A stretch of DNA of 64,000 nucleotides from an uncultured Methylococcaceae bacterium (lineage in GTDB: Bacteria; Pseudomonadota; Gammaproteobacteria; Methylococcales; Methylomonadaceae): assembly GCA_903917345.1 (NCBI GenBank), contig CAIXAE010000008.1, positions 1 to 64,000 of the forward strand, written 5' to 3'. Below the pieces are notes generated by a model. That model searched no databases. It saw only the letters and a list, made by a program, of their open reading frames with translations, and was not told where the DNA came from. Every line of letters begins with the position of its first letter. The stretch's first letter is position 1. A program made the translations under genes and the position numbers. Positions 1 through 64,000 of this stretch are shown one piece after another.

Positions 1-136
<136 letters not shown>

Positions 137-341
137 TTATTTATGCGAGTATCTTATTAAGATAATAGACTAAATTTATACTTAATTTTATGCAAATAAT
201 TGCAACCAATGTAGGTGCAAGATGAAACCATCCACACGTAAGCTACCTCTTTGTTGTTTGCTGTGCTCTGCATAGATAGCCATTTTATTCATACAAAGTG
301 CAACGCATAACTATCACTCGTGATTACGCCTTGATGGGTGT

Positions 342-1574
342 CTAATTGTTAATTAATGCGATAAGATCTGATTCAAACGTGGCTAAAACGGCTTCTTTAT
401 CTAAATGTGCTTGCGCATAGGCTCTGCCAGCGGAACCCAAAGTGGCCCTTAATTGCGCGTCTTGAGCGAGTTGATTGATTGCCGTGGCAAAGGCTTCCCC
501 ATTTTCAGGATCAACCACCAAACCACAACCAACAACCACATCAGCTAATTCCGTCCCTAAATGTGCAGTTGCCACAACGGGGCGCCCACTGGCTAATATC
601 CCGGTTAATTTTGAAGGCATCACCAAATCAGCAGCATCAGCACGTTGCGGTAATAAATGGATATCTACCATGGCTAAAAATTCACCCAACCGTGATAACG
701 GCTGCAAATCAAGAAAATGCACATTGGTTAAACCATCACATAAGGTAGCGAGATCAGCCCGTCCGGCACCCTGGCCACAAAACATAAAAACCACCTCGGG
801 ACACATACTAGCTACTTGTGCCAAAATCTCCAAGCCTTGCTTGCCACCCATATTTCCGGAATATAAAGCCACAATAGCCTCTTGAGCAATGCCCAGTTCC
901 ATCCGGTAAAGACTATCACTGCTCTGTAAGGCAGAATCTAAATCAGAAAGACTAAAGCCCGATAGATCAACCCAATTAGGAAATAGAACAACACGATCAG
1001 CGGCAATACCTTTGCTCAATGCCCGTGATGCCATTCGTTTTGAAATAGTTGAAACCCTATCAAATCGACGCATCAACCAACGCTCGCCCGCTGATACAGC
1101 ATTTCTTAAAGTAGCCCCTTTTAGTAAGCCTAAATCGAACGCCGCGTCCACCTCATAGTCTTGTATATGTAACCACGCTTTAGCACCTGATAGACGAGCA
1201 ACTAACCAAGCTTGAGGTGCACAAAATAAAGGTGGCTCTACTACCCATACCACATCTGGGCGCCAGATTATTTGCGATAACATCACCGGAAAGCTGGCTA
1301 CTGCAAAACTAGCTAAATGAATAATACGCTTTAAGCCCGATACCTTAGACGGAACCCATAAAGGACAACGATACACAATCACACCCTCAGTCTGATCCAC
1401 TTGCCATTTATTAGCATATCCATCAGCAATCTGCCATTGAGGGTAATAGGGCGGGGCAGTCACCACGCGCACATCGTGCCCTTGAGCCGCTAACCAAACT
1501 GCCATTTCCCCCGTGTATTTACCAATACCGGTTAATTCTGGGGAGTAGTTAATGCCGTGAAGGAGTATGCGCAT
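342..1574 (-). CDS. wcaI: WcaI-type colanic acid glycosyltransferase
   Basis: A 410-residue GT-B glycosyltransferase of the GT4 type. It opens MRILLHGINYSPELTGIGKY, the usual start of the WcaI family, with the aromatic/proline stretch APPYYPQW near residue 41. The C-terminal half has the nucleotide-sugar-binding region with LVMPSKLTGILASGRPVVAT near residue 320. The family adds a sugar to the lipid-linked repeat unit at the cytoplasmic membrane face. It is separated from its upstream neighbour by 134 bp, so it may have its own promoter. Family is clear; donor and acceptor cannot be told from sequence. Confidence 0.85.
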   Translation of the reverse strand: MRILLHGINYSPELTGIGKYTGEMAVWLAAQGHDVRVVTAPPYYPQWQIADGYANKWQVDQTEGVIVYRCPLWVPSKVSGLKRIIHLASFAVASFPVMLSQIIWRPDVVWVVEPPLFCAPQAWLVARLSGAKAWLHIQDYEVDAAFDLGLLKGATLRNAVSAGERWLMRRFDRVSTISKRMASRALSKGIAADRVVLFPNWVDLSGFSLSDLDSALQSSDSLYRMELGIAQEAIVALYSGNMGGKQGLEILAQVASMCPEVVFMFCGQGAGRADLATLCDGLTNVHFLDLQPLSRLGEFLAMVDIHLLPQRADAADLVMPSKLTGILASGRPVVATAHLGTELADVVVGCGLVVDPENGEAFATAINQLAQDAQLRATLGSAGRAYAQAHLDKEAVLATFESDLIALINN

Positions 1575-1708
1575 AAAAATAAATCCCCTTGGTTAAAATT
1601 CAAGTTTTGTGATTAATAAAATACTATCTGAAAAAATAGTTTGTCTTAGGTAAAAGATAGCTCCTAATTAAAGGCCTAACCCTACCTGTCTTATTTAGTT
1701 TTAATAAC

Positions 1709-3727
1709 TCAAGGGCTATGTAATCCAGCTGGTGAACTGTAATCCAATAGTGCATTGCCACTTTTTATTTTTAAATGACCTTGATCAAGAACCATAAATG
1801 GACTGTCAATAACTGGGCTTGAAGAGGGTGTTTGGATAATGCCATTAATGCTAATTTTTGGCAGGCCAGCGACTCGATCCGTTTTCGTTTTTATATCTAG
1901 TTGAAACTGAGCTTCTAGAATATTGTTATCTTCATCAAGATAGGTAGCTTTAACTTGTTCAGGTGCAAAAAATAGGGCTTTGTTTTTAGTTATCGTCATG
2001 AACTGCTTAAAGTCCATAATTTGAGACTTTTCAGCAACTTTAAAATAAATGGCTGTTTTGGGTTGGCGAATTTTAAAGACTTTATAGTCTGCGATATTAG
2101 GTTTGTTGGTGGTATCTTGATAGTCATTGGTTCCTAAAAGTGTACCCATGGCAATAAAAGTATCCCCCGCTTTTGCAAAGACCCAGTTTTTTTCTTGTAT
2201 TAGTTCGTCAACTGAATTGGGAATACGACATTGGGCCAGTTGGTACAAGGCATTTTGGTGTTCATTTCGTAATTTAAAAAAACGGTTATCTAAATCAAAT
2301 ACCCAAGGATCTTTAGAGGGAATATTAAACAGTATGACACCTTCTGTTTTGCCTAGATAAACTTGCATAAAAGGGGATGAGCGATCAGTACTCCAAGCAT
2401 CTTCACCTAAATTACTCTTCCAATAAGGTTGATAACAATCAATTTGATTTTTTTCAGCCTTACTTTGATACAAAATAGAAAAGAGCTGAGTATTTTCGTT
2501 ATACCAACTAGGATTAAAAATAGTCGTGCCGGCACCTATGGCAAAGTTTTTGGTAATATAAGCCTTGCCATATATTTCAGGTGATGTTTCTGCATCCCAT
2601 ATACCAAAAGTAGGCGTAACCATTTTTATAACGTAAGGAGTCGTGTTATTTTCTAAGAGTTTTAATACAGCCTCCGGTGGTCGCCACTTTGACAACGCTA
2701 ACATGACAACATAAACGGGGTCACGTCGTCCCTCTAAGTCATTAACAGCTATACTAGGAATGCCATAGTAATACCAAAGAACTTGCTGCGATATGGATAC
2801 ATCTTGAATTTCACTTTGAATTTTATTAATTGTTGCCGTATTTTTTTGTGGCGAATTTTTTCTTGTTAAAGGTGGTGCAATTACACCATAAAATGAATTA
2901 ACTTTTAATGCTGAAAGCTGCAAAATAGCTTCTAGTTCAGCTGATTTTTTAACTTCAATATCTTGTGCAAAATCAATCAGATTCAGAATAGGAAAAAAAT
3001 TAACCATCGCATAGGTGGGTGACAATAATTCATATTGTCCATTTTGCATAAAATGCTGGGATCTACGTAGCAATAAGCTTTTATGGCTAGCCATTAATTC
3101 AGCCGATGACCATAATTTATCATCAATGTCATGCCATGTTAGACCCGGAAAATATTGCGCCAAGAGATACCAAGAGGCCGATTGTAAAATGGCATGATTA
3201 ATCGTGCCATGACCAAATAAACGCTGTTTGCGGGATAACAGTAAGCTGATATTAGTTTTTTGATCTTCTGTAAGACAATGACCAAATTGATATAAATAAC
3301 GCACCAAAGGCGGTAAGCTAAACATTTCTGGCTCATACACATCATTGTGTACAATGCCGTTTTCGAGAACTTTCGACATATACGCTGGATAGTCAGTAAT
3401 ACCACAACCTTTTAAGGCGGTTATTCCTAAAATATCATAAGGCTTAAATTTTGCATTCTCTCGATCGAATGTCTCTGGTTTCATGATACTTAACACCCAC
3501 TTGCTGCGAGTATCAATACTTGCTTCTGAAGTTGATATTATAGAAGGTGATAATTGATCTACAGGGGTAACAGTATCAGCATAAATATTCTGCGAAAAAG
3601 GTAGCAATAATATTAAAAGAAAAATCGCGAGGAATCGCATCATTCGCATTACTTGAGAGTAAACTAATACCCAGCCCCCAAGAACAAACATGGCAAAGGA
3701 TAGTATTAATAGATACTTTTTTTTCAA
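1709..3727 (-). CDS. exported protein of unknown function in the polysaccharide cluster
   Basis: I do not recognise this 672-residue protein with certainty. The listed start is a TTG; an ATG at about 3649 would begin directly at a better signal peptide (MRMMRFLAIFLLILLLPFSQ, cut near NIYA), so the mature protein is probably periplasmic or outer-membrane-facing. Neither start has a convincing ribosome-binding site. The N-terminal half looks helical, with many Trp, Tyr and His, and the C-terminal half looks rich in beta strand. That layout resembles heparinase or alginate-lyase-like polysaccharide lyases (alpha/alpha toroid plus beta sandwich). This is only an inference from pattern and position, and no catalytic residues were identified. 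Confidence 0.6.
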   Translation of the reverse strand: MKKKYLLILSFAMFVLGGWVLVYSQVMRMMRFLAIFLLILLLPFSQNIYADTVTPVDQLSPSIISTSEASIDTRSKWVLSIMKPETFDRENAKFKPYDILGITALKGCGITDYPAYMSKVLENGIVHNDVYEPEMFSLPPLVRYLYQFGHCLTEDQKTNISLLLSRKQRLFGHGTINHAILQSASWYLLAQYFPGLTWHDIDDKLWSSAELMASHKSLLLRRSQHFMQNGQYELLSPTYAMVNFFPILNLIDFAQDIEVKKSAELEAILQLSALKVNSFYGVIAPPLTRKNSPQKNTATINKIQSEIQDVSISQQVLWYYYGIPSIAVNDLEGRRDPVYVVMLALSKWRPPEAVLKLLENNTTPYVIKMVTPTFGIWDAETSPEIYGKAYITKNFAIGAGTTIFNPSWYNENTQLFSILYQSKAEKNQIDCYQPYWKSNLGEDAWSTDRSSPFMQVYLGKTEGVILFNIPSKDPWVFDLDNRFFKLRNEHQNALYQLAQCRIPNSVDELIQEKNWVFAKAGDTFIAMGTLLGTNDYQDTTNKPNIADYKVFKIRQPKTAIYFKVAEKSQIMDFKQFMTITKNKALFFAPEQVKATYLDEDNNILEAQFQLDIKTKTDRVAGLPKISINGIIQTPSSSPVIDSPFMVLDQGHLKIKSGNALLDYSSPAGLHSP

Positions 3728-3888
3728 GTTATTCTTCTATTCCTGAAAACTGTAATTTCTTAAAAAAAAACTATCTTGTTCATGTCCCATTGGCCTGATT
3801 CCATCCACAGTTTCCTGTAGATTATCCGCGGGAGCAGATCAAAGTGTACGGGTCGACTTTTTGAGCATTTTGACTTGATTTTTATCAT

Positions 3889-4446
3889 TTAGCTTATGCG
3901 AGGCTTAACAGCTTTAGCTGGAGACCCGTAACAAATCATACCCTCGGGCATATCAGCAAAAACAGAGCTTCTGGCGCCAATTACAGATCCCCTTCCAATG
4001 GTCACACCAGGTCCTACAAATACATCATTTGGTAGCCACACTTCATCTTTAATTATGATATCTTTTGCGCCAATATCGAAAGTAATTTTATCCATATCAT
4101 GGAGCCCAGTGCATAAGTAAACTCTATGAGCGATGGCGACATTAGAGCCAATTTCAATGTGACCTAAATTATATAATATCGAGTCATCACCTATCCACGT
4201 ATAGTCACCAATTGTAAGTTTCCATGGGTAGGTTATGGTGGCACTAGGACGAATTAAAACACCCTTTCCAATTTTTGCACCAAAAAACCGTAATAAACTA
4301 CATCTGAAGTTATACATGAATTTTGGCGAATATTTGAATAAAGAACTTTGAACAAACCACCATAACTGTGTGTAAACCTTACTTCTTCCCCTAAAGCCAT
4401 CAGGTACTTTAAATTTTGATAAATCTTGATACTTAAGTTCTTTCAT
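3889..4446 (-). CDS. wcaF: WcaF-type colanic acid O-acetyltransferase
   Basis: A 185-residue left-handed beta-helix acetyltransferase. Hexapeptide-type turns run from about residue 58 (IGKGVLIRPSATI) through IGDYTWIGDD and IGSNVAIAHRVYLCTGLHD to VGPGVTIGRGSVIGARSSV. The histidine in the LCTGLHD segment is in the place of the catalytic histidine of this group, and the end GSPAKAVKPR is typical. The enzyme transfers acetyl from acetyl-CoA to a sugar of the repeat unit in the cytoplasm. Its ATG overlaps the stop of the upstream epimerase in an ATGA, which implies translational coupling. It ends the tightly packed part of the minus-strand operon. Confidence 0.85.
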   Translation of the reverse strand: MKELKYQDLSKFKVPDGFRGRSKVYTQLWWFVQSSLFKYSPKFMYNFRCSLLRFFGAKIGKGVLIRPSATITYPWKLTIGDYTWIGDDSILYNLGHIEIGSNVAIAHRVYLCTGLHDMDKITFDIGAKDIIIKDEVWLPNDVFVGPGVTIGRGSVIGARSSVFADMPEGMICYGSPAKAVKPRIS

Positions 4447-5426
4447 ATTTTAGTCTTTAGCATCCAAGTGATGGTGTCATTTATACCCATATCGACTGTA
4501 AAAGGCAGAGGGCCAGTCACTTTAGAGATTTCATCAAAGTCATGAATCATCTCCGTGGTTAGGTTATTTAATCGGAAAGTGGTTAAGGGTGGATTTTTAT
4601 AACCAAATTTGCATAAAGTATCTCCAAGTTTTGCCAGTAAATTCATTCCAAAAAACGGGATAGATAAAGGGGGGGATACATGGAATTGGGCAGCAATTTT
4701 TTTAGAAAAAGAACCTACTTCAATTGGTTGGTAATCACCAAGATAAAAGGTTTTTTTATTGATCAACTCATAATCTGCTTTCATTAATTCTTTTAATTGA
4801 AAAACTGAATTACCTACAAATCCAAAGGACTTATAAATAACCAGCTTACCTGGATGTACGTACCTATGTGCTTTAATATGATCAAAAAATGATCTATAAG
4901 GAATATCAAACCAGGGACCCCAAATGGATGTTGGTCGAACAATTACCCAATCGAAAGGTAAGTTAGTTTGGGAACGGATAATTTGTTCACCAAGTACCTT
5001 GCTTGTACCGTAAGTTGTGGTTGGACAGTAGTCTGCTTCAGATTTTGGTTGATAGCCAATTTTACAAACTAACCTTGAAGATGCAAAAATTATTCTTTTT
5101 ACACTCTTTGATGCAATGCATGCTTCAATTAAATTGTGTACTCCTACGGTATTAGCTGAGTAATCTTCAATATTATTTGAGTCGAGATCAGTTCGGGCAC
5201 CTAGATGATAAATTTGTGTAGGGGCAAAGTTTTTAATAGTTGTTATAAGTTCATCTCTATTTCTTAAGTCGACATTACACCAAATATCTAAATGTGATTT
5301 ACATCTAGGCTTTATAATGTCAATGTTTAAGACTTCATGGTTGTTTTTAAGTAAATCAGAAATTAAATTTGTCCCAATAAATCCTGAGCCACCTGTTACT
5401 ATTACTTTATTAGGATTATTTATCAT
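4443..5426 (-). CDS. NAD-dependent epimerase/dehydratase (extended SDR)
   Basis: A 327-residue extended short-chain dehydrogenase/reductase. The Rossmann motif is GGSGFIG at residues 12-18, an acidic residue ends beta-2 (NIDI), and the catalytic region has ASSRL near 114 and YGTSK near 138 (YxxxK). It probably converts one nucleotide-activated sugar to another for the polysaccharide. The substrate cannot be assigned; the usual GalE, RmlB and WbpP-specific signatures are absent. It overlaps both neighbours by four bases (ATGA), so it is inside a translationally coupled block. Confidence 0.8.
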   Translation of the reverse strand: MINNPNKVIVTGGSGFIGTNLISDLLKNNHEVLNIDIIKPRCKSHLDIWCNVDLRNRDELITTIKNFAPTQIYHLGARTDLDSNNIEDYSANTVGVHNLIEACIASKSVKRIIFASSRLVCKIGYQPKSEADYCPTTTYGTSKVLGEQIIRSQTNLPFDWVIVRPTSIWGPWFDIPYRSFFDHIKAHRYVHPGKLVIYKSFGFVGNSVFQLKELMKADYELINKKTFYLGDYQPIEVGSFSKKIAAQFHVSPPLSIPFFGMNLLAKLGDTLCKFGYKNPPLTTFRLNNLTTEMIHDFDEISKVTGPLPFTVDMGINDTITWMLKTKI

Positions 5427-6601
5427 TTACTTTCTCTGATAATTTCTAAAAGCTGTTCAGCGGCTTTTTGAACATGAAAACGATTTTGAAAGCACGGAAT
5501 AGTTTTTTCTTTCATTTTTGTAAATTCAAATAAATCCATAGTTAACCATCGTTGAAAAAGTTCGATTGTACCTGTAAGCGTGTCATCAGCCACAAGGCCT
5601 GCTCCATCAGCATCAATTTCCCTCCATATATTTACTTTATTGCTAATTAATACAGGTTTGCCACACGCTAAGGCTTCTGCTACTACTATGCCGAAATTCT
5701 CTTGATGCGAAGGTAACACAAAAACCTCTGCCGCATAAAAAGCCCCCCATTTTAGTTCGCCTTGCAACATACCCGGCCAAGTGATGCGGTCAGCAATGCC
5801 CAAGGCTTCGGCTTGCGCTTGCAGTTTGGGTACCCAGCCAATTTGATCGGGCCCTGCCATTAATAAATGCAGACTGTTATCTAGCTTGGCAACTTTGGCA
5901 AAGGCTTCTATTAATAAATCACAGCCTTTTTTGACATGAATACGACTTAAATATAAAGCAAGGCGCTTGCCTTGAAGTTGTGGATATTGATTTAAAAACT
6001 CCGTCGCCAACATATCGCCATTAGCTGGTGGATTAGACACGCCATAGGATGTAACGGCTTCGTTGGTTTTGTATAGCCAAAAGGATTCACGCGCTAACAG
6101 TTTTTCATCTTCACAGGTAAAAATAACTCTACGCGCGTCTCGTAACACCTTATATTCTGCCCAAGGCCAATACAGCCATTTTTTTAAATGTTTAAGTGGA
6201 TAAGTATGCTTAAACCAAGGGTCTAACATACCGTGAGTAAAAACATAATAAGGAATCTTAGTGCCCGCCAAAGCACGCCACACTGCAAACCCATGATATT
6301 GCCAAATGCCATTAACGATAATGGCGTCGTAGTTATGGGCATGGGCTTTTAACCAAGGTAATAATTTGGGCGCATAGGCATAACCCAAGTAAGCGGGTCC
6401 TATAGCATAGACTGTTGTTGTTGTTGTTGTTGTTGTTGTTAAGAGATCAAACGCATTAAGGTAGGGTGCATTAGGTGGATCGCAAGTTAGCACATCAATT
6501 TGCACACCGTGTTCACGCACAGGCACATTCAGTTGTTTAACACCTTCGATAGGACCGCCACCTTTAGGGTCGATAGATGATATTACGTGGAGGATTTTCA
6601 T
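5423..6601 (-). CDS. GT4-family glycosyltransferase with a polythreonine insert
   Basis: A 392-residue GT-B glycosyltransferase. It opens MKILHVISSIDPKGGGP, the glycine-rich acceptor loop of GT4 enzymes. The donor-binding domain includes LALYLSRIHVKKGCDLLIEA near residue 215 and HQENFGIVVAEALACGKPV near residue 300 (the EX7E region). It should add one sugar to the lipid-linked repeat unit at the cytoplasmic membrane. Nine consecutive threonines near residue 56 come from a pure trinucleotide run. The start overlaps the upstream gene by ATGA. Sugar specificity is unknown. Confidence 0.85.
   Translation of the reverse strand: MKILHVISSIDPKGGGPIEGVKQLNVPVREHGVQIDVLTCDPPNAPYLNAFDLLTTTTTTTTTVYAIGPAYLGYAYAPKLLPWLKAHAHNYDAIIVNGIWQYHGFAVWRALAGTKIPYYVFTHGMLDPWFKHTYPLKHLKKWLYWPWAEYKVLRDARRVIFTCEDEKLLARESFWLYKTNEAVTSYGVSNPPANGDMLATEFLNQYPQLQGKRLALYLSRIHVKKGCDLLIEAFAKVAKLDNSLHLLMAGPDQIGWVPKLQAQAEALGIADRITWPGMLQGELKWGAFYAAEVFVLPSHQENFGIVVAEALACGKPVLISNKVNIWREIDADGAGLVADDTLTGTIELFQRWLTMDLFEFTKMKEKTIPCFQNRFHVQKAAEQLLEIIRESK
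6414..6440. repeat. (GTT)9 trinucleotide microsatellite inside a glycosyltransferase gene
   Basis: Nine perfect GTT triplets on the plus strand are read as nine ACA threonine codons on the minus strand. The run sits in a linker of the N-terminal domain. Gain or loss of units by slippage would keep the frame and change only loop length. Confidence 0.95.
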
Positions 6602-7761
6602 GGGTTATTGCCCGGGACTAATTGTTGATAAAAATGCACATATTGATTAATCGTTTGCTGGCTATCAAACTTGGCGGCTTGTGCAAATCCTTTGTCACGT
6701 TGCTGCTGTTTTACCTGTCGAGACAAAGCTAATACCTCTTCAATAACTAATGCAGAAGATACCGCCCAAGCAGATGAGTTATTGACTGGCTTATTATCAA
6801 TATAATAAGCCGCATCCCCACCGACTTCGGTCATAGGTGCTTCGTTAGTGGTAAGCACCAAACAACCACAAGCCATAGCTTCGGCAATTGGCCAGCCAAA
6901 GCCTTCAGCTAAACTAGGGAAGAGTAACAAGCTCGCCAATGAATAAGCCGCACAAACTTGTGCATTACTTATGCCGCTTAAAAAGATAATAGACCCTGAC
7001 TTACCAATGCGATTAAGCACCTCTTGCATGGCTGCTGTAGGTGGTGGCCCAACCATCCATAGTGGCAGTGCTTGTTCTACACGATTAACATAAGACTCAT
7101 AAAGCTCAAGCACGCCCAGCCTGTTTTTGTACCACTGATTGCCGCCAACATGTATTAAAAAACCCTCTTTAGGTATAGAAACGCCCAAGGTAGAAAGTGT
7201 CACAAAACTATCTTCCTGACTCATCCTATAAAAGGGGTAGTTTAAACCGTTGTAAATAACCTCTGATAAAGGAGGCGGTGCAGGTAAAAATCGGGATAAA
7301 TCAGTTTTTGTTTTTTTTGAAACCGAAATAAAGTTTTTTCCGTGTGTAAAGCCGCTACGTATAAACGCTTGATAGTGCTTGCCAGACCAACCGGTTGGGT
7401 TTTGCGGATATTCACCCAAGGCCGAGCGCAAGGCCATAAAGTCATGTACATGTATGACATGTGGGCGATGTGCGACCAAGGGTACCCACGGTCCTAGTGC
7501 TTGATCTGAAAAAACAAATAAGGTCTCTGGGGACAGTTTTTTTATGCGTGCTTTAACTTGTAAGGGGAAAACAATAAATTGATCCACATAGCCTAGCCAT
7601 TTTTTAAAGCGTTGCGGTACAGGTAATTTATAAAAGAGCGGACGAGCAGTCCAACTTTCTACAGTATGACCTTGCTGTTGCATGCCCTCAATAATCATGC
7701 TTGCAAAACGCGGCATGCTTTGACTGGCTAAAAAAGGGTGGGTAAATACAATTATGTTCAT
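6598..7761 (-). CDS. GT4-family glycosyltransferase
   Basis: A 387-residue GT-B glycosyltransferase. The ATG at 7761 was chosen because it forms an ATGA overlap with the stop of the upstream gene and gives the expected N-terminus MNIIVFTHPFLASQSMPRFA; a start ten codons upstream would lie inside the neighbour. Donor-domain signatures are FLIHVGGNQWYKNRLGVLE near residue 203 and FPSLAEGFGWPIAEAMACG near 284, containing the EX7E pair. It ends with an ATGA overlap into the next transferase. It is predicted to add one residue of the repeat unit; specificity is unknown. Confidence 0.85.
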   Translation of the reverse strand: MNIIVFTHPFLASQSMPRFASMIIEGMQQQGHTVESWTARPLFYKLPVPQRFKKWLGYVDQFIVFPLQVKARIKKLSPETLFVFSDQALGPWVPLVAHRPHVIHVHDFMALRSALGEYPQNPTGWSGKHYQAFIRSGFTHGKNFISVSKKTKTDLSRFLPAPPPLSEVIYNGLNYPFYRMSQEDSFVTLSTLGVSIPKEGFLIHVGGNQWYKNRLGVLELYESYVNRVEQALPLWMVGPPPTAAMQEVLNRIGKSGSIIFLSGISNAQVCAAYSLASLLLFPSLAEGFGWPIAEAMACGCLVLTTNEAPMTEVGGDAAYYIDNKPVNNSSAWAVSSALVIEEVLALSRQVKQQQRDKGFAQAAKFDSQQTINQYVHFYQQLVPGNNP

Positions 7762-8795
7762 TGGAATGCCGCTGTGATAATTTGCTGACAAATATCTTCA
7801 TTGCCTACTTTGTTTTCCAATACACGCTTCATACCAGCAAGGCGAATAAGTTCACGTTTTTCAGGGTGTGCTAGTAAATCAAGGCATTTTTCTGCACATT
7901 CATGGGCATCAGACCAAAAAACGGCTTCTTCATTTTCACGATATAACTTTAAGTGTTCTGCAGTACGTTCAGCGCAGAGTAAACCACCTGCATAGGGTAT
8001 TTCCATGGTGCGTGTTGTGTGTAAATCCCGGTTGCCTTTTGATAACAAGCCCAGGCAAACTTTGGCACCTTGGATAGCCATTACATAGTCTTGGCCGGAC
8101 AATGCATTACCCCTCCAATGATTTTTGAGCTGCGGCCAATAAGCTGATTTTTGCCAGCGATCACCCCAAATAGCAATATTTAAACCGCGCTCTAACAAAT
8201 GCACTAGAAACTGGTCACGATTTTCATGGCGCATCCAAGTGCCAATGAAGCAAACATCAGAGTGGTAAGTATTAGGGATTATCCGATTGATTGATTTAGC
8301 ACTGTGTTGAACCTCATCATAAGTACGCCATATTCGCAATACCTTTCCTGTACAAATGATTTTAAGTTCTTGTTCAGTTTCATTCCTTACAGCAGTGACT
8401 AAGCTATAAAGTGACAAGGCCTTTTGTAGACTGGCGAAGCGACAACCATCGCGTTTACCAGTAGGATCATCATGATTAAATAAAACCACAGGCACATCTG
8501 GTTTTCTTAACAACTGTAATGCCTTAGCTCCAAATAATTCACCACCATCGATCCAGATTAAATCAATTTTATCAGCAGTTTTGATAATACCATTTAACCA
8601 AGTGCAAACAGTTTTTTGCAAAAACGCATATCCAGTACGAAAATGAATGACGCTTAAGATTCGATTATGAAATTGACCTATAAAAACAGCATAAGGATCA
8701 GCTATTAATAATACATGGCCTAAGCGAGATAGTGCATCGGCACGATGACGAGATGTTGTTGATGTAGATGTGGTGCCAAGATATAAAATTTTCAT
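7758..8795 (-). CDS. CgeB-like glycosyltransferase
   Basis: A 345-residue protein matching the CgeB/DUF3880 type of GT-B transferase: N-terminal MKILYLGTTSTSTTSRHRAD, a central VVLFNHDDPTGKRDG, then CFIGTWMRHENRD and a C-terminal GNRDLHTTRTMEIPYAGGLL, the conserved motif of the Glyco_trans_1_2 domain. The ATG at 8795 was preferred over an upstream in-frame TTG because AAGGA sits eight bases before it. Probable role is transfer of a sugar onto the growing repeat unit in the cytoplasm. The stop overlaps the next start (ATGA). Confidence 0.8.
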   Translation of the reverse strand: MKILYLGTTSTSTTSRHRADALSRLGHVLLIADPYAVFIGQFHNRILSVIHFRTGYAFLQKTVCTWLNGIIKTADKIDLIWIDGGELFGAKALQLLRKPDVPVVLFNHDDPTGKRDGCRFASLQKALSLYSLVTAVRNETEQELKIICTGKVLRIWRTYDEVQHSAKSINRIIPNTYHSDVCFIGTWMRHENRDQFLVHLLERGLNIAIWGDRWQKSAYWPQLKNHWRGNALSGQDYVMAIQGAKVCLGLLSKGNRDLHTTRTMEIPYAGGLLCAERTAEHLKLYRENEEAVFWSDAHECAEKCLDLLAHPEKRELIRLAGMKRVLENKVGNEDICQQIITAAFQ

Positions 8796-8828
8796 TTTAA
8801 CAGTCCTTATCAATTTAATAATTTGGTT

Positions 8829-10355
8829 TTATTTTTTTATGCTTAAGATGGAAAATGGTAACGCAAATAATAAATACAAAAACATTAGCTGTGGTATGGT
8901 TCGTAACAAATCAATTACTATATTATTTAAACCGTCTCCATTTAAAAAAGTAAATATATTGAAGGCTATTAAAAGTATGAAGGGTGAAAAAAAAATTTTT
9001 CCATTTACATGTTTATAAAACGAATCAAACAATGAATAAACAATAGGTATAAACATTAGAAGTAAAACATAAAAAAATGGTCCCATAAGAATAAGGCCAT
9101 GAACCACTATTGACCCCGTCCTATAACCACCTAGACTAAATTCAGTTCCTGAAACAAGGGAATAAATAGCGTCACCTATTGAAAATTCAAAGTCAGTTTT
9201 ATTAAAGCCAGTTATAAATACGTTCAAAATTGGTGCTGGCAATATCGCCCATATTTTGTTTATTGATATATCCAATAACTGCGAAGCATCTTGTTGTGTT
9301 AATAGCTTGTAATAACTAAGCATATTGTCATCAAACTTGATCGTGATTAGTCTTGCAAAAATAGAATTAGAAATATATGTTTCATTATATGCATTGTTAA
9401 TTGCATATTTAGTCATTTCGTCATATGCGGCAATTTCATTAGGATCTAAGAAAACGCTGATAGTATCATTGATCATTGTCAACCCAGATACGCCTTCACG
9501 ATTGGCACGTACAATAAGCATAGCTTTGGATATGCCTGAAATAAAATAGAATAAAAAACCAAGTGGGATTAGCCAGAAAAAAAATTTCATTAATTGTTGC
9601 TTGTTTATCTTGAAATATCCAGTTACCCAAAAGAGCATGTAAATTAGGATAAATGTAAATATAGGGGCTGCAAAAAATCCCCTTGAGTTTTTTATGAAGG
9701 CAATTACAATCAGTAGAAATGTATATAAAAATATTAGATTTGATTTAAAACTTGAGTCTTTATTCGACACAGTAAATCTATTTAGAAATGGTATCAGATA
9801 GGGTGCAGTTACAAATGGTATAAAAGCAACCATAAATTTACCACCTATATCACCGTAGTTTATTTCTGTTCCAGTTGATTGCCAGACAGCAAACATACCA
9901 ATAAAGCCAGAAGTCCATAACATACTATTGCTCGGTATTTTAAAAAAACCGAGCCCATTGATTACTTTTGTGGAAATTGCACGAGACATCGCATGGTAAA
10001 AGCCTGATTGAGCATATAATTTATGTGCCAGCAATAAAGTTAACAACTCTATTCCACTATAAAAAAATGTTTCAATAGGATTGTTTAAATTAAAGGATAT
10101 TGGTGTCCAATTAAGAGTTTGATATAACAAAGCACCGCTTTGGTTGGTAATATTGAAACCAAAAATTATAAGGCAAGAAATAGGATAACGATAAAAATAT
10201 GCATTCTTATCAAATAAGTATGTAAATGCAATTAAACTTATGATGCATGTAATCAGAGCTGAAATAATATTTTCTATACTAAAATCTATTAAAATTTGCA
10301 GTATTAATGCTAACGCAGTACAGGTGTATATTATTTTTAGAAATTCTTCTTTCAT
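8829..10355 (-). CDS. polytopic membrane protein, probable Wzy-type polysaccharide polymerase
   Basis: About 508 residues, almost all in hydrophobic spans (a dozen or so predicted membrane segments) with a long polar stretch at about residues 290-400 that would be a periplasmic loop. This layout, next to a Wzx flippase and among glycosyltransferases, is that of Wzy/O-antigen polymerases, which join repeat units on the periplasmic face. Primary sequence is weakly conserved in this family, so the call rests on topology and context. The ATG at 10355 was preferred over a TTG five codons upstream. The gene is visibly more AT-rich than the flanking housekeeping genes. Confidence 0.7.
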   Translation of the reverse strand: MKEEFLKIIYTCTALALILQILIDFSIENIISALITCIISLIAFTYLFDKNAYFYRYPISCLIIFGFNITNQSGALLYQTLNWTPISFNLNNPIETFFYSGIELLTLLLAHKLYAQSGFYHAMSRAISTKVINGLGFFKIPSNSMLWTSGFIGMFAVWQSTGTEINYGDIGGKFMVAFIPFVTAPYLIPFLNRFTVSNKDSSFKSNLIFLYTFLLIVIAFIKNSRGFFAAPIFTFILIYMLFWVTGYFKINKQQLMKFFFWLIPLGFLFYFISGISKAMLIVRANREGVSGLTMINDTISVFLDPNEIAAYDEMTKYAINNAYNETYISNSIFARLITIKFDDNMLSYYKLLTQQDASQLLDISINKIWAILPAPILNVFITGFNKTDFEFSIGDAIYSLVSGTEFSLGGYRTGSIVVHGLILMGPFFYVLLLMFIPIVYSLFDSFYKHVNGKIFFSPFILLIAFNIFTFLNGDGLNNIVIDLLRTIPQLMFLYLLFALPFSILSIKK

Positions 10356-10359
10356 ATAT

Positions 10360-11865
10360 TTAGGTAACAATATTTTTAATTTTAGTGAGCGCTAGCTGTG
10401 GCATTTCGTGAATAAATAAGCCTAAAAAAATTAAAAAAAGAAGGGCTGAAGCAGACAAATAAATATTATTAATTGTTTGATAATTGGCTTTAACATATAT
10501 TAAAACTACTGCTATCAATGCAGTAATTAAGGTTAAAGAAAACATTTTCCACGACCATAGCATTTTATTTTTTCTTAACCATCGGGTGGCAAAATAAACC
10601 AAAAACAAACAGCTTATGCCTTCAGCTAGTACTAATACTTTCGCAGCACCTTGCACACCCAGTTTAGGCGTAAAATAAATAACACCAAAAATTACAATTA
10701 AGGTCGTTAATACAGAAATAAAAAGCTGTTCTTTTAGTAAATTATTGCCTTGTAAAACAGCTACTGCAGGTTGCCCAATGGCATAGATGATTAATGCCAC
10801 CGAAAACAGTCCAAAAACAGTGGGATCGTATTCAACTTTACCCCTAGTCCACATTGAGAAAATATCAGGCATTATGTATTGCAAAACAACTAGGGTAGGT
10901 GCGAGTAAAATTACTGTAGTAAACCAAACAAAAGCTAGTGTTGCATCGGTACGATCTTGATCGTTAGACTTAAGAAAACGCATTAATTCAGGGAGTATAG
11001 GATTAGTAATTGTACCTATCCCTTGCATAACTATATTACTGGCCGTCCGCATAGTAGAAAAAGCAGTCATTTCCTTAATACCGACCAAGGCGCTAAGAAA
11101 TATTCTTAGACCTTGCTGCCTAAGTAGCTCAAGAAAGGTATTGATTGCAACAGCAAAAGATTTTTTAATATTTCTAAAGCCTAAACTCCAGTCTGGCTTA
11201 ACTGGATAAATATTGTTTTTAGTTAATATGTTCCAGAAGTCAAAATATAAGGGGATATTATAAAATAGATTAGCCATTGCAATTGCAACTGTGGTCATTA
11301 AAATCCCCTCACCTAAAAGCAGGGCAATTATTGAAGCAAGTAAAGTAATAATTGCGCCCCATACACCCCACCAAGCGTTTCTTGGATAGTATCCTAATGG
11401 CGCAAGTAGTCTTCCGGCCAAGCCGCCAATACAGCTGATTAATAACCAAATAATAGATTGAATTATTAATGCGGAGGTTGCTTCCTTTATTAACGAAGTA
11501 TCTAACTTGTTTGTTGGATCAAATATCGAATTCAAAAAACCAAAGTAAACTAGTAAGATAATAATGCTTAATTCAATTAAACCTAAAATTAGAGCATAGG
11601 GAATTGCTGAATAAAATATAAGTGATAACCTTTGTTTGTTCTGAACACCGCATTTTAAAAATTCAAAACCGATAAAATTTTGGTGACCAAAACTTAATAT
11701 GGTCGATAAACCAGTAACTGATTGAATAATCAGCCAGCAACCATATTGATCCAATGTCCAATGACTTAGAAATATCGGCACCAAAGCTACTTGCCCAATG
11801 AGAGTTACAGCAATCTTTGACCATGCAGCAACACTTCCCGAGAAAATACGTTTGGTAGCGGTCAT
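10360..11865 (-). CDS. wzx: Wzx-type polysaccharide flippase (MOP superfamily)
   Basis: A 501-residue membrane protein with about 12-14 predicted helices. It opens MTATKRIFSGSVAAWSKIAVTLIGQVALVPIFLSH when read through, and the RIFSGSVAAW start with a following polar-aromatic segment is characteristic of Wzx/RfbX exporters. It should flip undecaprenyl-linked repeat units across the cytoplasmic membrane. Its position immediately before the Wzy-like gene and inside the glycosyltransferase operon supports this. AT-rich like its neighbours. Confidence 0.85.
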   Translation of the reverse strand: MTATKRIFSGSVAAWSKIAVTLIGQVALVPIFLSHWTLDQYGCWLIIQSVTGLSTILSFGHQNFIGFEFLKCGVQNKQRLSLIFYSAIPYALILGLIELSIIILLVYFGFLNSIFDPTNKLDTSLIKEATSALIIQSIIWLLISCIGGLAGRLLAPLGYYPRNAWWGVWGAIITLLASIIALLLGEGILMTTVAIAMANLFYNIPLYFDFWNILTKNNIYPVKPDWSLGFRNIKKSFAVAINTFLELLRQQGLRIFLSALVGIKEMTAFSTMRTASNIVMQGIGTITNPILPELMRFLKSNDQDRTDATLAFVWFTTVILLAPTLVVLQYIMPDIFSMWTRGKVEYDPTVFGLFSVALIIYAIGQPAVAVLQGNNLLKEQLFISVLTTLIVIFGVIYFTPKLGVQGAAKVLVLAEGISCLFLVYFATRWLRKNKMLWSWKMFSLTLITALIAVVLIYVKANYQTINNIYLSASALLFLIFLGLFIHEMPQLALTKIKNIVT

Positions 11866-11870
11866 AAAAA

Positions 11871-12668
11871 TTAGAATCCGGTTAGATTTCTATAAGTTTT
11901 TATTTCTTCAAGACTACCTTGTTGAAAATAAAATAATTTATCATTAAAGTTAATTGGTCGCACTCTGCCATAACCAAAAGGAAGAGTTTCGTAGTTTTTA
12001 AATAAGGGTAATAATCGTTGGAGTAAAATTGTTGATGCGCGTCTAATTATTTTTTTGTTATCCCAAGAAACAAGACCTAATAATGGCAACTGATTAAGTG
12101 TGGATGCTGCATACATGAATTTAAATTCAGGCTGTATTTGTCGGTCAGTAAAGTTAATTGAGTGCAGAGCCGCTAAAAACTTTCTGATACCTTTTTTATT
12201 GGCTGCGAAAATGGATTGTTCAATATCACCATATTTCCCACCATTTCCAAATACCAGGTCATTTTTTGTCAGACATTTTTTTATTTTATCCACCAAGCCA
12301 TGGCCATAAACTAAAGCATCTTGTTCAATATATAAAAACATTTCAACATCATTAAGTAGAGCATATTCCAAACCCATAATAATTGAAGCCATATATCCAC
12401 AATAATGTGTTGTGCAATTTTGTGAATGGCCTGGATTCTTTAGTAATTCGATATATTGAACGGGTGTTGTCGAATATAAGCTGTCATTTGGTTTAATGGG
12501 TGACGCGGAATCAACAATCAAAACATGATCTGGCTGAACAAAAGAGTCCATGGATTTCCACCACAAAGATCGAAAATCCCTTGATCTAATAAAATCATCA
12601 CCAAAAGTCTGGTAGGGTCTAGGGGCATCATTCGAATACCATCCTGTACAAACCAATTCACATTTCAT
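11871..12668 (-). CDS. putative GT-A type glycosyltransferase
   Basis: A 265-residue cytoplasmic protein, not firmly recognised. The N-terminus KCELVCTGWYSN, the segment VLIVDSASPI near residue 50, and MFLYIEQDALVYGHG near 110-125 resemble the first strands and acidic metal-binding region of GT-A enzymes. EQD would take the place of the DxD motif. It lies six bases from wzx and 14 bases after fcl, so it is co-transcribed with polysaccharide genes. A sugar-transfer function is inferred from this context. Confidence 0.6.
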   Translation of the reverse strand: MKCELVCTGWYSNDAPRPYQTFGDDFIRSRDFRSLWWKSMDSFVQPDHVLIVDSASPIKPNDSLYSTTPVQYIELLKNPGHSQNCTTHYCGYMASIIMGLEYALLNDVEMFLYIEQDALVYGHGLVDKIKKCLTKNDLVFGNGGKYGDIEQSIFAANKKGIRKFLAALHSINFTDRQIQPEFKFMYAASTLNQLPLLGLVSWDNKKIIRRASTILLQRLLPLFKNYETLPFGYGRVRPINFNDKLFYFQQGSLEEIKTYRNLTGF

Positions 12669-12682
12669 GTTTAATTATCCAA

Positions 12683-13684
12683 TTAAATAGCTAAGATTAC
12701 AGGGAGTGCTCTGTTATCACTAAAATTATTCTGATGCGCAACATACCACTGATAAGTATCTGCCAAGCCAGCTTTTAAGCCGATATTCGGCTGCCAGCCT
12801 AAGGCTTTAATTTTTGTGTTGTCCATGAGTTTTCTGGGTGTGCCATCGGGTTTGGTGCTGTCCCAGATAATGTCGCCTGTAAAACCCACTACTGCTTGAA
12901 TGGTTTCGGCTAGTTCTTTAATGGTGACATCCACACCGGTGCCCACATTAAGATGCGATAGCATAGGTGCGGTGTTGCTTTGGTAGTGTGCTGTACTTAA
13001 ACCTAATACATGGATGCTGGCCGCCGCCATATCATCCACGTGTAAAAACTCACGCATCGCAGTGCCAGAACCCCAAAGGGTTACGGTAGCTGAGTGATTA
13101 ACTTTAGCATCATGAAACTTTCTTATCATGGCAGGAATTACATGACTATTTTCTAAATGAAAGTTATCGTTATGGCCGTATAGATTAGTCGGCATCACAG
13201 ATCTATAATCGGTACCGTATTGACGGTTATAAGATTCACAGAGTTTAATGCCGGCAATTTTAGCGATGGCATAAGGTTCATTGGTGGCCTCTAATACACC
13301 GGTTAATAGGGCATCTTCTTGCATGGGTTGCGGCACCGCTTTTGGATAGATACACGAGCTGCCTAAAAAGAGTAGGTTCTGACAGCCGGCTGCCCACGCT
13401 TGATGGATAACATTGGCCTCTACCATTAAATTTTGATAGATAAATTCAGCGGGGTAAGTATTATTAGCATGAATGCCACCTACTTTAGCGGCGGCTAATA
13501 TGACATAGTCGGGCTTTTCGTGCTGCATAAAGTCTTTAACGGCCCGTTGATCCAATAAATCCAATTTAGCATGTGAGCAGACCACAATATTTGTGTGGCC
13601 GGCGGCTATTAATTGTTTAACGATAGCCGAGCCCACCATACCGCGATGCCCCGCTACATAGATCTTAGCGTGTTTATTAATCAT
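12683..13684 (-). CDS. fcl: GDP-L-fucose synthase
   Basis: About 333 residues; an extended SDR that epimerises and reduces GDP-4-keto-6-deoxy-mannose to GDP-L-fucose with NADPH. Seen are [11 protein letters not shown] (Rossmann motif, near residue 12), [11 protein letters not shown] near 105 and [14 protein letters not shown] near 135 containing the catalytic Tyr and Lys. The ATG at 13684 follows the gmd stop by three bases. An in-frame TTG directly before it is possible but less likely. Length matches the family. It works directly after Gmd. Confidence 0.95.
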
Positions 13685-13687
13685 CAA

Positions 13688-14809
13688 TTATTCTCTGCTC
13701 ACAGAAATGTTATAGCCTTCGCTTTTTAAAATAGCGTGTTTTTTGGCTTCATCATGGTCATACGCGACCATTTCCTTAATCATTTCTTGTAAGGTAATTT
13801 GCGGTACCCAGCCTAGCTTTTCTTTGGCTTTAGTCGGGTCACCTAATAGGGTTTCTACTTCGGCGGGTCTAAAGTAGCGGGGGTCAATAGCAACAATGAT
13901 TTGATCTAACTGCAAGCCAGGGGCTTTATCACCAATAATGGCAGATACAAAGCCTTTCTCATCTACACCGGTGCCTTCCCAACGGATGCTTACCCCTAAT
14001 TCTTGTGCTGACATTTCTATAAATTGTCTAACGGAATATTGCACGCCGGTGGCGATTACAAAATCTTCAGGTTGGTCTTGTTGCAACATCATCCATTGCA
14101 TGCGTACAAAGTCTTTCGCATGGCCCCAATCTCTTAAGGAATCCATGTTACCCATAAAAAGGCATTGCTCTAAGCCCATGGCAATATTGCTTAAGCCACG
14201 GGTAATTTTGCGCGTTACAAACGTTTCACCGCGGCGCGGAGATTCATGGTTAAACAAGATGCCGTTACAGGCATATAGCTTATAGGCTTCACGGTAATTA
14301 ACCGTAATCCAATACGCATAAAGTTTAGCGACGGCATAAGGCGATCTGGGGTAAAAAGGGGTGGTTTCTTTTTGGGGTATTTCTTGCACTAAGCCATAGA
14401 GCTCAGAAGTGGAGGCTTGATAAAAGCGGGTTTTATTTTCTAGCTTTAAAAATCGAATGGCTTCTAATAAGCGTAGTGTACCCATGCCGTCTACATCGGC
14501 TGTATATTCCGGAGACTCAAAAGACACGGCTACATGGCTCATAGCCCCAAGGTTATACACTTCATCCGGTTGGGTCTCGCTTAAAATACGCGTTAAGTTA
14601 GAGCTGTCAGTTAAGTCACCGTAATGTAGATGAAATTTTGAATGCGTAATGTGCGGATCTTGATAAATATGATCAATACGTTGCGTGTTAAATAAAGAGG
14701 AACGTCGTTTAATGCCATGTACTTCATAACCTTTTTCTAATAAAAACTCAGCAAGATAAGAGCCGTCTTGGCCTGTAATACCGGTAATTAATGCAACTTT
14801 GTTTGTCAT
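13688..14809 (-). CDS. gmd: GDP-mannose 4,6-dehydratase
   Basis: A 373-residue extended SDR converting GDP-mannose to GDP-4-keto-6-deoxymannose, the first committed step to GDP-L-fucose. Diagnostic segments are [20 protein letters not shown] near residue 8, [20 protein letters not shown], the catalytic STSELYG and [10 protein letters not shown], and [18 protein letters not shown]. Length is standard. It is paired with fcl, so the polysaccharide very probably contains L-fucose or another sugar derived from the same intermediate. Confidence 0.97.
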
Positions 14810-14834
14810 ATTTTTCTCTTCTTTATTAAGGTGA

Positions 14835-16208
14835 TCAGTACGCGTTTTTATCTATAAAACCATGGAATAGTGTTAAAAAGACGATTTTAAGATCTAAACC
14901 CACAGACCAGGTTTGGATGTATTTAATGTCATATTCGATACGTTTTTCCATTTTGACTAAGGTGTCAGTTTCGCCGCGCCAGCCATTGATCTGCGCTAAT
15001 CCGGTAATGCCGGGTTTAACTTTGTGCCGTAACATATAGCCGGTAATTTGTTTGCGATATTCTTCATTATGGGCGTTGGCATGGGGGCGGGGCCCTACCA
15101 CAGACAGCACGCCTTGCAGTACATTAATAAACTGTGGCAATTCATCTAATGAGGTTTTTCTTAAGAACCTGCCTAAGCGCGTGATGCGTACATCATTCTT
15201 TTGCGCTTGTGGCACGTGGGGGCCATCTTCGCACACGGTCATACTTCTAAATTTCCACACATTAATCACCTGGCCATCTAAGCCATATCGGCGTTGTTTA
15301 AATAATATGGGGCCTTTAGATGTCAATTTTATAGCGATGGCAATGGCCAACATAATCGGCCAGATTAATAACAATATAAGACTGGCTAAAATGATATCTA
15401 AGCTGCGTTTTATGATGCCGTTTATGCCATGTACGGGCGCTGTAAATACGTTAATAATGGATAAACCCGCAAATTCTGATAGGTTGGACTTCATGATATT
15501 GGTGACAAATAAATCAGGAATAATATAAACAGAGGCCGTGGTATCGGCTAAATCCACTAACAGATTTTCTATGTCGACTTTATTGTTAAGCGTTAAAGTG
15601 ATGTACACATCTTTTATATAACCCGCCTTTACTGCGCTTAATAATTCGTGGATGGGTTTTGTTGGCGTGTTACTGCTTAGTAGTAAGCTTGGGGTAAAAT
15701 CATAGACACCGTATAAATTAATCCAGGGCCACTGTAAGGTGTTTAGGTTGTTTAAAAACTGTGTGCTGGTATCGTCGTTTCCTACCACTGCGATGGCTAC
15801 CTTTTTATGGCCATTATTAAAACTAATCAGGCTGATAAGTGGGCGAATGGTCAACAGTAAAATCGGTACGGAGATCATCCAACTTATCATCACTATTCTA
15901 GAAAAGTCATCTGATTCTTTTCTAACAAATAACCAAAGCACCACCATAAAACACACACTAAGCCAAGTCGCTAGTTGCTTTTTAAAGTTTAAATACAGGT
16001 GGCTAAACGTGTTTAATTGGTACAAGCCTATTATGCTCGCTAAGAGGTAATACAGGCCTATGCTACCGAGTAACAAATAGAGCTCTTTTTCTGAGAAGTT
16101 TGTGCCCCTTAATACGGTCGCCCAATAATACATACCCAATATTATTAAGCCGTCCGTCAGTTTTAACAGCGCTGCATGTATCGTTGCAATTCCAATAGAT
16201 CTTGACAT
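14835..16208 (-). CDS. wcaJ: undecaprenyl-phosphate glucose-1-phosphate transferase, WcaJ-type
   Basis: A 457-residue polyisoprenyl-phosphate hexose-1-phosphate transferase that starts repeat-unit assembly. Four N-terminal hydrophobic spans come before a Rossmann-like region ([10 protein letters not shown] near residue 135). A membrane re-entrant segment near 265-290 leads into the catalytic domain with [43 protein letters not shown] and [19 protein letters not shown]. It is the first gene of the minus-strand arm and diverges from the export arm. Glucose is the usual substrate of close relatives; galactose is possible. Confidence 0.93.
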
Positions 16209-16452
16209 AGTGATAAATGTGTTTTGTTAAAGTGTGTTAACAATATACACCGGTAAACATTGCATAATGTTGCTTAACAATTCAATTTAAGGAAAGCGTA
16301 TTGCGCGAACATTAGCGCTATAAATGCTTAATATTCTGTGCGTTACTCGAAACATACTGCAATGTAATGCAAACAAATTAACATTTTTTGCTGTTATAGT
16401 TTATTAACATTTGAGGGTAATGAGGTTCGTTAATTTATATGAGGTGTGTGCA
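16209..16452. promoter_or_regulatory. divergent intergenic region of the polysaccharide locus
   Basis: These 244 bp separate the divergent wcaJ and export arms and must hold both promoters. The stretch is AT-rich with several near -10 hexamers, for example around 16394-16408, but no promoter pair, operator or hairpin was strong enough to name. Confidence 0.4.
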
Positions 16453-17133
16453 ATGAAAAATAACTTTAGATCTACGGTATTATTTATATCACTTCTGTTT
16501 ACGCTGTCTGTTCAAGCCGATGTTATTTCAGACTTTACAACAGCGGTAGCGGCCAATCCCGCTAATGTTATACAACTGACGGTTGATGCTATTAAAGCGT
16601 CACCTGATGATGCGGCGGCCATTACAACCATAGCGATAAAAGCGGCGCCTAATTTTGCGGTGTCAATCACTTCAGCCGCTATTACGGTTGCGCCCAATTC
16701 TGCGGCAGCCATTACGTTAGCCGCGGTTTCTGCCGCACCCACTACATTATCGCAGGCCATTATTACTGCAGCCACCACGGCGGCGCCTACTTTAACCATG
16801 GCGGCTGTTAATACACCCACTACAAGTACCATTGCTTCTATTACGTCATCACTTTCTATGCCATCAACTGCACCGAATGGTTTTAATTCTTTAATTACAC
16901 CGAGTGTTACTGCCCCGGCTTCTGAGGCACAGGTCTTGCCTGTGGCAGTCACAAATGATGTGCTGATTTCTGTATTAAATAAAGGCATAAGTGATTGTGG
17001 CTCTGACATTACCTGCCGGCAGCAAGTGACTAAAGAAGTTACGGGCTTAGCCTCTACTATCTTAACGGGGACCCAATTGCAAACTGCAGAAGCCCTGATT
17101 GTGCAAACTTCAAATTCAGCCAGTCCCAATTAA
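16453..17133 (+). CDS. exported alanine-rich protein with 15-residue tandem repeats
   Basis: A 226-residue protein. The ATG at 16453 was chosen because GAGGTG lies six to seven bases upstream and a signal peptide follows immediately (MKNNFRSTVLFISLLFTLSV, cut at VQA). The mature part begins with six units of 15 residues, from AVAANPANVIQLTVD through AIKAAPNFAVSITSA to AATTAAPTLTMAAVN. Each has a fixed Pro at position 6 and a helical, Ala-rich profile, suggesting a small alpha-solenoid. A Thr/Ser/Pro-rich linker and a C-terminal helical domain with two cysteines (DCGSDITC) follow. It heads the export operon, three bases before the barrel gene. Function unknown; a periplasmic scaffold is plausible. 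Confidence 0.8.
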   Translation: MKNNFRSTVLFISLLFTLSVQADVISDFTTAVAANPANVIQLTVDAIKASPDDAAAITTIAIKAAPNFAVSITSAAITVAPNSAAAITLAAVSAAPTTLSQAIITAATTAAPTLTMAAVNTPTTSTIASITSSLSMPSTAPNGFNSLITPSVTAPASEAQVLPVAVTNDVLISVLNKGISDCGSDITCRQQVTKEVTGLASTILTGTQLQTAEALIVQTSNSASPN

Positions 17134-17136
17134 GCT

Positions 17137-18432
17137 ATGAAAAAACTACTGGGCTTTATAGTTATAAACGTCCTTAGTATTAATTCTGTGTTGGCCTATA
17201 CCACTGAGGATGATGCTGCGTTTTTTAAAGAACGGGACAGTGAGGCTTATACGCCAAAGGGTTTAAGAGCCGGTTCCTTTAAGTTTTTACCCAGTATGGC
17301 GGTGACTAACGAATATAACACCAACATTTATATGCGCGATAAAGCCTATAAGACACCGGATAGCTTTATCGCACACTATAAGCCAGGTGTGAGTGTGAGT
17401 TCTGATTGGACGCGACATGTTTTAAATTTTTACATGAACACTGATGTGACTCAATTTGCCACGTTACCTGATCAAAATAATTATCATGATGTGTTAACTA
17501 AAATCGATGGTCGATTAGACTTAACGCGGGATAGTTTTTTTACCGGCGGATTTGCTTTTAATAATCTCCATGAGAACAGGGGTTCACCAGATCAGATTAA
17601 TGGCATTGGCCCTACTTTTTACAGCTCAAAAATAACAGACAGCTTTTATTACCAAAAATTTAATCGGCTGGCCATAAAGACGGGTATTAATGCGATCCGC
17701 TTAGATTACGATGATCTGCAAAGTCAAAGTTTATTAGGGACCAGCACCTTAAAAATGTCCTCAAGAAACCATTGGGAATATAAACCCATGCTGCGGTTAT
17801 CTTACGAGATTCAACCGCAATATGAAGCCTTTGCAAAGTTTGAATATAAGTGTGTTGATTACGATAGCCTGGTTTTATCAAATGGTAGTGGTGTTGCTTA
17901 TAATCGTAACGCGCTGGGATATAACGCTACGACGGGGCTTTATTTTGATTTAACGGATTTACTAACGGGCGATGTGTCCGTAGGGTATTTACAGCGTAAT
18001 TACCAAGACGCTCGTTTATCTCAATTATCCGGCATCAATGGGTTTTTAAATCTTAAATATCGCCCGACAAAGTTAACGACAGTATTAGCGCAAGTAGGGC
18101 GTGATATTAATGAAACTACGCAACAAGGGGTCTCTGGATCGCTTAATACGACGGCTAATGTCAGCGTAGAACATGAACTAATGCGCAATGTGTTATTAAA
18201 GGTGGGCGGTAATGTCGGTTATATACAATACCAAGGTTATAGCCAAAGCAACTTAAGCAATCTTTATAACCGACATGATGTGATGTATGGCGGGTTAGCG
18301 AGTGCTAAATATCTTATCAACAGAAATTTATCAACTGATGTGTCGTATACCTATTCATCACGTGATTCGAATTATCTTTATTCAAATTATGAAGTTAATC
18401 AATTGATGCTTAATCTTAGAGGACAGTTTTAA
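17137..18432 (+). CDS. outer-membrane beta-barrel protein of the polysaccharide export operon (VpsM-like)
   Basis: A 431-residue protein with a signal peptide (MKKLLGFIVINVLSINSVLA) and alternating hydrophobic and polar residues through to a C-terminal phenylalanine (LNLRGQF), the signature of an outer-membrane barrel. Segments such as PSMAVTNEYNTNIY and the even spacing of aromatic strand ends match the BBP2_2 family found beside Wza-like genes, for example VpsM. It probably forms or stabilises the outer-membrane exit for the polymer. It is three bases from its upstream neighbour and four from the export gene. Confidence 0.8.
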   Translation: MKKLLGFIVINVLSINSVLAYTTEDDAAFFKERDSEAYTPKGLRAGSFKFLPSMAVTNEYNTNIYMRDKAYKTPDSFIAHYKPGVSVSSDWTRHVLNFYMNTDVTQFATLPDQNNYHDVLTKIDGRLDLTRDSFFTGGFAFNNLHENRGSPDQINGIGPTFYSSKITDSFYYQKFNRLAIKTGINAIRLDYDDLQSQSLLGTSTLKMSSRNHWEYKPMLRLSYEIQPQYEAFAKFEYKCVDYDSLVLSNGSGVAYNRNALGYNATTGLYFDLTDLLTGDVSVGYLQRNYQDARLSQLSGINGFLNLKYRPTKLTTVLAQVGRDINETTQQGVSGSLNTTANVSVEHELMRNVLLKVGGNVGYIQYQGYSQSNLSNLYNRHDVMYGGLASAKYLINRNLSTDVSYTYSSRDSNYLYSNYEVNQLMLNLRGQF

Positions 18433-18435
18433 TTA

Positions 18436-19032
18436 ATGTGTAAGTACGGGTTTAAGTTAAAAATACTGTCTGTCATTTTTCTGTGTGGCGAGCTATTAAC
18501 CGCCTATAAGGTGCATGCAGATGAAAGTAATACACCGTTAGCTAAAAGTACGGCAGGTGTGTCTAGTGAAAATCACAGTTATAAGTTTGGTTCGGGTGAT
18601 GTGATTAAAGTGACTATCTTTAATCATGAAGATTTGTCGGGTGAATATCTTATTAATGGTGTTGGGGTCATTGCCTTGCCCTTAATAGGCGATGTGTTTA
18701 CTAAAAATTTAACCGTTAAACAGGTAGAGGAAGCGATTGTTAATAAACTCAAGCCTGATTACTTGTTAAACCCTAGAGTCAGCGTGCAAGTCTTAAATTA
18801 CCGGCCTTTTTATATTATAGGCGAAGTAAAAGAACCCAAATCTTATCCGTATGTAGATGGTATGACGTACCTTAATGCGGTTGCTATAGCCGGGGGTTTT
18901 ACTTATCGGGCCAAAGAAGACCATGTGTTAGTGATTCGTGCTAATGATGATAAAAAGAAAGAAGTTACGTTATCAATAGATGACAAAGTACTCCCCGGGG
19001 ATCAGATTCATGTTGAAGAGCGCTTTTTTTAG
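18436..19032 (+). CDS. Wza/VpsN-like polysaccharide export protein
   Basis: A 198-residue periplasmic/outer-membrane export protein. After an N-terminal signal segment, the Poly_export domain starts near residue 50 (YKFGSGDVIKVTIFNHEDLS) and an SLBB domain follows (FYIIGEVKEPKSYPYVDGMT). It lacks the C-terminal amphipathic helix and length of E. coli Wza, and the cysteine in the signal region has leucine at -1, so it does not look like a lipoprotein. In such short relatives the neighbouring barrel is thought to supply the outer-membrane pore. It works with the downstream Wzc-like kinase. Confidence 0.88.
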   Translation: MCKYGFKLKILSVIFLCGELLTAYKVHADESNTPLAKSTAGVSSENHSYKFGSGDVIKVTIFNHEDLSGEYLINGVGVIALPLIGDVFTKNLTVKQVEEAIVNKLKPDYLLNPRVSVQVLNYRPFYIIGEVKEPKSYPYVDGMTYLNAVAIAGGFTYRAKEDHVLVIRANDDKKKEVTLSIDDKVLPGDQIHVEERFF

Positions 19033-19070
19033 TTTTTACCCTCTATTTACATACCGAGAATATCCAAGCA

Positions 19071-21308
19071 ATGCAAACTGAAACCCAGCACTTATCCGGT
19101 GAATTGAACGAAGAACAAGGTCATGGAGTATCCTTAAGTGCATATTTTAATATCCTTTGGTTAAAAAGAAAATTATTGCTTAATGTAAGCAGCTTTGTAT
19201 TTTTAGCGGCTGTGTTAGTGATTTATCAATTAACGCCCCGCTATACAGCCGCCACCCAATTGTTAGTCGGGATTAATTCCGCCAAGGTGGTTGATATTGA
19301 AGAAGTCTTAAGTGGACAGATAAAAGGAGATTCTGCTGTTATTGGTGAGATGGAGGTGATTAAGTCACGCGAGATTGCCCGTGTTGTTAAGGATGCCTTA
19401 AAGCTGGATCATTCGCCTGTGTTTAATCCCCCTCCTAAACCGCCGGGGTTTTTTGCACAACTAAATCCTCTGCACTATGTACCAGATACTTGGCTAATTG
19501 CGATCGGTAAAAAATCGGTTACCCCCCTCACAGATGAAGAAAAGAATGCGGCATTGCAAGTGGGTATCATCAATCAGTTGCTTGGAAGTTTAACGGTTAC
19601 CCAGATTAAACGTTCTCAAGTGATTAATATTGCCTTTGATGCGGCTGATCCTATGCTAGCGGCTAAGATTGCCAATACGGTTGCCGATAAATATATTATT
19701 GGGCAGTTACAAGCCAAATTTGATGCCACTAAAAAAGCCACAGACTGGCTAAATGATCAATTGGCTGATCTTAAACAAAAAGTACAACACTCTGAGCGGG
19801 CAGTACAAGACTTTAAAGTGAGCCATAATTTAATTACGGTAAGCAAAGAAGTAGGCTTGTCACAACAACAGTTATCTGATGTGAATAGCCAATTAATTAT
19901 TGCCCGTGTACAACGAGCCGAAGCAGAAGCAAAGTATCAGCAAATTGAAGATATATCGCGCAGTGGCCGTGATTTTGATAGTGTGGCGGATGTATTAAAT
20001 TCTGCTCTGATTTCAAGTTTGCGCGGTCAAGAATCAGAAGTACAGCGTAAGTATTCTGAAATGATGGTGGAATATGGCGCTCGTCATCCTAAATTAATTC
20101 AGATGCGCGCTGAACTGGATGATATTGGCGCTAAGATTAGGGGTGAGGTTAAAAAGATTGCGGCTGGTTTTCGTAATACCTTAGATGTGGCTAGGGCCCG
20201 AGAGAATTCTTTATTAGGTAGTTTAAAGAATTTGGAAGCAAAAACATCCAATAATAATCAAGATGAGGTGGAGTTAAGGGCCTTAGAGCGTGAGGCAACT
20301 GCGAATAAAGCCTTATTTGAAAACTTTTTAGGTCGATTTAAGGAAACAACCACAACGCAAGGCATTGAGCAAGCGGATGCCCGCGTCATTTCTTTTGCTG
20401 AGGTTCCCACATCGGCTACGTTCCCTAAAAAAGGCCTGTTGTTAATGGTTAGCTTTATCGGCTCACTATTTTTTGCGATAGGCTTGATATTTATTATTGA
20501 ATTATTAAACCCCGGCATCCGTACACCCGAACAAATTCAAGATCTGTTTAAATTTAATACCATGGGGATTATCCCTTTGTTACAAGATGATGTATTAAGC
20601 CCGCATGATTATGTGTTGTCTAAACCGCAATCTGCGTTGGCGGAGGCCATTAATACCTTGCGCATATCCCTTAGTTTATTAAATCCGGATGCGGCGGTTA
20701 AGTCGATATTGGTGACGTCCTCTTTACCGGGTGAGGGTAAAACCACCTTAGCGAATATGTTAGCGCGTATGTCAGCCAATGCAGGGAAAAAAACAGTCAT
20801 TATTGAGGCAGATGTTAGGCGACCTGCGATTGCTAAAGAGTTTAATGTTGATAATAACAGCACCTTAGGATTAACCGATTTATTAAGCAATCCTGCGTTA
20901 ACACTAGACGAAGTTTTAGTTACAGATTTTAAAACGGGGTTGAAAATTTTAACTAGAGGGCAGGCGAGTTACGTAAATGCCTCGGATTTGTTTGCATCAA
21001 AACGTATGCGCTTTATTATGCAAGAATTGCGTGAGCAATTTGATTTAGTCGTGGTGGATTCTGCCCCGATTATGGCGGTGCCTGATTCTAGAGTGTTGCA
21101 AGGTTTGGTTGATAAAACGATTTATGTATTGAAATGGGATTCAACGCCTAAAAAAGTCGTCCGTAATGGGTTACATTTAATGACTCAAGATGGCAACAGC
21201 AATATTGCCGGCATTGTGTTGCAACAAATCAATCTTAAGCAATACGGGCGGTATGGGGATTACAGTTATTATTATCACTATAATCGTTATCAATCCTATT
21301 ACTCTTAA
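19071..21308 (+). CDS. wzc: Wzc-like chain-length determinant and tyrosine autokinase
   Basis: A 745-residue inner-membrane protein. An N-terminal Wzz domain lies between two membrane spans (near residues 35-60 and 455-480), with a periplasmic coiled-coil region (about 220-420). The cytoplasmic BY-kinase domain has Walker A PGEGKTT near 551, Walker A' KTVIIEADVRRP, and Walker B FDLVVVDSAPIMAVPDSR. Ten of the last 21 residues are tyrosines, the autophosphorylated tail. Cycles of tail phosphorylation control polymer length and export through the Wza-like protein. No low-molecular-weight tyrosine phosphatase (Wzb) gene accompanies it. Confidence 0.95.
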   Translation: MQTETQHLSGELNEEQGHGVSLSAYFNILWLKRKLLLNVSSFVFLAAVLVIYQLTPRYTAATQLLVGINSAKVVDIEEVLSGQIKGDSAVIGEMEVIKSREIARVVKDALKLDHSPVFNPPPKPPGFFAQLNPLHYVPDTWLIAIGKKSVTPLTDEEKNAALQVGIINQLLGSLTVTQIKRSQVINIAFDAADPMLAAKIANTVADKYIIGQLQAKFDATKKATDWLNDQLADLKQKVQHSERAVQDFKVSHNLITVSKEVGLSQQQLSDVNSQLIIARVQRAEAEAKYQQIEDISRSGRDFDSVADVLNSALISSLRGQESEVQRKYSEMMVEYGARHPKLIQMRAELDDIGAKIRGEVKKIAAGFRNTLDVARARENSLLGSLKNLEAKTSNNNQDEVELRALEREATANKALFENFLGRFKETTTTQGIEQADARVISFAEVPTSATFPKKGLLLMVSFIGSLFFAIGLIFIIELLNPGIRTPEQIQDLFKFNTMGIIPLLQDDVLSPHDYVLSKPQSALAEAINTLRISLSLLNPDAAVKSILVTSSLPGEGKTTLANMLARMSANAGKKTVIIEADVRRPAIAKEFNVDNNSTLGLTDLLSNPALTLDEVLVTDFKTGLKILTRGQASYVNASDLFASKRMRFIMQELREQFDLVVVDSAPIMAVPDSRVLQGLVDKTIYVLKWDSTPKKVVRNGLHLMTQDGNSNIAGIVLQQINLKQYGRYGDYSYYYHYNRYQSYYS

Positions 21309-21311
21309 TAC

Positions 21312-22031
21312 ATGACGATGAAAGTGCATCAGCAATCACGCTTTAGTGCCGTTTTTTTAGGTCTTTTTTCATTAGGTATTTTGGTGTTTGCCGTGCCACG
21401 TTTTGTAGCGAGTATCTATGCGCTCTATCCTGAATCGGTTTTAACTCATCACCAGAGCACTATTCCGGTCGAGGATTATTTAACGAGTATAAGAGATCTG
21501 GATGCGGCATTAGCGTGGGACAATAATCCGGACTATTTACAAGCTAAAGCTTTATGCAATTTGGCGTTAGTTAATTCCCCTGCTATACCCATCACGCAGA
21601 AATATCTGCAATTATTTGAAGCCAGACAAATGATCATTAAGGGGCTTAAAGTGTCGCCTATTGATGGTTTTGCCTGGTATAGATTTGCCCTTGTTGATAA
21701 GCCATTAGGACACCCAGTGTCTGAGGTGGCTGAAGCGCTGCGATTATCGTTATATTCTGCACGCGTTGAACCCGATTTAGTCATGCAGCGGTTGACGCTG
21801 GCCTTTTCGTATCTCAATGAGTTGCGGATTGAAGATCAAGCACTCTGGCTAAAAGAAGTGCCCTTAGCATGGAAATATGCACCCAATAAGTTAGTGGCAT
21901 TCGTCATTCAAAACCCAAAGGCTAAAAGCTGGGTACAAATTGCTTTTGTGTACGATATTGAACATTTGGATCAATTTGAGCGAGCCTATGAAAAAGCGAT
22001 TAAAAACATTATTCCTGCGCCAACGCACTAA
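21312..22031 (+). CDS. membrane-anchored TPR-like protein of unknown function
   Basis: A 239-residue protein with one N-terminal membrane segment (about residues 14-36) and a remainder of amphipathic helices resembling tetratricopeptide pairs, for example DYLQAKALCNLALVN and FEARQMIIKGLKVSP followed by DGFAWYRFALVDKP. I cannot assign a family. It starts three bases after wzc and overlaps the phosphatase gene by 44 bases, so it is part of the export operon and probably acts in the periplasm on an assembly or regulation step. Confidence 0.65.
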   Translation: MTMKVHQQSRFSAVFLGLFSLGILVFAVPRFVASIYALYPESVLTHHQSTIPVEDYLTSIRDLDAALAWDNNPDYLQAKALCNLALVNSPAIPITQKYLQLFEARQMIIKGLKVSPIDGFAWYRFALVDKPLGHPVSEVAEALRLSLYSARVEPDLVMQRLTLAFSYLNELRIEDQALWLKEVPLAWKYAPNKLVAFVIQNPKAKSWVQIAFVYDIEHLDQFERAYEKAIKNIIPAPTH

Positions 22032-22797
22032 AGAGCCTCCCGTTGGCTTACTTGACAATACCCGTGTCTATGCGATTGGAGATATCCACGGTCGGCTAGA
22101 TTTATTACAAAGGGTGCATCAGAAGATTTTGCAGCATGCCTTGGGTTATCAAGGCGAAAAAACGGTGGTGTATTTAGGGGATTATATTGATCGCGGGCCA
22201 CAATCAAAACAGGTCGTGGATTATTTGTTATCTGATCCGCTCAGTGACTTTAACTCGGTTTTTCTGTTAGGTAATCACGAAGAAGTTTTAATGCAATTTA
22301 TTGAGGGATGCTCGTTTAATGTTATTCAAGACTGGTTTTCTTTTGGTGGCTTATCAACCTTGCAAAGTTACGGCGTAACGTTTCAAGGCGTGCCTTCTGT
22401 ATTTGATTTTAATCGATTTAGAAAAGAATTTAGCGCAAATTGTCCAGCGGCACATCTTAACTTTTACCGTAACTTAAGGCTCTCTTTTCAGAAGGGTGGG
22501 TATTTTTTTGTGCATGCAGGTATTAAGCCGAAAGTATCACTGCGAAAGCAAAATAACCATGACTTACTCTGGATACGTGATGAGTTTACAAACTGTCAAA
22601 AAAAATACGAGAAGATCATTGTGCATGGCCATTCGGTAACTGAATCGCCTGAGATAAAGGCTAATAGGATCGGTTTGGATACGGGGGCTTTTGCTTCTGG
22701 AAGACTAACGTGTGCTGTTTTTGAGGGTGTTGATGTTGATGTGCTTAGTACTTCGGTTAATCCATCTGATGTATTAGTTACTAGCCATGTTGCCTAA
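21988..22797 (+). CDS. PPP-family serine/threonine (or dual) protein phosphatase
   Basis: A 269-residue metallophosphoesterase. All PPP signature blocks are present: GDIHGR near residue 30, GDYIDRGPQS near 60, LLGNHEE near 90, and late metal-binding histidines in FVHAGIKP and VHGHSVTE. The ATG at 21988 gives a natural start MKKRLKTLFLRQR; longer versions run further into the upstream gene. Bacterial members such as PrpA and PrpB remove phosphate from Ser/Thr and sometimes Tyr. Being last in the wzc operon, it may reset the kinase in place of Wzb. Cytoplasmic, with no signal peptide. Confidence 0.87.
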   Translation: MKKRLKTLFLRQRTKEPPVGLLDNTRVYAIGDIHGRLDLLQRVHQKILQHALGYQGEKTVVYLGDYIDRGPQSKQVVDYLLSDPLSDFNSVFLLGNHEEVLMQFIEGCSFNVIQDWFSFGGLSTLQSYGVTFQGVPSVFDFNRFRKEFSANCPAAHLNFYRNLRLSFQKGGYFFVHAGIKPKVSLRKQNNHDLLWIRDEFTNCQKKYEKIIVHGHSVTESPEIKANRIGLDTGAFASGRLTCAVFEGVDVDVLSTSVNPSDVLVTSHVA

Positions 22798-23280
22798 GTT
22801 GATTTTACTAAGGGATAAAGGCTCATCTGCTTGTGTGATGATCATTATCTTTTTGGTGTTGTTGATGGAGTAATTTATATTTTTTAAGAGGTTCTGACCG
22901 ATTAAAATATTCGAATTATTAGGGCCTACAATGGCGGTTACGTTGTTGTATGTGTTATTGCCAATTTTTATTTTTTCTATATTGACACGTTCTCTGGTTT
23001 TAACTGTGCCATCCGCTAAGGTGTAGGTACCGCTTTTTAATATATCTTTGCTATTAATGGAGCCTGATTGAATTAATGTTGCAATGACATTGAAGGGTAA
23101 GAACATTTCACTGGCACCGGTATCTAAAATACCCGCTACATTAACGGTCCCGTTTAGGGTGATGGGTACCATGTAGATGCCGTTATTATCTATTAATGAA
23201 ATTTCATCGGCTAAAGCAATAAAATTTACAAGTGATAGACTGAATGCGACAAACCATTTTAGGGTGCTCGTTTTAGTCAT
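22774..23280 (-). CDS. retropepsin-like aspartic protease (clan AA), exported
   Basis: A 168-residue protein with a signal peptide (about residues 1-24, ending IALA). The single aspartic protease motif is ILDTGASEMFLP near residue 51, followed by a flap-like TYTLADGTVKTRE and the ILIGQNLL motif that pairs with the active site in retropepsin folds. Such one-lobe enzymes act as dimers. It should sit in the periplasm. It converges on the phosphatase gene and the last 24 bases of the two genes overlap tail to tail. Substrate unknown. Confidence 0.82.
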   Translation of the reverse strand: MTKTSTLKWFVAFSLSLVNFIALADEISLIDNNGIYMVPITLNGTVNVAGILDTGASEMFLPFNVIATLIQSGSINSKDILKSGTYTLADGTVKTRERVNIEKIKIGNNTYNNVTAIVGPNNSNILIGQNLLKNINYSINNTKKIMIITQADEPLSLSKINLGNMASN

Positions 23281-23474
23281 TTTATCCGTATCGTTATTAA
23301 GTGAATATTACGCTGCTGAGTTTGAATATTTTCAGTATCGCAATGTTTTGAAACATAATAACCCAGTAGGACTAAAGGATATAATATTTTTTATAAATCA
23401 AATGCTTTAACAGAGGGCATTATTAGGTGTTTTTTATAAAAGTGGATGTGTGGATGCCTAAAATTAGGTGATGA

Positions 23475-24284
23475 TCATAATAAAAAGTTGATGCTCGCTT
23501 GTTGTTGCTCCGCTAGGCCATTATCGCTATCTGTGGTTTCATCTTTTAGCGCTACTCCAGAGCGCTGTAACTTCTCTGCCTCTTTTATCAAATACAGTAG
23601 CTTCTTTAAGGCTTGCTCGTAACTTAAACCATTAGCATGGATGTTCGATATGCAGTTTCTATCAGCATCGGTACTGATATTGGCTTTTGCGTGATAAGTA
23701 AAGTATATCCCTAAACTATCCGGCGAACTTAAGCCCGGGCGTTCTCCAATTAAGGTGATGCATATCGGCGCTTGGTAATGTTCTGCGACGGCATCCCCTA
23801 TGGCTACTCTGCCATGTTTAACTAAACTAATCGGCGCTAATTGATAATCTAAATCTGTGAGGGCAGGCACTAAGCGTTGCAAAAAGGCGTGGGCATGGTT
23901 AGTTATGGCTTTAGATGACAGGCCATCGGCAATCACAATGACGATATCTACTGCGTGTGAGTGTTGTGAGGCTAGTTGTTGGATGGATCGCTCATTTAAG
24001 CAGCGGCCATAATCAGGCCGTTGTAAATAGTCTGCTTGAGTATCTGCTTGGCTTTGTAATACTTGGCTTTCATATCCGCTGTTATCTAAGCTTTGTTTTA
24101 GGGCATCGAAATCTAACGGTATATGCACGGCATCTCGCGCTAGCGCATGGGCTAACTGAAAGTCTAAATGTGATCGTGTGGGTAAGCTCATGCCGGCACG
24201 CCCTAAAGCAATTCTAGCCGGTGTTAATTGTGTTAACGGGTGCCATGGATCATAGGCGATGGTTAAGTCTTTATCTTGAGCCAT
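23475..24284 (-). CDS. eutC: ethanolamine ammonia-lyase small subunit
   Basis: A 269-residue small (beta) subunit of the adenosylcobalamin-dependent lyase that splits ethanolamine into acetaldehyde and ammonia. Typical stretches are TPARIALGRAGMSLPTRSHLDFQLAHALARDAV when read through residues 19-51, DIVIVIADGLSS near 113, VAIGDAVAEH near 158 and LIGERPGLSSPDSLGIYFTY near 178. It overlaps the eutB stop by one base (TAATG), giving the coupled eutB-eutC pair. No eutA reactivase or shell genes are nearby. Confidence 0.95.
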   Translation of the reverse strand: MAQDKDLTIAYDPWHPLTQLTPARIALGRAGMSLPTRSHLDFQLAHALARDAVHIPLDFDALKQSLDNSGYESQVLQSQADTQADYLQRPDYGRCLNERSIQQLASQHSHAVDIVIVIADGLSSKAITNHAHAFLQRLVPALTDLDYQLAPISLVKHGRVAIGDAVAEHYQAPICITLIGERPGLSSPDSLGIYFTYHAKANISTDADRNCISNIHANGLSYEQALKKLLYLIKEAEKLQRSGVALKDETTDSDNGLAEQQQASINFLL

Positions 24285-25678
24285 TAGTGGCCTCCCGTTA
24301 GTTTTTGTATTGAGGCTTTAAAGAGCGCTGGCATTTCTGTTAGGGGCTTGAGTTGGTTATGGGCATTAAAAATATCATGTTCAATCAACCAAGCTTCAAA
24401 CTCGGGGGCAGGGCGTAACCCTAATACTTGTCTAACGTAAAGCGCATCATGAAAGGAAGTGGACTGATAGTTAAGCATAACGTCATCTGCGCCTGGGATG
24501 CCCATGATAAAGCTACCACCAGCCATAGCAAAGCTGCTGAGTAAGAGGTCCATATCATCTTGATCAGCTTCTGCATGATTGGTGTAACAGATATCACAGC
24601 CCATCGGTAATCCAAGTAATTTGCCGCAAAAATGATCTTCTAATCCGGCGCGGATAATTTGTTTACCGTCATATAAGTATTCGGGGCCTATAAATCCTAC
24701 GACTGTATTGACCAATAAGGGTTTAAATTTACGGGCAACCGCGTAGGCCCTAGCTTCACAAGTTTGTTGATCGAGGCCATGATGCGCATTAGCCGAGAGT
24801 GCACTGCCTTGGCCGGTTTCAAAATACATACAATTATGGCCGACGGTACCGCGTTTTAAGGCAAGGGCCGCTTGATGTGCTTCATTAAGTAGGTTGAGAT
24901 TAATGCCAAAGCTTTCGTTGGCTTTTTGGGTGCCCGCTATCGATTGAAAGACTAAATCAACGGGTACATGGTGTTCGATTGCTTTGATGGTGGTTGTAAC
25001 ATGCGCCAAGATGCAGGCTTGGGTGGGGATGTTATAACGCTCAATTACATCATTTAGTAAATGTAATAGACGTGCCGTGGCTTCTAAATTGTCTGAGGCC
25101 GGATTTATGCCAATCACGGCATCACCACAGCCATACAATAAGCCATCTAAAAGACTGGCGGCTACACCTGCTGCATTATCTGTGGGGTGGTTGGGTTGTA
25201 AGCGGGTAGACAGTCTGTTTTCTAAGCCTATCGTGTTTCTAAAGCGGGTGATTACACGGCACTTTTTAGCCACTAAGATTAAATCTTGTAGGCGCATGAT
25301 TTTTGAAACTGCGGCCACCATTTCGGGGGTTAAACCGGGCGCTAATGCCGTGAGTTTTTCTGTTGTGGCGTCTTCTGATAATAACCAATTACGAAAATCA
25401 CCAACGGTAAAGTGGCTAATAGGTGCAAAGGCGGTGGCGTTATGTTCGTCAATAATTAGCCGCGTGACTTCATCTGTTTCGTAAGGCACCAGTGCTTCGG
25501 TTAAAAATTGTTTTAAGGGTACATCGGCTAAAGCATATTGGGCTGCGACGCGTTCTAAATGATTACTGGCGGCCACACCGGCTAAATAATCACCTGATCT
25601 GGCGGGGGTGGCTTTGGCCATTAAATTAGCCAAGGTTTTAAAATCGTAACTTAAATGCTGTGCGCTGGTTTTGTACAT
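24284..25678 (-). CDS. eutB: ethanolamine ammonia-lyase large subunit
   Basis: The 464-residue catalytic (alpha) subunit, a TIM barrel that holds ethanolamine and the corrin. Seen are FTVGDFRNWLLS near residue 89, DAVIGINPASDN near 186, FETGQGSALSANAHHGLDQQ near 287 and LLGLPMGCDICYTNHAEADQ near 353. Length matches the family. AGGAA lies about 8 bases before the ATG. The product acetaldehyde is toxic and volatile. Without microcompartment genes this would be a simple two-gene nitrogen or C2 scavenging unit that depends on cobalamin supply. Confidence 0.96.
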   Translation of the reverse strand: MYKTSAQHLSYDFKTLANLMAKATPARSGDYLAGVAASNHLERVAAQYALADVPLKQFLTEALVPYETDEVTRLIIDEHNATAFAPISHFTVGDFRNWLLSEDATTEKLTALAPGLTPEMVAAVSKIMRLQDLILVAKKCRVITRFRNTIGLENRLSTRLQPNHPTDNAAGVAASLLDGLLYGCGDAVIGINPASDNLEATARLLHLLNDVIERYNIPTQACILAHVTTTIKAIEHHVPVDLVFQSIAGTQKANESFGINLNLLNEAHQAALALKRGTVGHNCMYFETGQGSALSANAHHGLDQQTCEARAYAVARKFKPLLVNTVVGFIGPEYLYDGKQIIRAGLEDHFCGKLLGLPMGCDICYTNHAEADQDDMDLLLSSFAMAGGSFIMGIPGADDVMLNYQSTSFHDALYVRQVLGLRPAPEFEAWLIEHDIFNAHNQLKPLTEMPALFKASIQKLTGGH

Positions 25679-25735
25679 GAAACGCTTCCTAAGGTCTTAG
25701 GGGATTAAGCATAGCATTGGATTATGACATTTTAT

Positions 25736-26593
25736 TTAAAGTCCAGATTTCACAGACAAGGTGACTATAAAATCAGCCTCGATATCGAGCTCTGTAAGAC
25801 GCTTTAATGTGTCTTTGATCGCTTCACTTGCACTCCATGCAAAAGGCGTCATTTCTAATAGGGCTTCGCGATGTGCAGCATCGGGAGAAATTTTGTAACT
25901 TACTCGTTGACTAGTTATGGGGGTAAAGCCCGGTGGGATTTCTGCATCCTCAGTGTGTTCGGTGACTGCAGTGTAGATGTGTTCTTTTAATTGCCACAAA
26001 TGTCTGGGGCCTGGGGTTACGGTAAGTAAATAGCCTGCGGGTTTTATGAGGCGAAATAATTCTGTGGCATCAGAAGGTGCAAATACCCGATAGACGATGT
26101 CGAATGTATCCGTTGCATAGGGCAGTTTATTAGAACTTGCGACTATAAATTGTGCCGTTTTTTGTTTTTTTGCGGCGGCAGTTATCGCAAATTTAGAAAT
26201 ATCATTACCATAAAGCTGGATGTGTTCGGGTCTTTTACAGAGCTCAATGATTTTACGTGCGTAATAACCTTCTCCACAGCCTAGATCAAGAATATGCGCT
26301 TTAGGGGTTAAGGGTTGAACGGTATCAATCATTAATGCGATGGCTCTAGCCAAGGGCTCATAAAAGCCAGCTTCTAAAAATAAGCGCCGCGCAGTGAGCA
26401 TGGCTTTATTATCGCCGGGTTCTTTAGAATGCTTATGGTGTACAGGTAATAAGTTGATATAACCTTCTTTGGCACAATCAAAACTATGGCGATTGCTACA
26501 GGTATAGGTGTTTTGAGTCGTTTGATGATTTAAGGGGCTATTACACAAAGGGCAAATGTATACGGTTTGGGATGGGGGGCTCTCTGTATTCAT
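25736..26593 (-). CDS. rlmA: 23S rRNA (guanine-N1)-methyltransferase, RlmA family
   Basis: A 285-residue SAM-dependent methyltransferase. The N-terminal zinc finger is CPLC near residue 14 with CSNRHSFDCAKEGYINLL near 32, diagnostic for RlmA. The SAM motif ILDLGCGEGYYARKI lies near 98 and the catalytic-side segment VYRVFAPSDATELFRLIKPAG near 165. It methylates N1 of a guanine in helix 35 of 23S rRNA. The start overlaps the MFS gene stop by ATGA, so it is translationally coupled to a transporter. Confidence 0.9.
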   Translation of the reverse strand: MNTESPPSQTVYICPLCNSPLNHQTTQNTYTCSNRHSFDCAKEGYINLLPVHHKHSKEPGDNKAMLTARRLFLEAGFYEPLARAIALMIDTVQPLTPKAHILDLGCGEGYYARKIIELCKRPEHIQLYGNDISKFAITAAAKKQKTAQFIVASSNKLPYATDTFDIVYRVFAPSDATELFRLIKPAGYLLTVTPGPRHLWQLKEHIYTAVTEHTEDAEIPPGFTPITSQRVSYKISPDAAHREALLEMTPFAWSASEAIKDTLKRLTELDIEADFIVTLSVKSGL

Positions 26594-27780
26594 ACTGTTT
26601 TAGTGATTTTTGCAAAGGTTAAACTGACAAGTGTAAGACCACAGAAGACTGCGCCAGCATAAAAAGTGGCAGATGAACCGTACAGATCCCACACTAAGCC
26701 GGCTAAGGCACTGGCCACTAATAGGGCAATGCCACTCATTAAATTAAAAAAACCGTATGCTGTGCCCAATAAGTCTTTTGGTGAGGTGGCGGCCACCAGT
26801 GCGGCTAATAAACCTTGGGTTATGCCCATGTGTATGCCCCACAGCGTTAAACCGAACAATAGTGTGCTCCAATGGTGACTATTGGCAATCACAAGGTCAG
26901 CCGCTATTAATACAATTAAGCCAAAGGCGAGTAAACGGGTATGAGATAAACGGTCGGATAATTTACCAAAGGGATAGGCCGTTGCCGCGTAAATGATATT
27001 CATCGCGACCATGATTAAGGGGGTATAAGCGATGGGAATCCCTGATTGTTGACCTTTTAATACCAGAAAAGCTTCACTAAACCGTGCCAGCATAAACAAT
27101 GCGCCGATAATGACCACCCACCAGTAAGCAGCATTGAGTCGTTTTAGATTGGCTTTTGATATAGGGTTGATACGATGATTAGTGTGGTTTTGCTTAGGTT
27201 CTGTAACCCCCAAGAAGAGTAATAAAACCGCTAATAAGCCTGGGATGACGGCTACCCAAAATACGGTTCTAAAATCATTGGCCCATAAAATCATAAGACC
27301 CACCGCTAATAAGGGCCCCAAAAAAGCCCCGACGGTATCTAATGATTGTCTAAGTCCAAAAGCAGCGCCTCTAAGATGCGCTGGGGCAATTTCTGCGACT
27401 AAAGCATCTCGGGGCGCGCCACGAATACCTTTACCTACTCTGTCGATTATGCGTGCGCTCAGTATGAGTCCACTGGAAGTTGCGATCGCAAATAAAGGTT
27501 TAGTGAATGCACCTAATGCATAACCTAATAAAGCGAGTCTTTTGCGTTGACCTAAATAGTCACTGAGTACGCCAGAGAATATTTTGACGATAAGCGCCGT
27601 AGCTTCAGCAACGCCTTCTATTAAACCCACAGCTAATACAGAGGTGCCTAAGGTAGTGACCATAAATAAAGGTAACAGGCTGTGTATCATTTCTGATGAG
27701 ACATCCATCAGTAAACTCACAAAACCTAATACCCAAATAGACTTTGGGATCTGTCGTAAGTGACCTTTTGTTTGAGTCAT
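26590..27780 (-). CDS. major facilitator superfamily transporter
   Basis: A 396-residue, 12-helix MFS permease. SLLMDVSSEMIHSLLPLFMV at the first helix and DYLGQRKRLALLGYALGAFTKP (the loop 2-3 motif) followed by RIIDRVGKGIRGAPRDALVA mark a widespread bacterial subgroup of unknown substrate. The ATG at 27780 is preferred since it forms ATGA with the end of the upstream CDF gene; an ATG two codons upstream is also possible. It lies in a three-gene operon with a cation exporter and rlmA, so it may export a metal chelate or drug, but nothing in the sequence fixes this. Confidence 0.82.
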   Translation of the reverse strand: MTQTKGHLRQIPKSIWVLGFVSLLMDVSSEMIHSLLPLFMVTTLGTSVLAVGLIEGVAEATALIVKIFSGVLSDYLGQRKRLALLGYALGAFTKPLFAIATSSGLILSARIIDRVGKGIRGAPRDALVAEIAPAHLRGAAFGLRQSLDTVGAFLGPLLAVGLMILWANDFRTVFWVAVIPGLLAVLLLFLGVTEPKQNHTNHRINPISKANLKRLNAAYWWVVIIGALFMLARFSEAFLVLKGQQSGIPIAYTPLIMVAMNIIYAATAYPFGKLSDRLSHTRLLAFGLIVLIAADLVIANSHHWSTLLFGLTLWGIHMGITQGLLAALVAATSPKDLLGTAYGFFNLMSGIALLVASALAGLVWDLYGSSATFYAGAVFCGLTLVSLTFAKITKTV

Positions 27781-28733
27781 TGGCATGAGTGGTGGTGATG
27801 TAAGTGCAATTCGGTAGTGAGGTTATGTAATGCGCAATGATGGTGTGTTGTGCCTAATTCTATTTGTAACGTAGCATGATGAATCGCGTAGCTTTCTTTT
27901 AATGTGTGATTGATGTCATCAATAAATTCGTCACCGGGACAGCCGTTGGGCATGACAAGATGTGCAGTTAAGGCATTTTCGGTCGTACTGAGTCCCCAAA
28001 TATGCAAATCATGGACATCGCTTACGCCGGGTAATTGGGTTAAATAGACATTGATGTCTGTCACATTAATGCGTTTAGGTACTGCACTTAATGCGAGTTG
28101 AATGGCTTCTCTTAATAAACCCCATGTGCCTATCACGATGACTAAGACTATGATTAAACTCATGGTGGGGTCTAGCCAATACCAATTACCATATTGCATG
28201 GCTATACCTGCGATAACGACCGATAAAGAGACGGCGGTATCTGCGACCATGTGCAAGTATGCGCTACGCATGTTTAAATCATGATGGCTGTCTTTTAATA
28301 AGAGCAATGCCGATAAGCCATTTATAAAAATGCCGATGCCTGCAATGGCTGAAATCGTAAAGCCTTCGATAATGGGCGGCGCCGAAAATCGGTGTGCCGC
28401 TTCCCATGCTATGGCGCCGCAAGCAAAGAGTAATAACATGCCGTTAGTTAAGGCCGCCAATATTGAGGAGCTTCTTAAACCGTAGGTATATTTTTCGTTA
28501 GGTTTTCTTTGCGTTAAGACAATCGCGTACCACGATAAGAGTAGGCCCAATACATCAGACACATTGTGTCCGGCATCTGCAATTAATGCGGTTGAATTAG
28601 TAAGCCAGCCGTAGGTAAATTCGATGCCGACATAGATTAAATTAAGGGAAATGGCAAAGCCAAAAATACGATTATTGTGTGTAGGGGTAGGGTGGTGATG
28701 TGAGCAGTGTTGATGATTATGCTGATGTGCCAT
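27777..28733 (-). CDS. cation diffusion facilitator (zinc/cobalt-type efflux)
   Basis: A 318-residue CDF transporter with six membrane helices. The metal site residues lie in LIADAGHNVSDVLGLLLSWY (HxxxD, helix 2) and YLHMVADTAVSLSVV (HxxxD, helix 5). The cytoplasmic C-terminal domain has VHDLHIWGLSTTENALTAH. Both ends are histidine-rich (HQHNHQHCSHHH near residue 3, HLHHHH at the end), which would buffer metal. The HxxxD pair suggests Zn(II) and possibly Co(II) or Cd(II) export with proton antiport. Confidence 0.92.
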   Translation of the reverse strand: MAHQHNHQHCSHHHPTPTHNNRIFGFAISLNLIYVGIEFTYGWLTNSTALIADAGHNVSDVLGLLLSWYAIVLTQRKPNEKYTYGLRSSSILAALTNGMLLLFACGAIAWEAAHRFSAPPIIEGFTISAIAGIGIFINGLSALLLLKDSHHDLNMRSAYLHMVADTAVSLSVVIAGIAMQYGNWYWLDPTMSLIIVLVIVIGTWGLLREAIQLALSAVPKRINVTDINVYLTQLPGVSDVHDLHIWGLSTTENALTAHLVMPNGCPGDEFIDDINHTLKESYAIHHATLQIELGTTHHHCALHNLTTELHLHHHHSCQ

Positions 28734-28815
28734 GGTTTGCTACCCGAACTGAATGATTCAGTTCAGTATAGCAAATTAGATTTGTGAATTGATGCCTGGC
28801 AGGCGATTAATTCGT

Positions 28816-29568
28816 CTAGAAGCTCATGAACAATGAGCCCATGATCAAATGATGCATGGTTGCAGTGGTGTGAGAGTTATCATCTATATATTGATTCATA
28901 TAACCCGCTTCAGTTCTAAAGGTTTTATTAAAGGACCACCCTAAGCCCGCAAACGCACGGTTTTGATCAAAACCATAATCTCCACCTGCTTTAGTTGTAT
29001 TTGCTCTTACAAAGAATTCGTCCCAGGTAATTACACTTAAGCGCGGTTCAAATTCAAGCGGGTGCATAAATCGAACCATTTGTCTTGGACGAACACGTAC
29101 ATCGGTCTCATTGCCGGGCAAGAAATTAGTTTCAATCATGGTTCTAAACGTAACAGTACCTAAACTGGTCGGCAATACATACCGAAAAGCGGGCCAAACA
29201 TCTTGTTGGGCCTTGTACGGTTGCACAACACCTTTTGCATTAATTTGTTGTGTGGGTAAAAACGTATAGCCTGCCCAAATCGTGGCTCTATCACTGATTG
29301 AGTAACCTATGGCAGTACGCGCCATACCTTGGTACCAATGGTTCCAATCATCATCCCAACGGGATTGTCCTTCTACCCAGAGTCTTACTTTTTCTAACTT
29401 TGGGTCAGCTGTTTTTAAGCTACCTTCTGCCACGACTTGTAACCAACTACCGGCATCTTGGAGTAAATCGTCTTGCATGACGGGGGCTGCTTTCACCGCG
29501 TTGGTGAGGGTAGAAAGCATAATTAATAGTATTACTGATAATTTACGAGTGTGTATTGAGTTATTCAT
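28816..29568 (-). CDS. DUF2490-family exported protein
   Basis: A 250-residue protein with a signal peptide ending near AVKAAP and a beta-rich body with regular aromatic strands (DDWNHWYQGMARTAIGY, WAGYTFLPTQ, MVRFMHPLEF, GLGWSFNKTF, ending LFMSF with C-terminal Phe). The set of segments QDDLLQDAGSWLQVVAEGSL and LRLWVEGQ-like repeats fits DUF2490, predicted outer-membrane barrels of unknown function. It lies 83 bp downstream of the SulP transporter on the same strand and could be co-transcribed. Confidence 0.75.
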   Translation of the reverse strand: MNNSIHTRKLSVILLIMLSTLTNAVKAAPVMQDDLLQDAGSWLQVVAEGSLKTADPKLEKVRLWVEGQSRWDDDWNHWYQGMARTAIGYSISDRATIWAGYTFLPTQQINAKGVVQPYKAQQDVWPAFRYVLPTSLGTVTFRTMIETNFLPGNETDVRVRPRQMVRFMHPLEFEPRLSVITWDEFFVRANTTKAGGDYGFDQNRAFAGLGWSFNKTFRTEAGYMNQYIDDNSHTTATMHHLIMGSLFMSF

Positions 29569-29651
29569 TTTTAATCAAGAATTGAGAGTTATAGCGTTAT
29601 CTTGTTTGGTGTAGATAACGCCATATTAAGAGGATGTATTAGGGTGTGGTC

Positions 29652-31298
29652 TTAGCTTTTAAGTCTACGTACGGCTAATGGATGGTCAGAATAAGATTCG
29701 TGTTCTTCTAAACCTTCAAATACACATTGGCCACCTTGATCTTTATAGTTGTGCTCAAAGTCATGAAAGTATTCCATGACTGTGTGGTCGATAAGGAAAG
29801 TTTGATCTAATTTGAAAATGATATTTTTTCCAGGCTCAATGCTCGCTAAATCAGTTTTAAGCTTTAAGAAATTGGAGAATATAGCCGCGCCAATCACAGT
29901 CACTATAAATGTATCTGATTCAGTATGTGTGATTTCAAAGTTAATTTTAAACATGTTGTTAATCTTAACGCCACGAATAATGTGGATAGCGAATTTAGTG
30001 GCAATACCTATAAAAACACCGACCAATAAATCAGTGGCGAGTACGCCAATAATTGTCACAACAAACATGAATAATTGCTCTTTTCCGATGCCTAAAATGT
30101 GAGCAAAAGAAGCGGGTGATGCTAAGCGAAAACCTGTAAATACCAATAATGCTGCAAGTGCTGCTAAAGGAATGCTATGAATTAAATGCGGAAATAACAC
30201 GACGAACAATAGTAAAAAAGTGCCGTGGAAAAAGTTTGCCCACTGAGTTTTAGCCCCATTGTTTACGTTAGCGGAACTACGGACAATTTCTGCAATCATG
30301 GGTAGACCACCGATCAAACCAGAAACTAGATTTCCGATACCTACAGCGGTTAAATCTTTATCAAGATTCGCATGACGTTTGTAGGGGTCTAATTTATCAA
30401 CAGCCATGGCGCTTAATAGGCTTTCTAAGCTACCTACCAAACTTATACTGATAACGGCTTCCCAGAATTCTAATGTAGGTAATTTAGAAAAATCAGGAAA
30501 TGCAAAACTAGCCATAAAGTCATCAGGGATGGCTACTAAAAATTTGGGGCCAATGGTTTGTTCGTGATGCGCTAATATTGGATTGTCGGGTAAAAACAGA
30601 TACATGTGCTCATGATCTAAATCAAAATATTTTGCTAATGCAATCCCAACCAACACAACAATCAATGGCGCTGGAATCATTTTTAAGGCTTTATTTTTAA
30701 TAAATGCCCATGCGATCAATATACCCAACCCTGTAAGTCCAATGATGGCAATTTCGTAATTTGGATTTAAGATGCTGGTAGGAACTTGAGCAATAGTTGA
30801 AAGAAGGCTGCTGCCTTTAATTGGCGCTTGACCAAACATGACATGGATTTGTTTGGCCATAATGATGATGCCAATGGCGGCTAACATGCCATGCACTACA
30901 GAGGCAGGAAAAAAAGAACTTAAGCGGCCCGATTTAAATATGCCCAGTAATATCTGAATTGCGCTGGCTACGACAATAGCGGCAAGTGCATAGCGATAAC
31001 CTGCCATAGCATCGCCTTCACCCAGCTCTTGCACCGCGCCTAGCACCACCACAATCAACCCAGCGGCTGGGCCATTAATAGTGACGAATGTGCCATTAAT
31101 ACGTGAAACTAACATTCCCCCAATTATGGCCGTAATGATGCCAGCAGAGGGTGGGAAACCCGATGCCATCGAAATCCCGAGACAAAGTGGTAATGCAATA
31201 AGAAAGACTAGGAAACCGGATAACAAATCGCTGCGCCAGTTTTCTGTTAACCCGGCTAGCCCTGTTTTCGGTAATAGTGATAAAGAATCGTTACTCAT
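29652..31298 (-). CDS. SulP-family inorganic anion transporter with STAS domain
   Basis: A 548-residue SLC26/SulP permease. The N-terminal signature is LPLCLGISMASGFPPSAGII near residue 36. About 14 membrane helices follow, including the core FVTINGPAAGLIVVVLG near 72 and DLTAVGIGNLVSGLIGGLPM near 310. A C-terminal STAS domain (about residues 445-540) has FKLDQTFLIDHTVMEYF. Members carry sulfate, bicarbonate or other anions with Na+ or H+. The substrate cannot be read from sequence. GAGGA lies a few bases before the start. Confidence 0.9.
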   Translation of the reverse strand: MSNDSLSLLPKTGLAGLTENWRSDLLSGFLVFLIALPLCLGISMASGFPPSAGIITAIIGGMLVSRINGTFVTINGPAAGLIVVVLGAVQELGEGDAMAGYRYALAAIVVASAIQILLGIFKSGRLSSFFPASVVHGMLAAIGIIIMAKQIHVMFGQAPIKGSSLLSTIAQVPTSILNPNYEIAIIGLTGLGILIAWAFIKNKALKMIPAPLIVVLVGIALAKYFDLDHEHMYLFLPDNPILAHHEQTIGPKFLVAIPDDFMASFAFPDFSKLPTLEFWEAVISISLVGSLESLLSAMAVDKLDPYKRHANLDKDLTAVGIGNLVSGLIGGLPMIAEIVRSSANVNNGAKTQWANFFHGTFLLLFVVLFPHLIHSIPLAALAALLVFTGFRLASPASFAHILGIGKEQLFMFVVTIIGVLATDLLVGVFIGIATKFAIHIIRGVKINNMFKINFEITHTESDTFIVTVIGAAIFSNFLKLKTDLASIEPGKNIIFKLDQTFLIDHTVMEYFHDFEHNYKDQGGQCVFEGLEEHESYSDHPLAVRRLKS

Positions 31299-31585
31299 AG
31301 AGTTCCTCGTTGATTGTGTAAGTTTTAATAATTCGTATAATGACTAGCTATTATTATGCCAATATTTATAGGTGGCCTAGTTGTCTGATTATTAAGTGTA
31401 ATAAATCCAATTTATTTATGTTGATAGTCATCTGTTCAATTGCTGAGGGGTAAATAAACCTCGAGTTGGGTTATTTGCACCTAAGTTGTCATATTTAGGA
31501 CTCACACTATTTGGATTACAACCCGCTTAAGCTGTTTTTGCTGTGATAAAATTTGTATATTCGCCGTAATATAAAATGATTATGA

Positions 31586-32722
31586 ATGTTTAGTCTACGA
31601 GATAAAAGTTTGAAGCTCCCTAAAAGAAAATGGTTTACTGTTTTGGATAAAATGATCGTCTATGAATTATTCAAGACGTTATCTTCTGTCTTGCTTGTAT
31701 TGGTCATCATAATCGTGAGTCGCGGCTTCATACGAATCTTAGATCAAGCGATTGCTGGCATGATTTCTAATGATTCTTTATTAAGTATCCTGGCTTATAA
31801 AACCATCATTACCTCCGCAGAATTATTTCCTCCGGCTTTATTTATGTCGGTGCTGATGGTTTTTGGCCGTATGTACCGAGATCAAGAAATGTCAGCTATT
31901 GCTTCTGCTGGGGCGGGTGTCTTTACGCTCTATAAATCAATTACTATTCTATTGTTACCTGTCATCACATTAGGTGCCGTTTTATCTCTGTTTATCGCGC
32001 CTTGGGCTGAATCTCAAGTGGATTTACTGATTAAACAAGGCGAAGAAACCGCCGATGTGCGGGGTATTTCTGCTGGAAAATTCAGTGAATATAAAAATGG
32101 TAATTTAGTTTTATATGTCGAAAGCGTTAATGACTCTGGGGTATTGCATAATGTTTTTTTGCAAAATTCAGAAAAGGGCAGTGTGGGTGTTATCAATGCT
32201 CAAACGGCTGTGATTAAAGAATTACCTGACGGTCGATATATTATGTTTGGCCAAGGTGAACAGGTAAAAGGAAAGCCGGGGGCGCTTAATTATGTCATTG
32301 AGAAGTTTGATGAATATGCCGTAAGAATTGAAGAAAAAACAGTCGCTGCAAAGTTTAATCGCCATGCGCATTCGGTTGATAGATTATTTGATAACGACAT
32401 TGTTTTTAATAAGACGGAATTATTTAGACGGTTTGCCATTCCCATCGGCGCATTGTTGTTGGCCTTGATTGGTGTTCCATTGGCTCAAGTATCACCCAGA
32501 GGTGGCGTGTACGGAAATATGTTTATGGGTTTCTTAATTTATTTTAGTTATGGAAATTTATTACGCGTGAGTCAAAGCTGGATCGAAAATCACACGGTAC
32601 CTTTCTGGTTGGGCGCATCCACGGTCAATCTGATATTGGTCGTATTAGGCGGTGTATTAATCATTAGATTAGCGGGCTGGGAATGGGTGAAAATGAATAT
32701 TAAAGCGAAGGTTTTTAAGTGA
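31586..32722 (+). CDS. lptF: LPS export ABC transporter permease LptF
   Basis: A 378-residue YjgP/YjgQ permease with three membrane helices, a periplasmic beta-jellyroll domain (about residues 150-280) and three further helices. Segments RGFIRILDQAIAGM, RMYRDQEMSAIASAG near 110 and GALLLALIGVPLAQVSPRGG near 305 are typical. With LptG and LptB it pulls lipopolysaccharide from the inner membrane toward the LptA bridge. The start is uncertain: an internal ATG at about 31652 (MIVYELFKTL) gives the length usual for LptF. The stop overlaps the lptG GTG start. Confidence 0.93.
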   Translation: MFSLRDKSLKLPKRKWFTVLDKMIVYELFKTLSSVLLVLVIIIVSRGFIRILDQAIAGMISNDSLLSILAYKTIITSAELFPPALFMSVLMVFGRMYRDQEMSAIASAGAGVFTLYKSITILLLPVITLGAVLSLFIAPWAESQVDLLIKQGEETADVRGISAGKFSEYKNGNLVLYVESVNDSGVLHNVFLQNSEKGSVGVINAQTAVIKELPDGRYIMFGQGEQVKGKPGALNYVIEKFDEYAVRIEEKTVAAKFNRHAHSVDRLFDNDIVFNKTELFRRFAIPIGALLLALIGVPLAQVSPRGGVYGNMFMGFLIYFSYGNLLRVSQSWIENHTVPFWLGASTVNLILVVLGGVLIIRLAGWEWVKMNIKAKVFK

Positions 32723-33789
32723 AAGTTTTAAGTAAATATATTGTATTTGAAGTTTTAAAAGGTGCTTTTATAACTCAAATGATATTACTGACCTTGTTTA
32801 ATTTATTCACTTTTACGGATGAATTGAAGCATTTAGGTGAAGGGCATTACGGTTTAAAAGAAATATTGACGTATTTAGTGCTCACTTCTCCGGGTGTTTT
32901 TTATGAATTGTTACCTGCTTCTGCGCTGTTAGGCAGTCTGTTTGTATTAGGCTCTATGGGTAATAACCGTGAGTTAATTGCGATGCGCGCAGCGGGGTTA
33001 TCTATTTTTGGTATTATTAGAGCCGTGATGTTAGCGGGTTGTTTTTTAGTCGGTATCACACTGATAGTAGGTGAATTAATCGCACCGACATCACAACGTA
33101 TGGCGCATATGCTGAGGGTTTCTGCACAAGCCAATCAAACCGTTACCAGTTCAGAGCAAGGTGTTTGGTTTAGAGAAGGTAAAACCTTTATCAATATTAA
33201 GAAAGTGATGGGAGATGGCGATTTAGCAGATTTAGTCATCTACGAGTTAGACGATAATCAACAATTACAAAAATCTACCCATGTTGACCAAGCCTTATTT
33301 TTGGGTAATCAAGAATGGCGACTCAATCACATTTCCAATTCTGAAATTTCAACTGAACAAATAAAGTCTAGTTCTACTGAAAGCCAATTATGGCATTCCT
33401 CTATAGCGCCAAATTTATTAAAAATAGTGACGGTACTCCCTAACAATTTATCGATGTTTGATTTGGCGGGCTATATCTCGTTTTTAAAAGAAAATCACCA
33501 AAAGTCGCATGTCTATGAACTGGCTTTTTGGGGACGCGTTGTTAATCCCTTGGTCACCTTTATTATGCTTTTGTTGGCAACCCCTTTTGTAATCGGGATT
33601 AAAAGAGGTGTTAGTGTGGGTGAGCGGATGATGTTAGGGGTTGTCATCGGCATGGGATTTAATATCTTAGATAAGACGGTAGGTCATTTAGGTTTAATTT
33701 ACGATATTAATCCGGCGTTAATGGCATTTGCACCCAGTTTTGTTGTGTTGCTATTGGCCTTGTATTTTCTTAAACGAACACAAGCTTAG
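32719..33789 (+). CDS. lptG: LPS export ABC transporter permease LptG
   Basis: A 356-residue partner of LptF with the same three-plus-three helix layout around a periplasmic domain. It begins MKVLSKYIVFEVLKGAF and has GNNRELIAMRAAGLSIFGI near residue 88 and FWGRVVNPLVTFIMLLLATP near 272. It starts with GTG in a GTGA overlap with lptF, implying translational coupling and balanced production. It forms the LptB2FG complex for LPS extraction. Confidence 0.95.
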   Translation: MKVLSKYIVFEVLKGAFITQMILLTLFNLFTFTDELKHLGEGHYGLKEILTYLVLTSPGVFYELLPASALLGSLFVLGSMGNNRELIAMRAAGLSIFGIIRAVMLAGCFLVGITLIVGELIAPTSQRMAHMLRVSAQANQTVTSSEQGVWFREGKTFINIKKVMGDGDLADLVIYELDDNQQLQKSTHVDQALFLGNQEWRLNHISNSEISTEQIKSSSTESQLWHSSIAPNLLKIVTVLPNNLSMFDLAGYISFLKENHQKSHVYELAFWGRVVNPLVTFIMLLLATPFVIGIKRGVSVGERMMLGVVIGMGFNILDKTVGHLGLIYDINPALMAFAPSFVVLLLALYFLKRTQA

Positions 33790-33902
33790 TTTCATATTAA
33801 CCTTATATCCAAATTGTTTTTAGCTGTATCTAAAGGCCTATACAGTATATAATCAAGCACTTTGACTCAATCAATCACTAAATTAACACCGGAAAAAATA
33901 CC

Positions 33903-36629
33903 ATGCTGGGTAAGCTAGTTAAACTTGTTGTAGGGAGCCGTAACGATAGGCTAGTAAGTAAGAAAAAAAAGCTGGTCAAAAAGATCAATGCTTTAGCTTC
34001 TGAATTCGAAAATTTATCTGATGAAGCTTTAAAAGCCAAAACACAAGAGTTCCGTGATCGCTTAGCACAAGGTGAGACTTTAGACAGCCTAATCCCCGAA
34101 GCGTTTGCTGCAGTAAGAGAAGCTTCCTCACGTGTTTTTAACATGCGACATTTTGATGTGCAGTTTATCGGTGGCATGATGCTTCATGATGGCAAAATTG
34201 CTGAAATGAAGACCGGTGAAGGTAAAACTTTAATGGCCACATTGGCCGCTTATCTCAATGCCTTACCCGGTAAAGGCGTCCATGTTGTTACGGTTAATGA
34301 TTATTTAGCTAAACGTGACGCTGAGTGGATGGGTAGGTTGTATGGCTTCCTTGGCTTAACCACCGGTGTTATTGTGAGTCAGTTAGAGCATGAAGCGAGA
34401 AGAGAGGCTTATGCGGCTGATATTACCTACGGTACAAATAACGAATTCGGTTTTGATTATCTGCGTGACAACATGGCATTTAGTCTGGATCAAAAAGTAC
34501 AACGTGATTTAAGTTTCGCTATTGTTGATGAAGTTGACTCCATTTTAATCGATGAGGCGAGAACGCCTTTAATTATCTCGGGCCCTACTGAAGAAAGTAC
34601 TGAGATTTATATCAAAGCTAATGCCGTTATACCCTTATTAAAGTTACAAGAAAGTGAAGATCAACCCGGTGACTATACTGTCGATGAGAAAACGCGTCAG
34701 GTTTATTTAACTGAAGCGGGTCATGAGCGAGTTGAAAGCTTAATGCTAGAGCAGGGCTTATTGCCAGAAGGCTCAAGTTTATATGATGCAGCTAACATCC
34801 GATTAATGCATTATCTAAATGCTTCTTTAAGAGGTCACGCTTTATTCAAAAAAGATGTAGATTACATTGTTGCTGATAATGAGGTCATCATTGTTGATGA
34901 GTTTACAGGTCGTATCATGCCTGGTCGTCGTTGGTCAGAAGGTCTACACCAAGCGATCGAAGCCAAAGAAAATGTACCTATAAATAATGAAAATCAGACA
35001 TTAGCGTCTATTACATTCCAAAACTATTTCCGTTTGTATGACAAGTTGTCGGGTATGACCGGTACTGCTGATACAGAAGCGTTTGAATTAAATAAAATTT
35101 ATGGCTTAGAAGTAGTTGTTATTCCAACACACCGTAATATGGTCAGAAAGGATCTAGGTGATTTGGTTTATTTAACGACCGATGAAAAATATAACGCGGT
35201 TGCTTTAGACATTAAAGATTGTGTTAGCCGAAACCAACCCGTGTTAGTCGGTACAACGTCTATTGAAAATTCTGAAAGATTATCTGCTTTATTAAATAAG
35301 CAAGGTATCAAACATGAAGTCTTAAATGCTAAACAGCACGAACGTGAAGCGCATATCATTGAACAAGCCGGTATGCCTGGAGCTGTGACCATCGCTACTA
35401 ATATGGCGGGACGAGGAACAGATATCGTTTTAGGCGGTAACTTAGAAGCTGAATATAAATTATTGGGCGAAGACGCGAGTCAAGCAGATAGGGATTTTGC
35501 AAAAGCACGTTGGCAAGAACGTCATGATCAAGTGCTAGCTAGCGGTGGCTTACATGTTATTGGTTCTGAACGTCACGAATCTCGTCGTATCGACAATCAA
35601 TTAAGAGGCCGTTCTGGTCGTCAAGGTGATCCTGGTTCAACACGTTTTTACTTGTCATTACAAGACGATTTGATGCGTATATTTGCTTCTGATCGTGTAG
35701 CAGGTTTGATGAAAAAACTAGGGATGGGCGATGGTGAAGCGATTGAGCATCCTTGGGTTACGCGTTCTATTGAAAACGCACAACGTAAAGTTGAAGGTCG
35801 TAACTTTGATATTCGTAAAGAAATTTTAGCGTATGACGATGTCGCTAATGACCAAAGAAAAGTTATTTATGGTCAACGTAATGAGTTAATGGCGGCTGAT
35901 GAGATTTCAGAAATCATTACTGCAATCCGTAGAGATGTAGTTAATCAGGTTATCAGTCAGTATATCCCCGCAAAAACAATGGTTGAGCAATGGGATATTG
36001 CAGGATTAGAAGAGCATTTATTACATGAATTTAACGTAGAAATTCCTGTACAACAGATGTTAAGTGATGATCATACCTTGCAAGAATATAACTTACGTGA
36101 ACGGATCATAGACATATTAGAGCAAAATCACAAAGACAAAGAAGTTAAGATTACGGAAGATGTTTTAAGACATTTTGAAAAATCGATCATGCTACAAGTC
36201 TTAGATACGAGTTGGAAAGAACACTTAGCCGCAATGGATTATTTACGTCAAGGTATCCATTTTAGAGGGTATGCTCAAAAAGATCCTAAGCAAGAATATA
36301 AACGTGAAGCGTTTGAAATGTTCACCAGTTTGCTTGAGCACATTAAATACGAAGTGGTTACCGTTTTATTTAAAGTACAAGTGCGTCAAGAAGAAGATGT
36401 ACAGGCCTTGGATGAGCAAATGCAAGCACCAAAAGAATTGCATTATGAACATGCGGAAGCCCCTAGTTTCGATGCTATAGAAGCGCCAGCACCTCAAGCG
36501 CTACCTTCAATGGGTGATGACTCAAATGTAATACCATTCGTGCGTCATGGTGAGAAAGTAGGGCGTAATGATCCATGTACTTGTGGATCAGGTAAAAAGT
36601 TCAAACAATGTTGCGGTAAGTTAGACTAA
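33903..36629 (+). CDS. secA: preprotein translocase ATPase SecA
   Basis: A 908-residue motor that drives unfolded proteins through SecYEG. Walker A is [13 protein letters not shown] near residue 102, Walker B/DEAD-like [21 protein letters not shown] near 207, and the second helicase domain has [15 protein letters not shown] near 500 and [18 protein letters not shown] near 575. The C-terminus carries the zinc/SecB-binding motif [13 protein letters not shown]. Length is typical. It has its own 113-bp upstream region with a TATAAT at about 33848. It converges on the isc genes. Confidence 0.98.
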
Positions 36630-36642
36630 ATAGTTATTGTTA

Positions 36643-36673
36643 CCCCGCCCGTGTTCAATAAACAAGGGCGGGG
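36643..36673. terminator. hairpin between convergent secA and iscA
   Basis: CCCCGCCC at 36643-36650 pairs perfectly with GGGCGGGG at 36666-36673 around a 15-base loop in which a few further pairs are possible. It lies 14 bases after the secA stop and just before the iscA stop. Neither side has a long T tract, so it may act as a bidirectional but weak or Rho-aided terminator. Confidence 0.65.
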
Positions 36674-36687
36674 GGGTTAGCTTAGTG

Positions 36688-37017
36688 TTATTCAGTTACA
36701 GAAAAACTCTCACCACAACCACATGTGCCTTTTACATTGGGGTTGTCAAACTTAAAGGCTTCATTAATGCCTTCTTTGCGGTAGTCTAATGAGATACCGT
36801 TAACAAACTCTAAGTCATCATTTGATACGATGACTTTAACGCCAAAGTTTTCAAACACATTATCATTGGCTTCAAGTGTTTCAGCATAGTCCAGTACGTA
36901 AGCGTATCCAGAGCAACCCGATTTCTTGACGCCTAATTTTAGTCCAATACCTGTGCCGCGTTTATCCAGCTGTTTTTTGATTTGACGCGCCGCGTTTTCA
37001 GTCAGTGTGATTGACAT
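36688..37017 (-). CDS. iscA: A-type iron-sulfur carrier IscA
   Basis: A 109-residue A-type carrier. The three ligand cysteines are Cys35 ([10 protein letters not shown]) and Cys99/Cys101 (GTCGCGESF), at the same numbers as in E. coli IscA. It carries Fe-S clusters from the scaffold to apo-targets in the cytoplasm. It follows iscS by 12 bp, with no iscU between them, which is unusual. The sequence [20 protein letters not shown] favours IscA over ErpA or SufA. Confidence 0.9.
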
Positions 37018-37029
37018 AATTCTCCTTTA

Positions 37030-38136
37030 TCAAACGGTTATACATTTTATAAGTTGATCAATAAATGTGTGTATTTGTGCTTTAGTGTTGCTTATTCCTA
37101 AGCTAACGCGTATTGCACTTTTGGCCAGCATAGGTTCAACACCCATGGCTTTTAGTACGTGACTTATTTCGTTGCTTCCACTTGCACAGGCCGATCCGCT
37201 AGACACTGCAATGCCTTTTATATCGAGATTCATTAATAGCATTTCACCATCGATGCCAGCTATACCAAATTGGGTTGTATTGGGTAATCTATGCGCTTGA
37301 TAGGCAAAAATACAAAGCCCTGGTATTTTTAGTAACTCTTCTTCTAAAGTCGATCTTAATGAATTTAGATATTCATAACGTGTAGTTAACTCAATTTTAG
37401 CTAATTCTGCCGCTTTTCCAAAGCCAACAATGGCCGCGACATTTTCAGTACCCGGTCTTATATCATTTTCTTGATTACCACCGAACATAAGTGGAGATAG
37501 GGGGTGTTTTATTTTACTTATTAAGGCCCCACAGCCTTTGGGCCCATATATTTTGTGACTCGAAAGGGTCATCAGGTCAACGCCCAAATCAGTGAAAGAG
37601 ACAGGTATTTTTCCTACAGCCTGCACCGCATCAGTATGAACTGTGAGTTCTTTAATTTTAAGCTGCTGAGTGATCTGATTAATATCTTGAATGACGCCCG
37701 TTTCATTATTTGCAAGCATGATCGATACTAACTTTGTAGGAGACTTACCAATTTGTTCGAGGTGCGAACCATTGATAATGCCAAACTCATCAACAGTTAT
37801 GTATTCAACCTGATTCCCCTTAGCCGCTAAATGATCTGCGAAATAGAGGGTTGAAGGATGTTCAGTAGACGAAATTGCAATATGACTGTTTTGAAGTACT
37901 GAGTTTAACGCTAAATTGTTACCTTCAGTACCACCACTGGTAAAAATGACTTCTCTAGGCGTGCAATTGATTAATGCAGCTACTTGTTCACGAGCAGTAT
38001 CTATAGCACTCCGAACTAAGCGACCTTGACGATATAAACTTGAGGGATTGCCATAAAAGGTTGTTAGAAATGGCATCATTGCATCAAGCACTCTCTCATC
38101 AAGAGGCGTTGATGCGTTATGATCAAAATAAATCAC
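37030..38136 (-). CDS. iscS: cysteine desulfurase, short IscS/NifS type
   Basis: A 368-residue PLP enzyme that removes sulfur from cysteine for Fe-S cluster assembly. The PLP lysine is Lys195 (SSHKIYGPKGCGAL), the PLP-stacking region is TSGGTEGNNLAL near residue 66 and TEHPSTL near 91, and the catalytic cysteine is Cys317 (SSGSACASGSNEISHVL). It is about 35 residues shorter than E. coli IscS, ending soon after the ISNTKAQIHTF segment and so lacking the usual IscU-contacting tail. The start overlaps the iscR stop by four bases. A NifS-like origin is possible. Confidence 0.88.
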   Translation of the reverse strand: MIYFDHNASTPLDERVLDAMMPFLTTFYGNPSSLYRQGRLVRSAIDTAREQVAALINCTPREVIFTSGGTEGNNLALNSVLQNSHIAISSTEHPSTLYFADHLAAKGNQVEYITVDEFGIINGSHLEQIGKSPTKLVSIMLANNETGVIQDINQITQQLKIKELTVHTDAVQAVGKIPVSFTDLGVDLMTLSSHKIYGPKGCGALISKIKHPLSPLMFGGNQENDIRPGTENVAAIVGFGKAAELAKIELTTRYEYLNSLRSTLEEELLKIPGLCIFAYQAHRLPNTTQFGIAGIDGEMLLMNLDIKGIAVSSGSACASGSNEISHVLKAMGVEPMLAKSAIRVSLGISNTKAQIHTFIDQLIKCITV

Positions 38137-38621
38137 AAAATAGAGTGCAACTCATTTGTTTTATGAAGCTCAACAATATTAACAATTTCTTCGCCTTTAA
38201 CTATGGCTGTCTCTTGCGCTAATTGTTTTTCTATTAAATCACCGAGTGTAATGCTTTTTAGATATTCTTTAATTTGTGCACTGAGGCCCATCCACAAGTC
38301 ATGTGTCAAACAGGCTTTTTCATTTTGACAGTTTGCTTCACCACCACATTTCGTAACATCTATAGGCTCATCAACAGCTGCAATAATATCGGCTATATTA
38401 ATATTGTTGGCTTCTCTAGAAAGTGTATAACCACCCCCTGGGCCTCGAACACCTTTTACCATATCAGCTCTACGTAAACGAGCGAATAACTGTTCCAAAT
38501 AAGATAGGGATATTGTTTGTCTGGCAGCTATATCAGTCAAAGTTACTGGGTTAGTTCGGCTATGTAAAGCTAGGTCTAACATCGCTGTAACAGCATAACG
38601 ACCTTTTGTGGTTAAACGCAT
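38133..38621 (-). CDS. iscR: Fe-S cluster-sensing repressor IscR
   Basis: A 162-residue Rrf2-family regulator. The winged helix starts MRLTTKGRYAVTAMLDLALH; the ATG at 38621 is chosen because GAGGGA lies seven bases upstream and it matches the family start. The [2Fe-2S] ligands Cys92, Cys98 and Cys104 (KCGGEANCQNEKAC) have exactly the E. coli numbering. In the cluster-bound form it should repress its own operon through the type-1 site found just upstream. First gene of iscR-iscS-iscA. Confidence 0.95.
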   Translation of the reverse strand: MRLTTKGRYAVTAMLDLALHSRTNPVTLTDIAARQTISLSYLEQLFARLRRADMVKGVRGPGGGYTLSREANNINIADIIAAVDEPIDVTKCGGEANCQNEKACLTHDLWMGLSAQIKEYLKSITLGDLIEKQLAQETAIVKGEEIVNIVELHKTNELHSIL

Positions 38622-38658
38622 TGTAGATTCCCTCAATTAATTAAGTGTATTTCTGACT

Positions 38659-38690
38659 AATATACTTAACCAACTAAAATAGTCAACAAT
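38659..38690 (-). promoter_or_regulatory. iscR promoter overlapping a type-1 IscR binding site
   Basis: On the minus strand a -35 TTGACT (38681-38686) and a -10 TATATT (38659-38664) are 16 bp apart. The 25 bp at 38666-38690 match the published type-1 IscR consensus ATASYYGACTRW plus its mirrored half WYAGTCRRSTAT at about 21 positions, by hand alignment. The site covers the -35 box, as expected for autorepression by holo-IscR. Confidence 0.75.
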
Positions 38691-38707
38691 TATTTGTGTT
38701 AAACACT

Positions 38708-39481
38708 TTATATCTCAGAATCTGAATCCTTAAAGCAATCAGAAATTTCACATCCCACTAATGCGGTTATTGATGTTTCAGTACATTTAATACCATGTTC
38801 ATTGAGTGCAGCCTTCATGGTTTCGATCTGTGTATCTAACACTTGTATATGATCAATCATATTATTAATGGCATGTGCAATAGGGTCTGGCATGTTCGCA
38901 TGCGTACCATAAGCGTCAAAATTAGATTGACTGGGTAACTTAGTATGGTCACTTGAAAAAGTAGGCTTGGAGTTGCCAATAATATGTCCAGGAATGCCAA
39001 CCACAGTTGCGCCCGCAGGGACTGATTTGATGACCACTGAATTCGAACCTACACGTGCGCCTGTGCCAATTTCAATGGGCCCTAATACTTTGGCACCTGC
39101 ACCGATTACTACACCGTCTTTAAGGGTAGGGTGGCGCTTACCTTTTGCCCAAGAAGTGCCACCTAATGTGACGCCATGATATAGGGTGCAATCATCACCA
39201 ATAATGGCTGTTTCCCCTATTACCACACCCATGCCATGATCTATAAAAAAACGACGACCTATTTGCGCGCCTGGGTGTATTTCAATACCTGTTAACCATC
39301 GATTTATATACGCAATAAATCGCGCAAGCCAATGAAATTTTCGCATCCAGATGAAATGACTAATTCTATGTAAAAAGACCGCGTGTACGCCAGGATAAGT
39401 AGTGATAACACCAAATACTGATTGAGCAGCAGGATCTCGTTCGAATACGCAGGCAATATCTTCTTTAATTCGGTCAAACAT
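38708..39481 (-). CDS. cysE: serine O-acetyltransferase CysE
   Basis: A 257-residue left-handed beta-helix enzyme making O-acetylserine for cysteine synthesis. The N-terminal helical region is [20 protein letters not shown]. The active-site part is [27 protein letters not shown] when read through residues 67-93, containing the catalytic Asp-His, then [21 protein letters not shown]. An extra tail of about 60 residues contains a helix and two cysteines. It lies between trmJ and iscR, as in many proteobacteria, linking cysteine supply to Fe-S assembly. Confidence 0.95.
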
Positions 39482-40209
39482 TATTTGTTCCTTTGATTAT
39501 CTTGTGACATTCTTAAAATCCCCCTCAGAATGTCTATTTCTTTGACGTCTAAATCTGCTCGATTAAATAGGCGTCTTAAGCGTCGCATAATGGATTTAGA
39601 TTTGTCAGGGTGCATAAAGCCGATATCAGTTAATGTTTGATAGAGGTGGTCATAAAAAGAATCCATTTGTTGATTTGTGGCTTTAATGGTTTTGCCTTTG
39701 TCACCTATCATTAATTCACTGTATTGACCGGCACTAACAAATAGTTCGTAGCAAACCACTTGTACCGCTGCTGCAATGTTCAATGAGCTGTACTCTTCAT
39801 TACACGGAATTCTAAGTAGATATTGGCATAAATCTAATTCTTGATTTTTGAGACCTGAATTTTCTCTGCCAAACACAATAGCCGTTTTAAGTTTAGAATC
39901 AGTAGCGACAATTTTTTCAGCAGATTCTCTAGGTGTCATTTCTGGCCAGCTGATGGTTCTGCATCGAGCACTTGCGCCGATTACAAGTTGGCAATCACTG
40001 ATGGCATCATGGAGGTCATCATAAACTTTTGCTTTCGCTAATATGTCATCAGCTCCAGTTGCTCTTGAAGTCGCTTCCGCACTCGGAAATATTTTGGGAG
40101 AAACTAAACATAGGTTAGACATGCTCATATTTTTCATGGCACGAGCAACAGCGCCAATATTGCCGGGATGAGATGTTTCCACTAAAACTATTTTAATATG
40201 TGAAAGCAA
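39481..40209 (-). CDS. trmJ: tRNA (cytidine/uridine-2'-O)-methyltransferase TrmJ
   Basis: A 242-residue SPOUT-class methyltransferase modifying position 32 of certain tRNAs. It begins [20 protein letters not shown] and continues [18 protein letters not shown]. The SAM-knot motifs are [20 protein letters not shown] near residue 110 and [20 protein letters not shown] near 132. Its stop and the cysE start share one base. It diverges from suhB, the arrangement seen in many gammaproteobacteria. Confidence 0.94.
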
Positions 40210-40299
40210 GGGGCATTGTCCTTAGATAAAAATACGGCAAGTTTACCAAAAGATTTGCTATCATTATCTTTTTTATCGCTCATTATAAATTTGTCTATG

Positions 40300-41091
40300 C
40301 AACCCATGTTAAATATTGCCGTCCGTGCTGCTCGTAGTGCTGGCGATCTAATCTTACGATCATCTGATAATGTTGGTCGTCTTACTATCGATCAGAAAGG
40401 CAAAAATGATTACGCCAGCGAAGTTGATCGAATGGCTGAGCGAGAAATTATTAACATCATTAAAACAGCCTATCCAGATCACGCTATTTTGGCAGAAGAA
40501 AGTGGTGAACACGCTGGAAATGATTATGTATGGGTCATTGATCCATTGGATGGCACGACAAATTTCTTACATGGCTTTCCTCAATACGCTGTTTCTATCG
40601 CATTAAAGTACAAAGGTCGATTAGAAGTAGGCGTCATATATGATCCACTACGTGACGAGTTATTTACCGCTAAAAGAGGCGGTGGTGCTATGTTAAATAA
40701 TCGTCGTTTACGAGTGACACAACCCTCTGCGTTGAAAGGTGCTTTATTAGGCACAGGCTTTCCGTTTAAAACGGATACCCATCTTGATGCTTATGTAGGC
40801 ATGTTTAAATCATTGACTACAGAATGTGCTGGTATTCGTCGCGCTGGATCAGCTGCTCTTGATTTGGCCTATGTGGCTGCAGGTCGATTAGATGGTTATT
40901 GGGAAATCGGCATTATGGAGTGGGACATGGCCGCCGGCATTCTATTAGTAAAAGAAGCGGGTGGGGTAGTGACTGATTTTTCTTTTAATGATAACTATAT
41001 GGAATCAGGTAACGTCATTGTCGGCAGTCCAAAGATGCATCAATTGATGTATCAATTAATAGAGCCGCATGTGACTGCCGCTTTAAAGTAG
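40300..41091 (+). CDS. suhB: inositol-1-monophosphatase family protein SuhB
   Basis: A 263-residue Mg-dependent phosphatase, which in E. coli also acts in rRNA antitermination. The ATG at 40300 gives MQPMLNIAVRAARSAGDLIL, the usual SuhB start; a longer reading from 40216 has no family support. Metal-binding motifs are HAILAEESGEH near residue 62, WVIDPLDGTTNFLHGFP near 82 and GIMEWDMAAGILLVKEAGG near 208. Monocistronic, divergent from trmJ. Confidence 0.94.
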   Translation, partial: QPMLNIAVRAARSAGDLILRSSDNVGRLTIDQKGKNDYASEVDRMAEREIINIIKTAYPDHAILAEESGEHAGNDYVWVIDPLDGTTNFLHGFPQYAVSIALKYKGRLEVGVIYDPLRDELFTAKRGGGAMLNNRRLRVTQPSALKGALLGTGFPFKTDTHLDAYVGMFKSLTTECAGIRRAGSAALDLAYVAAGRLDGYWEIGIMEWDMAAGILLVKEAGGVVTDFSFNDNYMESGNVIVGSPKMHQLMYQLIEPHVTAALK

Positions 41092-41106
41092 TCTGTAGAT
41101 GTATAA

Positions 41107-41127
41107 GAGAGCCTATAACAGGCTCTC
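41107..41127. terminator. hairpin between convergent suhB and rimI
   Basis: GAGAGCCT (41107-41114) and AGGCTCTC (41120-41127) form a perfect 8-bp stem with a 5-base loop, 15 bases after the suhB stop and 5 before the rimI stop. There is no strong T tract on either side. Position between convergent genes supports a bidirectional terminator. Confidence 0.7.
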
Positions 41128-41132
41128 GATAA

Positions 41133-41663
41133 TCAATTAAATAATTCTAATGCCAACATAATGGCGTCTTCTCGGCCATTTAATGCGGGATAATAAGCTT
41201 TTCTAATGCCAATTTCGTTAAACCCAATATTCTGATACAGGGCAATTGCCCCTACATTAGTGGGTCTTACTTCTAAGAATATTGTTTCTGCCTTACCTCG
41301 TGCCGAATCAATTAAGTGTTCAAGCATTCTTCGGCCAATACCGTGACCTTGCTCATTTTGATCAACAGAAATATTGAGTATGTGTGCCTCGCCTACAGCC
41401 ATTGATAGTAGACAGTACCCTAACACTTTATTGTCGTATTCACATACGTAACAATCGTAGCCGGCTTTAAAGCAATCTGTGAAAATATCTTCTTCCCATG
41501 GAAAATCATAGTTCTGCTGCTCTATGGATAAAACAGAGGGTAAATCCGCGTGTGTCATTGTTCTAATGCGCATTAGATCTTTTTTTGTTACTGAATCAGG
41601 AAAAATCTTAGCGTAAAATTCATTGTCTGCATCATAGACGACAATTTTTTTTATTTTGTCCAT
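41133..41663 (-). CDS. rimI: ribosomal protein S18 alanine N-acetyltransferase RimI, N-terminally extended
   Basis: A GNAT acetyltransferase of about 176 residues. The canonical domain begins near residue 31 (MRIRTMTHADLPSVLSIEQ) and has the acetyl-CoA loop VDQNEQGHGIGRRMLEHLI and the C-terminal IFLEVRPTNVGAIALYQNIG with RKAYYPALNGREDAIMLAL. RimI acetylates the N-terminal alanine of S18. The chosen ATG overlaps the glycosylase stop (TAATG) with GGGGA just upstream, giving a 30-residue extension absent from E. coli RimI. Initiation at the inner ATG (41573) would restore the usual length. Confidence 0.85.
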   Translation of the reverse strand: MDKIKKIVVYDADNEFYAKIFPDSVTKKDLMRIRTMTHADLPSVLSIEQQNYDFPWEEDIFTDCFKAGYDCYVCEYDNKVLGYCLLSMAVGEAHILNISVDQNEQGHGIGRRMLEHLIDSARGKAETIFLEVRPTNVGAIALYQNIGFNEIGIRKAYYPALNGREDAIMLALELFN

Positions 41664-42349
41664 TAGTCCCCGCATGGTTCACCTTTCATTTCTTTATATA
41701 TCTGGAGTGCATTAAGTAGATCAAGCCAAGCCGATTGTTTCTCATGTAAAAATCTTAATAAATAAGCAGGATGGTTAATCACAACCAGAGGGATGTTATT
41801 AATCATATGTGTATTATTCTTAAGCTCTGATAGGGGGGCGTGTTGATTGAGTAAGGCTTGTGCGGCAACATGGCCCACAGCTATCATTATTTTTGGCTTA
41901 ATTAAGTTGATCTGGCGTTGTATATAACCATGACAATTGAGTAACTCATTTGCATGAGGTGCCCGATTATTAGGCGTCATGCATTTAATAATGTGGGTAA
42001 TAAATACTTCATCTTTCGATAAGTTGATGGCTCTTAACATTTCTGTAAATAGTTCGCCTGTTACACCTAACATAGTGTCGCCATCTTGATCCTCAATTTG
42101 ACTAGGTGCTTCAGTAATCCATAGCCATTCGGCTTGATGCGATCCTGATCCTACGAGGCTTTGTGTTCTAGTATGACAAAGGTCACACTGATGGCAATGA
42201 GTGATGTCAGAATTTAATTTATCCCAGTTATCGGAATCATTGAGTTCCCAATCTGAACCAGACTCTGAAATTGAAGATACTGAGGTTCTAGGTAACCAAA
42301 CCTCAATACCCATGCTTGATAAATATTCAAGACGAAGTTCATTATCCAA
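41663..42349 (-). CDS. family-4-like uracil-DNA glycosylase, divergent
   Basis: A 228-residue protein. Cysteines CHQCDLC near residue 52 and two later cysteines (HIIKCMTP, LNCHGYI) fit the four [4Fe-4S] ligands of family-4 glycosylases. The first motif, normally GEAPG followed by ED and GxPF, reads TEAPSQIEDQDGDTMLGVTG here, and the last motif reads NHPAYLLRFLHE. It should remove uracil from DNA, but the changed first motif makes activity uncertain. An N-terminal region of about 45 residues, including LEYLSSMGIEVW, precedes the domain, as is common for copies next to rimI. Confidence 0.82.
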   Translation of the reverse strand: MDNELRLEYLSSMGIEVWLPRTSVSSISESGSDWELNDSDNWDKLNSDITHCHQCDLCHTRTQSLVGSGSHQAEWLWITEAPSQIEDQDGDTMLGVTGELFTEMLRAINLSKDEVFITHIIKCMTPNNRAPHANELLNCHGYIQRQINLIKPKIMIAVGHVAAQALLNQHAPLSELKNNTHMINNIPLVVINHPAYLLRFLHEKQSAWLDLLNALQIYKEMKGEPCGD

Positions 42350-42374
42350 AATGAGGTACTCTATTTATGGATAA

Positions 42375-43919
42375 TTAAACATCACCTTTTTGAGGGTGTT
42401 GTTTCTTATCAGTACAGTTGAGTTTATTAACTGCATTGATGTAGGCTTTAGCAGACGCAATAACAATATCAGTATCAGCGCCTAAGCCATTGACCATGCG
42501 ACCTTCTTTCTCAAGTCTTACGGTAACTTCACCTTGAGCATCTGTACCATTTGTGATGTTGTTAACAGAATATAGCTCTAATGAGGCGGATGAATTTACC
42601 AGCTTTTCAATGGCTTTTAAACTTGCATCCACGGCGCCACCACCTTCAGAGCTGCCAGTAACTTCTTTAGTATCAACACGGAGCGTCACAGTTGCAACAG
42701 GTGTTTCACCCGTTTCAGAACAGACTTTAAGGGCAATCAGTTTGACATATTCGTCTTCTGCTTCAAATCCTGCTTCAGATATCAATGCCTGTAAATCTTC
42801 ATCAAAGATTTCATGTTTCTTATCAGCTAAAATTTTAAAGCGAGAGAAGGCATCATTAAGATCCTTTTCTGAATTGAAATCAAACCCTAATTCAGTCATG
42901 CGGCTTTTGAAGGCATTTCTACCTGAATGCTTACCTAATACCATCCGGTTAGCCGACCAGCCAACATCTTCTGCGCGCATAATCTCGTAAGTTTCACGGC
43001 TTTTCAATACGCCATCTTGATGAATGCCTGCTTCGTGTGCAAAAGCGTTAGCACCAACAATGGCTTTATTGGGTTGCACAGGAAAGCCAGTAATAGAAGA
43101 CACTAATTTAGAACACGTTAATATCTCACGGGTATCTATACTCGTTTGGCAAGGGAATACATCGTGACGAGTACGTACGGCCATAACCACTTCTTCTAGT
43201 GAAGCGTTACCTGCGCGTTCACCTAAGCCATTAATAGTACATTCTACTTGCCTTGCGCCATTAAGAACGGCAGAAAGGGAGTTAGCAACGGCTAAACCTA
43301 AGTCATTATGGCAATGCACAGAAAAAATAGCTTTATCTGAATTGGGGATGCGCTGGATCAAATTCGCAATGGTTGCGCCAAACTGTTGAGGCAAACTATA
43401 GCCGACAGTATCTGGAATATTTAGAGTGGTCGCGCCTGCATCAATAACAGCCTCGAGTATGCGACATAAGAAATCTTCTTCTGAACGGCCTGCGTCTTCT
43501 GGAGAAAATTCAACATCATCTGTATATTGTCTTGCTCGTTTTACCGCTTTAACTGCGTATTCAATAACTTGATCAGGTGACATCTGCAATTTCATTTGCA
43601 TGTGTATGGGTGATGTCGCTATAAAAGTATGAATTCTAGATCTTTGGGCACTTTTAAGGGCTTCACCTGCGCGGTCGATATCTTTATCTAAAGCTCTAGC
43701 TAAACCACAGACAATACTGTCTTTAACTGTATTAGCGACTGCTTGGACTGATTCAAAATCACCAGGGCTAGCGGCGGGGAAGCCGGCTTCGATAACATCT
43801 ACTTTTAGACGTTCTAATGCTCTAGCAATTCTAATTTTTTCATCACGGGTCATCGATGCGCCTGGGCTTTGTTCACCATCACGCAAAGTCGTATCAAATA
43901 TAATTAATTTGTCTTTCAT
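42375..43919 (-). CDS. leuA: 2-isopropylmalate synthase
   Basis: A 514-residue enzyme making 2-isopropylmalate from 2-oxoisovalerate and acetyl-CoA, the first leucine-specific step. Signatures are [18 protein letters not shown] near residue 7, [16 protein letters not shown] near 170, [20 protein letters not shown] near 200 and [16 protein letters not shown]-like text near 232. The C-terminal allosteric domain for leucine feedback (about 390-510) is present. It lies 75 bp downstream of pssA on the same strand; the two genes are neighbours in many methylotrophs and betaproteobacteria. Confidence 0.97.
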
Positions 43920-43994
43920 AAAAACTCGATATTAAGAGTTACTTCAACGGTTAGGTTGATTTAATGGATAAGGATAAGTGTAAAAAAAATGATA

Positions 43995-44735
43995 TTAAGC
44001 TTTACGCCCTAATAACCTGCGTCTACGCATGACTAAAGTGATAACAGGGCCAGAAATAGCATAAGCTAAGAATAAAACAAATAATAAGGTCTGTGGTTGA
44101 GCCATGATGATAGCGATGGCAAGCATGACAGCAATGGCTACAAAGAAAGGGACTTTACCTTTTAAATCAATTTCCTTGAAGCTAGAGTATCTAAAGTTAC
44201 TCACCATAAGCAGACCTGTGCTGATTGTTAGTGCTAAAGCAATATACTTAACTATTTCCACTGGATAAGCGTGATCTAATGACAGCCATAAAAAACCTGC
44301 AAGAATAGCGGCTGCAGCAGGACTGGGTAAGCCTTGAAAATAACGTTTATCAGCTGAAGTTAACTGAGTATTAAAGCGAGCCAGTCTTAAAGCGCCACCC
44401 GCCATGTGAACAAAAGCGGCGAATAAGCCCAATTTACCCATGCTGGTAAAAGCCCAGAGATACATCACTAATGCAGGGGCCGCACCAAATGAAACCATAT
44501 CAGATAAGCTGTCATATTGAGCACCAAACTCACTTTGAGTATTAGTTAATCGTGCAACTCGGCCATCCATGCCGTCTAATATCATGGCAACAAATATTGC
44601 AATGGCAGCTGTCTCAAAACGACCATCCATCGCAGAAGTAATGGCGTAAAAACCAGAAAATAAAGAACCTGTGGTAAACAAATTAGGTAATAAATAAATG
44701 CCTCGGCGGCGTATGGTGCTTTTTTCTGTAGACAT
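43995..44735 (-). CDS. pssA: CDP-diacylglycerol-serine O-phosphatidyltransferase
   Basis: A 246-residue integral membrane enzyme that makes phosphatidylserine, the precursor of phosphatidylethanolamine. The CDP-alcohol phosphotransferase motif appears as LDGMDGRVARLTNTQSEFGA followed by QYDSLSDMVSFG, holding all catalytic aspartates. About seven membrane helices follow. This is the type-II (membrane) form, as in Bacillus and many proteobacteria, not the soluble E. coli form. No psd gene is in the window. Confidence 0.95.
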   Translation of the reverse strand: MSTEKSTIRRRGIYLLPNLFTTGSLFSGFYAITSAMDGRFETAAIAIFVAMILDGMDGRVARLTNTQSEFGAQYDSLSDMVSFGAAPALVMYLWAFTSMGKLGLFAAFVHMAGGALRLARFNTQLTSADKRYFQGLPSPAAAAILAGFLWLSLDHAYPVEIVKYIALALTISTGLLMVSNFRYSSFKEIDLKGKVPFFVAIAVMLAIAIIMAQPQTLLFVLFLAYAISGPVITLVMRRRRLLGRKA

Positions 44736-44842
44736 ACGTCAATGAATCCTAATGTGTTATGAGTTAAAACAATGCGCGATTATACAAGGATTGAATACTT
44801 ATTTTTATAAAATATCAACTTCTCAAGTCGATGATTTTATGT

Positions 44843-45199
44843 TTAACGTTTTGGAGTAAGGGCTGTATCTGTAAATGAAATACCATCCCAGCCAAACTTC
44901 ATAAAAGTTCTAATATTGGCGTGGTCAGTTCCGTTAGGGTTGTTTAATACATCCTGATGATAATAATCACCGAATAAGTTTAAGGTATGCTGAGGACTAA
45001 GATTGTTTAGCAATGCAAAAGCAAATATTTTGCAGGAGCCTTCATTGGTACCCGGAGCACTGGTCACTTGTTCTTCCTTTAAACCATTAGTGAAAAGGGT
45101 AGGTTGATAATCATAGTGTTCGGTAATGACGGCAATCGTTTCTGCGAATTGAATGCGTTCATCGTTTTTGATTTTTTCAATAAAGGCTGCTAGGCTCAT
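44843..45199 (-). CDS. HopJ-family protein of unknown function
   Basis: About 118 residues. The start at 45199 (MSLAAFIEKIKNDERIQFAE) was chosen because longer readings run into smpB and no conserved sequence lies upstream. Segments EHYDYQPTLFTNGL, NEGSCKIFAFALLNNLSPQH and GDYYHQDVLNNPNGTDHANI are those of the PF08888 family called HopJ type III effector protein. The name comes from a Pseudomonas syringae member, but the family is widespread in free-living bacteria lacking type III secretion and is probably a housekeeping cytoplasmic protein. It follows smpB by 29 bp. Confidence 0.82.
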   Translation of the reverse strand: MSLAAFIEKIKNDERIQFAETIAVITEHYDYQPTLFTNGLKEEQVTSAPGTNEGSCKIFAFALLNNLSPQHTLNLFGDYYHQDVLNNPNGTDHANIRTFMKFGWDGISFTDTALTPKR

Positions 45200-45228
45200 A
45201 GGTGCTAAATATATAGTGTTTAATAGGG

Positions 45229-45714
45229 TTACGCTTTTTTCATGATGCGTTCTTTTTCGCGTTGCCAATCACGATCTTTAGATGTAGCGCGTTTATCGTG
45301 CAGTTGTTTACCTTTAGCTAACCCAATTTCTAATTTAGCACGACCCGTTTTCCAATACATTGAGAGCGGGATCAAGGTATAACCTTTACGCTCAACAGAA
45401 CCAATGAGTTTATTGAGTTCATGTCTATTCAACAGAAGTTTTTTATGTCTAATAGAATCAGGTTTGATATGGGTTGATGCAGATAGTAAAGCGGATATGT
45501 GCGCGCCTGATAACCAAGCTTCACCCCGTTTTAGTACAACGTAACTTTCTTTAAGTTGCACACGACCTTCACGTAAGCTCTTAACTTCCCAGCCTTCAAG
45601 TACTAATCCAGCTTCAAAACGCTCTTCAATAAAATACTCATGCTTAGCTTGACGATTAACGGCAATTGTCGCGTTCTGTTGAGTTTTATTTTTTTTGGAG
45701 TTTTTTTCAGCCAT
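45229..45714 (-). CDS. smpB: SsrA-binding protein SmpB
   Basis: A 161-residue tmRNA partner for rescue of stalled ribosomes. The conserved core is [20 protein letters not shown] near residue 15, [20 protein letters not shown] near 35 and [20 protein letters not shown] near 133. The basic C-terminal tail that enters the empty mRNA channel ends EKERIMKKA. The N-terminus is lysine-rich. No ssrA (tmRNA) gene was seen next to it. Confidence 0.97.
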
Positions 45715-45810
45715 AGGGAGTGGATATTAATTTTAAAACTGACGAGAGCGATTATTTTTGTTATTTTACTCGATATTATTAATAAGGTGAGTTTTTTGAG
45801 GCGCTCGTAA

Positions 45811-47172
45811 ATGATAGATACTAACACAACAGGACATGGAAAATGGTCTTCACGCTTTACCTATATTCTCGCTGCTACAGGATCTGCAGTCGGTTTAGGT
45901 AATATCTGGAAATTTCCATACATCACCGGAGAAAATGGTGGTGGTGCGTTTGTATTAGTTTACTTAGCATGTGTCCTAGTCATTGGTATTCCCATCATGA
46001 TGGCAGAAACAATGTTGGGACGTCGTAGTCAACGTAATCCTATCGAAGCGATGGAGTTATTAACTAAAGAAGCCAGTGCGGATAGCCATTGGCATTACTT
46101 AGGTTGGATGGGTGTTATCGCTGGTTTATTGATACTTTCATATTACAGTGTCATTGCGGGCTGGGCCTCAGCCTATGTGCTTAAAGCCTTTACCGGTAGT
46201 TTTATTGATGCTGATGCAACAGCCATCAAATCATTATTCGACAGTTTTGTAGGCAGTCCCATTCAGTTGATTTTTTGGCATACCTTATTCATGTTAGCGA
46301 CTATGGTTATCGTTGTTCGCGGTATCAATAATGGGCTAGAAAAAGCCGTGCAATATTTAATGCCCGCTTTATTTGTATTGATGTTCTTATTGGTCGCGTA
46401 TGCCATGACGACGGATAGTTACTTTAAAGGTTTGCACTTCTTATTCTCACCCGATTTTAGCAAGTTAACGGGTAATTCCGTTTTAACAGCGATGGGCCAT
46501 GCCTTTTTTACCTTGAGTTTAGGTATGGGAGCCATTATGGTTTATGGTTCTTACTTGTCTAAAGATATTTCAATTAGCAAAACAGTATACTTAATTGCGG
46601 GTGCCGATACTGTCGTTGCATTATTAGCAGGCATTGCCATATTCCCCATCGTGTTTGAAAATAATTTACACCCAAGCTCTGGCCCAGGCCTCATATTCGA
46701 AACCTTACCCATCGCTTTTGGTGCTATGACAGGCGGTTGGTTAATGGGTGTGTTGTTTTTTATAATGCTAGCGGTGGCTGCATTAACGTCATCAATATCA
46801 TTGATCGAACCTGCTGTAGCTTGGTTAGTTGAGAACAGAGGTTTTACTCGTGAAAAAGCGTGTCTATGGTCTGGTGGTGCAACATGGTTTCTGGGCTTAG
46901 GAACTGTGTTTTCATTTAATGTATGGTCAGATTTTAAGCTATTCGATAGAACCCTATTCCAGTTATTAGATTATTTAACAGCCAACTTGATGCTGCCCAT
47001 TGGTGGATTTTGTATTGCCGTATTTGCGGGCTGGATTATGAATGCAAAACATAGCGAAGAAGAATTGGCTATGCAAACACCAGCAGGCTTTCAAGTATGG
47101 AAACTATTGGTTAGCTATGTTGCTCCCGCAGCCGTTTTTTTGGTATTTCTGCATGTTATTGGGGTTTTATAG
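45811..47172 (+). CDS. neurotransmitter:sodium symporter family transporter
   Basis: A 453-residue, roughly 11- to 12-helix Na+-coupled transporter of the LeuT fold. The signature ATGSAVGLGNIWKFPYITGE near residue 21 continues NGGGAFVLVYL and includes the unwound first helix. HAFFTLSLGMGAIMVYGSYL near 230 is the helix-6 substrate region. Bacterial relatives carry amino acids such as tryptophan, tyrosine or leucine; the substrate here is not determinable. It is followed by ratA after one base, but functional linkage is unlikely. Confidence 0.92.
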   Translation: MIDTNTTGHGKWSSRFTYILAATGSAVGLGNIWKFPYITGENGGGAFVLVYLACVLVIGIPIMMAETMLGRRSQRNPIEAMELLTKEASADSHWHYLGWMGVIAGLLILSYYSVIAGWASAYVLKAFTGSFIDADATAIKSLFDSFVGSPIQLIFWHTLFMLATMVIVVRGINNGLEKAVQYLMPALFVLMFLLVAYAMTTDSYFKGLHFLFSPDFSKLTGNSVLTAMGHAFFTLSLGMGAIMVYGSYLSKDISISKTVYLIAGADTVVALLAGIAIFPIVFENNLHPSSGPGLIFETLPIAFGAMTGGWLMGVLFFIMLAVAALTSSISLIEPAVAWLVENRGFTREKACLWSGGATWFLGLGTVFSFNVWSDFKLFDRTLFQLLDYLTANLMLPIGGFCIAVFAGWIMNAKHSEEELAMQTPAGFQVWKLLVSYVAPAAVFLVFLHVIGVL

Positions 47173-47604
47173 ATGACTGTAGTTCAAAAGAGTGCATTGG
47201 TTAAGTTTTCTGCCTTACAGATGTTTGAACTCGTCAATAACATAGAAGATTATCCTAAATTTTTACCTTGGTGCAGTGGTAGTCGTATTATCAAAAGGGG
47301 TGATGATTTTGTAGAGGCAGAACTCATTATTTCTAAAGGTGGTTTTAACAAATCATTCTCAACCCGCAATAAAATCGATCCAGCGGGTGTGATTACAGTG
47401 TCTCTTTTAGATGGGCCATTTTCTTATTTAGAAGGCGTGTGGAATTTCCTCCCCTTAAGGGAAGATGCTAGCAAGATCTCTTTAGATTTAGAATTTGAGA
47501 TGTCAGGAAAACTTGCCAGTTTAGCGTTCGGCGTCGTGTTTAATCAAATATGCAACACCATGGTTACCTCTTTTACAGATAGAGCAAAGCAAGTCTATGG
47601 ATAA
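47173..47604 (+). CDS. ratA: RatA/Coq10-type START-domain protein
   Basis: A 143-residue START-like protein. Typical text is SALVKFSALQMFELVNNIED followed by YPKFLPWCSGSRI, and later GVWNFLPLREDASKISLDLE. In E. coli RatA (PasT) was reported to inhibit 70S formation or support respiration and persistence; Coq10 relatives bind ubiquinone. The pair ratA-rnfH is highly conserved in proteobacteria. Its stop overlaps the rnfH start by eight bases. Confidence 0.93.
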   Translation: MTVVQKSALVKFSALQMFELVNNIEDYPKFLPWCSGSRIIKRGDDFVEAELIISKGGFNKSFSTRNKIDPAGVITVSLLDGPFSYLEGVWNFLPLREDASKISLDLEFEMSGKLASLAFGVVFNQICNTMVTSFTDRAKQVYG

Positions 47605-47878
47605 TGGTTTTATTGAAGTAGAGGTGGTTTATGCCTTACCTCAGCAACAAATCATCAAAAGCGTGCAATTATCTGTTGGAATGACGGTACAAGAGGCTAT
47701 CAATTTATCGGGGTTAACAGATGCGTTTCCCCAGCTTTGCAAAGATCCACTCAATGTGGGAGTATTTGCAAAATCGTGTGAATTAGATCATGTGCTTAAT
47801 GATGGCGACAGAGTTGAAATCTATCGTCCGTTAATTCACGATCCCAAAGAAGCGAGAAGACTAAGAGCCAAAAAGTAA
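47597..47878 (+). CDS. rnfH: RnfH family ubiquitin-like-fold protein
   Basis: A 93-residue beta-grasp protein with FIEVEVVYALPQQQIIKSVQ at the start, VGVFAKSCELDHVLNDGDRV in the middle and EIYRPLIHDPKEARRLRAKK at the end, the family's strongest motif. The function is not settled; the name comes from Rnf clusters, though it is usually next to ratA as here. It overlaps ratA by eight bases. Confidence 0.93.
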   Translation: MDNGFIEVEVVYALPQQQIIKSVQLSVGMTVQEAINLSGLTDAFPQLCKDPLNVGVFAKSCELDHVLNDGDRVEIYRPLIHDPKEARRLRAKK

Positions 47879-47909
47879 GTGTTGGCTGTAAAGACTATTA
47901 AGATCGCTG

Positions 47910-48434
47910 TTATAAAGGCAAATTATCTGTATTAGATTTTGGGGCTTGTTCGGGCTTAGTGCTTCTTAATGGATTGTTAGTGGTATCTGGACTTAAAAGA
48001 CCAAACATCGTTGTTATTTTTTCCCACATGGTTTTATCAAGATCACGTTTAGGTACATCTACACTGGTTTCCTTTGCAGCTATAGGGCCAGTTACCGAAT
48101 TCGGTCTAAAATCACCTTGCACACCTACTACTACATCATTTTCAAAAAACAATGAAAATTGATGTTGAACTTTATCTTCACCGCTTGGTTGATTAATATA
48201 AATGTAATCCCAACGATTTTTATGAAATGTGTTTTCTGCCATAGGGGAGCCAAGAATATAAAGTACTTGTTTTTTACTCATACCCGGTTTTAATTGATCA
48301 ATCATACCTTGTTCGATAATATTCCCTTGCTGTATATCTACTCTGTAGATACCCGGTATGTGGTCATATAAATATGTACAAGATACGATGGATTGGCTAG
48401 CGATTAAGCTACAAAAAATAAGCGACTTTCTCAT
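47910..48434 (-). CDS. bamE: outer membrane protein assembly factor BamE
   Basis: About 174 residues. The start at 48434 gives a lipoprotein signal MRKSLIFCSLIASQSIVSC with a lipobox IVSC; longer readings add an unrelated hydrophobic stretch. The SmpA/OmlA domain includes VDIQQGNIIEQGMIDQLKPG, MSKKQVLYILGSPM and WDYIYINQPSGEDKVQHQFS. A Pro/Asn/Thr-rich tail of about 50 residues follows that is absent from E. coli BamE. It helps BamA and BamD insert barrel proteins at the outer membrane. Divergent from fur, as in other gammaproteobacteria. Confidence 0.93.
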   Translation of the reverse strand: MRKSLIFCSLIASQSIVSCTYLYDHIPGIYRVDIQQGNIIEQGMIDQLKPGMSKKQVLYILGSPMAENTFHKNRWDYIYINQPSGEDKVQHQFSLFFENDVVVGVQGDFRPNSVTGPIAAKETSVDVPKRDLDKTMWEKITTMFGLLSPDTTNNPLRSTKPEQAPKSNTDNLPL

Positions 48435-48499
48435 TGAAGACAGATCAAAAAATACAAAATAGAAATGATACAGGATGTTAATTAATAATCCTATAAAAG

Positions 48500-48533
48500 T
48501 ATCATGATAATTAGCCCTAAAAAAGGCTACAAT
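48500..48533 (+). promoter_or_regulatory. possible Fur box and -10 element upstream of fur
   Basis: TATCATGATAAT (48500-48511) matches two adjacent NATWAT hexamers of the Fur site at 11 of 12 positions. A third inverted hexamer is not clear. TACAAT (48528-48533) is a candidate -10, with a poor -35 lying inside the Fur-like sequence. Autoregulation of fur would be consistent, but the match is short in an AT-rich region. Confidence 0.35.
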
Positions 48534-48582
48534 AAACTCTCTTTTAAAATTCATCCCCTATGTGGCTAACTGAGGAATTCTT

Positions 48583-48999
48583 TTGGAAACTCATGATTTA
48601 AAGAATGCGGGTCTTAAGGTCACCATACCTAGACTTAAAATTCTGCAAATTTTGGAAAAACAGGTTAATGAGCGTCACCTTACTGCAGAGATGGTGTACA
48701 AAATTTTAATCAGTGAAAATGAAGAAATTGGTCTAGCAACAGTCTATAGAGTACTCACTCAATTTGAAGCCGCTGGCATCGTTACTCGTCATCATTTCGA
48801 AGGTGGTAATTCAATATTCGAACTAGATACGGGCGACCATCACGATCATATACTCTGTATGAAATGTGGAAAAGTTGATGAGTTCACAGATGAACTTATA
48901 GAGGTAAGGCAACAAGAAGTTGCTAGCCAACTGGGTTACGATCTCGTCGATCATGGTTTGTATTTATATGGATTTTGCCCGAAGTGCAGAAAACCTTAA
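48583..48999 (+). CDS. fur: ferric uptake regulator Fur, TTG start
   Basis: A 138-residue metalloregulator. The winged helix has NAGLKVTIPRLKILQILEKQ and EEIGLATVYRVLTQFEAAGI; metal ligands are in HHFEGGNSIFELDTGDHHDH, and cysteines CMKC and CPKC can form the structural zinc site. It represses iron-uptake genes when loaded with Fe(II). The start codon is TTG at 48583, supported by GAGGA six bases upstream and by exact agreement with the family N-terminus; no in-frame ATG is available nearby. Divergent from bamE. Confidence 0.96.
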   Translation: METHDLKNAGLKVTIPRLKILQILEKQVNERHLTAEMVYKILISENEEIGLATVYRVLTQFEAAGIVTRHHFEGGNSIFELDTGDHHDHILCMKCGKVDEFTDELIEVRQQEVASQLGYDLVDHGLYLYGFCPKCRKP

Positions 49000-49020
49000 T
49001 TAATCTTATTAATAGTATTC

Positions 49021-50268
49021 ATGTTTAAACCCCTCATTTTATATATCGGCTTACGCTATACGCGAGCCAAACGTCGTACACAATTCATTTCATTTATTAC
49101 CTTAACATCTGTACTAGGCATTGCCTTGGGGGTGACCGCACTGATTACAGTCTTATCTGTAATGAATGGTTTTGAAGCAGAGTTACGTGAACGTATTTTA
49201 GGCATGACCTCGCATGCGACAGCTACGGGTAAATTTGGTCAATTGGATGATTGGCAAACATTAGATAAAAAGCTAGTAGATTATCCGCATGTCCAAGGTT
49301 CTGCGCCTTTTATTACTGGGCAGGTAATGATTAATGCAGACAGACGCGTCAGCGGCACTATGCTCAACGGTATATTGCCAGAATACGAAGCTAAGGTATC
49401 AGATGTAGCAGCAAAGATGAAATACGGCCACTTAGCTGATCTTGTTCCTGGCGAATATGGCATCGTATTAGGATTAGAGTTAGCTAATTATTTGGGTGTG
49501 AGTATGGGTGACAAGATCACTGTGATCAGTCCACAAATCAACTCAACGCCTGCAGGCATAGTTCCTAGGATGAGACGCTTTACTGTGGTAGGTGTCTTTC
49601 AAGTCGGTATGTATGAATATGATCGTAATATGGCATTGATTCATCTTGATGACGCCGCCAAACTATTCCGTATGGATGCTGCTGTATCAGGCTTACGTAT
49701 TAAATTAGATGATCTATTTAATGCGCCACAAATAACACGCACTATGGCTAAAGCATTATCAAGCGACTACCAAGTCAGTGATTGGACCTTAGCGCACAGC
49801 AATTTCTTTAGAGCGATTCAAACAGAAAAACGCGTCATGTTTATTATTTTATTGTTGATTGTCGCCGTAGCGGCTTTCAATATTGTTTCTACTTTAGTGA
49901 TGGTCGTCACCGATAAACGGGGTGACATTGCTATCTTAAAAACCCAAGGTTTAACCTCAGGATCAATTATGGGCATCTTTATGGTGTTAGGTTCCATCAT
50001 TGGTGTGGTGGGGACGGCACTGGGTACAGTGGGCGGTATTTTGTTAGCTTTAAATGTGGAAACTATAGTGCCCGCTTTAGAACACCTATTTAATGTCCAG
50101 TTTATGGCGGCAGATGTTTACTACATCAGCGAATTGCCCTCTAAACTCGTATGGACTGATGTTTATTCAATTGCAGGCATGGCCTTCTTATTATCATTAT
50201 TAGCAACTATTTATCCCGCATGGCAAGCGTCTCGGATTAATCCAGCGGAGGTGTTACGTTATGAATAA
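49021..50268 (+). CDS. lolC: lipoprotein-releasing ABC transporter permease LolC/LolE family
   Basis: A 415-residue permease: one N-terminal helix, a large periplasmic domain (about residues 45-265) and three C-terminal helices. Signatures are [20 protein letters not shown] near residue 8, [18 protein letters not shown] near 45, and [20 protein letters not shown] near 310. With LolD it extracts mature lipoproteins from the inner membrane and passes them to LolA. Only one permease gene is present, so it may act as a LolF-type homodimer. It overlaps lolD by eight bases. Confidence 0.94.
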
Positions 50269-50938
50269 TACAATATTGACATGCCGCCAACTTACAAAGC
50301 GCTATGACCAAGGTGGTTTGGATGTAGACGTCCTTAAAGGTGTTGATTTAAGTATTCAAGTCGGCGAACGTGTGGCCATTATGGGTGCCTCAGGCTCGGG
50401 TAAAAGTACATTGTTACACCTATTAGGCGGATTAGATAAAGCCACCAGTGGTGAAGTGATATTGTCTGGTATTAATCTAAATAAAGTCAGTGCCATTAAA
50501 TTAGCGAAGTTAAGAAATAGATCTTTAGGTTTTATTTACCAATCGCACCATTTGTTGGGTGAATTCACTGTACTCGAAAACGTTGCGATGCCTTTATTGA
50601 TTGCGGGTGAATCGATAAAACAAGCGACTATAAGAGCAACTGAGTTACTTAAAAGAGTAGGCTTAGGGCACAGAATTGAACATAAACCGGGTGAGTTATC
50701 AGGTGGTGAAAGACAGCGTGCTGCAGTAGCAAGAGCTTTAATAAATAAACCTGGTTTAGTGTTAGCGGATGAACCTACGGGTAACTTGGACAGTAAAACA
50801 GCCGATCAAATTTACCAATTGATGCTGGAGTTAAATCAAGAATTACAGGTTAGCTTTTTAGTGGTCACCCATGATCATGAATTGGCGGCCCGTCTGGGTA
50901 AAGTGTTACATATGGAAGATGGTCTAATCGTCGGTTAA
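50261..50938 (+). CDS. lolD: lipoprotein-releasing ABC transporter ATPase LolD
   Basis: A 225-residue ATPase of the MacB-like group. Walker A is [18 protein letters not shown] near residue 43, the Q-loop [20 protein letters not shown] near 92, the ABC signature [20 protein letters not shown] near 147, Walker [17 protein letters not shown], and the switch histidine VTHDHELAA near 205. The LDEF-like [13 protein letters not shown] segment is typical of LolD. It energises the LolC permease it overlaps. Confidence 0.95.
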
Positions 50939-50962
50939 CGCCGCCTCAAACAAACTCACTGC

Positions 50963-51004
50963 ACCTCTTGGGGCGCTTTTAGCCCGCATAAACAAGAGGT
51001 AGCC
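50963..51004 (+). promoter_or_regulatory. hairpin sequestering the comEC ribosome-binding site
   Basis: ACCTCTTG (50963-50970) is an exact complement of CAAGAGGT (50993-51000), which contains the AGAGG Shine-Dalgarno sequence five bases before the comEC GTG at 51005. Directly inside, GGGC (50971-50974) pairs with GCCC (50982-50985) around a 7-base loop, leaving a 7-base bulge. The RNA would hide the ribosome-binding site. No T tract follows, so a terminator is less likely. Confidence 0.6.
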
Positions 51005-53266
51005 GTGATAATTTCTGCATTATGCTTTGTTGCTGGCATTTTATGCGTGCAACAGTTTTCTGAATTACCGGGTCTTTATTGGTTATTAATGATAACAATG
51101 GCAGGTCTTGTATTGGCCTGTTTACGTCATTGGCGCACTGTTTTTTTTATAATTGGGCTGCTATGGGCGGTTTTATTCGCCATGCAACGACTCGATGATC
51201 GCTTACCCACAACATTAGAAAGTATTGAAATCCCCGTTACAGGCGTTATAACTGATTTACCTGACCTCAATAAACAGCGTAGTACTTTCGATTTTAAGAT
51301 CACACAGTCTCCCTATAAACTCCCTCATAAAATTCGTTTAAGTTGGTACTATCCAGATCAAACGATCAAGTCTGGTCAAAAATGGTCATTTGTTGTTAAG
51401 TTAAAGCGACCTCATGGGAGTTTAAATCCGGGTGGATTTGATTATGAAAAATATTTGTTTAGCCAAGGGGTAGGGGCAACAGGCTACATACGTACCCAGA
51501 CTAAACCACTATTACTGGGGAGAGTGTCTGGATGGTTCAGTATTGCCGTGTGGCGACAAACAATTGCAGATGATTTGACCCAGTTGCTTCAGGGTAATTC
51601 GAGTCTAGGATTGATTAAAGCCTTAACCATTGGCGATGGGAGTGATATTTCTAAAACTAAATGGGATATTTTTAGAAAAACAGGCACGACGCATTTGGTC
51701 GTTATATCGGGTTCTCATGTAGGTTTGTTAGCTGGCTTGGCTTATTTATGGGTACTTAAGCTTTGGGCACGATTCGGGTATTTAAAATGGGCACCGCAAA
51801 CCATCGCCGCCATCAGTGCCATCATCGTGGCGACGCTTTATTCAGGCTTAGCCGGATTTTCAGTGCCCACGCAACGCGCACTCGTTATGTTAAGTGTATG
51901 GATGCTGTCAGTCATACTTCAGCGCAATTCTAAGCCATACAATACCTTAGCTTTATCATTATTTGCCGTACTGGCTTATGATCCTTTAGCGGTTTTATCG
52001 GTTGGGTTTTGGTTATCTTATTTAGCGGTAGGGTTGATTGTGTATGTTATTTCCGGACGTTTAGGAAAACATAATACCGTCATAGAAATGCTAAAAATAA
52101 ATGCAGCCACTTCGTTGGGTTTATCGCCCTTGTTGCTCATTTATTTTCAACAGATATCCGTTATTTCCCCCATTGCTAATTTTATAGCCGTGCCGTTGAT
52201 TAGTTTTCTATCGGTACCTTTGGCATTATTAGGTGTAGCAAGTATGGCGTTATCGCCTTGGCTTGCAATGCAATTATTTCAGATTACCGATGGTTCATTG
52301 CAGGTACTGATGGTGTTTTTAAACACCTGTGCTCAACTGCCCATGGCACTCTATACGCACGCACAACCCCCGTTTTGGTTATTACTGTTCACGGTGCCAG
52401 CCGTATTAATACTATTAGCACCGGTGGGTATGCCGTATCGATATTTGAGTGTGTTACTGTTTCTGCCGATGTTTGCATCGACTGCGGATAAACCTGCAGC
52501 AGGGTCTATAAAACTGACCGTATTAGATGTCGGGCAAGCATTATCGATAGTGATACAAACTCAGCAACATAGTTTGATCTTTGATGCGGGTAGCAAATAT
52601 TCAGAAGACAGTGATGCAGGCATTAGCACTTTACTGCCTTTTTTACGGTACGAAGGTATCAATACAGTTGATACGTTAATGATTAGTCATGCCGACAGTG
52701 ATCACATCGGTGGAGCCGCTTCACTCATAAAGGGTATTCCCGTTAAAGCCGTCCTTACGACAGCCATGCGTCAACTCCAAGACTATCAGCCAATAAAGTG
52801 TGAAGCGGGGCAAACATGGGAGTGGGATGCCGTGATGTTTAGGGTATTAGCGCCCATTACAGAGCTCAGCAGTGAGAACGACAATGCCTGTGTCTTACAA
52901 ATTAAAACGTTAACAACGAGCTATCTCTTGCCTAGTGATATAGAAGCCGAGGCAGAAACAGCGTTGATGACTAATTACGGGCAAGCATTAAAATCAGATG
53001 TGTTAATTGCGCCGCATCATGGCAGTAAAACATCATCAACACCGGCTTATTTAGCGGTGGTAGATCCAAAAGTTATTTTGATATCAGCGGGATATTTAAG
53101 TAAATTTGGACATCCGCATCCGGATGTTACACATCGATATCAACAGCAGGGGATTGAGTGGTTTAATACCGCAGAGCAGGGCGCATTAACCATCACTGAG
53201 CCAAACGATCATTGGCAAATAGAGGCAATGCGCACCACCGAAGGTAAATATTGGAACAATAAGTGA
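51005..53266 (+). CDS. comEC: DNA internalization/competence protein ComEC/Rec2
   Basis: A 753-residue inner-membrane channel for single-stranded DNA uptake. An N-terminal hydrophobic and OB-like region (DUF4131) is followed by the Competence domain with GLIKALTIGDGSDISKTKWD when read near residue 200, FRKTGTTHLVVISGSHVGLL, and a helix-rich core. The C-terminal metallo-beta-lactamase-like domain has LDVGQALSIVIQT, DTLMISHADSDHIGGAASLI and IAPHHGSKTSSTPAYL with the metal ligands intact, consistent with a nuclease role. It starts with GTG. Natural transformation also needs pilus genes not in this window. Confidence 0.93.
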   Translation: MIISALCFVAGILCVQQFSELPGLYWLLMITMAGLVLACLRHWRTVFFIIGLLWAVLFAMQRLDDRLPTTLESIEIPVTGVITDLPDLNKQRSTFDFKITQSPYKLPHKIRLSWYYPDQTIKSGQKWSFVVKLKRPHGSLNPGGFDYEKYLFSQGVGATGYIRTQTKPLLLGRVSGWFSIAVWRQTIADDLTQLLQGNSSLGLIKALTIGDGSDISKTKWDIFRKTGTTHLVVISGSHVGLLAGLAYLWVLKLWARFGYLKWAPQTIAAISAIIVATLYSGLAGFSVPTQRALVMLSVWMLSVILQRNSKPYNTLALSLFAVLAYDPLAVLSVGFWLSYLAVGLIVYVISGRLGKHNTVIEMLKINAATSLGLSPLLLIYFQQISVISPIANFIAVPLISFLSVPLALLGVASMALSPWLAMQLFQITDGSLQVLMVFLNTCAQLPMALYTHAQPPFWLLLFTVPAVLILLAPVGMPYRYLSVLLFLPMFASTADKPAAGSIKLTVLDVGQALSIVIQTQQHSLIFDAGSKYSEDSDAGISTLLPFLRYEGINTVDTLMISHADSDHIGGAASLIKGIPVKAVLTTAMRQLQDYQPIKCEAGQTWEWDAVMFRVLAPITELSSENDNACVLQIKTLTTSYLLPSDIEAEAETALMTNYGQALKSDVLIAPHHGSKTSSTPAYLAVVDPKVILISAGYLSKFGHPHPDVTHRYQQQGIEWFNTAEQGALTITEPNDHWQIEAMRTTEGKYWNNK

Positions 53267-53273
53267 TATTTGA

Positions 53274-54665
53274 TTACAGCTCTAATTTAAAACGTGCAGT
53301 TTTAATGGCTAATTGCACCGTGTCTGGCGCAGTACCACCAATATGGCTACGCGCCGCGACAGAACCTTCTAAACTAAGATAATCAAACACCTCTTCAGTG
53401 ATTAACGCAGAGAATTTTTGTAATTCTGCTAAAGAAATTTCAGATAAATCACGGCCCGTTTCAATGCCCAAGCGCACTGCCAGACCTACGACTTCATGCG
53501 CATCTCTAAACGCCATGCCTTTTCTGACTAAATAATCGGCCAAATCCGTAGCGGTAGCAAAGCCACGTTTAGCGGAGTTATACATGTTTTGTTTTTTAGC
53601 ACTGATATGCGGCACCATGTCAGCATAAGCGCGAAGGCAGTTGATTAAAGTATCAACCGTATCAAATAAAGGTTCTTTATCTTCTTGATTGTCTTTGTTA
53701 TAGGCTAACGGTTGGCTTTTCATTAACATCAGTAACGACATTAAATGTCCGGTCACCCGTCCTGATTTACCTCTCACTAACTCAGGCACATCAGGATTCT
53801 TCTTTTGCGGCATGATAGATGAACCTGTGCAAAAGGCATCCGGCATATCAATAAAGTCAAATTGAGCACTCGACCATAGAATAAGTTCTTCAGAAAAACG
53901 TGATAAATGCATCATGATGATACTGGCGGCCGCTGTAAATTCTATCGCAAAATCACGGTCACTCACAGAATCTAAAGAGTTAGCACTGGGGCGACTAAAA
54001 CCTAAGAGTTCTGCCGTTAGAAAACGATCAATAGGGTAGCTGGTACCGGCTAAAGCCGCGGCTCCTAAAGGCATTACATTAAGGCGTTTTTTACAGTCTT
54101 GTAAGCGCTCGTTATCACGCACTAACATTTCAAACCACGCCATTAAATGGTGGCCAAAGGTAATCGGTTGAGCGACTTGTAAATGCGTAAACCCCGGCAT
54201 GATAGTGTTATAGTTTTGCTCAGCTAAATCTAAAATAGCACGTTGTAAACGCTTGAGTTGGGCTGTGATTTGTTCAATCTCACTGCGTAAATACAAGCGA
54301 ATATCAGTCGCCACTTGGTCATTTCTGGAACGGCCGGTATGGAGCTTTTTACCGGCAATGCCAATTAAATCAGTCAAACGCGCTTCGATGTTCATGTGGA
54401 CATCTTCTTGTTTGATAGACCACACAAAAGCACCGCTTTCAATTTCTGACTGTATTTGGCTCAGACCCTTAATAATGTCATCTCGTTCCGCGTCAGTCAA
54501 AATGCCACATTTTGTGAGCATCGTGGCATGTGCAATAGAACCTTGGATATCTTGTTCTGCCATACGTTTATCAAAATCCACAGAAGCAGTAAAGACTTCA
54601 ACAAAGGCATCGGTGGCTTGGGCAAAACGGGCACTAGAAAGTTTTTCTGAGTTAACGGTAGTCAT
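53274..54665 (-). CDS. argH: argininosuccinate lyase
   Basis: A 463-residue fumarase/aspartase-superfamily enzyme that releases arginine and fumarate from argininosuccinate. Signatures are [20 protein letters not shown] near residue 109, [20 protein letters not shown] near 157, and the catalytic loop [20 protein letters not shown] near 279. Length is standard. It converges on comEC with a 7-bp gap. Upstream, 54739-54754 holds a short inverted repeat (GTTGTGT / ACACAAC), too weak to name as an operator. Confidence 0.97.
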
Positions 54666-54801
54666 GAATAGTTAAGAGTGATGTGAAGATTGTGCGAATT
54701 ATAACATCTAATATAAGACTGTGATTTTACCCAACACTGTTGTGTACACACAACCTGCACAGTAAATGATTTAGCGCGTTTGAATTAATAAATCCGCGCG
54801 G

Positions 54802-55200
54802 GTAGTTAGTTAAGGAACGTCAGTAGTAGTTGCGCCTCCTTAGGTAGTAACCTAAGCGCCGTAGGTAGTTACTGCCGATCCTAAAGTAGTTACCTAAGCG
54901 GCTTAAGTAGTTAGTGCTGGACTCAAAGTAATTACCCCTGCATCTTGGGTTATAACTGCACCAGCTCAAGTAGTAACATAAGAAACGTAGGTTGTTACTT
55001 TTCGATTCTAAGTAATTACTCTAACCCCATAGGCTGTTAGTTTCACAATAGAAGTAGTTACCTAAGCGGCTTAACGTGTAACGCCCAGATCCTAATGAGA
55101 TACCCAAGCACCTTAAGTAGTAAGATCGCCGGCAAAAGTAGTTACTTTCGATTTAGGAGTTGTTACTCCAGACGCTAAAGCTGTAACTGAAGCTGCGGCT
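54802..55200. repeat. array of 19 imperfect 21-bp tandem repeats
   Basis: Nineteen contiguous units of exactly 21 bp, with no insertion or deletion, fill this stretch. Most units start GTAGTTAC or a one- or two-base variant and end near CTTAA or CTAAA; the middle varies. Units 5 (54886-54906) and 13 (55054-55074) are identical. Read on the plus strand in phase, units give V-V-T-x-x-x-K/Q-like heptads but contain 15 stops, almost all TAA/TAG at heptad positions 4 and 7. On the minus strand the phase gives [LF]-[RS]-x-x-[GS]-[NY]-[YN] with three stops. The array begins 137 bp upstream of argH. Function unknown. Confidence 0.93.
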
Positions 55201-55222
55201 GCTAATTGATTGATGCATATAG

Positions 55223-55555
55223 TTACTTGATAGTTTTAGCGTCTGCATCTTGTGTGATGTCTAGGGCAATGTTGTGCATTTCAGTGATGCGTTTAACAGT
55301 CTCTAAGAGCAGTTTGTTGCTGCCAGACGTTAAATGACCCTCAAAAGGCGAAGCCGGCACTAAAGTTTCAGCCTCGTTATCAAAATCCCATTCAAAGATG
55401 GGGTTTAAAACTGAAACCATCGGCACTTCCCCATCCATAGTCGATATGATAAACACGTTACCGTTTCCATACTTTAAGGCATTATCAATTAAGTTGTAGA
55501 GCAAGCGCGTTAGTGTAACTATTTTAAAACGCAATGTGGGTAGATTAGTATCCAA
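55223..55555 (-). pseudogene. C-terminal remnant of a sensor histidine kinase
   Basis: About 110 codons from a TTG, with a stop directly upstream, so no N-terminal sensor or dimerisation domain is present. TRLLYNLIDNALKYGNGNVF near residue 16 is a clear N-box of a HATPase domain. The later glycine boxes are eroded: where GxGLGL is expected the text is SGSNKLLLETVKRITEMHN. It therefore cannot be a normal kinase and is best read as a decayed fragment, although a small ATPase-like protein cannot be excluded. Confidence 0.65.
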
Positions 55556-55557
55556 TC

Positions 55558-56048
55558 AATAATGCAGGAGATTTTAAGGCTGCGTATAAACACTATTTAG
55601 CCCGGGCTACGATGGAAGGTTAGCCAGAAGAAAACTTTGTGGCCCAATATCGAGCAGGTAAAGTGGCTTTGTTGCTGAATAAGCCTTATACGGAAATACT
55701 TACGTGTTTTTTAACAGCCTATGAGATGCGCCCCGAAGTGTTACTGAACCGTTGTATCAATTAGCTGTGTATTGCCGTAATAAGGCATGGCATCACCAAG
55801 CGTATTTATTTGCTAAGGCAGGCGCTGATATTGCGTATCCGACTGATGTGTTATTTGTAGAAAAAGACATATGCGAATGGCGCATTTTTGATGAGCTGGC
55901 GATTGCGGCTTATTGGACGGGCCATTATGTGGAATCAAAAAAACTCTGTGAAAAGTTATTGGCTATGCCCTTGGCGGCTGATGATGCGGAACGTGTTCGA
56001 GAAAATCTGCAGTTTGCGCTAGAGAAGCTAACAGTGTTTAAGGTTTAA
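55558..56048 (+). pseudogene. remnant of a TPR-type glycosyltransferase gene
   Basis: Two reading frames together encode one homologous stretch: NAGDFKAAYKHYLARATMEG, then an in-frame TAG at about 55621-55623 where a tryptophan is expected, then PEENFVAQYRAGKVALLLNK up to AYEMRPE. A one-base frameshift near 55740-55750 leads to EPLYQLAVYCRNKAWHHQAY and DELAIAAYWTGHYVESKKLC. This is the tetratricopeptide tail of large family-2 glycosyltransferases; the catalytic domain is missing. The intact part from 55752 could still be translated as a 98-residue peptide, but an inactive remnant is more likely. Confidence 0.75.
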
Positions 56049-56053
56049 TTTTA

Positions 56054-56269
56054 ATGATTATAAAAACGCGTTATTCCTATTATTTAGCTATTATTCTCAT
56101 AGCCTTTTTTGTAGTGATATCAGCCTCAAGTGTTTGGCAAAAATCAACCACGTGGGATGAGCCTTTTCACTTAACTGCGGGTGTTACGCAATTACAAACC
56201 GGTGATCCCCGTTTAAGTTTTGACCACCCGCCGCTTGCCCGGATTATAGCGGCTATTAAGTTTATGTAA
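56054..56269 (+). pseudogene. N-terminal fragment of a GT-C (PMT/ArnT-like) glycosyltransferase
   Basis: Seventy-one codons with one membrane helix (about residues 9-29) and the first periplasmic-loop motif of GT-C enzymes: STTWDEPFHLTAGVTQLQTG followed by DPRLSFDHPPLARIIAA. The aspartate-glutamate pair in WDEP is the usual metal/catalytic site. A normal protein would have about 500 residues; here a TAA ends it and the downstream sequence is unrelated and AT-rich. Clear truncation, starting five bases after the previous remnant. Confidence 0.78.
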
Positions 56270-56310
56270 CTAAAGTGAAAAACATCAATCCTTTTGGTTT
56301 TTTATCTTTA

Positions 56311-56436
56311 CTGTTTAGGAAACTGAAAATTCCAATTGGGAAAATGGATTTACCAAGTATAAAAAGCTTTTTTCCAAGTGGGATTTTGCTTTTCCTACTT
56401 AGGGATTTTACTTTTCCTAAGTGGATCGGATATTTC
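56311..56436. repeat. short degenerate array with about 21-bp period
   Basis: At least five units start with CC at 56332, 56353, 56374, 56394 and 56416 (spacing 21, 21, 20, 22), with a weaker unit before. Shared text is CCAAGTGGG or CCTAAGTGG with GGGATTTTxCTTTTCCTA seen twice. Read on the minus strand (part of an open frame at 56262-56540) the units give heptads KSKIPLG, KKLFILG and KSIFPIG. The surrounding 56270-56591 is otherwise AT-rich with no recognisable gene. Confidence 0.7.
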
Positions 56437-56591
56437 GGGTTAAAAATTAAATATTTTTTAAAAAGGTGTAAATAAACTTTTTTATGATGTATTTGAGGCC
56501 TTAGATAAGGCCGATCTAGCATGAATGTATAGTCTGCCATACTAGAATTAGCTTGATATCGTAAACCTCAAGTGTGTTGCTTCTAATAATT

Positions 56592-58079
56592 TTAATCCTT
56601 ACTCGGTACATTCAATGGGATGGGTAAGAATTGTTGCCATTTAATACTGCCCCCTGCTTGATCTTTAGTCGGTAAATCGGTTTTATGCCAACCGCCGCCT
56701 AAGGCTTTAATCAATAGTACCGCCGCACTTAATCGTTGGCCTTGTAGATTAACGGCCGTAATCTCATTATTAAGTGCTGTCACTTGATTAACCATCACAT
56801 TCAAGTAACTCACTGTACCCGCTTCATATTGGTTAGTCGTTAATTTTACCGCCTCATTTGCGGCGGAAACAGCCTGAGTTTGCACCTTAATTTCTGCATC
56901 TAGGATTCGCAGTGCGGCCAAATTATCTTCAATTTGTTGAAAGCTCGTTAAGATGGCTTGTCGATAGCCGGCTACACTGGCATCGTACGTGTCAATCGCT
57001 GACTGTAGCACGGCACTTCTAGCACCCCCATCAAATATCGGTATGGCTAATGCCGCGGGGCCTAAAGCCCAATAACGCGCACTTTGATTGGCAACCGTTG
57101 ATAACAAAGTCGATTGTTGGCCATCAGAAGCCGCCAGATTTAAATTAGGAAAGTAAGCCGCTTTCGCAACCCCAATTTGAGCGTTGGCGGCTGCCACAGT
57201 GCGTTCTGCAATAGCAATATCGGGCCTACGTTCTAGTAATTGTGACGGTATTGTCATGGGAATTGCGGGTATAGCCGTAGTAAGTGGGCTCTCGGCTATA
57301 CTGAGTTCTTTTGGCGCTTTACCGATTAATACGGCAATAGCATGTTCTAATTGTGCCCGTTGTATCGTTAAGTTAATGGCTTGTGCACGCGTGGATTCTA
57401 ATTGGGTTTGTGCTTCAACTATGTCAGATTTAGCTGCAATGCCGGCTTCGTAACGGTTTTGTATAATCGTTAATGTTTTTTGATAAGTGGCTACCGTATC
57501 GTTTAAGAGTTTTATTTGGGTGTCTAGCGTTCTAATTTGAAAATAATTTTGGGCAACTGTGGCTTGGCTGGTTAAGCGTAAGGCGTGTAAGGTGGCTGCT
57601 CTTGATTGGGCGGTTGCGATACTGGATTCAGTTTGTCTCCGTAAGCCACCAAAGATATCGGGTGCCCAGGCCACACTGACTACGCCACCAAATAAGTTTC
57701 TAACTCCACTCACCGCAACACTTTGTCCACTAGCGGCTTTAAATCGATTAGTAGTTGCCGTGGCTGATGACGTTGGAAAGTAGGCTGATGTTGCTGATTG
57801 CACCATCGATTGCGACATTTTATATTGTGACTCGGCTTGGGCTATCGATTGATTGCCGGTATTAACCTGAGCTTCTAGTGCATTTAATTGTTGGTCTTTA
57901 AAGAGTTCCCACCATTGATCGTTACTAAAGGCTTCAGCGGGTTCTGCTTGTTTAAATCCAGCCAGCTCTTTATAGGTGTCTGGAATAACTGATTTAGGGA
58001 TTTCATAATCAGGTCCAACGGCACAGGCCGTGAGTTGAGCCGTTATCAATAAATAAAGTGGCGATAGGATAAATTTCAT
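56592..58079 (-). CDS. OprM/NodT-type outer-membrane efflux lipoprotein
   Basis: A 495-residue TolC-like channel. The signal ends at a lipobox LTAC (about residue 19) followed by AVGPDYEIPKSVIPDTYKE, the usual start of NodT-family lipoproteins. Two copies of the long coiled-coil OEP domain follow, with segments such as NRYEAGIAAKSDIVEAQTQL near 205, LLERRPDIAIAERTVAAANA near 280 and NQYEAGTVSYLNVMVNQVTA near 410. It should form the exit duct for the two RND pumps encoded just upstream in the same operon (14-bp gap). Confidence 0.92.
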   Translation of the reverse strand: MKFILSPLYLLITAQLTACAVGPDYEIPKSVIPDTYKELAGFKQAEPAEAFSNDQWWELFKDQQLNALEAQVNTGNQSIAQAESQYKMSQSMVQSATSAYFPTSSATATTNRFKAASGQSVAVSGVRNLFGGVVSVAWAPDIFGGLRRQTESSIATAQSRAATLHALRLTSQATVAQNYFQIRTLDTQIKLLNDTVATYQKTLTIIQNRYEAGIAAKSDIVEAQTQLESTRAQAINLTIQRAQLEHAIAVLIGKAPKELSIAESPLTTAIPAIPMTIPSQLLERRPDIAIAERTVAAANAQIGVAKAAYFPNLNLAASDGQQSTLLSTVANQSARYWALGPAALAIPIFDGGARSAVLQSAIDTYDASVAGYRQAILTSFQQIEDNLAALRILDAEIKVQTQAVSAANEAVKLTTNQYEAGTVSYLNVMVNQVTALNNEITAVNLQGQRLSAAVLLIKALGGGWHKTDLPTKDQAGGSIKWQQFLPIPLNVPSKD

Positions 58080-58093
58080 AAGACGAGTGGCGG

Positions 58094-61000
58094 CTAAACG
58101 GTTTGATTATCTATAACGGGGTGTCGATTAATGAAGCGACGATTGACCCATAGTCGAAAGTTATCTAAATAAATGTAAACAACAGGCGTCGTGTATAAGG
58201 TAAGTATTTGACTAAAAATTAAGCCGCCCACGATTGAAATACCTAATGGCTGGCGTAATTCGGCACCATAACCACTGCCTAAGGCCAAGGGTAAAGCGCC
58301 GAGCAAGGCTGCGAGGGTTGTCATCATAATAGGTCTAAAACGTAATAGGCAGGCTTTATAGATAGCCTCTTTTGGATTTAGTTGATGTTTACGTTCTGCA
58401 AATAAGGCAAAGTCTATCATCATAATAGCGTTCTTTTTTACGATTCCAATCAACAATATCACGCCTATCAACGCAATTATACTAAATTCAGTTTTACACG
58501 CCATTAGGGCTAACAAAGCGCCAACACCTGCGGATGGGAGTGTAGATAAGATGGTAATGGGGTGGATGTAACTTTCGTACAAAACACCTAGCACTATATA
58601 GATACAGGCGAGTGCGGCTAAGATTAAATAAGGTTGATTGCGCAGAGAGTCAATAAAGGCTTTGGCATTACCCTGAAAACTCCCTTGTACCGCGTTGGGC
58701 ACATTGATATCTTGCATGGTTTGCTGGATTATTTGAGTGGCTGTTGATAACGATGTCCCCTGATTTAGGCTAAACGATAAGGTAGCAGCAGCAAATTGGC
58801 TTTGATGATTAATTGATAGGGGCGTATTGCTTGGCGCAAAGCTAGTAAAATCTGATAAGGGCACGGTATGCATCGCAATTACGGTACCTGACGGTGACGT
58901 TGTGGCGGGTACGTTGATATAAATCTGTTTAAGCGCTTCTGGACTTTGCCAATACTCGGGCGCTAATTCCATCACTACGCGATATTGATTTAAAGGGTTA
59001 TAAATAACGGAGACTTGGCGTTGGCCAAAGGCGTTGTTTAGTGTGGTATCTATCATCGCTTGGCTAATACCATAGCGAGCCGCGAGAGTACGATCAACAA
59101 TCAGTTCAACTTGTTGACCTTTATCTTGTTGACTGGTATGGACATCCAGTAGTTCTGGGTGTTGGGATAGGGCGTTGATTAATTTAGGCAACCACTCCCT
59201 CAGTAATCCTAAGTCATCTGATTGCAAGGTAAAGTCATAGGAGCCGAATGATTGGCGTCCTCCAAGCCGTAATTCTTGTGCAGGAGAGACATGCAATTTT
59301 GCACCGGGTATGCGTTTAACGGCTTTGTTTAAGCGCTCATTAACAACTTCTATGGCCTCTCGTTCATCATGAGGTTTGAGTACGATAAAGATTCTTGCAC
59401 TATTGCCACTAGATCCAGACCCACTAAAGCCCGCTACGGTGACTACGGCAGGGTCTTGCATGAGTATTTCTGAAAACTCAGCGAGTTTTTTTTGCAGACT
59501 GACGAATGAGGTACCTTGATCCGTTTGAATCTCACCCATCAAACGACCACCGTCTTGTGACGGAAAAAAACCTTTGTCTATTACCGAGTATAGATAAATA
59601 TTAAGGCCTATCGTGCTGAGCAGTATTAACAGCATAATACGACCATGGTTAAGGGCCCAGCCTAATGATCTTTCATAATACGTTTGTACTCTATCAAAGA
59701 GCTTTCCAATATTATGATAAATTCGACCGTGTGTTTGCGAGCCTTTTCCTAACCAACGCGCACAAAGCATGGGTGTAACGGTTAATGAAACGATTAGCGA
59801 AACCACTACGGCGGCTGACAAGGTGACAGCAAATTCTCTAAATAAACGCCCAACAATGCCCCCCATTAATAAGATGGGTAAAAAGACGGCTATCAAGGAT
59901 AAACTCATCGCTGTTACAGTAAAGCCGACTTCTTTTGTGCCGACTAAGGCCGCTTTAAAAGGCGGCATGCCTTTTTCGATATGTCGTTTAATGTTTTCCA
60001 ACACCACGATGGCATCATCTACAACAAAGCCGGTTGAGATGGTCAACGCCATTAGGGTGAGATTATTAATACTGTAATTAAAAAAATACATCACACCGCA
60101 CGCACCGATTAAAGACACTGGGACAGCGATGATGGGCACTAATGATGAATGAAAATCCCTTAAGAAAACGAGTACCACTAAAATAACTAGTACGATGGCC
60201 AATAGTAAATTGCGTTCAACCTCTGTAATGGAAGCTCTAATGGTTTGTGAGCGATCGATGACTAAAGAAAGATCCACATTATGTGGGATAACCGCTTTAA
60301 GCTCAGGTAATAAGGCTGTCACTTGATCAACCGTTTCTATCACGTTAGCTTGGGGTTGTTTTCTTATGATGAGTAAAACCGCAGGGGTGCCATTTTTAAT
60401 ACCGGTATTTCTTAGATCCTCCACAGAATCAACGACCTTACCAATGTCCCCCATCGTTACGGGGGAGCCGTTTTGATAACTTACAATTAATGGCAAGTAG
60501 TCTGCGGCTTTACGAGCTTGATCATTCGCTAGTATTTGCCAACGTTCAGCACTGTCTTCTATGATCCCTTTTGGGCGAGAGAGATTCGTTTGGTTAATTG
60601 TTTTGCGGACATCTTCTAAGCTGATGCCATATTTATTAAGGGCATTGGGATTTAATTCAACACGTACAGCGGGTAAAGAGGCGCCACCGACCTGGACTTG
60701 TCCGATACCAGGAATCTGGGACAATTTTTGAGCTAATACAGTGGATGCAATGTCATACATTTCACCTTTACTTACCTGCGATGAGGTTAACGATAATACA
60801 AGAATAGGGGAGTCTGATGGATTATCGCGTTTATAAGTGGGTCTATTGGGCATGGTAATGGGCAATAAACTTGCCGCCGCATTGATGGCGGCTTGCACAT
60901 CACGGCATGCGCCATTGATGTCTCTATCCAGATCAAATTGCAGAGTGATTTGAGTATTTCCTAATGAACTACTGGAGGTCATTTCTGTTATACCCGCAAT

Positions 61001-61219
61001 ACGCCCCAGTGTTCTCTCTAAAGGCGTAGCCACCGAACTGGCCATTGTTTCTGCACTTGCCCCGGGTAGTTGCGCTTGTACATTTAAGGTGGGGAAATCC
61101 ACTTGCGGTAATGAAGCAACGGGGAGGTGGTAGTAAGCTATAGTACCCGCTAACGCTATAGCAAACGTGAGTAACGTGGTTGCTACGGGTCGATTAATGA
61201 ATAATGCCGATAAATTCAT
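58094..61219 (-). CDS. mdtC: RND multidrug efflux pump, MdtC-type
   Basis: A 1041-residue inner-membrane proton-driven pump. Helix 1 and the following [20 protein letters not shown] region are typical, as is the proton-relay segment [20 protein letters not shown] near residue 398 with its Asp-Asp pair. The second half repeats the fold ([60 protein letters not shown]). Its start overlaps the stop of the upstream pump by four bases. Close similarity to that neighbour indicates the MdtB-MdtC heteromeric arrangement, in which substrates such as bile salts, novobiocin or metals are typical. Confidence 0.9.
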
Positions 61220-64000
61220 GCGTTACGGAAGTATTTAGCCAATTTATCCATGCCTAAGTAAATCACCGGTGTGGTGTATAAGGTGAGTAATTGACTGACT
61301 AATAAGCCGCCTACCATGGCAATGCCCAATGGATGACGTAATTCAGAACCTACACCTGTCCCTAGCATGAGCGGTAAAGCGCCTAATAAAGCAGAAAGCG
61401 TTGTCATTAAAATAGGTCGAAAACGCAATAAGCACGCTTGGTAAATGGCCTCCCTAGGGGGCATGTTTTGTTGTCGCTCTGCTTCTAAGGCGAAATCTAT
61501 CATCATAATGGCATTCTTTTTTACAATACCAATTAATAGAATAATGCCGATAATGCCAATAATGCCTAAATCGGTATTTGAAATCATCAAGGCTAATAGA
61601 GCGCCCACACCCGCAGAGGGTAGGGTGGATAAAATGGTAATAGGGTGAATATAACTCTCGTATAATACGCCTAAAACAATATACACAGTAATAATAGCGG
61701 CCAAAATGAGCCATAAAGTGTTATTAAGAGACGCTTTAAAGGCTAATGCGGCCCCTTGATAACTTGTGCGAATACTGATGGGTAGATTGATATTTTCTTT
61801 TACGCGATCAATCGCTTTAACGGCATCTCCTAGTGAAGCATTTGATGCTAAATTAAAAGATACCGTGGCTACGGGGAATTGTTCTAAATGATTAACGGCG
61901 AGTGAAGTCGGTTTTTCAGATATATCGGCAATCGCTAACAAAGGGACTTGCGTACCGTTAGTTGAGGTTATGCGTAAGTCCTTTAAATTATCAGGTGATT
62001 GCTGATCTTTAGGATCAACTTCGAGTACGACTCGATATTGATTAGATTGGGTAAATATAGTCGATACCAAGCGTTGCCCATAAGCACTGTATAGGGTGTT
62101 ATCAATTGCGGCCGTGCTAACCCCCAGTCTACTTGCTGTTGGTCGATCGATATTGATATAAATTTGCTGGCCTTTATCTTGCACATCACTACTGACATCG
62201 ATTAACGCAGGTTCACTGGCTAGTGCTTCAACAAGACGTTGCGTCCATAGATTGAGTTCTTTGATGTCGGGTGTTTCTAAGGTGAATTGATATTGCGTGC
62301 GACTGACCCTGTTCTCCATGGTTAAATCTTGTACCGGTTGCAAATACAACGCCACATCGGGTAATGATGAGAGTGTATTTTTTAAACGGACAATCACTTC
62401 GCTGGCTGATTCCTTTCGCGCCGCATGCGGTTTTAGATTAATTAAAAAACGGCCATTATTCGGTGTCGTATTCACACCATCTACGCCAATAAAAGAAGAG
62501 AGGTTATCGACTGCTGGATCTTCTAAAATCAACTTGCCGATTTTTTGTTGATAGTCTGACATGGCCGTAAACGACACACTTTGGGGTGCAACAGTTATAC
62601 CTTGAATGACGCCTGTATCCTGAATGGGGAAGAAGCCTTTTGGGATGACTATATATAAAAGAGTGGTTAAAGCCACTGTGCCAAAGAACACGCTTAGGGT
62701 GAATCTTTCATGTTGCAGTACCCACGCTAAGCTTTTGCCGTATGACGCAATAATTTGTTCAAACCAAGAAATGGGTTTAGCCCCGTTGTTGTCTGCTTGA
62801 TGTGGTTGAGCTTTGAGTAATTTTGCGCACATCATCGGTGTTAAGGTGAGTGATATAACGGCAGAAATTAGGATGGCTACAGCCAATGTAATCGCAAACT
62901 CTCTAAATAATCTGCCGACTACTTCGCTCATAAATAGCAAGGGGATGAGTACGGCGATTAAAGAAAAAGTTAACGAGATTATGGTAAAGCCAATTTGTTC
63001 TGAACCTTTAAGTGCGGCTTTTAAAGGGGATTCGCCACGCTCTATGTAACGCGATATATTTTCAATAACCACGATAGCATCATCCACCACAAAGCCAGTG
63101 GCAATGGTTAGCGCCATGAGTGTTAAATTATTGATGCTAAATCCAGCTAAATACATGAAGGCGAAAGTGCCCACTAATGATAAAGGCACCGCTACACTGG
63201 GAATAAGCGTGGCAGGGATATTACGTAAGAATAGAAATATCACCATCACCACAAGCACAATGGCTAATAATAATTCAAACTGCACATCGTGTATCGAAGC
63301 GCGAATGGTTACGGTTCTATCCGTTAAAGGAATGACATCAATACTAAGGGGCAGAGAGGCTTTTATCTTGGGTAATAGTTCATTGATACTATCAACTACT
63401 TCAATTACGTTAGCGCCAGGTTGGCGTTGAATATTGACTATAACTGCCGAATGATCATTAGCCCAAGCCGCTAACTTTACGTTTTCTGCGCTGTTAACTA
63501 CTTCAGCCACTTCAGCTAACCTAACTGGAGCGCCATTACGATAAGCGACTATTAAATTTTTATAATCTTCTGGTGAGCGAATTTGGTCATTACTATCAAT
63601 AATTGCCGATCGTAATGGGCCGTTAAACATGCCTTTGGGTTGATTAACATTTGCCGCTGCAATGACTGTTCGAACATCTTCTATGCCAATGCCGTAAGCT
63701 GCAAGCGCTTTATGATTGACTTGGATACGTATAGCTGGCCGTTGGCCCCCACTAATACCGACTAAGCCAACGCCAGGCAGTTGGGCAATTTTCTGTGCTA
63801 ACCGCGTATCGACTAAGTCTTCAACTTTATATAACGGTAGCGCATTGGAGGTGATTGCGAGCGTCATGATAGGCGTATCCGCAGGGTTTACCTTACTGTA
63901 GATAGGTGCTTGCGGTAAGTCTGTCGGTAAAAAATTAGTGGCTGCGTTTATAGCGGCTTGTACTGACTGTTCTGCAATGTCTAAATTTAAATTAAGATTA
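61216..64000 (-). CDS. mdtB: RND multidrug efflux pump, MdtB-type, N-terminus beyond window
   Basis: The gene runs off the right edge: the reading frame stays open to 64000 with clear RND sequence before the first internal ATG at 63867 ([20 protein letters not shown], then [20 protein letters not shown]). About 928 residues are visible; roughly 110 are missing. Present are [20 protein letters not shown] (proton relay), [20 protein letters not shown] and [20 protein letters not shown]. It is the first of the two pumps in this operon; an MdtA-like periplasmic adaptor is expected just beyond the edge. Confidence 0.9.

Follow-up and report, generated by a model that had tools for sequence, protein, structure and literature searches.

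A tandem array of 21-bp units beside argH raises the question of what keeps the spacing of a repeat whose letters vary so strongly, and whether the array is peculiar to its locus or belongs to something more widespread. The window (the whole stretch of DNA analysed, 64 kb in length) contains the following features around it.

53274..54665, minus strand: argH, with its start codon facing the array across 136 bp
54802..55200, no strand assigned: tandem array of 19 x 21-bp units with a 42-bp superperiod (from the split into units, lag identity and a symmetry test)
55223..55555, minus strand: histidine-kinase-like ATPase fragment (HATPase_c, E 0.0023, under the curated cut-off)
56054..56269, plus strand: short ORF of 71 aa from the ORF list, ending just before the second array-like stretch
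56277..56470, no strand assigned: tentative second AT-rich array-like stretch with approximate edges (lags 21/22/42; dyad symmetry p 0.004)

Split into units, positions 54802-55200 give 19 consecutive 21-mers (399 bp). Each unit was compared, at shifts from -3 to +3, with a profile built from the remaining 18, and shift 0 was the best register for 19 of 19, which bears out the perfect register described in the initial annotation. Units 5 and 13 are identical, as reported there, and are the sole identical pair. The mean pairwise identity of the units is 0.51. Units of 21 bp at this level of identity, without a long repeat/spacer division, agree with the earlier statement that this is not a CRISPR array, and the same 51% lends no support to a recent expansion, which had been offered as one explanation of the even spacing.

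Identity at lag 21 is 0.476 over the 399 bp of the array, compared with a window average of 0.275 (s.d. 0.030), taken over segments of 399 bp in 50-bp steps with the array included. Lag 42 gives a higher value (0.555), indicating that two unit types alternate with a superperiod of 42 bp. Tandem Repeats Finder called just the first part of the array (54818-54936), with a period of 42 bp. Units 1, 2, 18 and 19 score 18.0, 12.6, 20.1 and 12.7 against the unit profile and the 21-mers immediately flanking the array score -8.5 and -19.1; this drop just outside 54802-55200 shows that the ends are correct. The consensus, GTAGTTACTTCAGCACCTTAA, has a near-palindromic core (GTARYTAC), columns 9-16 of the unit are variable, and the reverse-complement symmetry of the array is greater than in column-permuted controls (p 0.008). 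Both this symmetry and the stronger 42-bp superperiod had been missed in the initial annotation.

The stretch at ~56277-56470 may be a second, weaker and more worn array. Its identity at lags 21, 22 and 42 is 0.50 each; the rest of the window, with the main array excluded, reaches at most 0.46, 0.43 and 0.47. Short ORFs reach up to 56269 on the kinase-fragment side of the main array, and the 71-aa ORF at 56054..56269 gave no Pfam match above cut-off.

The nine closest ArgH proteins in the named genomes searched are all from Methylococcales records (82-88% identical), and the source of the window is therefore a methanotroph relative. In a DNA search with positions 54500-55600, 27 of 40 other genomes matched, solely in the argH end or the kinase fragment, and no array was seen at the argH site in these relatives. 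None of the ORFs upstream of argH in 20 relatives (one of which had 255 bp upstream and no ORF) matched window positions 44001-64000 at E 1e-5, and the relatives had argH-upstream neighbours in common with one another.

A protein query made from the window array, with X at stops, found one more site in the source genome, on contig C45 (E 5e-5); at E 1e-3 its matches were solely in this genome (1 of 41). The C45 array also has 19 units, one of them of 20 bp. They occur in both orientations, with 31-nt arms that are 90% complementary, and in dyad symmetry 0 of 1000 column permutations were as good. The array ends ~160 bp before an open 179-codon gene, whose product has an fn3-like domain at the C-terminus. 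Scored against a profile of both arrays, the window array reaches 84 for six units as its reverse complement and 110 on the plus strand; among the sequences scanned, the best score outside the window and C45 arrays is 5.8. A sequence-only model built from both arrays was searched in 41 genomes and gave weak matches outside the source genome (best E 0.003), and through these, arrays with the same architecture and different sequence were found in sister species. In most sister arrays the repeat is 42 bp long, with 21 bp as a weaker subperiod. One array sequence family was found by DNA search in 4 of 35 genus genomes (2-8 matches each), another in 6 of the 35. Repeats of 45 bp with an alanine-coding look by eye mimic the array in model searches (L168, L141/L169); two matches of model R1 (G016:C235, G008:C177) were repeats of this kind and were set aside. 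Arrays of the CCTTAAG family (L198, L200, L201, L163) carry on one side a flank that by eye resembles AAACCTTGGTTTTTTATG.

The gene beside the C45 array is one of many copies, and arrays are frequent next to them. A total of 42 fn3-like loci were tested (8 of 50 were left out as duplicates), using 800 bp flanks, lags 14-65, at least 300 bp of upstream sequence and thresholds set on control segments. A tandem signal lies within 800 bp upstream in 30 of 39 fn3-like loci, versus a signal at any lag in 7 of 289 controls (800-bp segments taken at other loci), two of the seven being at lag 42. The top lag in the 30 loci was 42 in 16, 21 in five, 40 in four, 63 in three and 41 in two. Downstream arrays, with top lags of 20-62, were found at 8 of 38 loci, including 4 of the 9 that are negative upstream. 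Fisher p values are 6e-28 upstream and 6e-5 downstream, figures that overstate independence, as the loci include orthologs. Five of the 42 loci (L218, L234, L248, L249, L257) have no array in their testable flanks. The association recurs in a later, partly overlapping set of same-genus loci (upstream array at 13 of 17, cut-off 0.52), in the source genome (an array on at least one side of 9 of the 11 copies examined, out of 14), and in another family of the order, where the proteins are ~30% identical and 3 of the 5 loci that have 300 bp or more upstream carry 22/44-bp arrays. The downstream arrays of L241, L242, L244 and L246 have periods of 20/40/60 or 62 bp, and the two 62-bp arrays tested among them are without dyad symmetry.

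Of 28 loci measured, 27 gave an array end, which lies 46-529 bp (median 244) before the start codon. A promoter-like box, TATACTCA, stands 40-44 bp before the start in 9 of the 28, between array and gene, placing the array upstream of the apparent promoter and thus probably outside the transcript of the gene at these loci. Other arrays, including that of the window, stand without such a gene: there is no fn3-like gene within the 64 kb window, and an array without one is found upstream of queF at 3 of 28 loci with enough sequence, the other 25 being without an array.

The protein encoded beside the C45 array matches fn3 in its C-terminal part at E 7e-4, below cut-off. Another copy reaches E 1e-5, above it, and 2 of the 5 copies scanned pass the curated Pfam cut-off. 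The five array-associated proteins scanned in Pfam match solely fn3-like families and lack a Nop domain; NCBIfam gave no match for four copies, and 0 of 5 matched the PADLOC anti-phage defence profiles. For the N-terminal part of ~100 residues, searches with the copies tested gave no match in Pfam, NCBIfam, PHROGs or PADLOC. The protein is like fn3-domain proteins of unknown function in its C-terminal part and differs from them in its N-terminal part. PHROGs also gave tail-protein matches (E down to 2e-6); they fall at or close to the fn3 end and are read as a resemblance to fn3/Ig-like domains. The best PDB match is titin, in a list mostly of fn3-bearing proteins. The gene is present in 23 of 35 genus genomes, with 14 matches in the source genome and 20 in G011. 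A query with a sister protein found it in 18 of 201 Methylococcales genomes (3 of 48 genera) and in 1 of 398 sampled Pseudomonadota genomes, which is the source genome. By eye, across 16 loci that were not annotated, no common neighbour was seen. Carriage by plasmids or phage was considered and rejected, as there was no plasmid or phage match and none was confirmed in viral contigs.

Unit sequences differ widely between loci, and what recurs is a module of 20-22 bp, often paired (40-44 bp) or tripled (60-63 bp) and in some cases quadrupled. This module corresponds to two helical turns, and there are ~7-20 of them in the arrays examined. Dyad symmetry was significant (p <0.05) in 28 of 34 tests on 33 arrays, one of which was tested in two parts, with array ends and periods set by hand; four of the six tests without it were on 20/40/62-bp arrays. 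The initial annotation had proposed that spacing is constrained at two helical turns, and retention of the module at dozens of sequence-divergent loci supports this.

Conservation of period without conservation of letters is seen most clearly beside near-identical genes. The source-genome locus L243 (G000:C10) is 90-95% identical in gene and flank to L228 (G013) and L229 (G010), and their arrays are dissimilar. For G013 the similarity spans 1631 bp with gene and promoter at 95% identity and does not continue into the array. The array alignments with the source genome score 22 (G013) and 26 (G010), near a background in which 95% of distant pairs score <=24, yet all three arrays have a 42-bp period. 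The far flank differs in G010, and the G013 contig begins inside the array. It is as possible that the gene moved to another array at these loci as that the array was replaced. In other near-identical pairs the arrays are alike. Strict coevolution of protein and array was considered and found unsupported, given some near-identical proteins beside unrelated arrays and a weak correlation (rho 0.21) between protein identity and array similarity over 378 non-independent pairs. A simple code of one protein for one array is thus not supported.

Curved, AT-phased DNA was also rejected as a general property. L213, L214 and L245 looked right by eye, and AT/GC periodicity of ~10.5 bp was significant in 12 of 39 arrays (controls, 30 of 296). 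In the window array, A/T periodicity at 10-10.5 bp has a power of 0.42, below the 99% shuffle limit of 1.66.

Our preferred explanation is that the window array is an orphan of a dispersed Methylococcales family of intergenic, helically phased arrays that act as protein-binding platforms. We consider the combined statement evenly balanced between right and wrong. Its parts differ in standing: the window array very probably belongs to the dispersed family, and the binding mechanism is a tentative proposal to which we give somewhat less than an even chance. Modules of two helical turns with the usual reverse-complement symmetry would each form a dyad site on the same helix face, and the fixed two-turn spacing, in front of promoters, of dyads that read alike in either orientation points to DNA acting as the platform for a dimeric protein. 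This protein would occupy successive dyads on one helix face, and the bound dimers might build a cooperative nucleoprotein array upstream of the promoter, which could serve as a silencing, insulating or anchoring platform. A phased protein-binding platform was among the possibilities raised in the initial annotation and is the one that we retain; binding, the identity of the protein and the role of the complex are inferred, whereas the architecture and dispersion of the arrays, their link with the gene and their place upstream of a recurrent promoter-like box are shown. The loose distance between array and gene, the non-dyad arrays, the array-less loci and the sparse AT periodicity count against a platform, as do the 28/56-bp lags downstream of one gene, the lack of an fn3-like gene in the window, the coding-like conservation in frame 1 (second codon positions most conserved, third least) and the ORFs over sister arrays of one family.

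Bacterial minisatellites or VNTRs and REP-type dispersed palindromes are intergenic, dispersed, tandem, fast evolving and partly palindromic. The arrays might be selfish or inert minisatellites that grow by slippage and unequal exchange and are carried by fn3-like cassettes, their period reflecting the copying mechanism and not any use. The unrelated arrays beside near-identical genes would fit, as would orphan arrays such as those upstream of queF (3 of 28 loci) and homogenisation, with lag-42 identity in the best 105 bp reaching 0.93-0.99 in L220, L228, L235 and L243. However, plain slippage predicts neither convergence of divergent sequences on 20-22 bp modules nor dyads in 28 of 34 tests, and the window array has kept 19 exact units though identity averages 51%. 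Unlike minisatellites and REP elements, the arrays hold their module across differing sequences and are tied to one gene family. The initial annotation had named an inert satellite with no constraint on spacing as the contrary case; the arrays are indeed scattered, but their spacing is kept, and we regard a minisatellite as unlikely. Decay of a heptad-repeat protein gene (VVTxAPx) that gained stops after loss of function, also raised there, is disfavoured and we judge it most unlikely. Frame 1 does read as VVT heptads with its last ~30 codons stop-free, its column information by codon position (6.1, 7.1 and 4.1 bits) is coding-like, and ORFs of 74-158 codons span sister arrays of the ACGTAACG family. 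Against this, the same frame contains 15 stops (10 TAA, 4 TAG, 1 TGA) in 136 codons, the unit, being near-palindromic, yields a similar pattern on the minus strand, and the protein matches at E 1e-3 are confined to a single genome. A coding remnant was dropped on account of stops at heptad position 7 in 9 of 19 units and of sister periods not divisible by three; with periods such as 20, 40, 41, 44 and 62 bp, a codon frame cannot be what generally sets the spacing. ORFs of 109-145 codons are also predicted over the sister arrays L173, L175, L177, L178 and L179, on one strand. As for a self-complementary structured RNA transcribed from the array, another possibility raised in the initial annotation, G022_C353 folds far better than shuffles (z -10.3 and -14.6), and some other sister arrays also do better than shuffles. 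Yet the window array gives only -1.5 and -0.7, z is positive on both strands in 3 of the 14 arrays tested, the promoter-like box separates array from gene at 9 of 28 loci, and Rfam gave 0 matches at gathering score in seven loci (six with arrays, the window array included). Such an RNA is in our view highly improbable.

The nearest functional analogues are plasmid centromeres and iterons, and the nearest architectural ones TIGR arrays. Replication iterons have repeats nearer 20 bp. Plasmid centromeres (parC of ParMRC, with 10-bp repeats; parS of the pSM19035 omega protein; tubC) and iterons are described as tandem short repeats with fixed spacing upstream of an operon, some overlapping promoters, to which proteins bind as dimers, wrapping the DNA or lining up along it (PMC5016525). 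The arrays share with them the tandem short repeats, fixed spacing and upstream position given in that account (PMC5016525), and in the window array tandem sites occur at helical spacing, 19 of 19 units being in register at 21 bp. Unlike plasmid centromeres, they are chromosomal, with many loci of differing sequence per genome, and the associated proteins tested match solely fn3 and no partition protein. TIGR arrays, as described in PMC12045711, have two alternating repeat types, lie up- or downstream of the gene and vary in sequence between loci, all of which is seen here. A TIGR-type guide-RNA array with short spacers, transcribed and processed and with the fn3-like or another protein as partner, would also suit the 42-bp double unit, which is within the lengths described for TIGR-Tas arrays and fits repeats of 8-12 nt with spacers of 9-12 nt (PMC12045711). 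However, although columns 9-16 vary in the window array, several sister arrays (L220, L228, L235 and L243, with their lag-42 identity of 0.93-0.99) have no variable spacers, periods of 40, 41 and 62 bp also occur, and the associated proteins tested show a weak fn3 match, no Nop domain and no PADLOC match (0 of 5). Because several arrays are without variable spacers and the proteins tested include no Nop-domain partner, the arrays were not filed as TIGR, and this origin is highly unlikely.

An extension of the platform reading is that the many-copy gene, with its unnamed N-terminal domain and fn3, forms a new kind of two-part module in which each copy typically has its own hypervariable dyad array, selection acting on the architecture of the array and not on its sequence. 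We consider this somewhat doubtful. Such a module could be a diversifying DNA-recognition system with orthogonal protein-array pairs, as in plasmid incompatibility; alternatively, it could be a platform in which structure is read. The window would then hold one, perhaps two, orphan arrays. No report of these arrays or of their pairing with the gene was found in open-licence papers, a source that makes this weak evidence of novelty. If the association holds beyond these genomes, it describes a dispersed DNA element conserved in length and not in letters, and provides a many-copy gene family of methanotroph relatives with a cis-partner that can be tested. Varying in sequence around one helical module, the arrays also form a natural series for studying how cooperative DNA-binding assemblies read spacing.

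Two further loci show repeats in other settings. At L276 (G047) one fn3-like gene is followed downstream by a repeat of 28/56 bp, a period that does not fit multiples of 20-22. At L192 (G011:C250), array-like sequence at 1351-1590 that reads LRYVIN continues in frame into a fragment of an fn3-like gene, reaching its interior.
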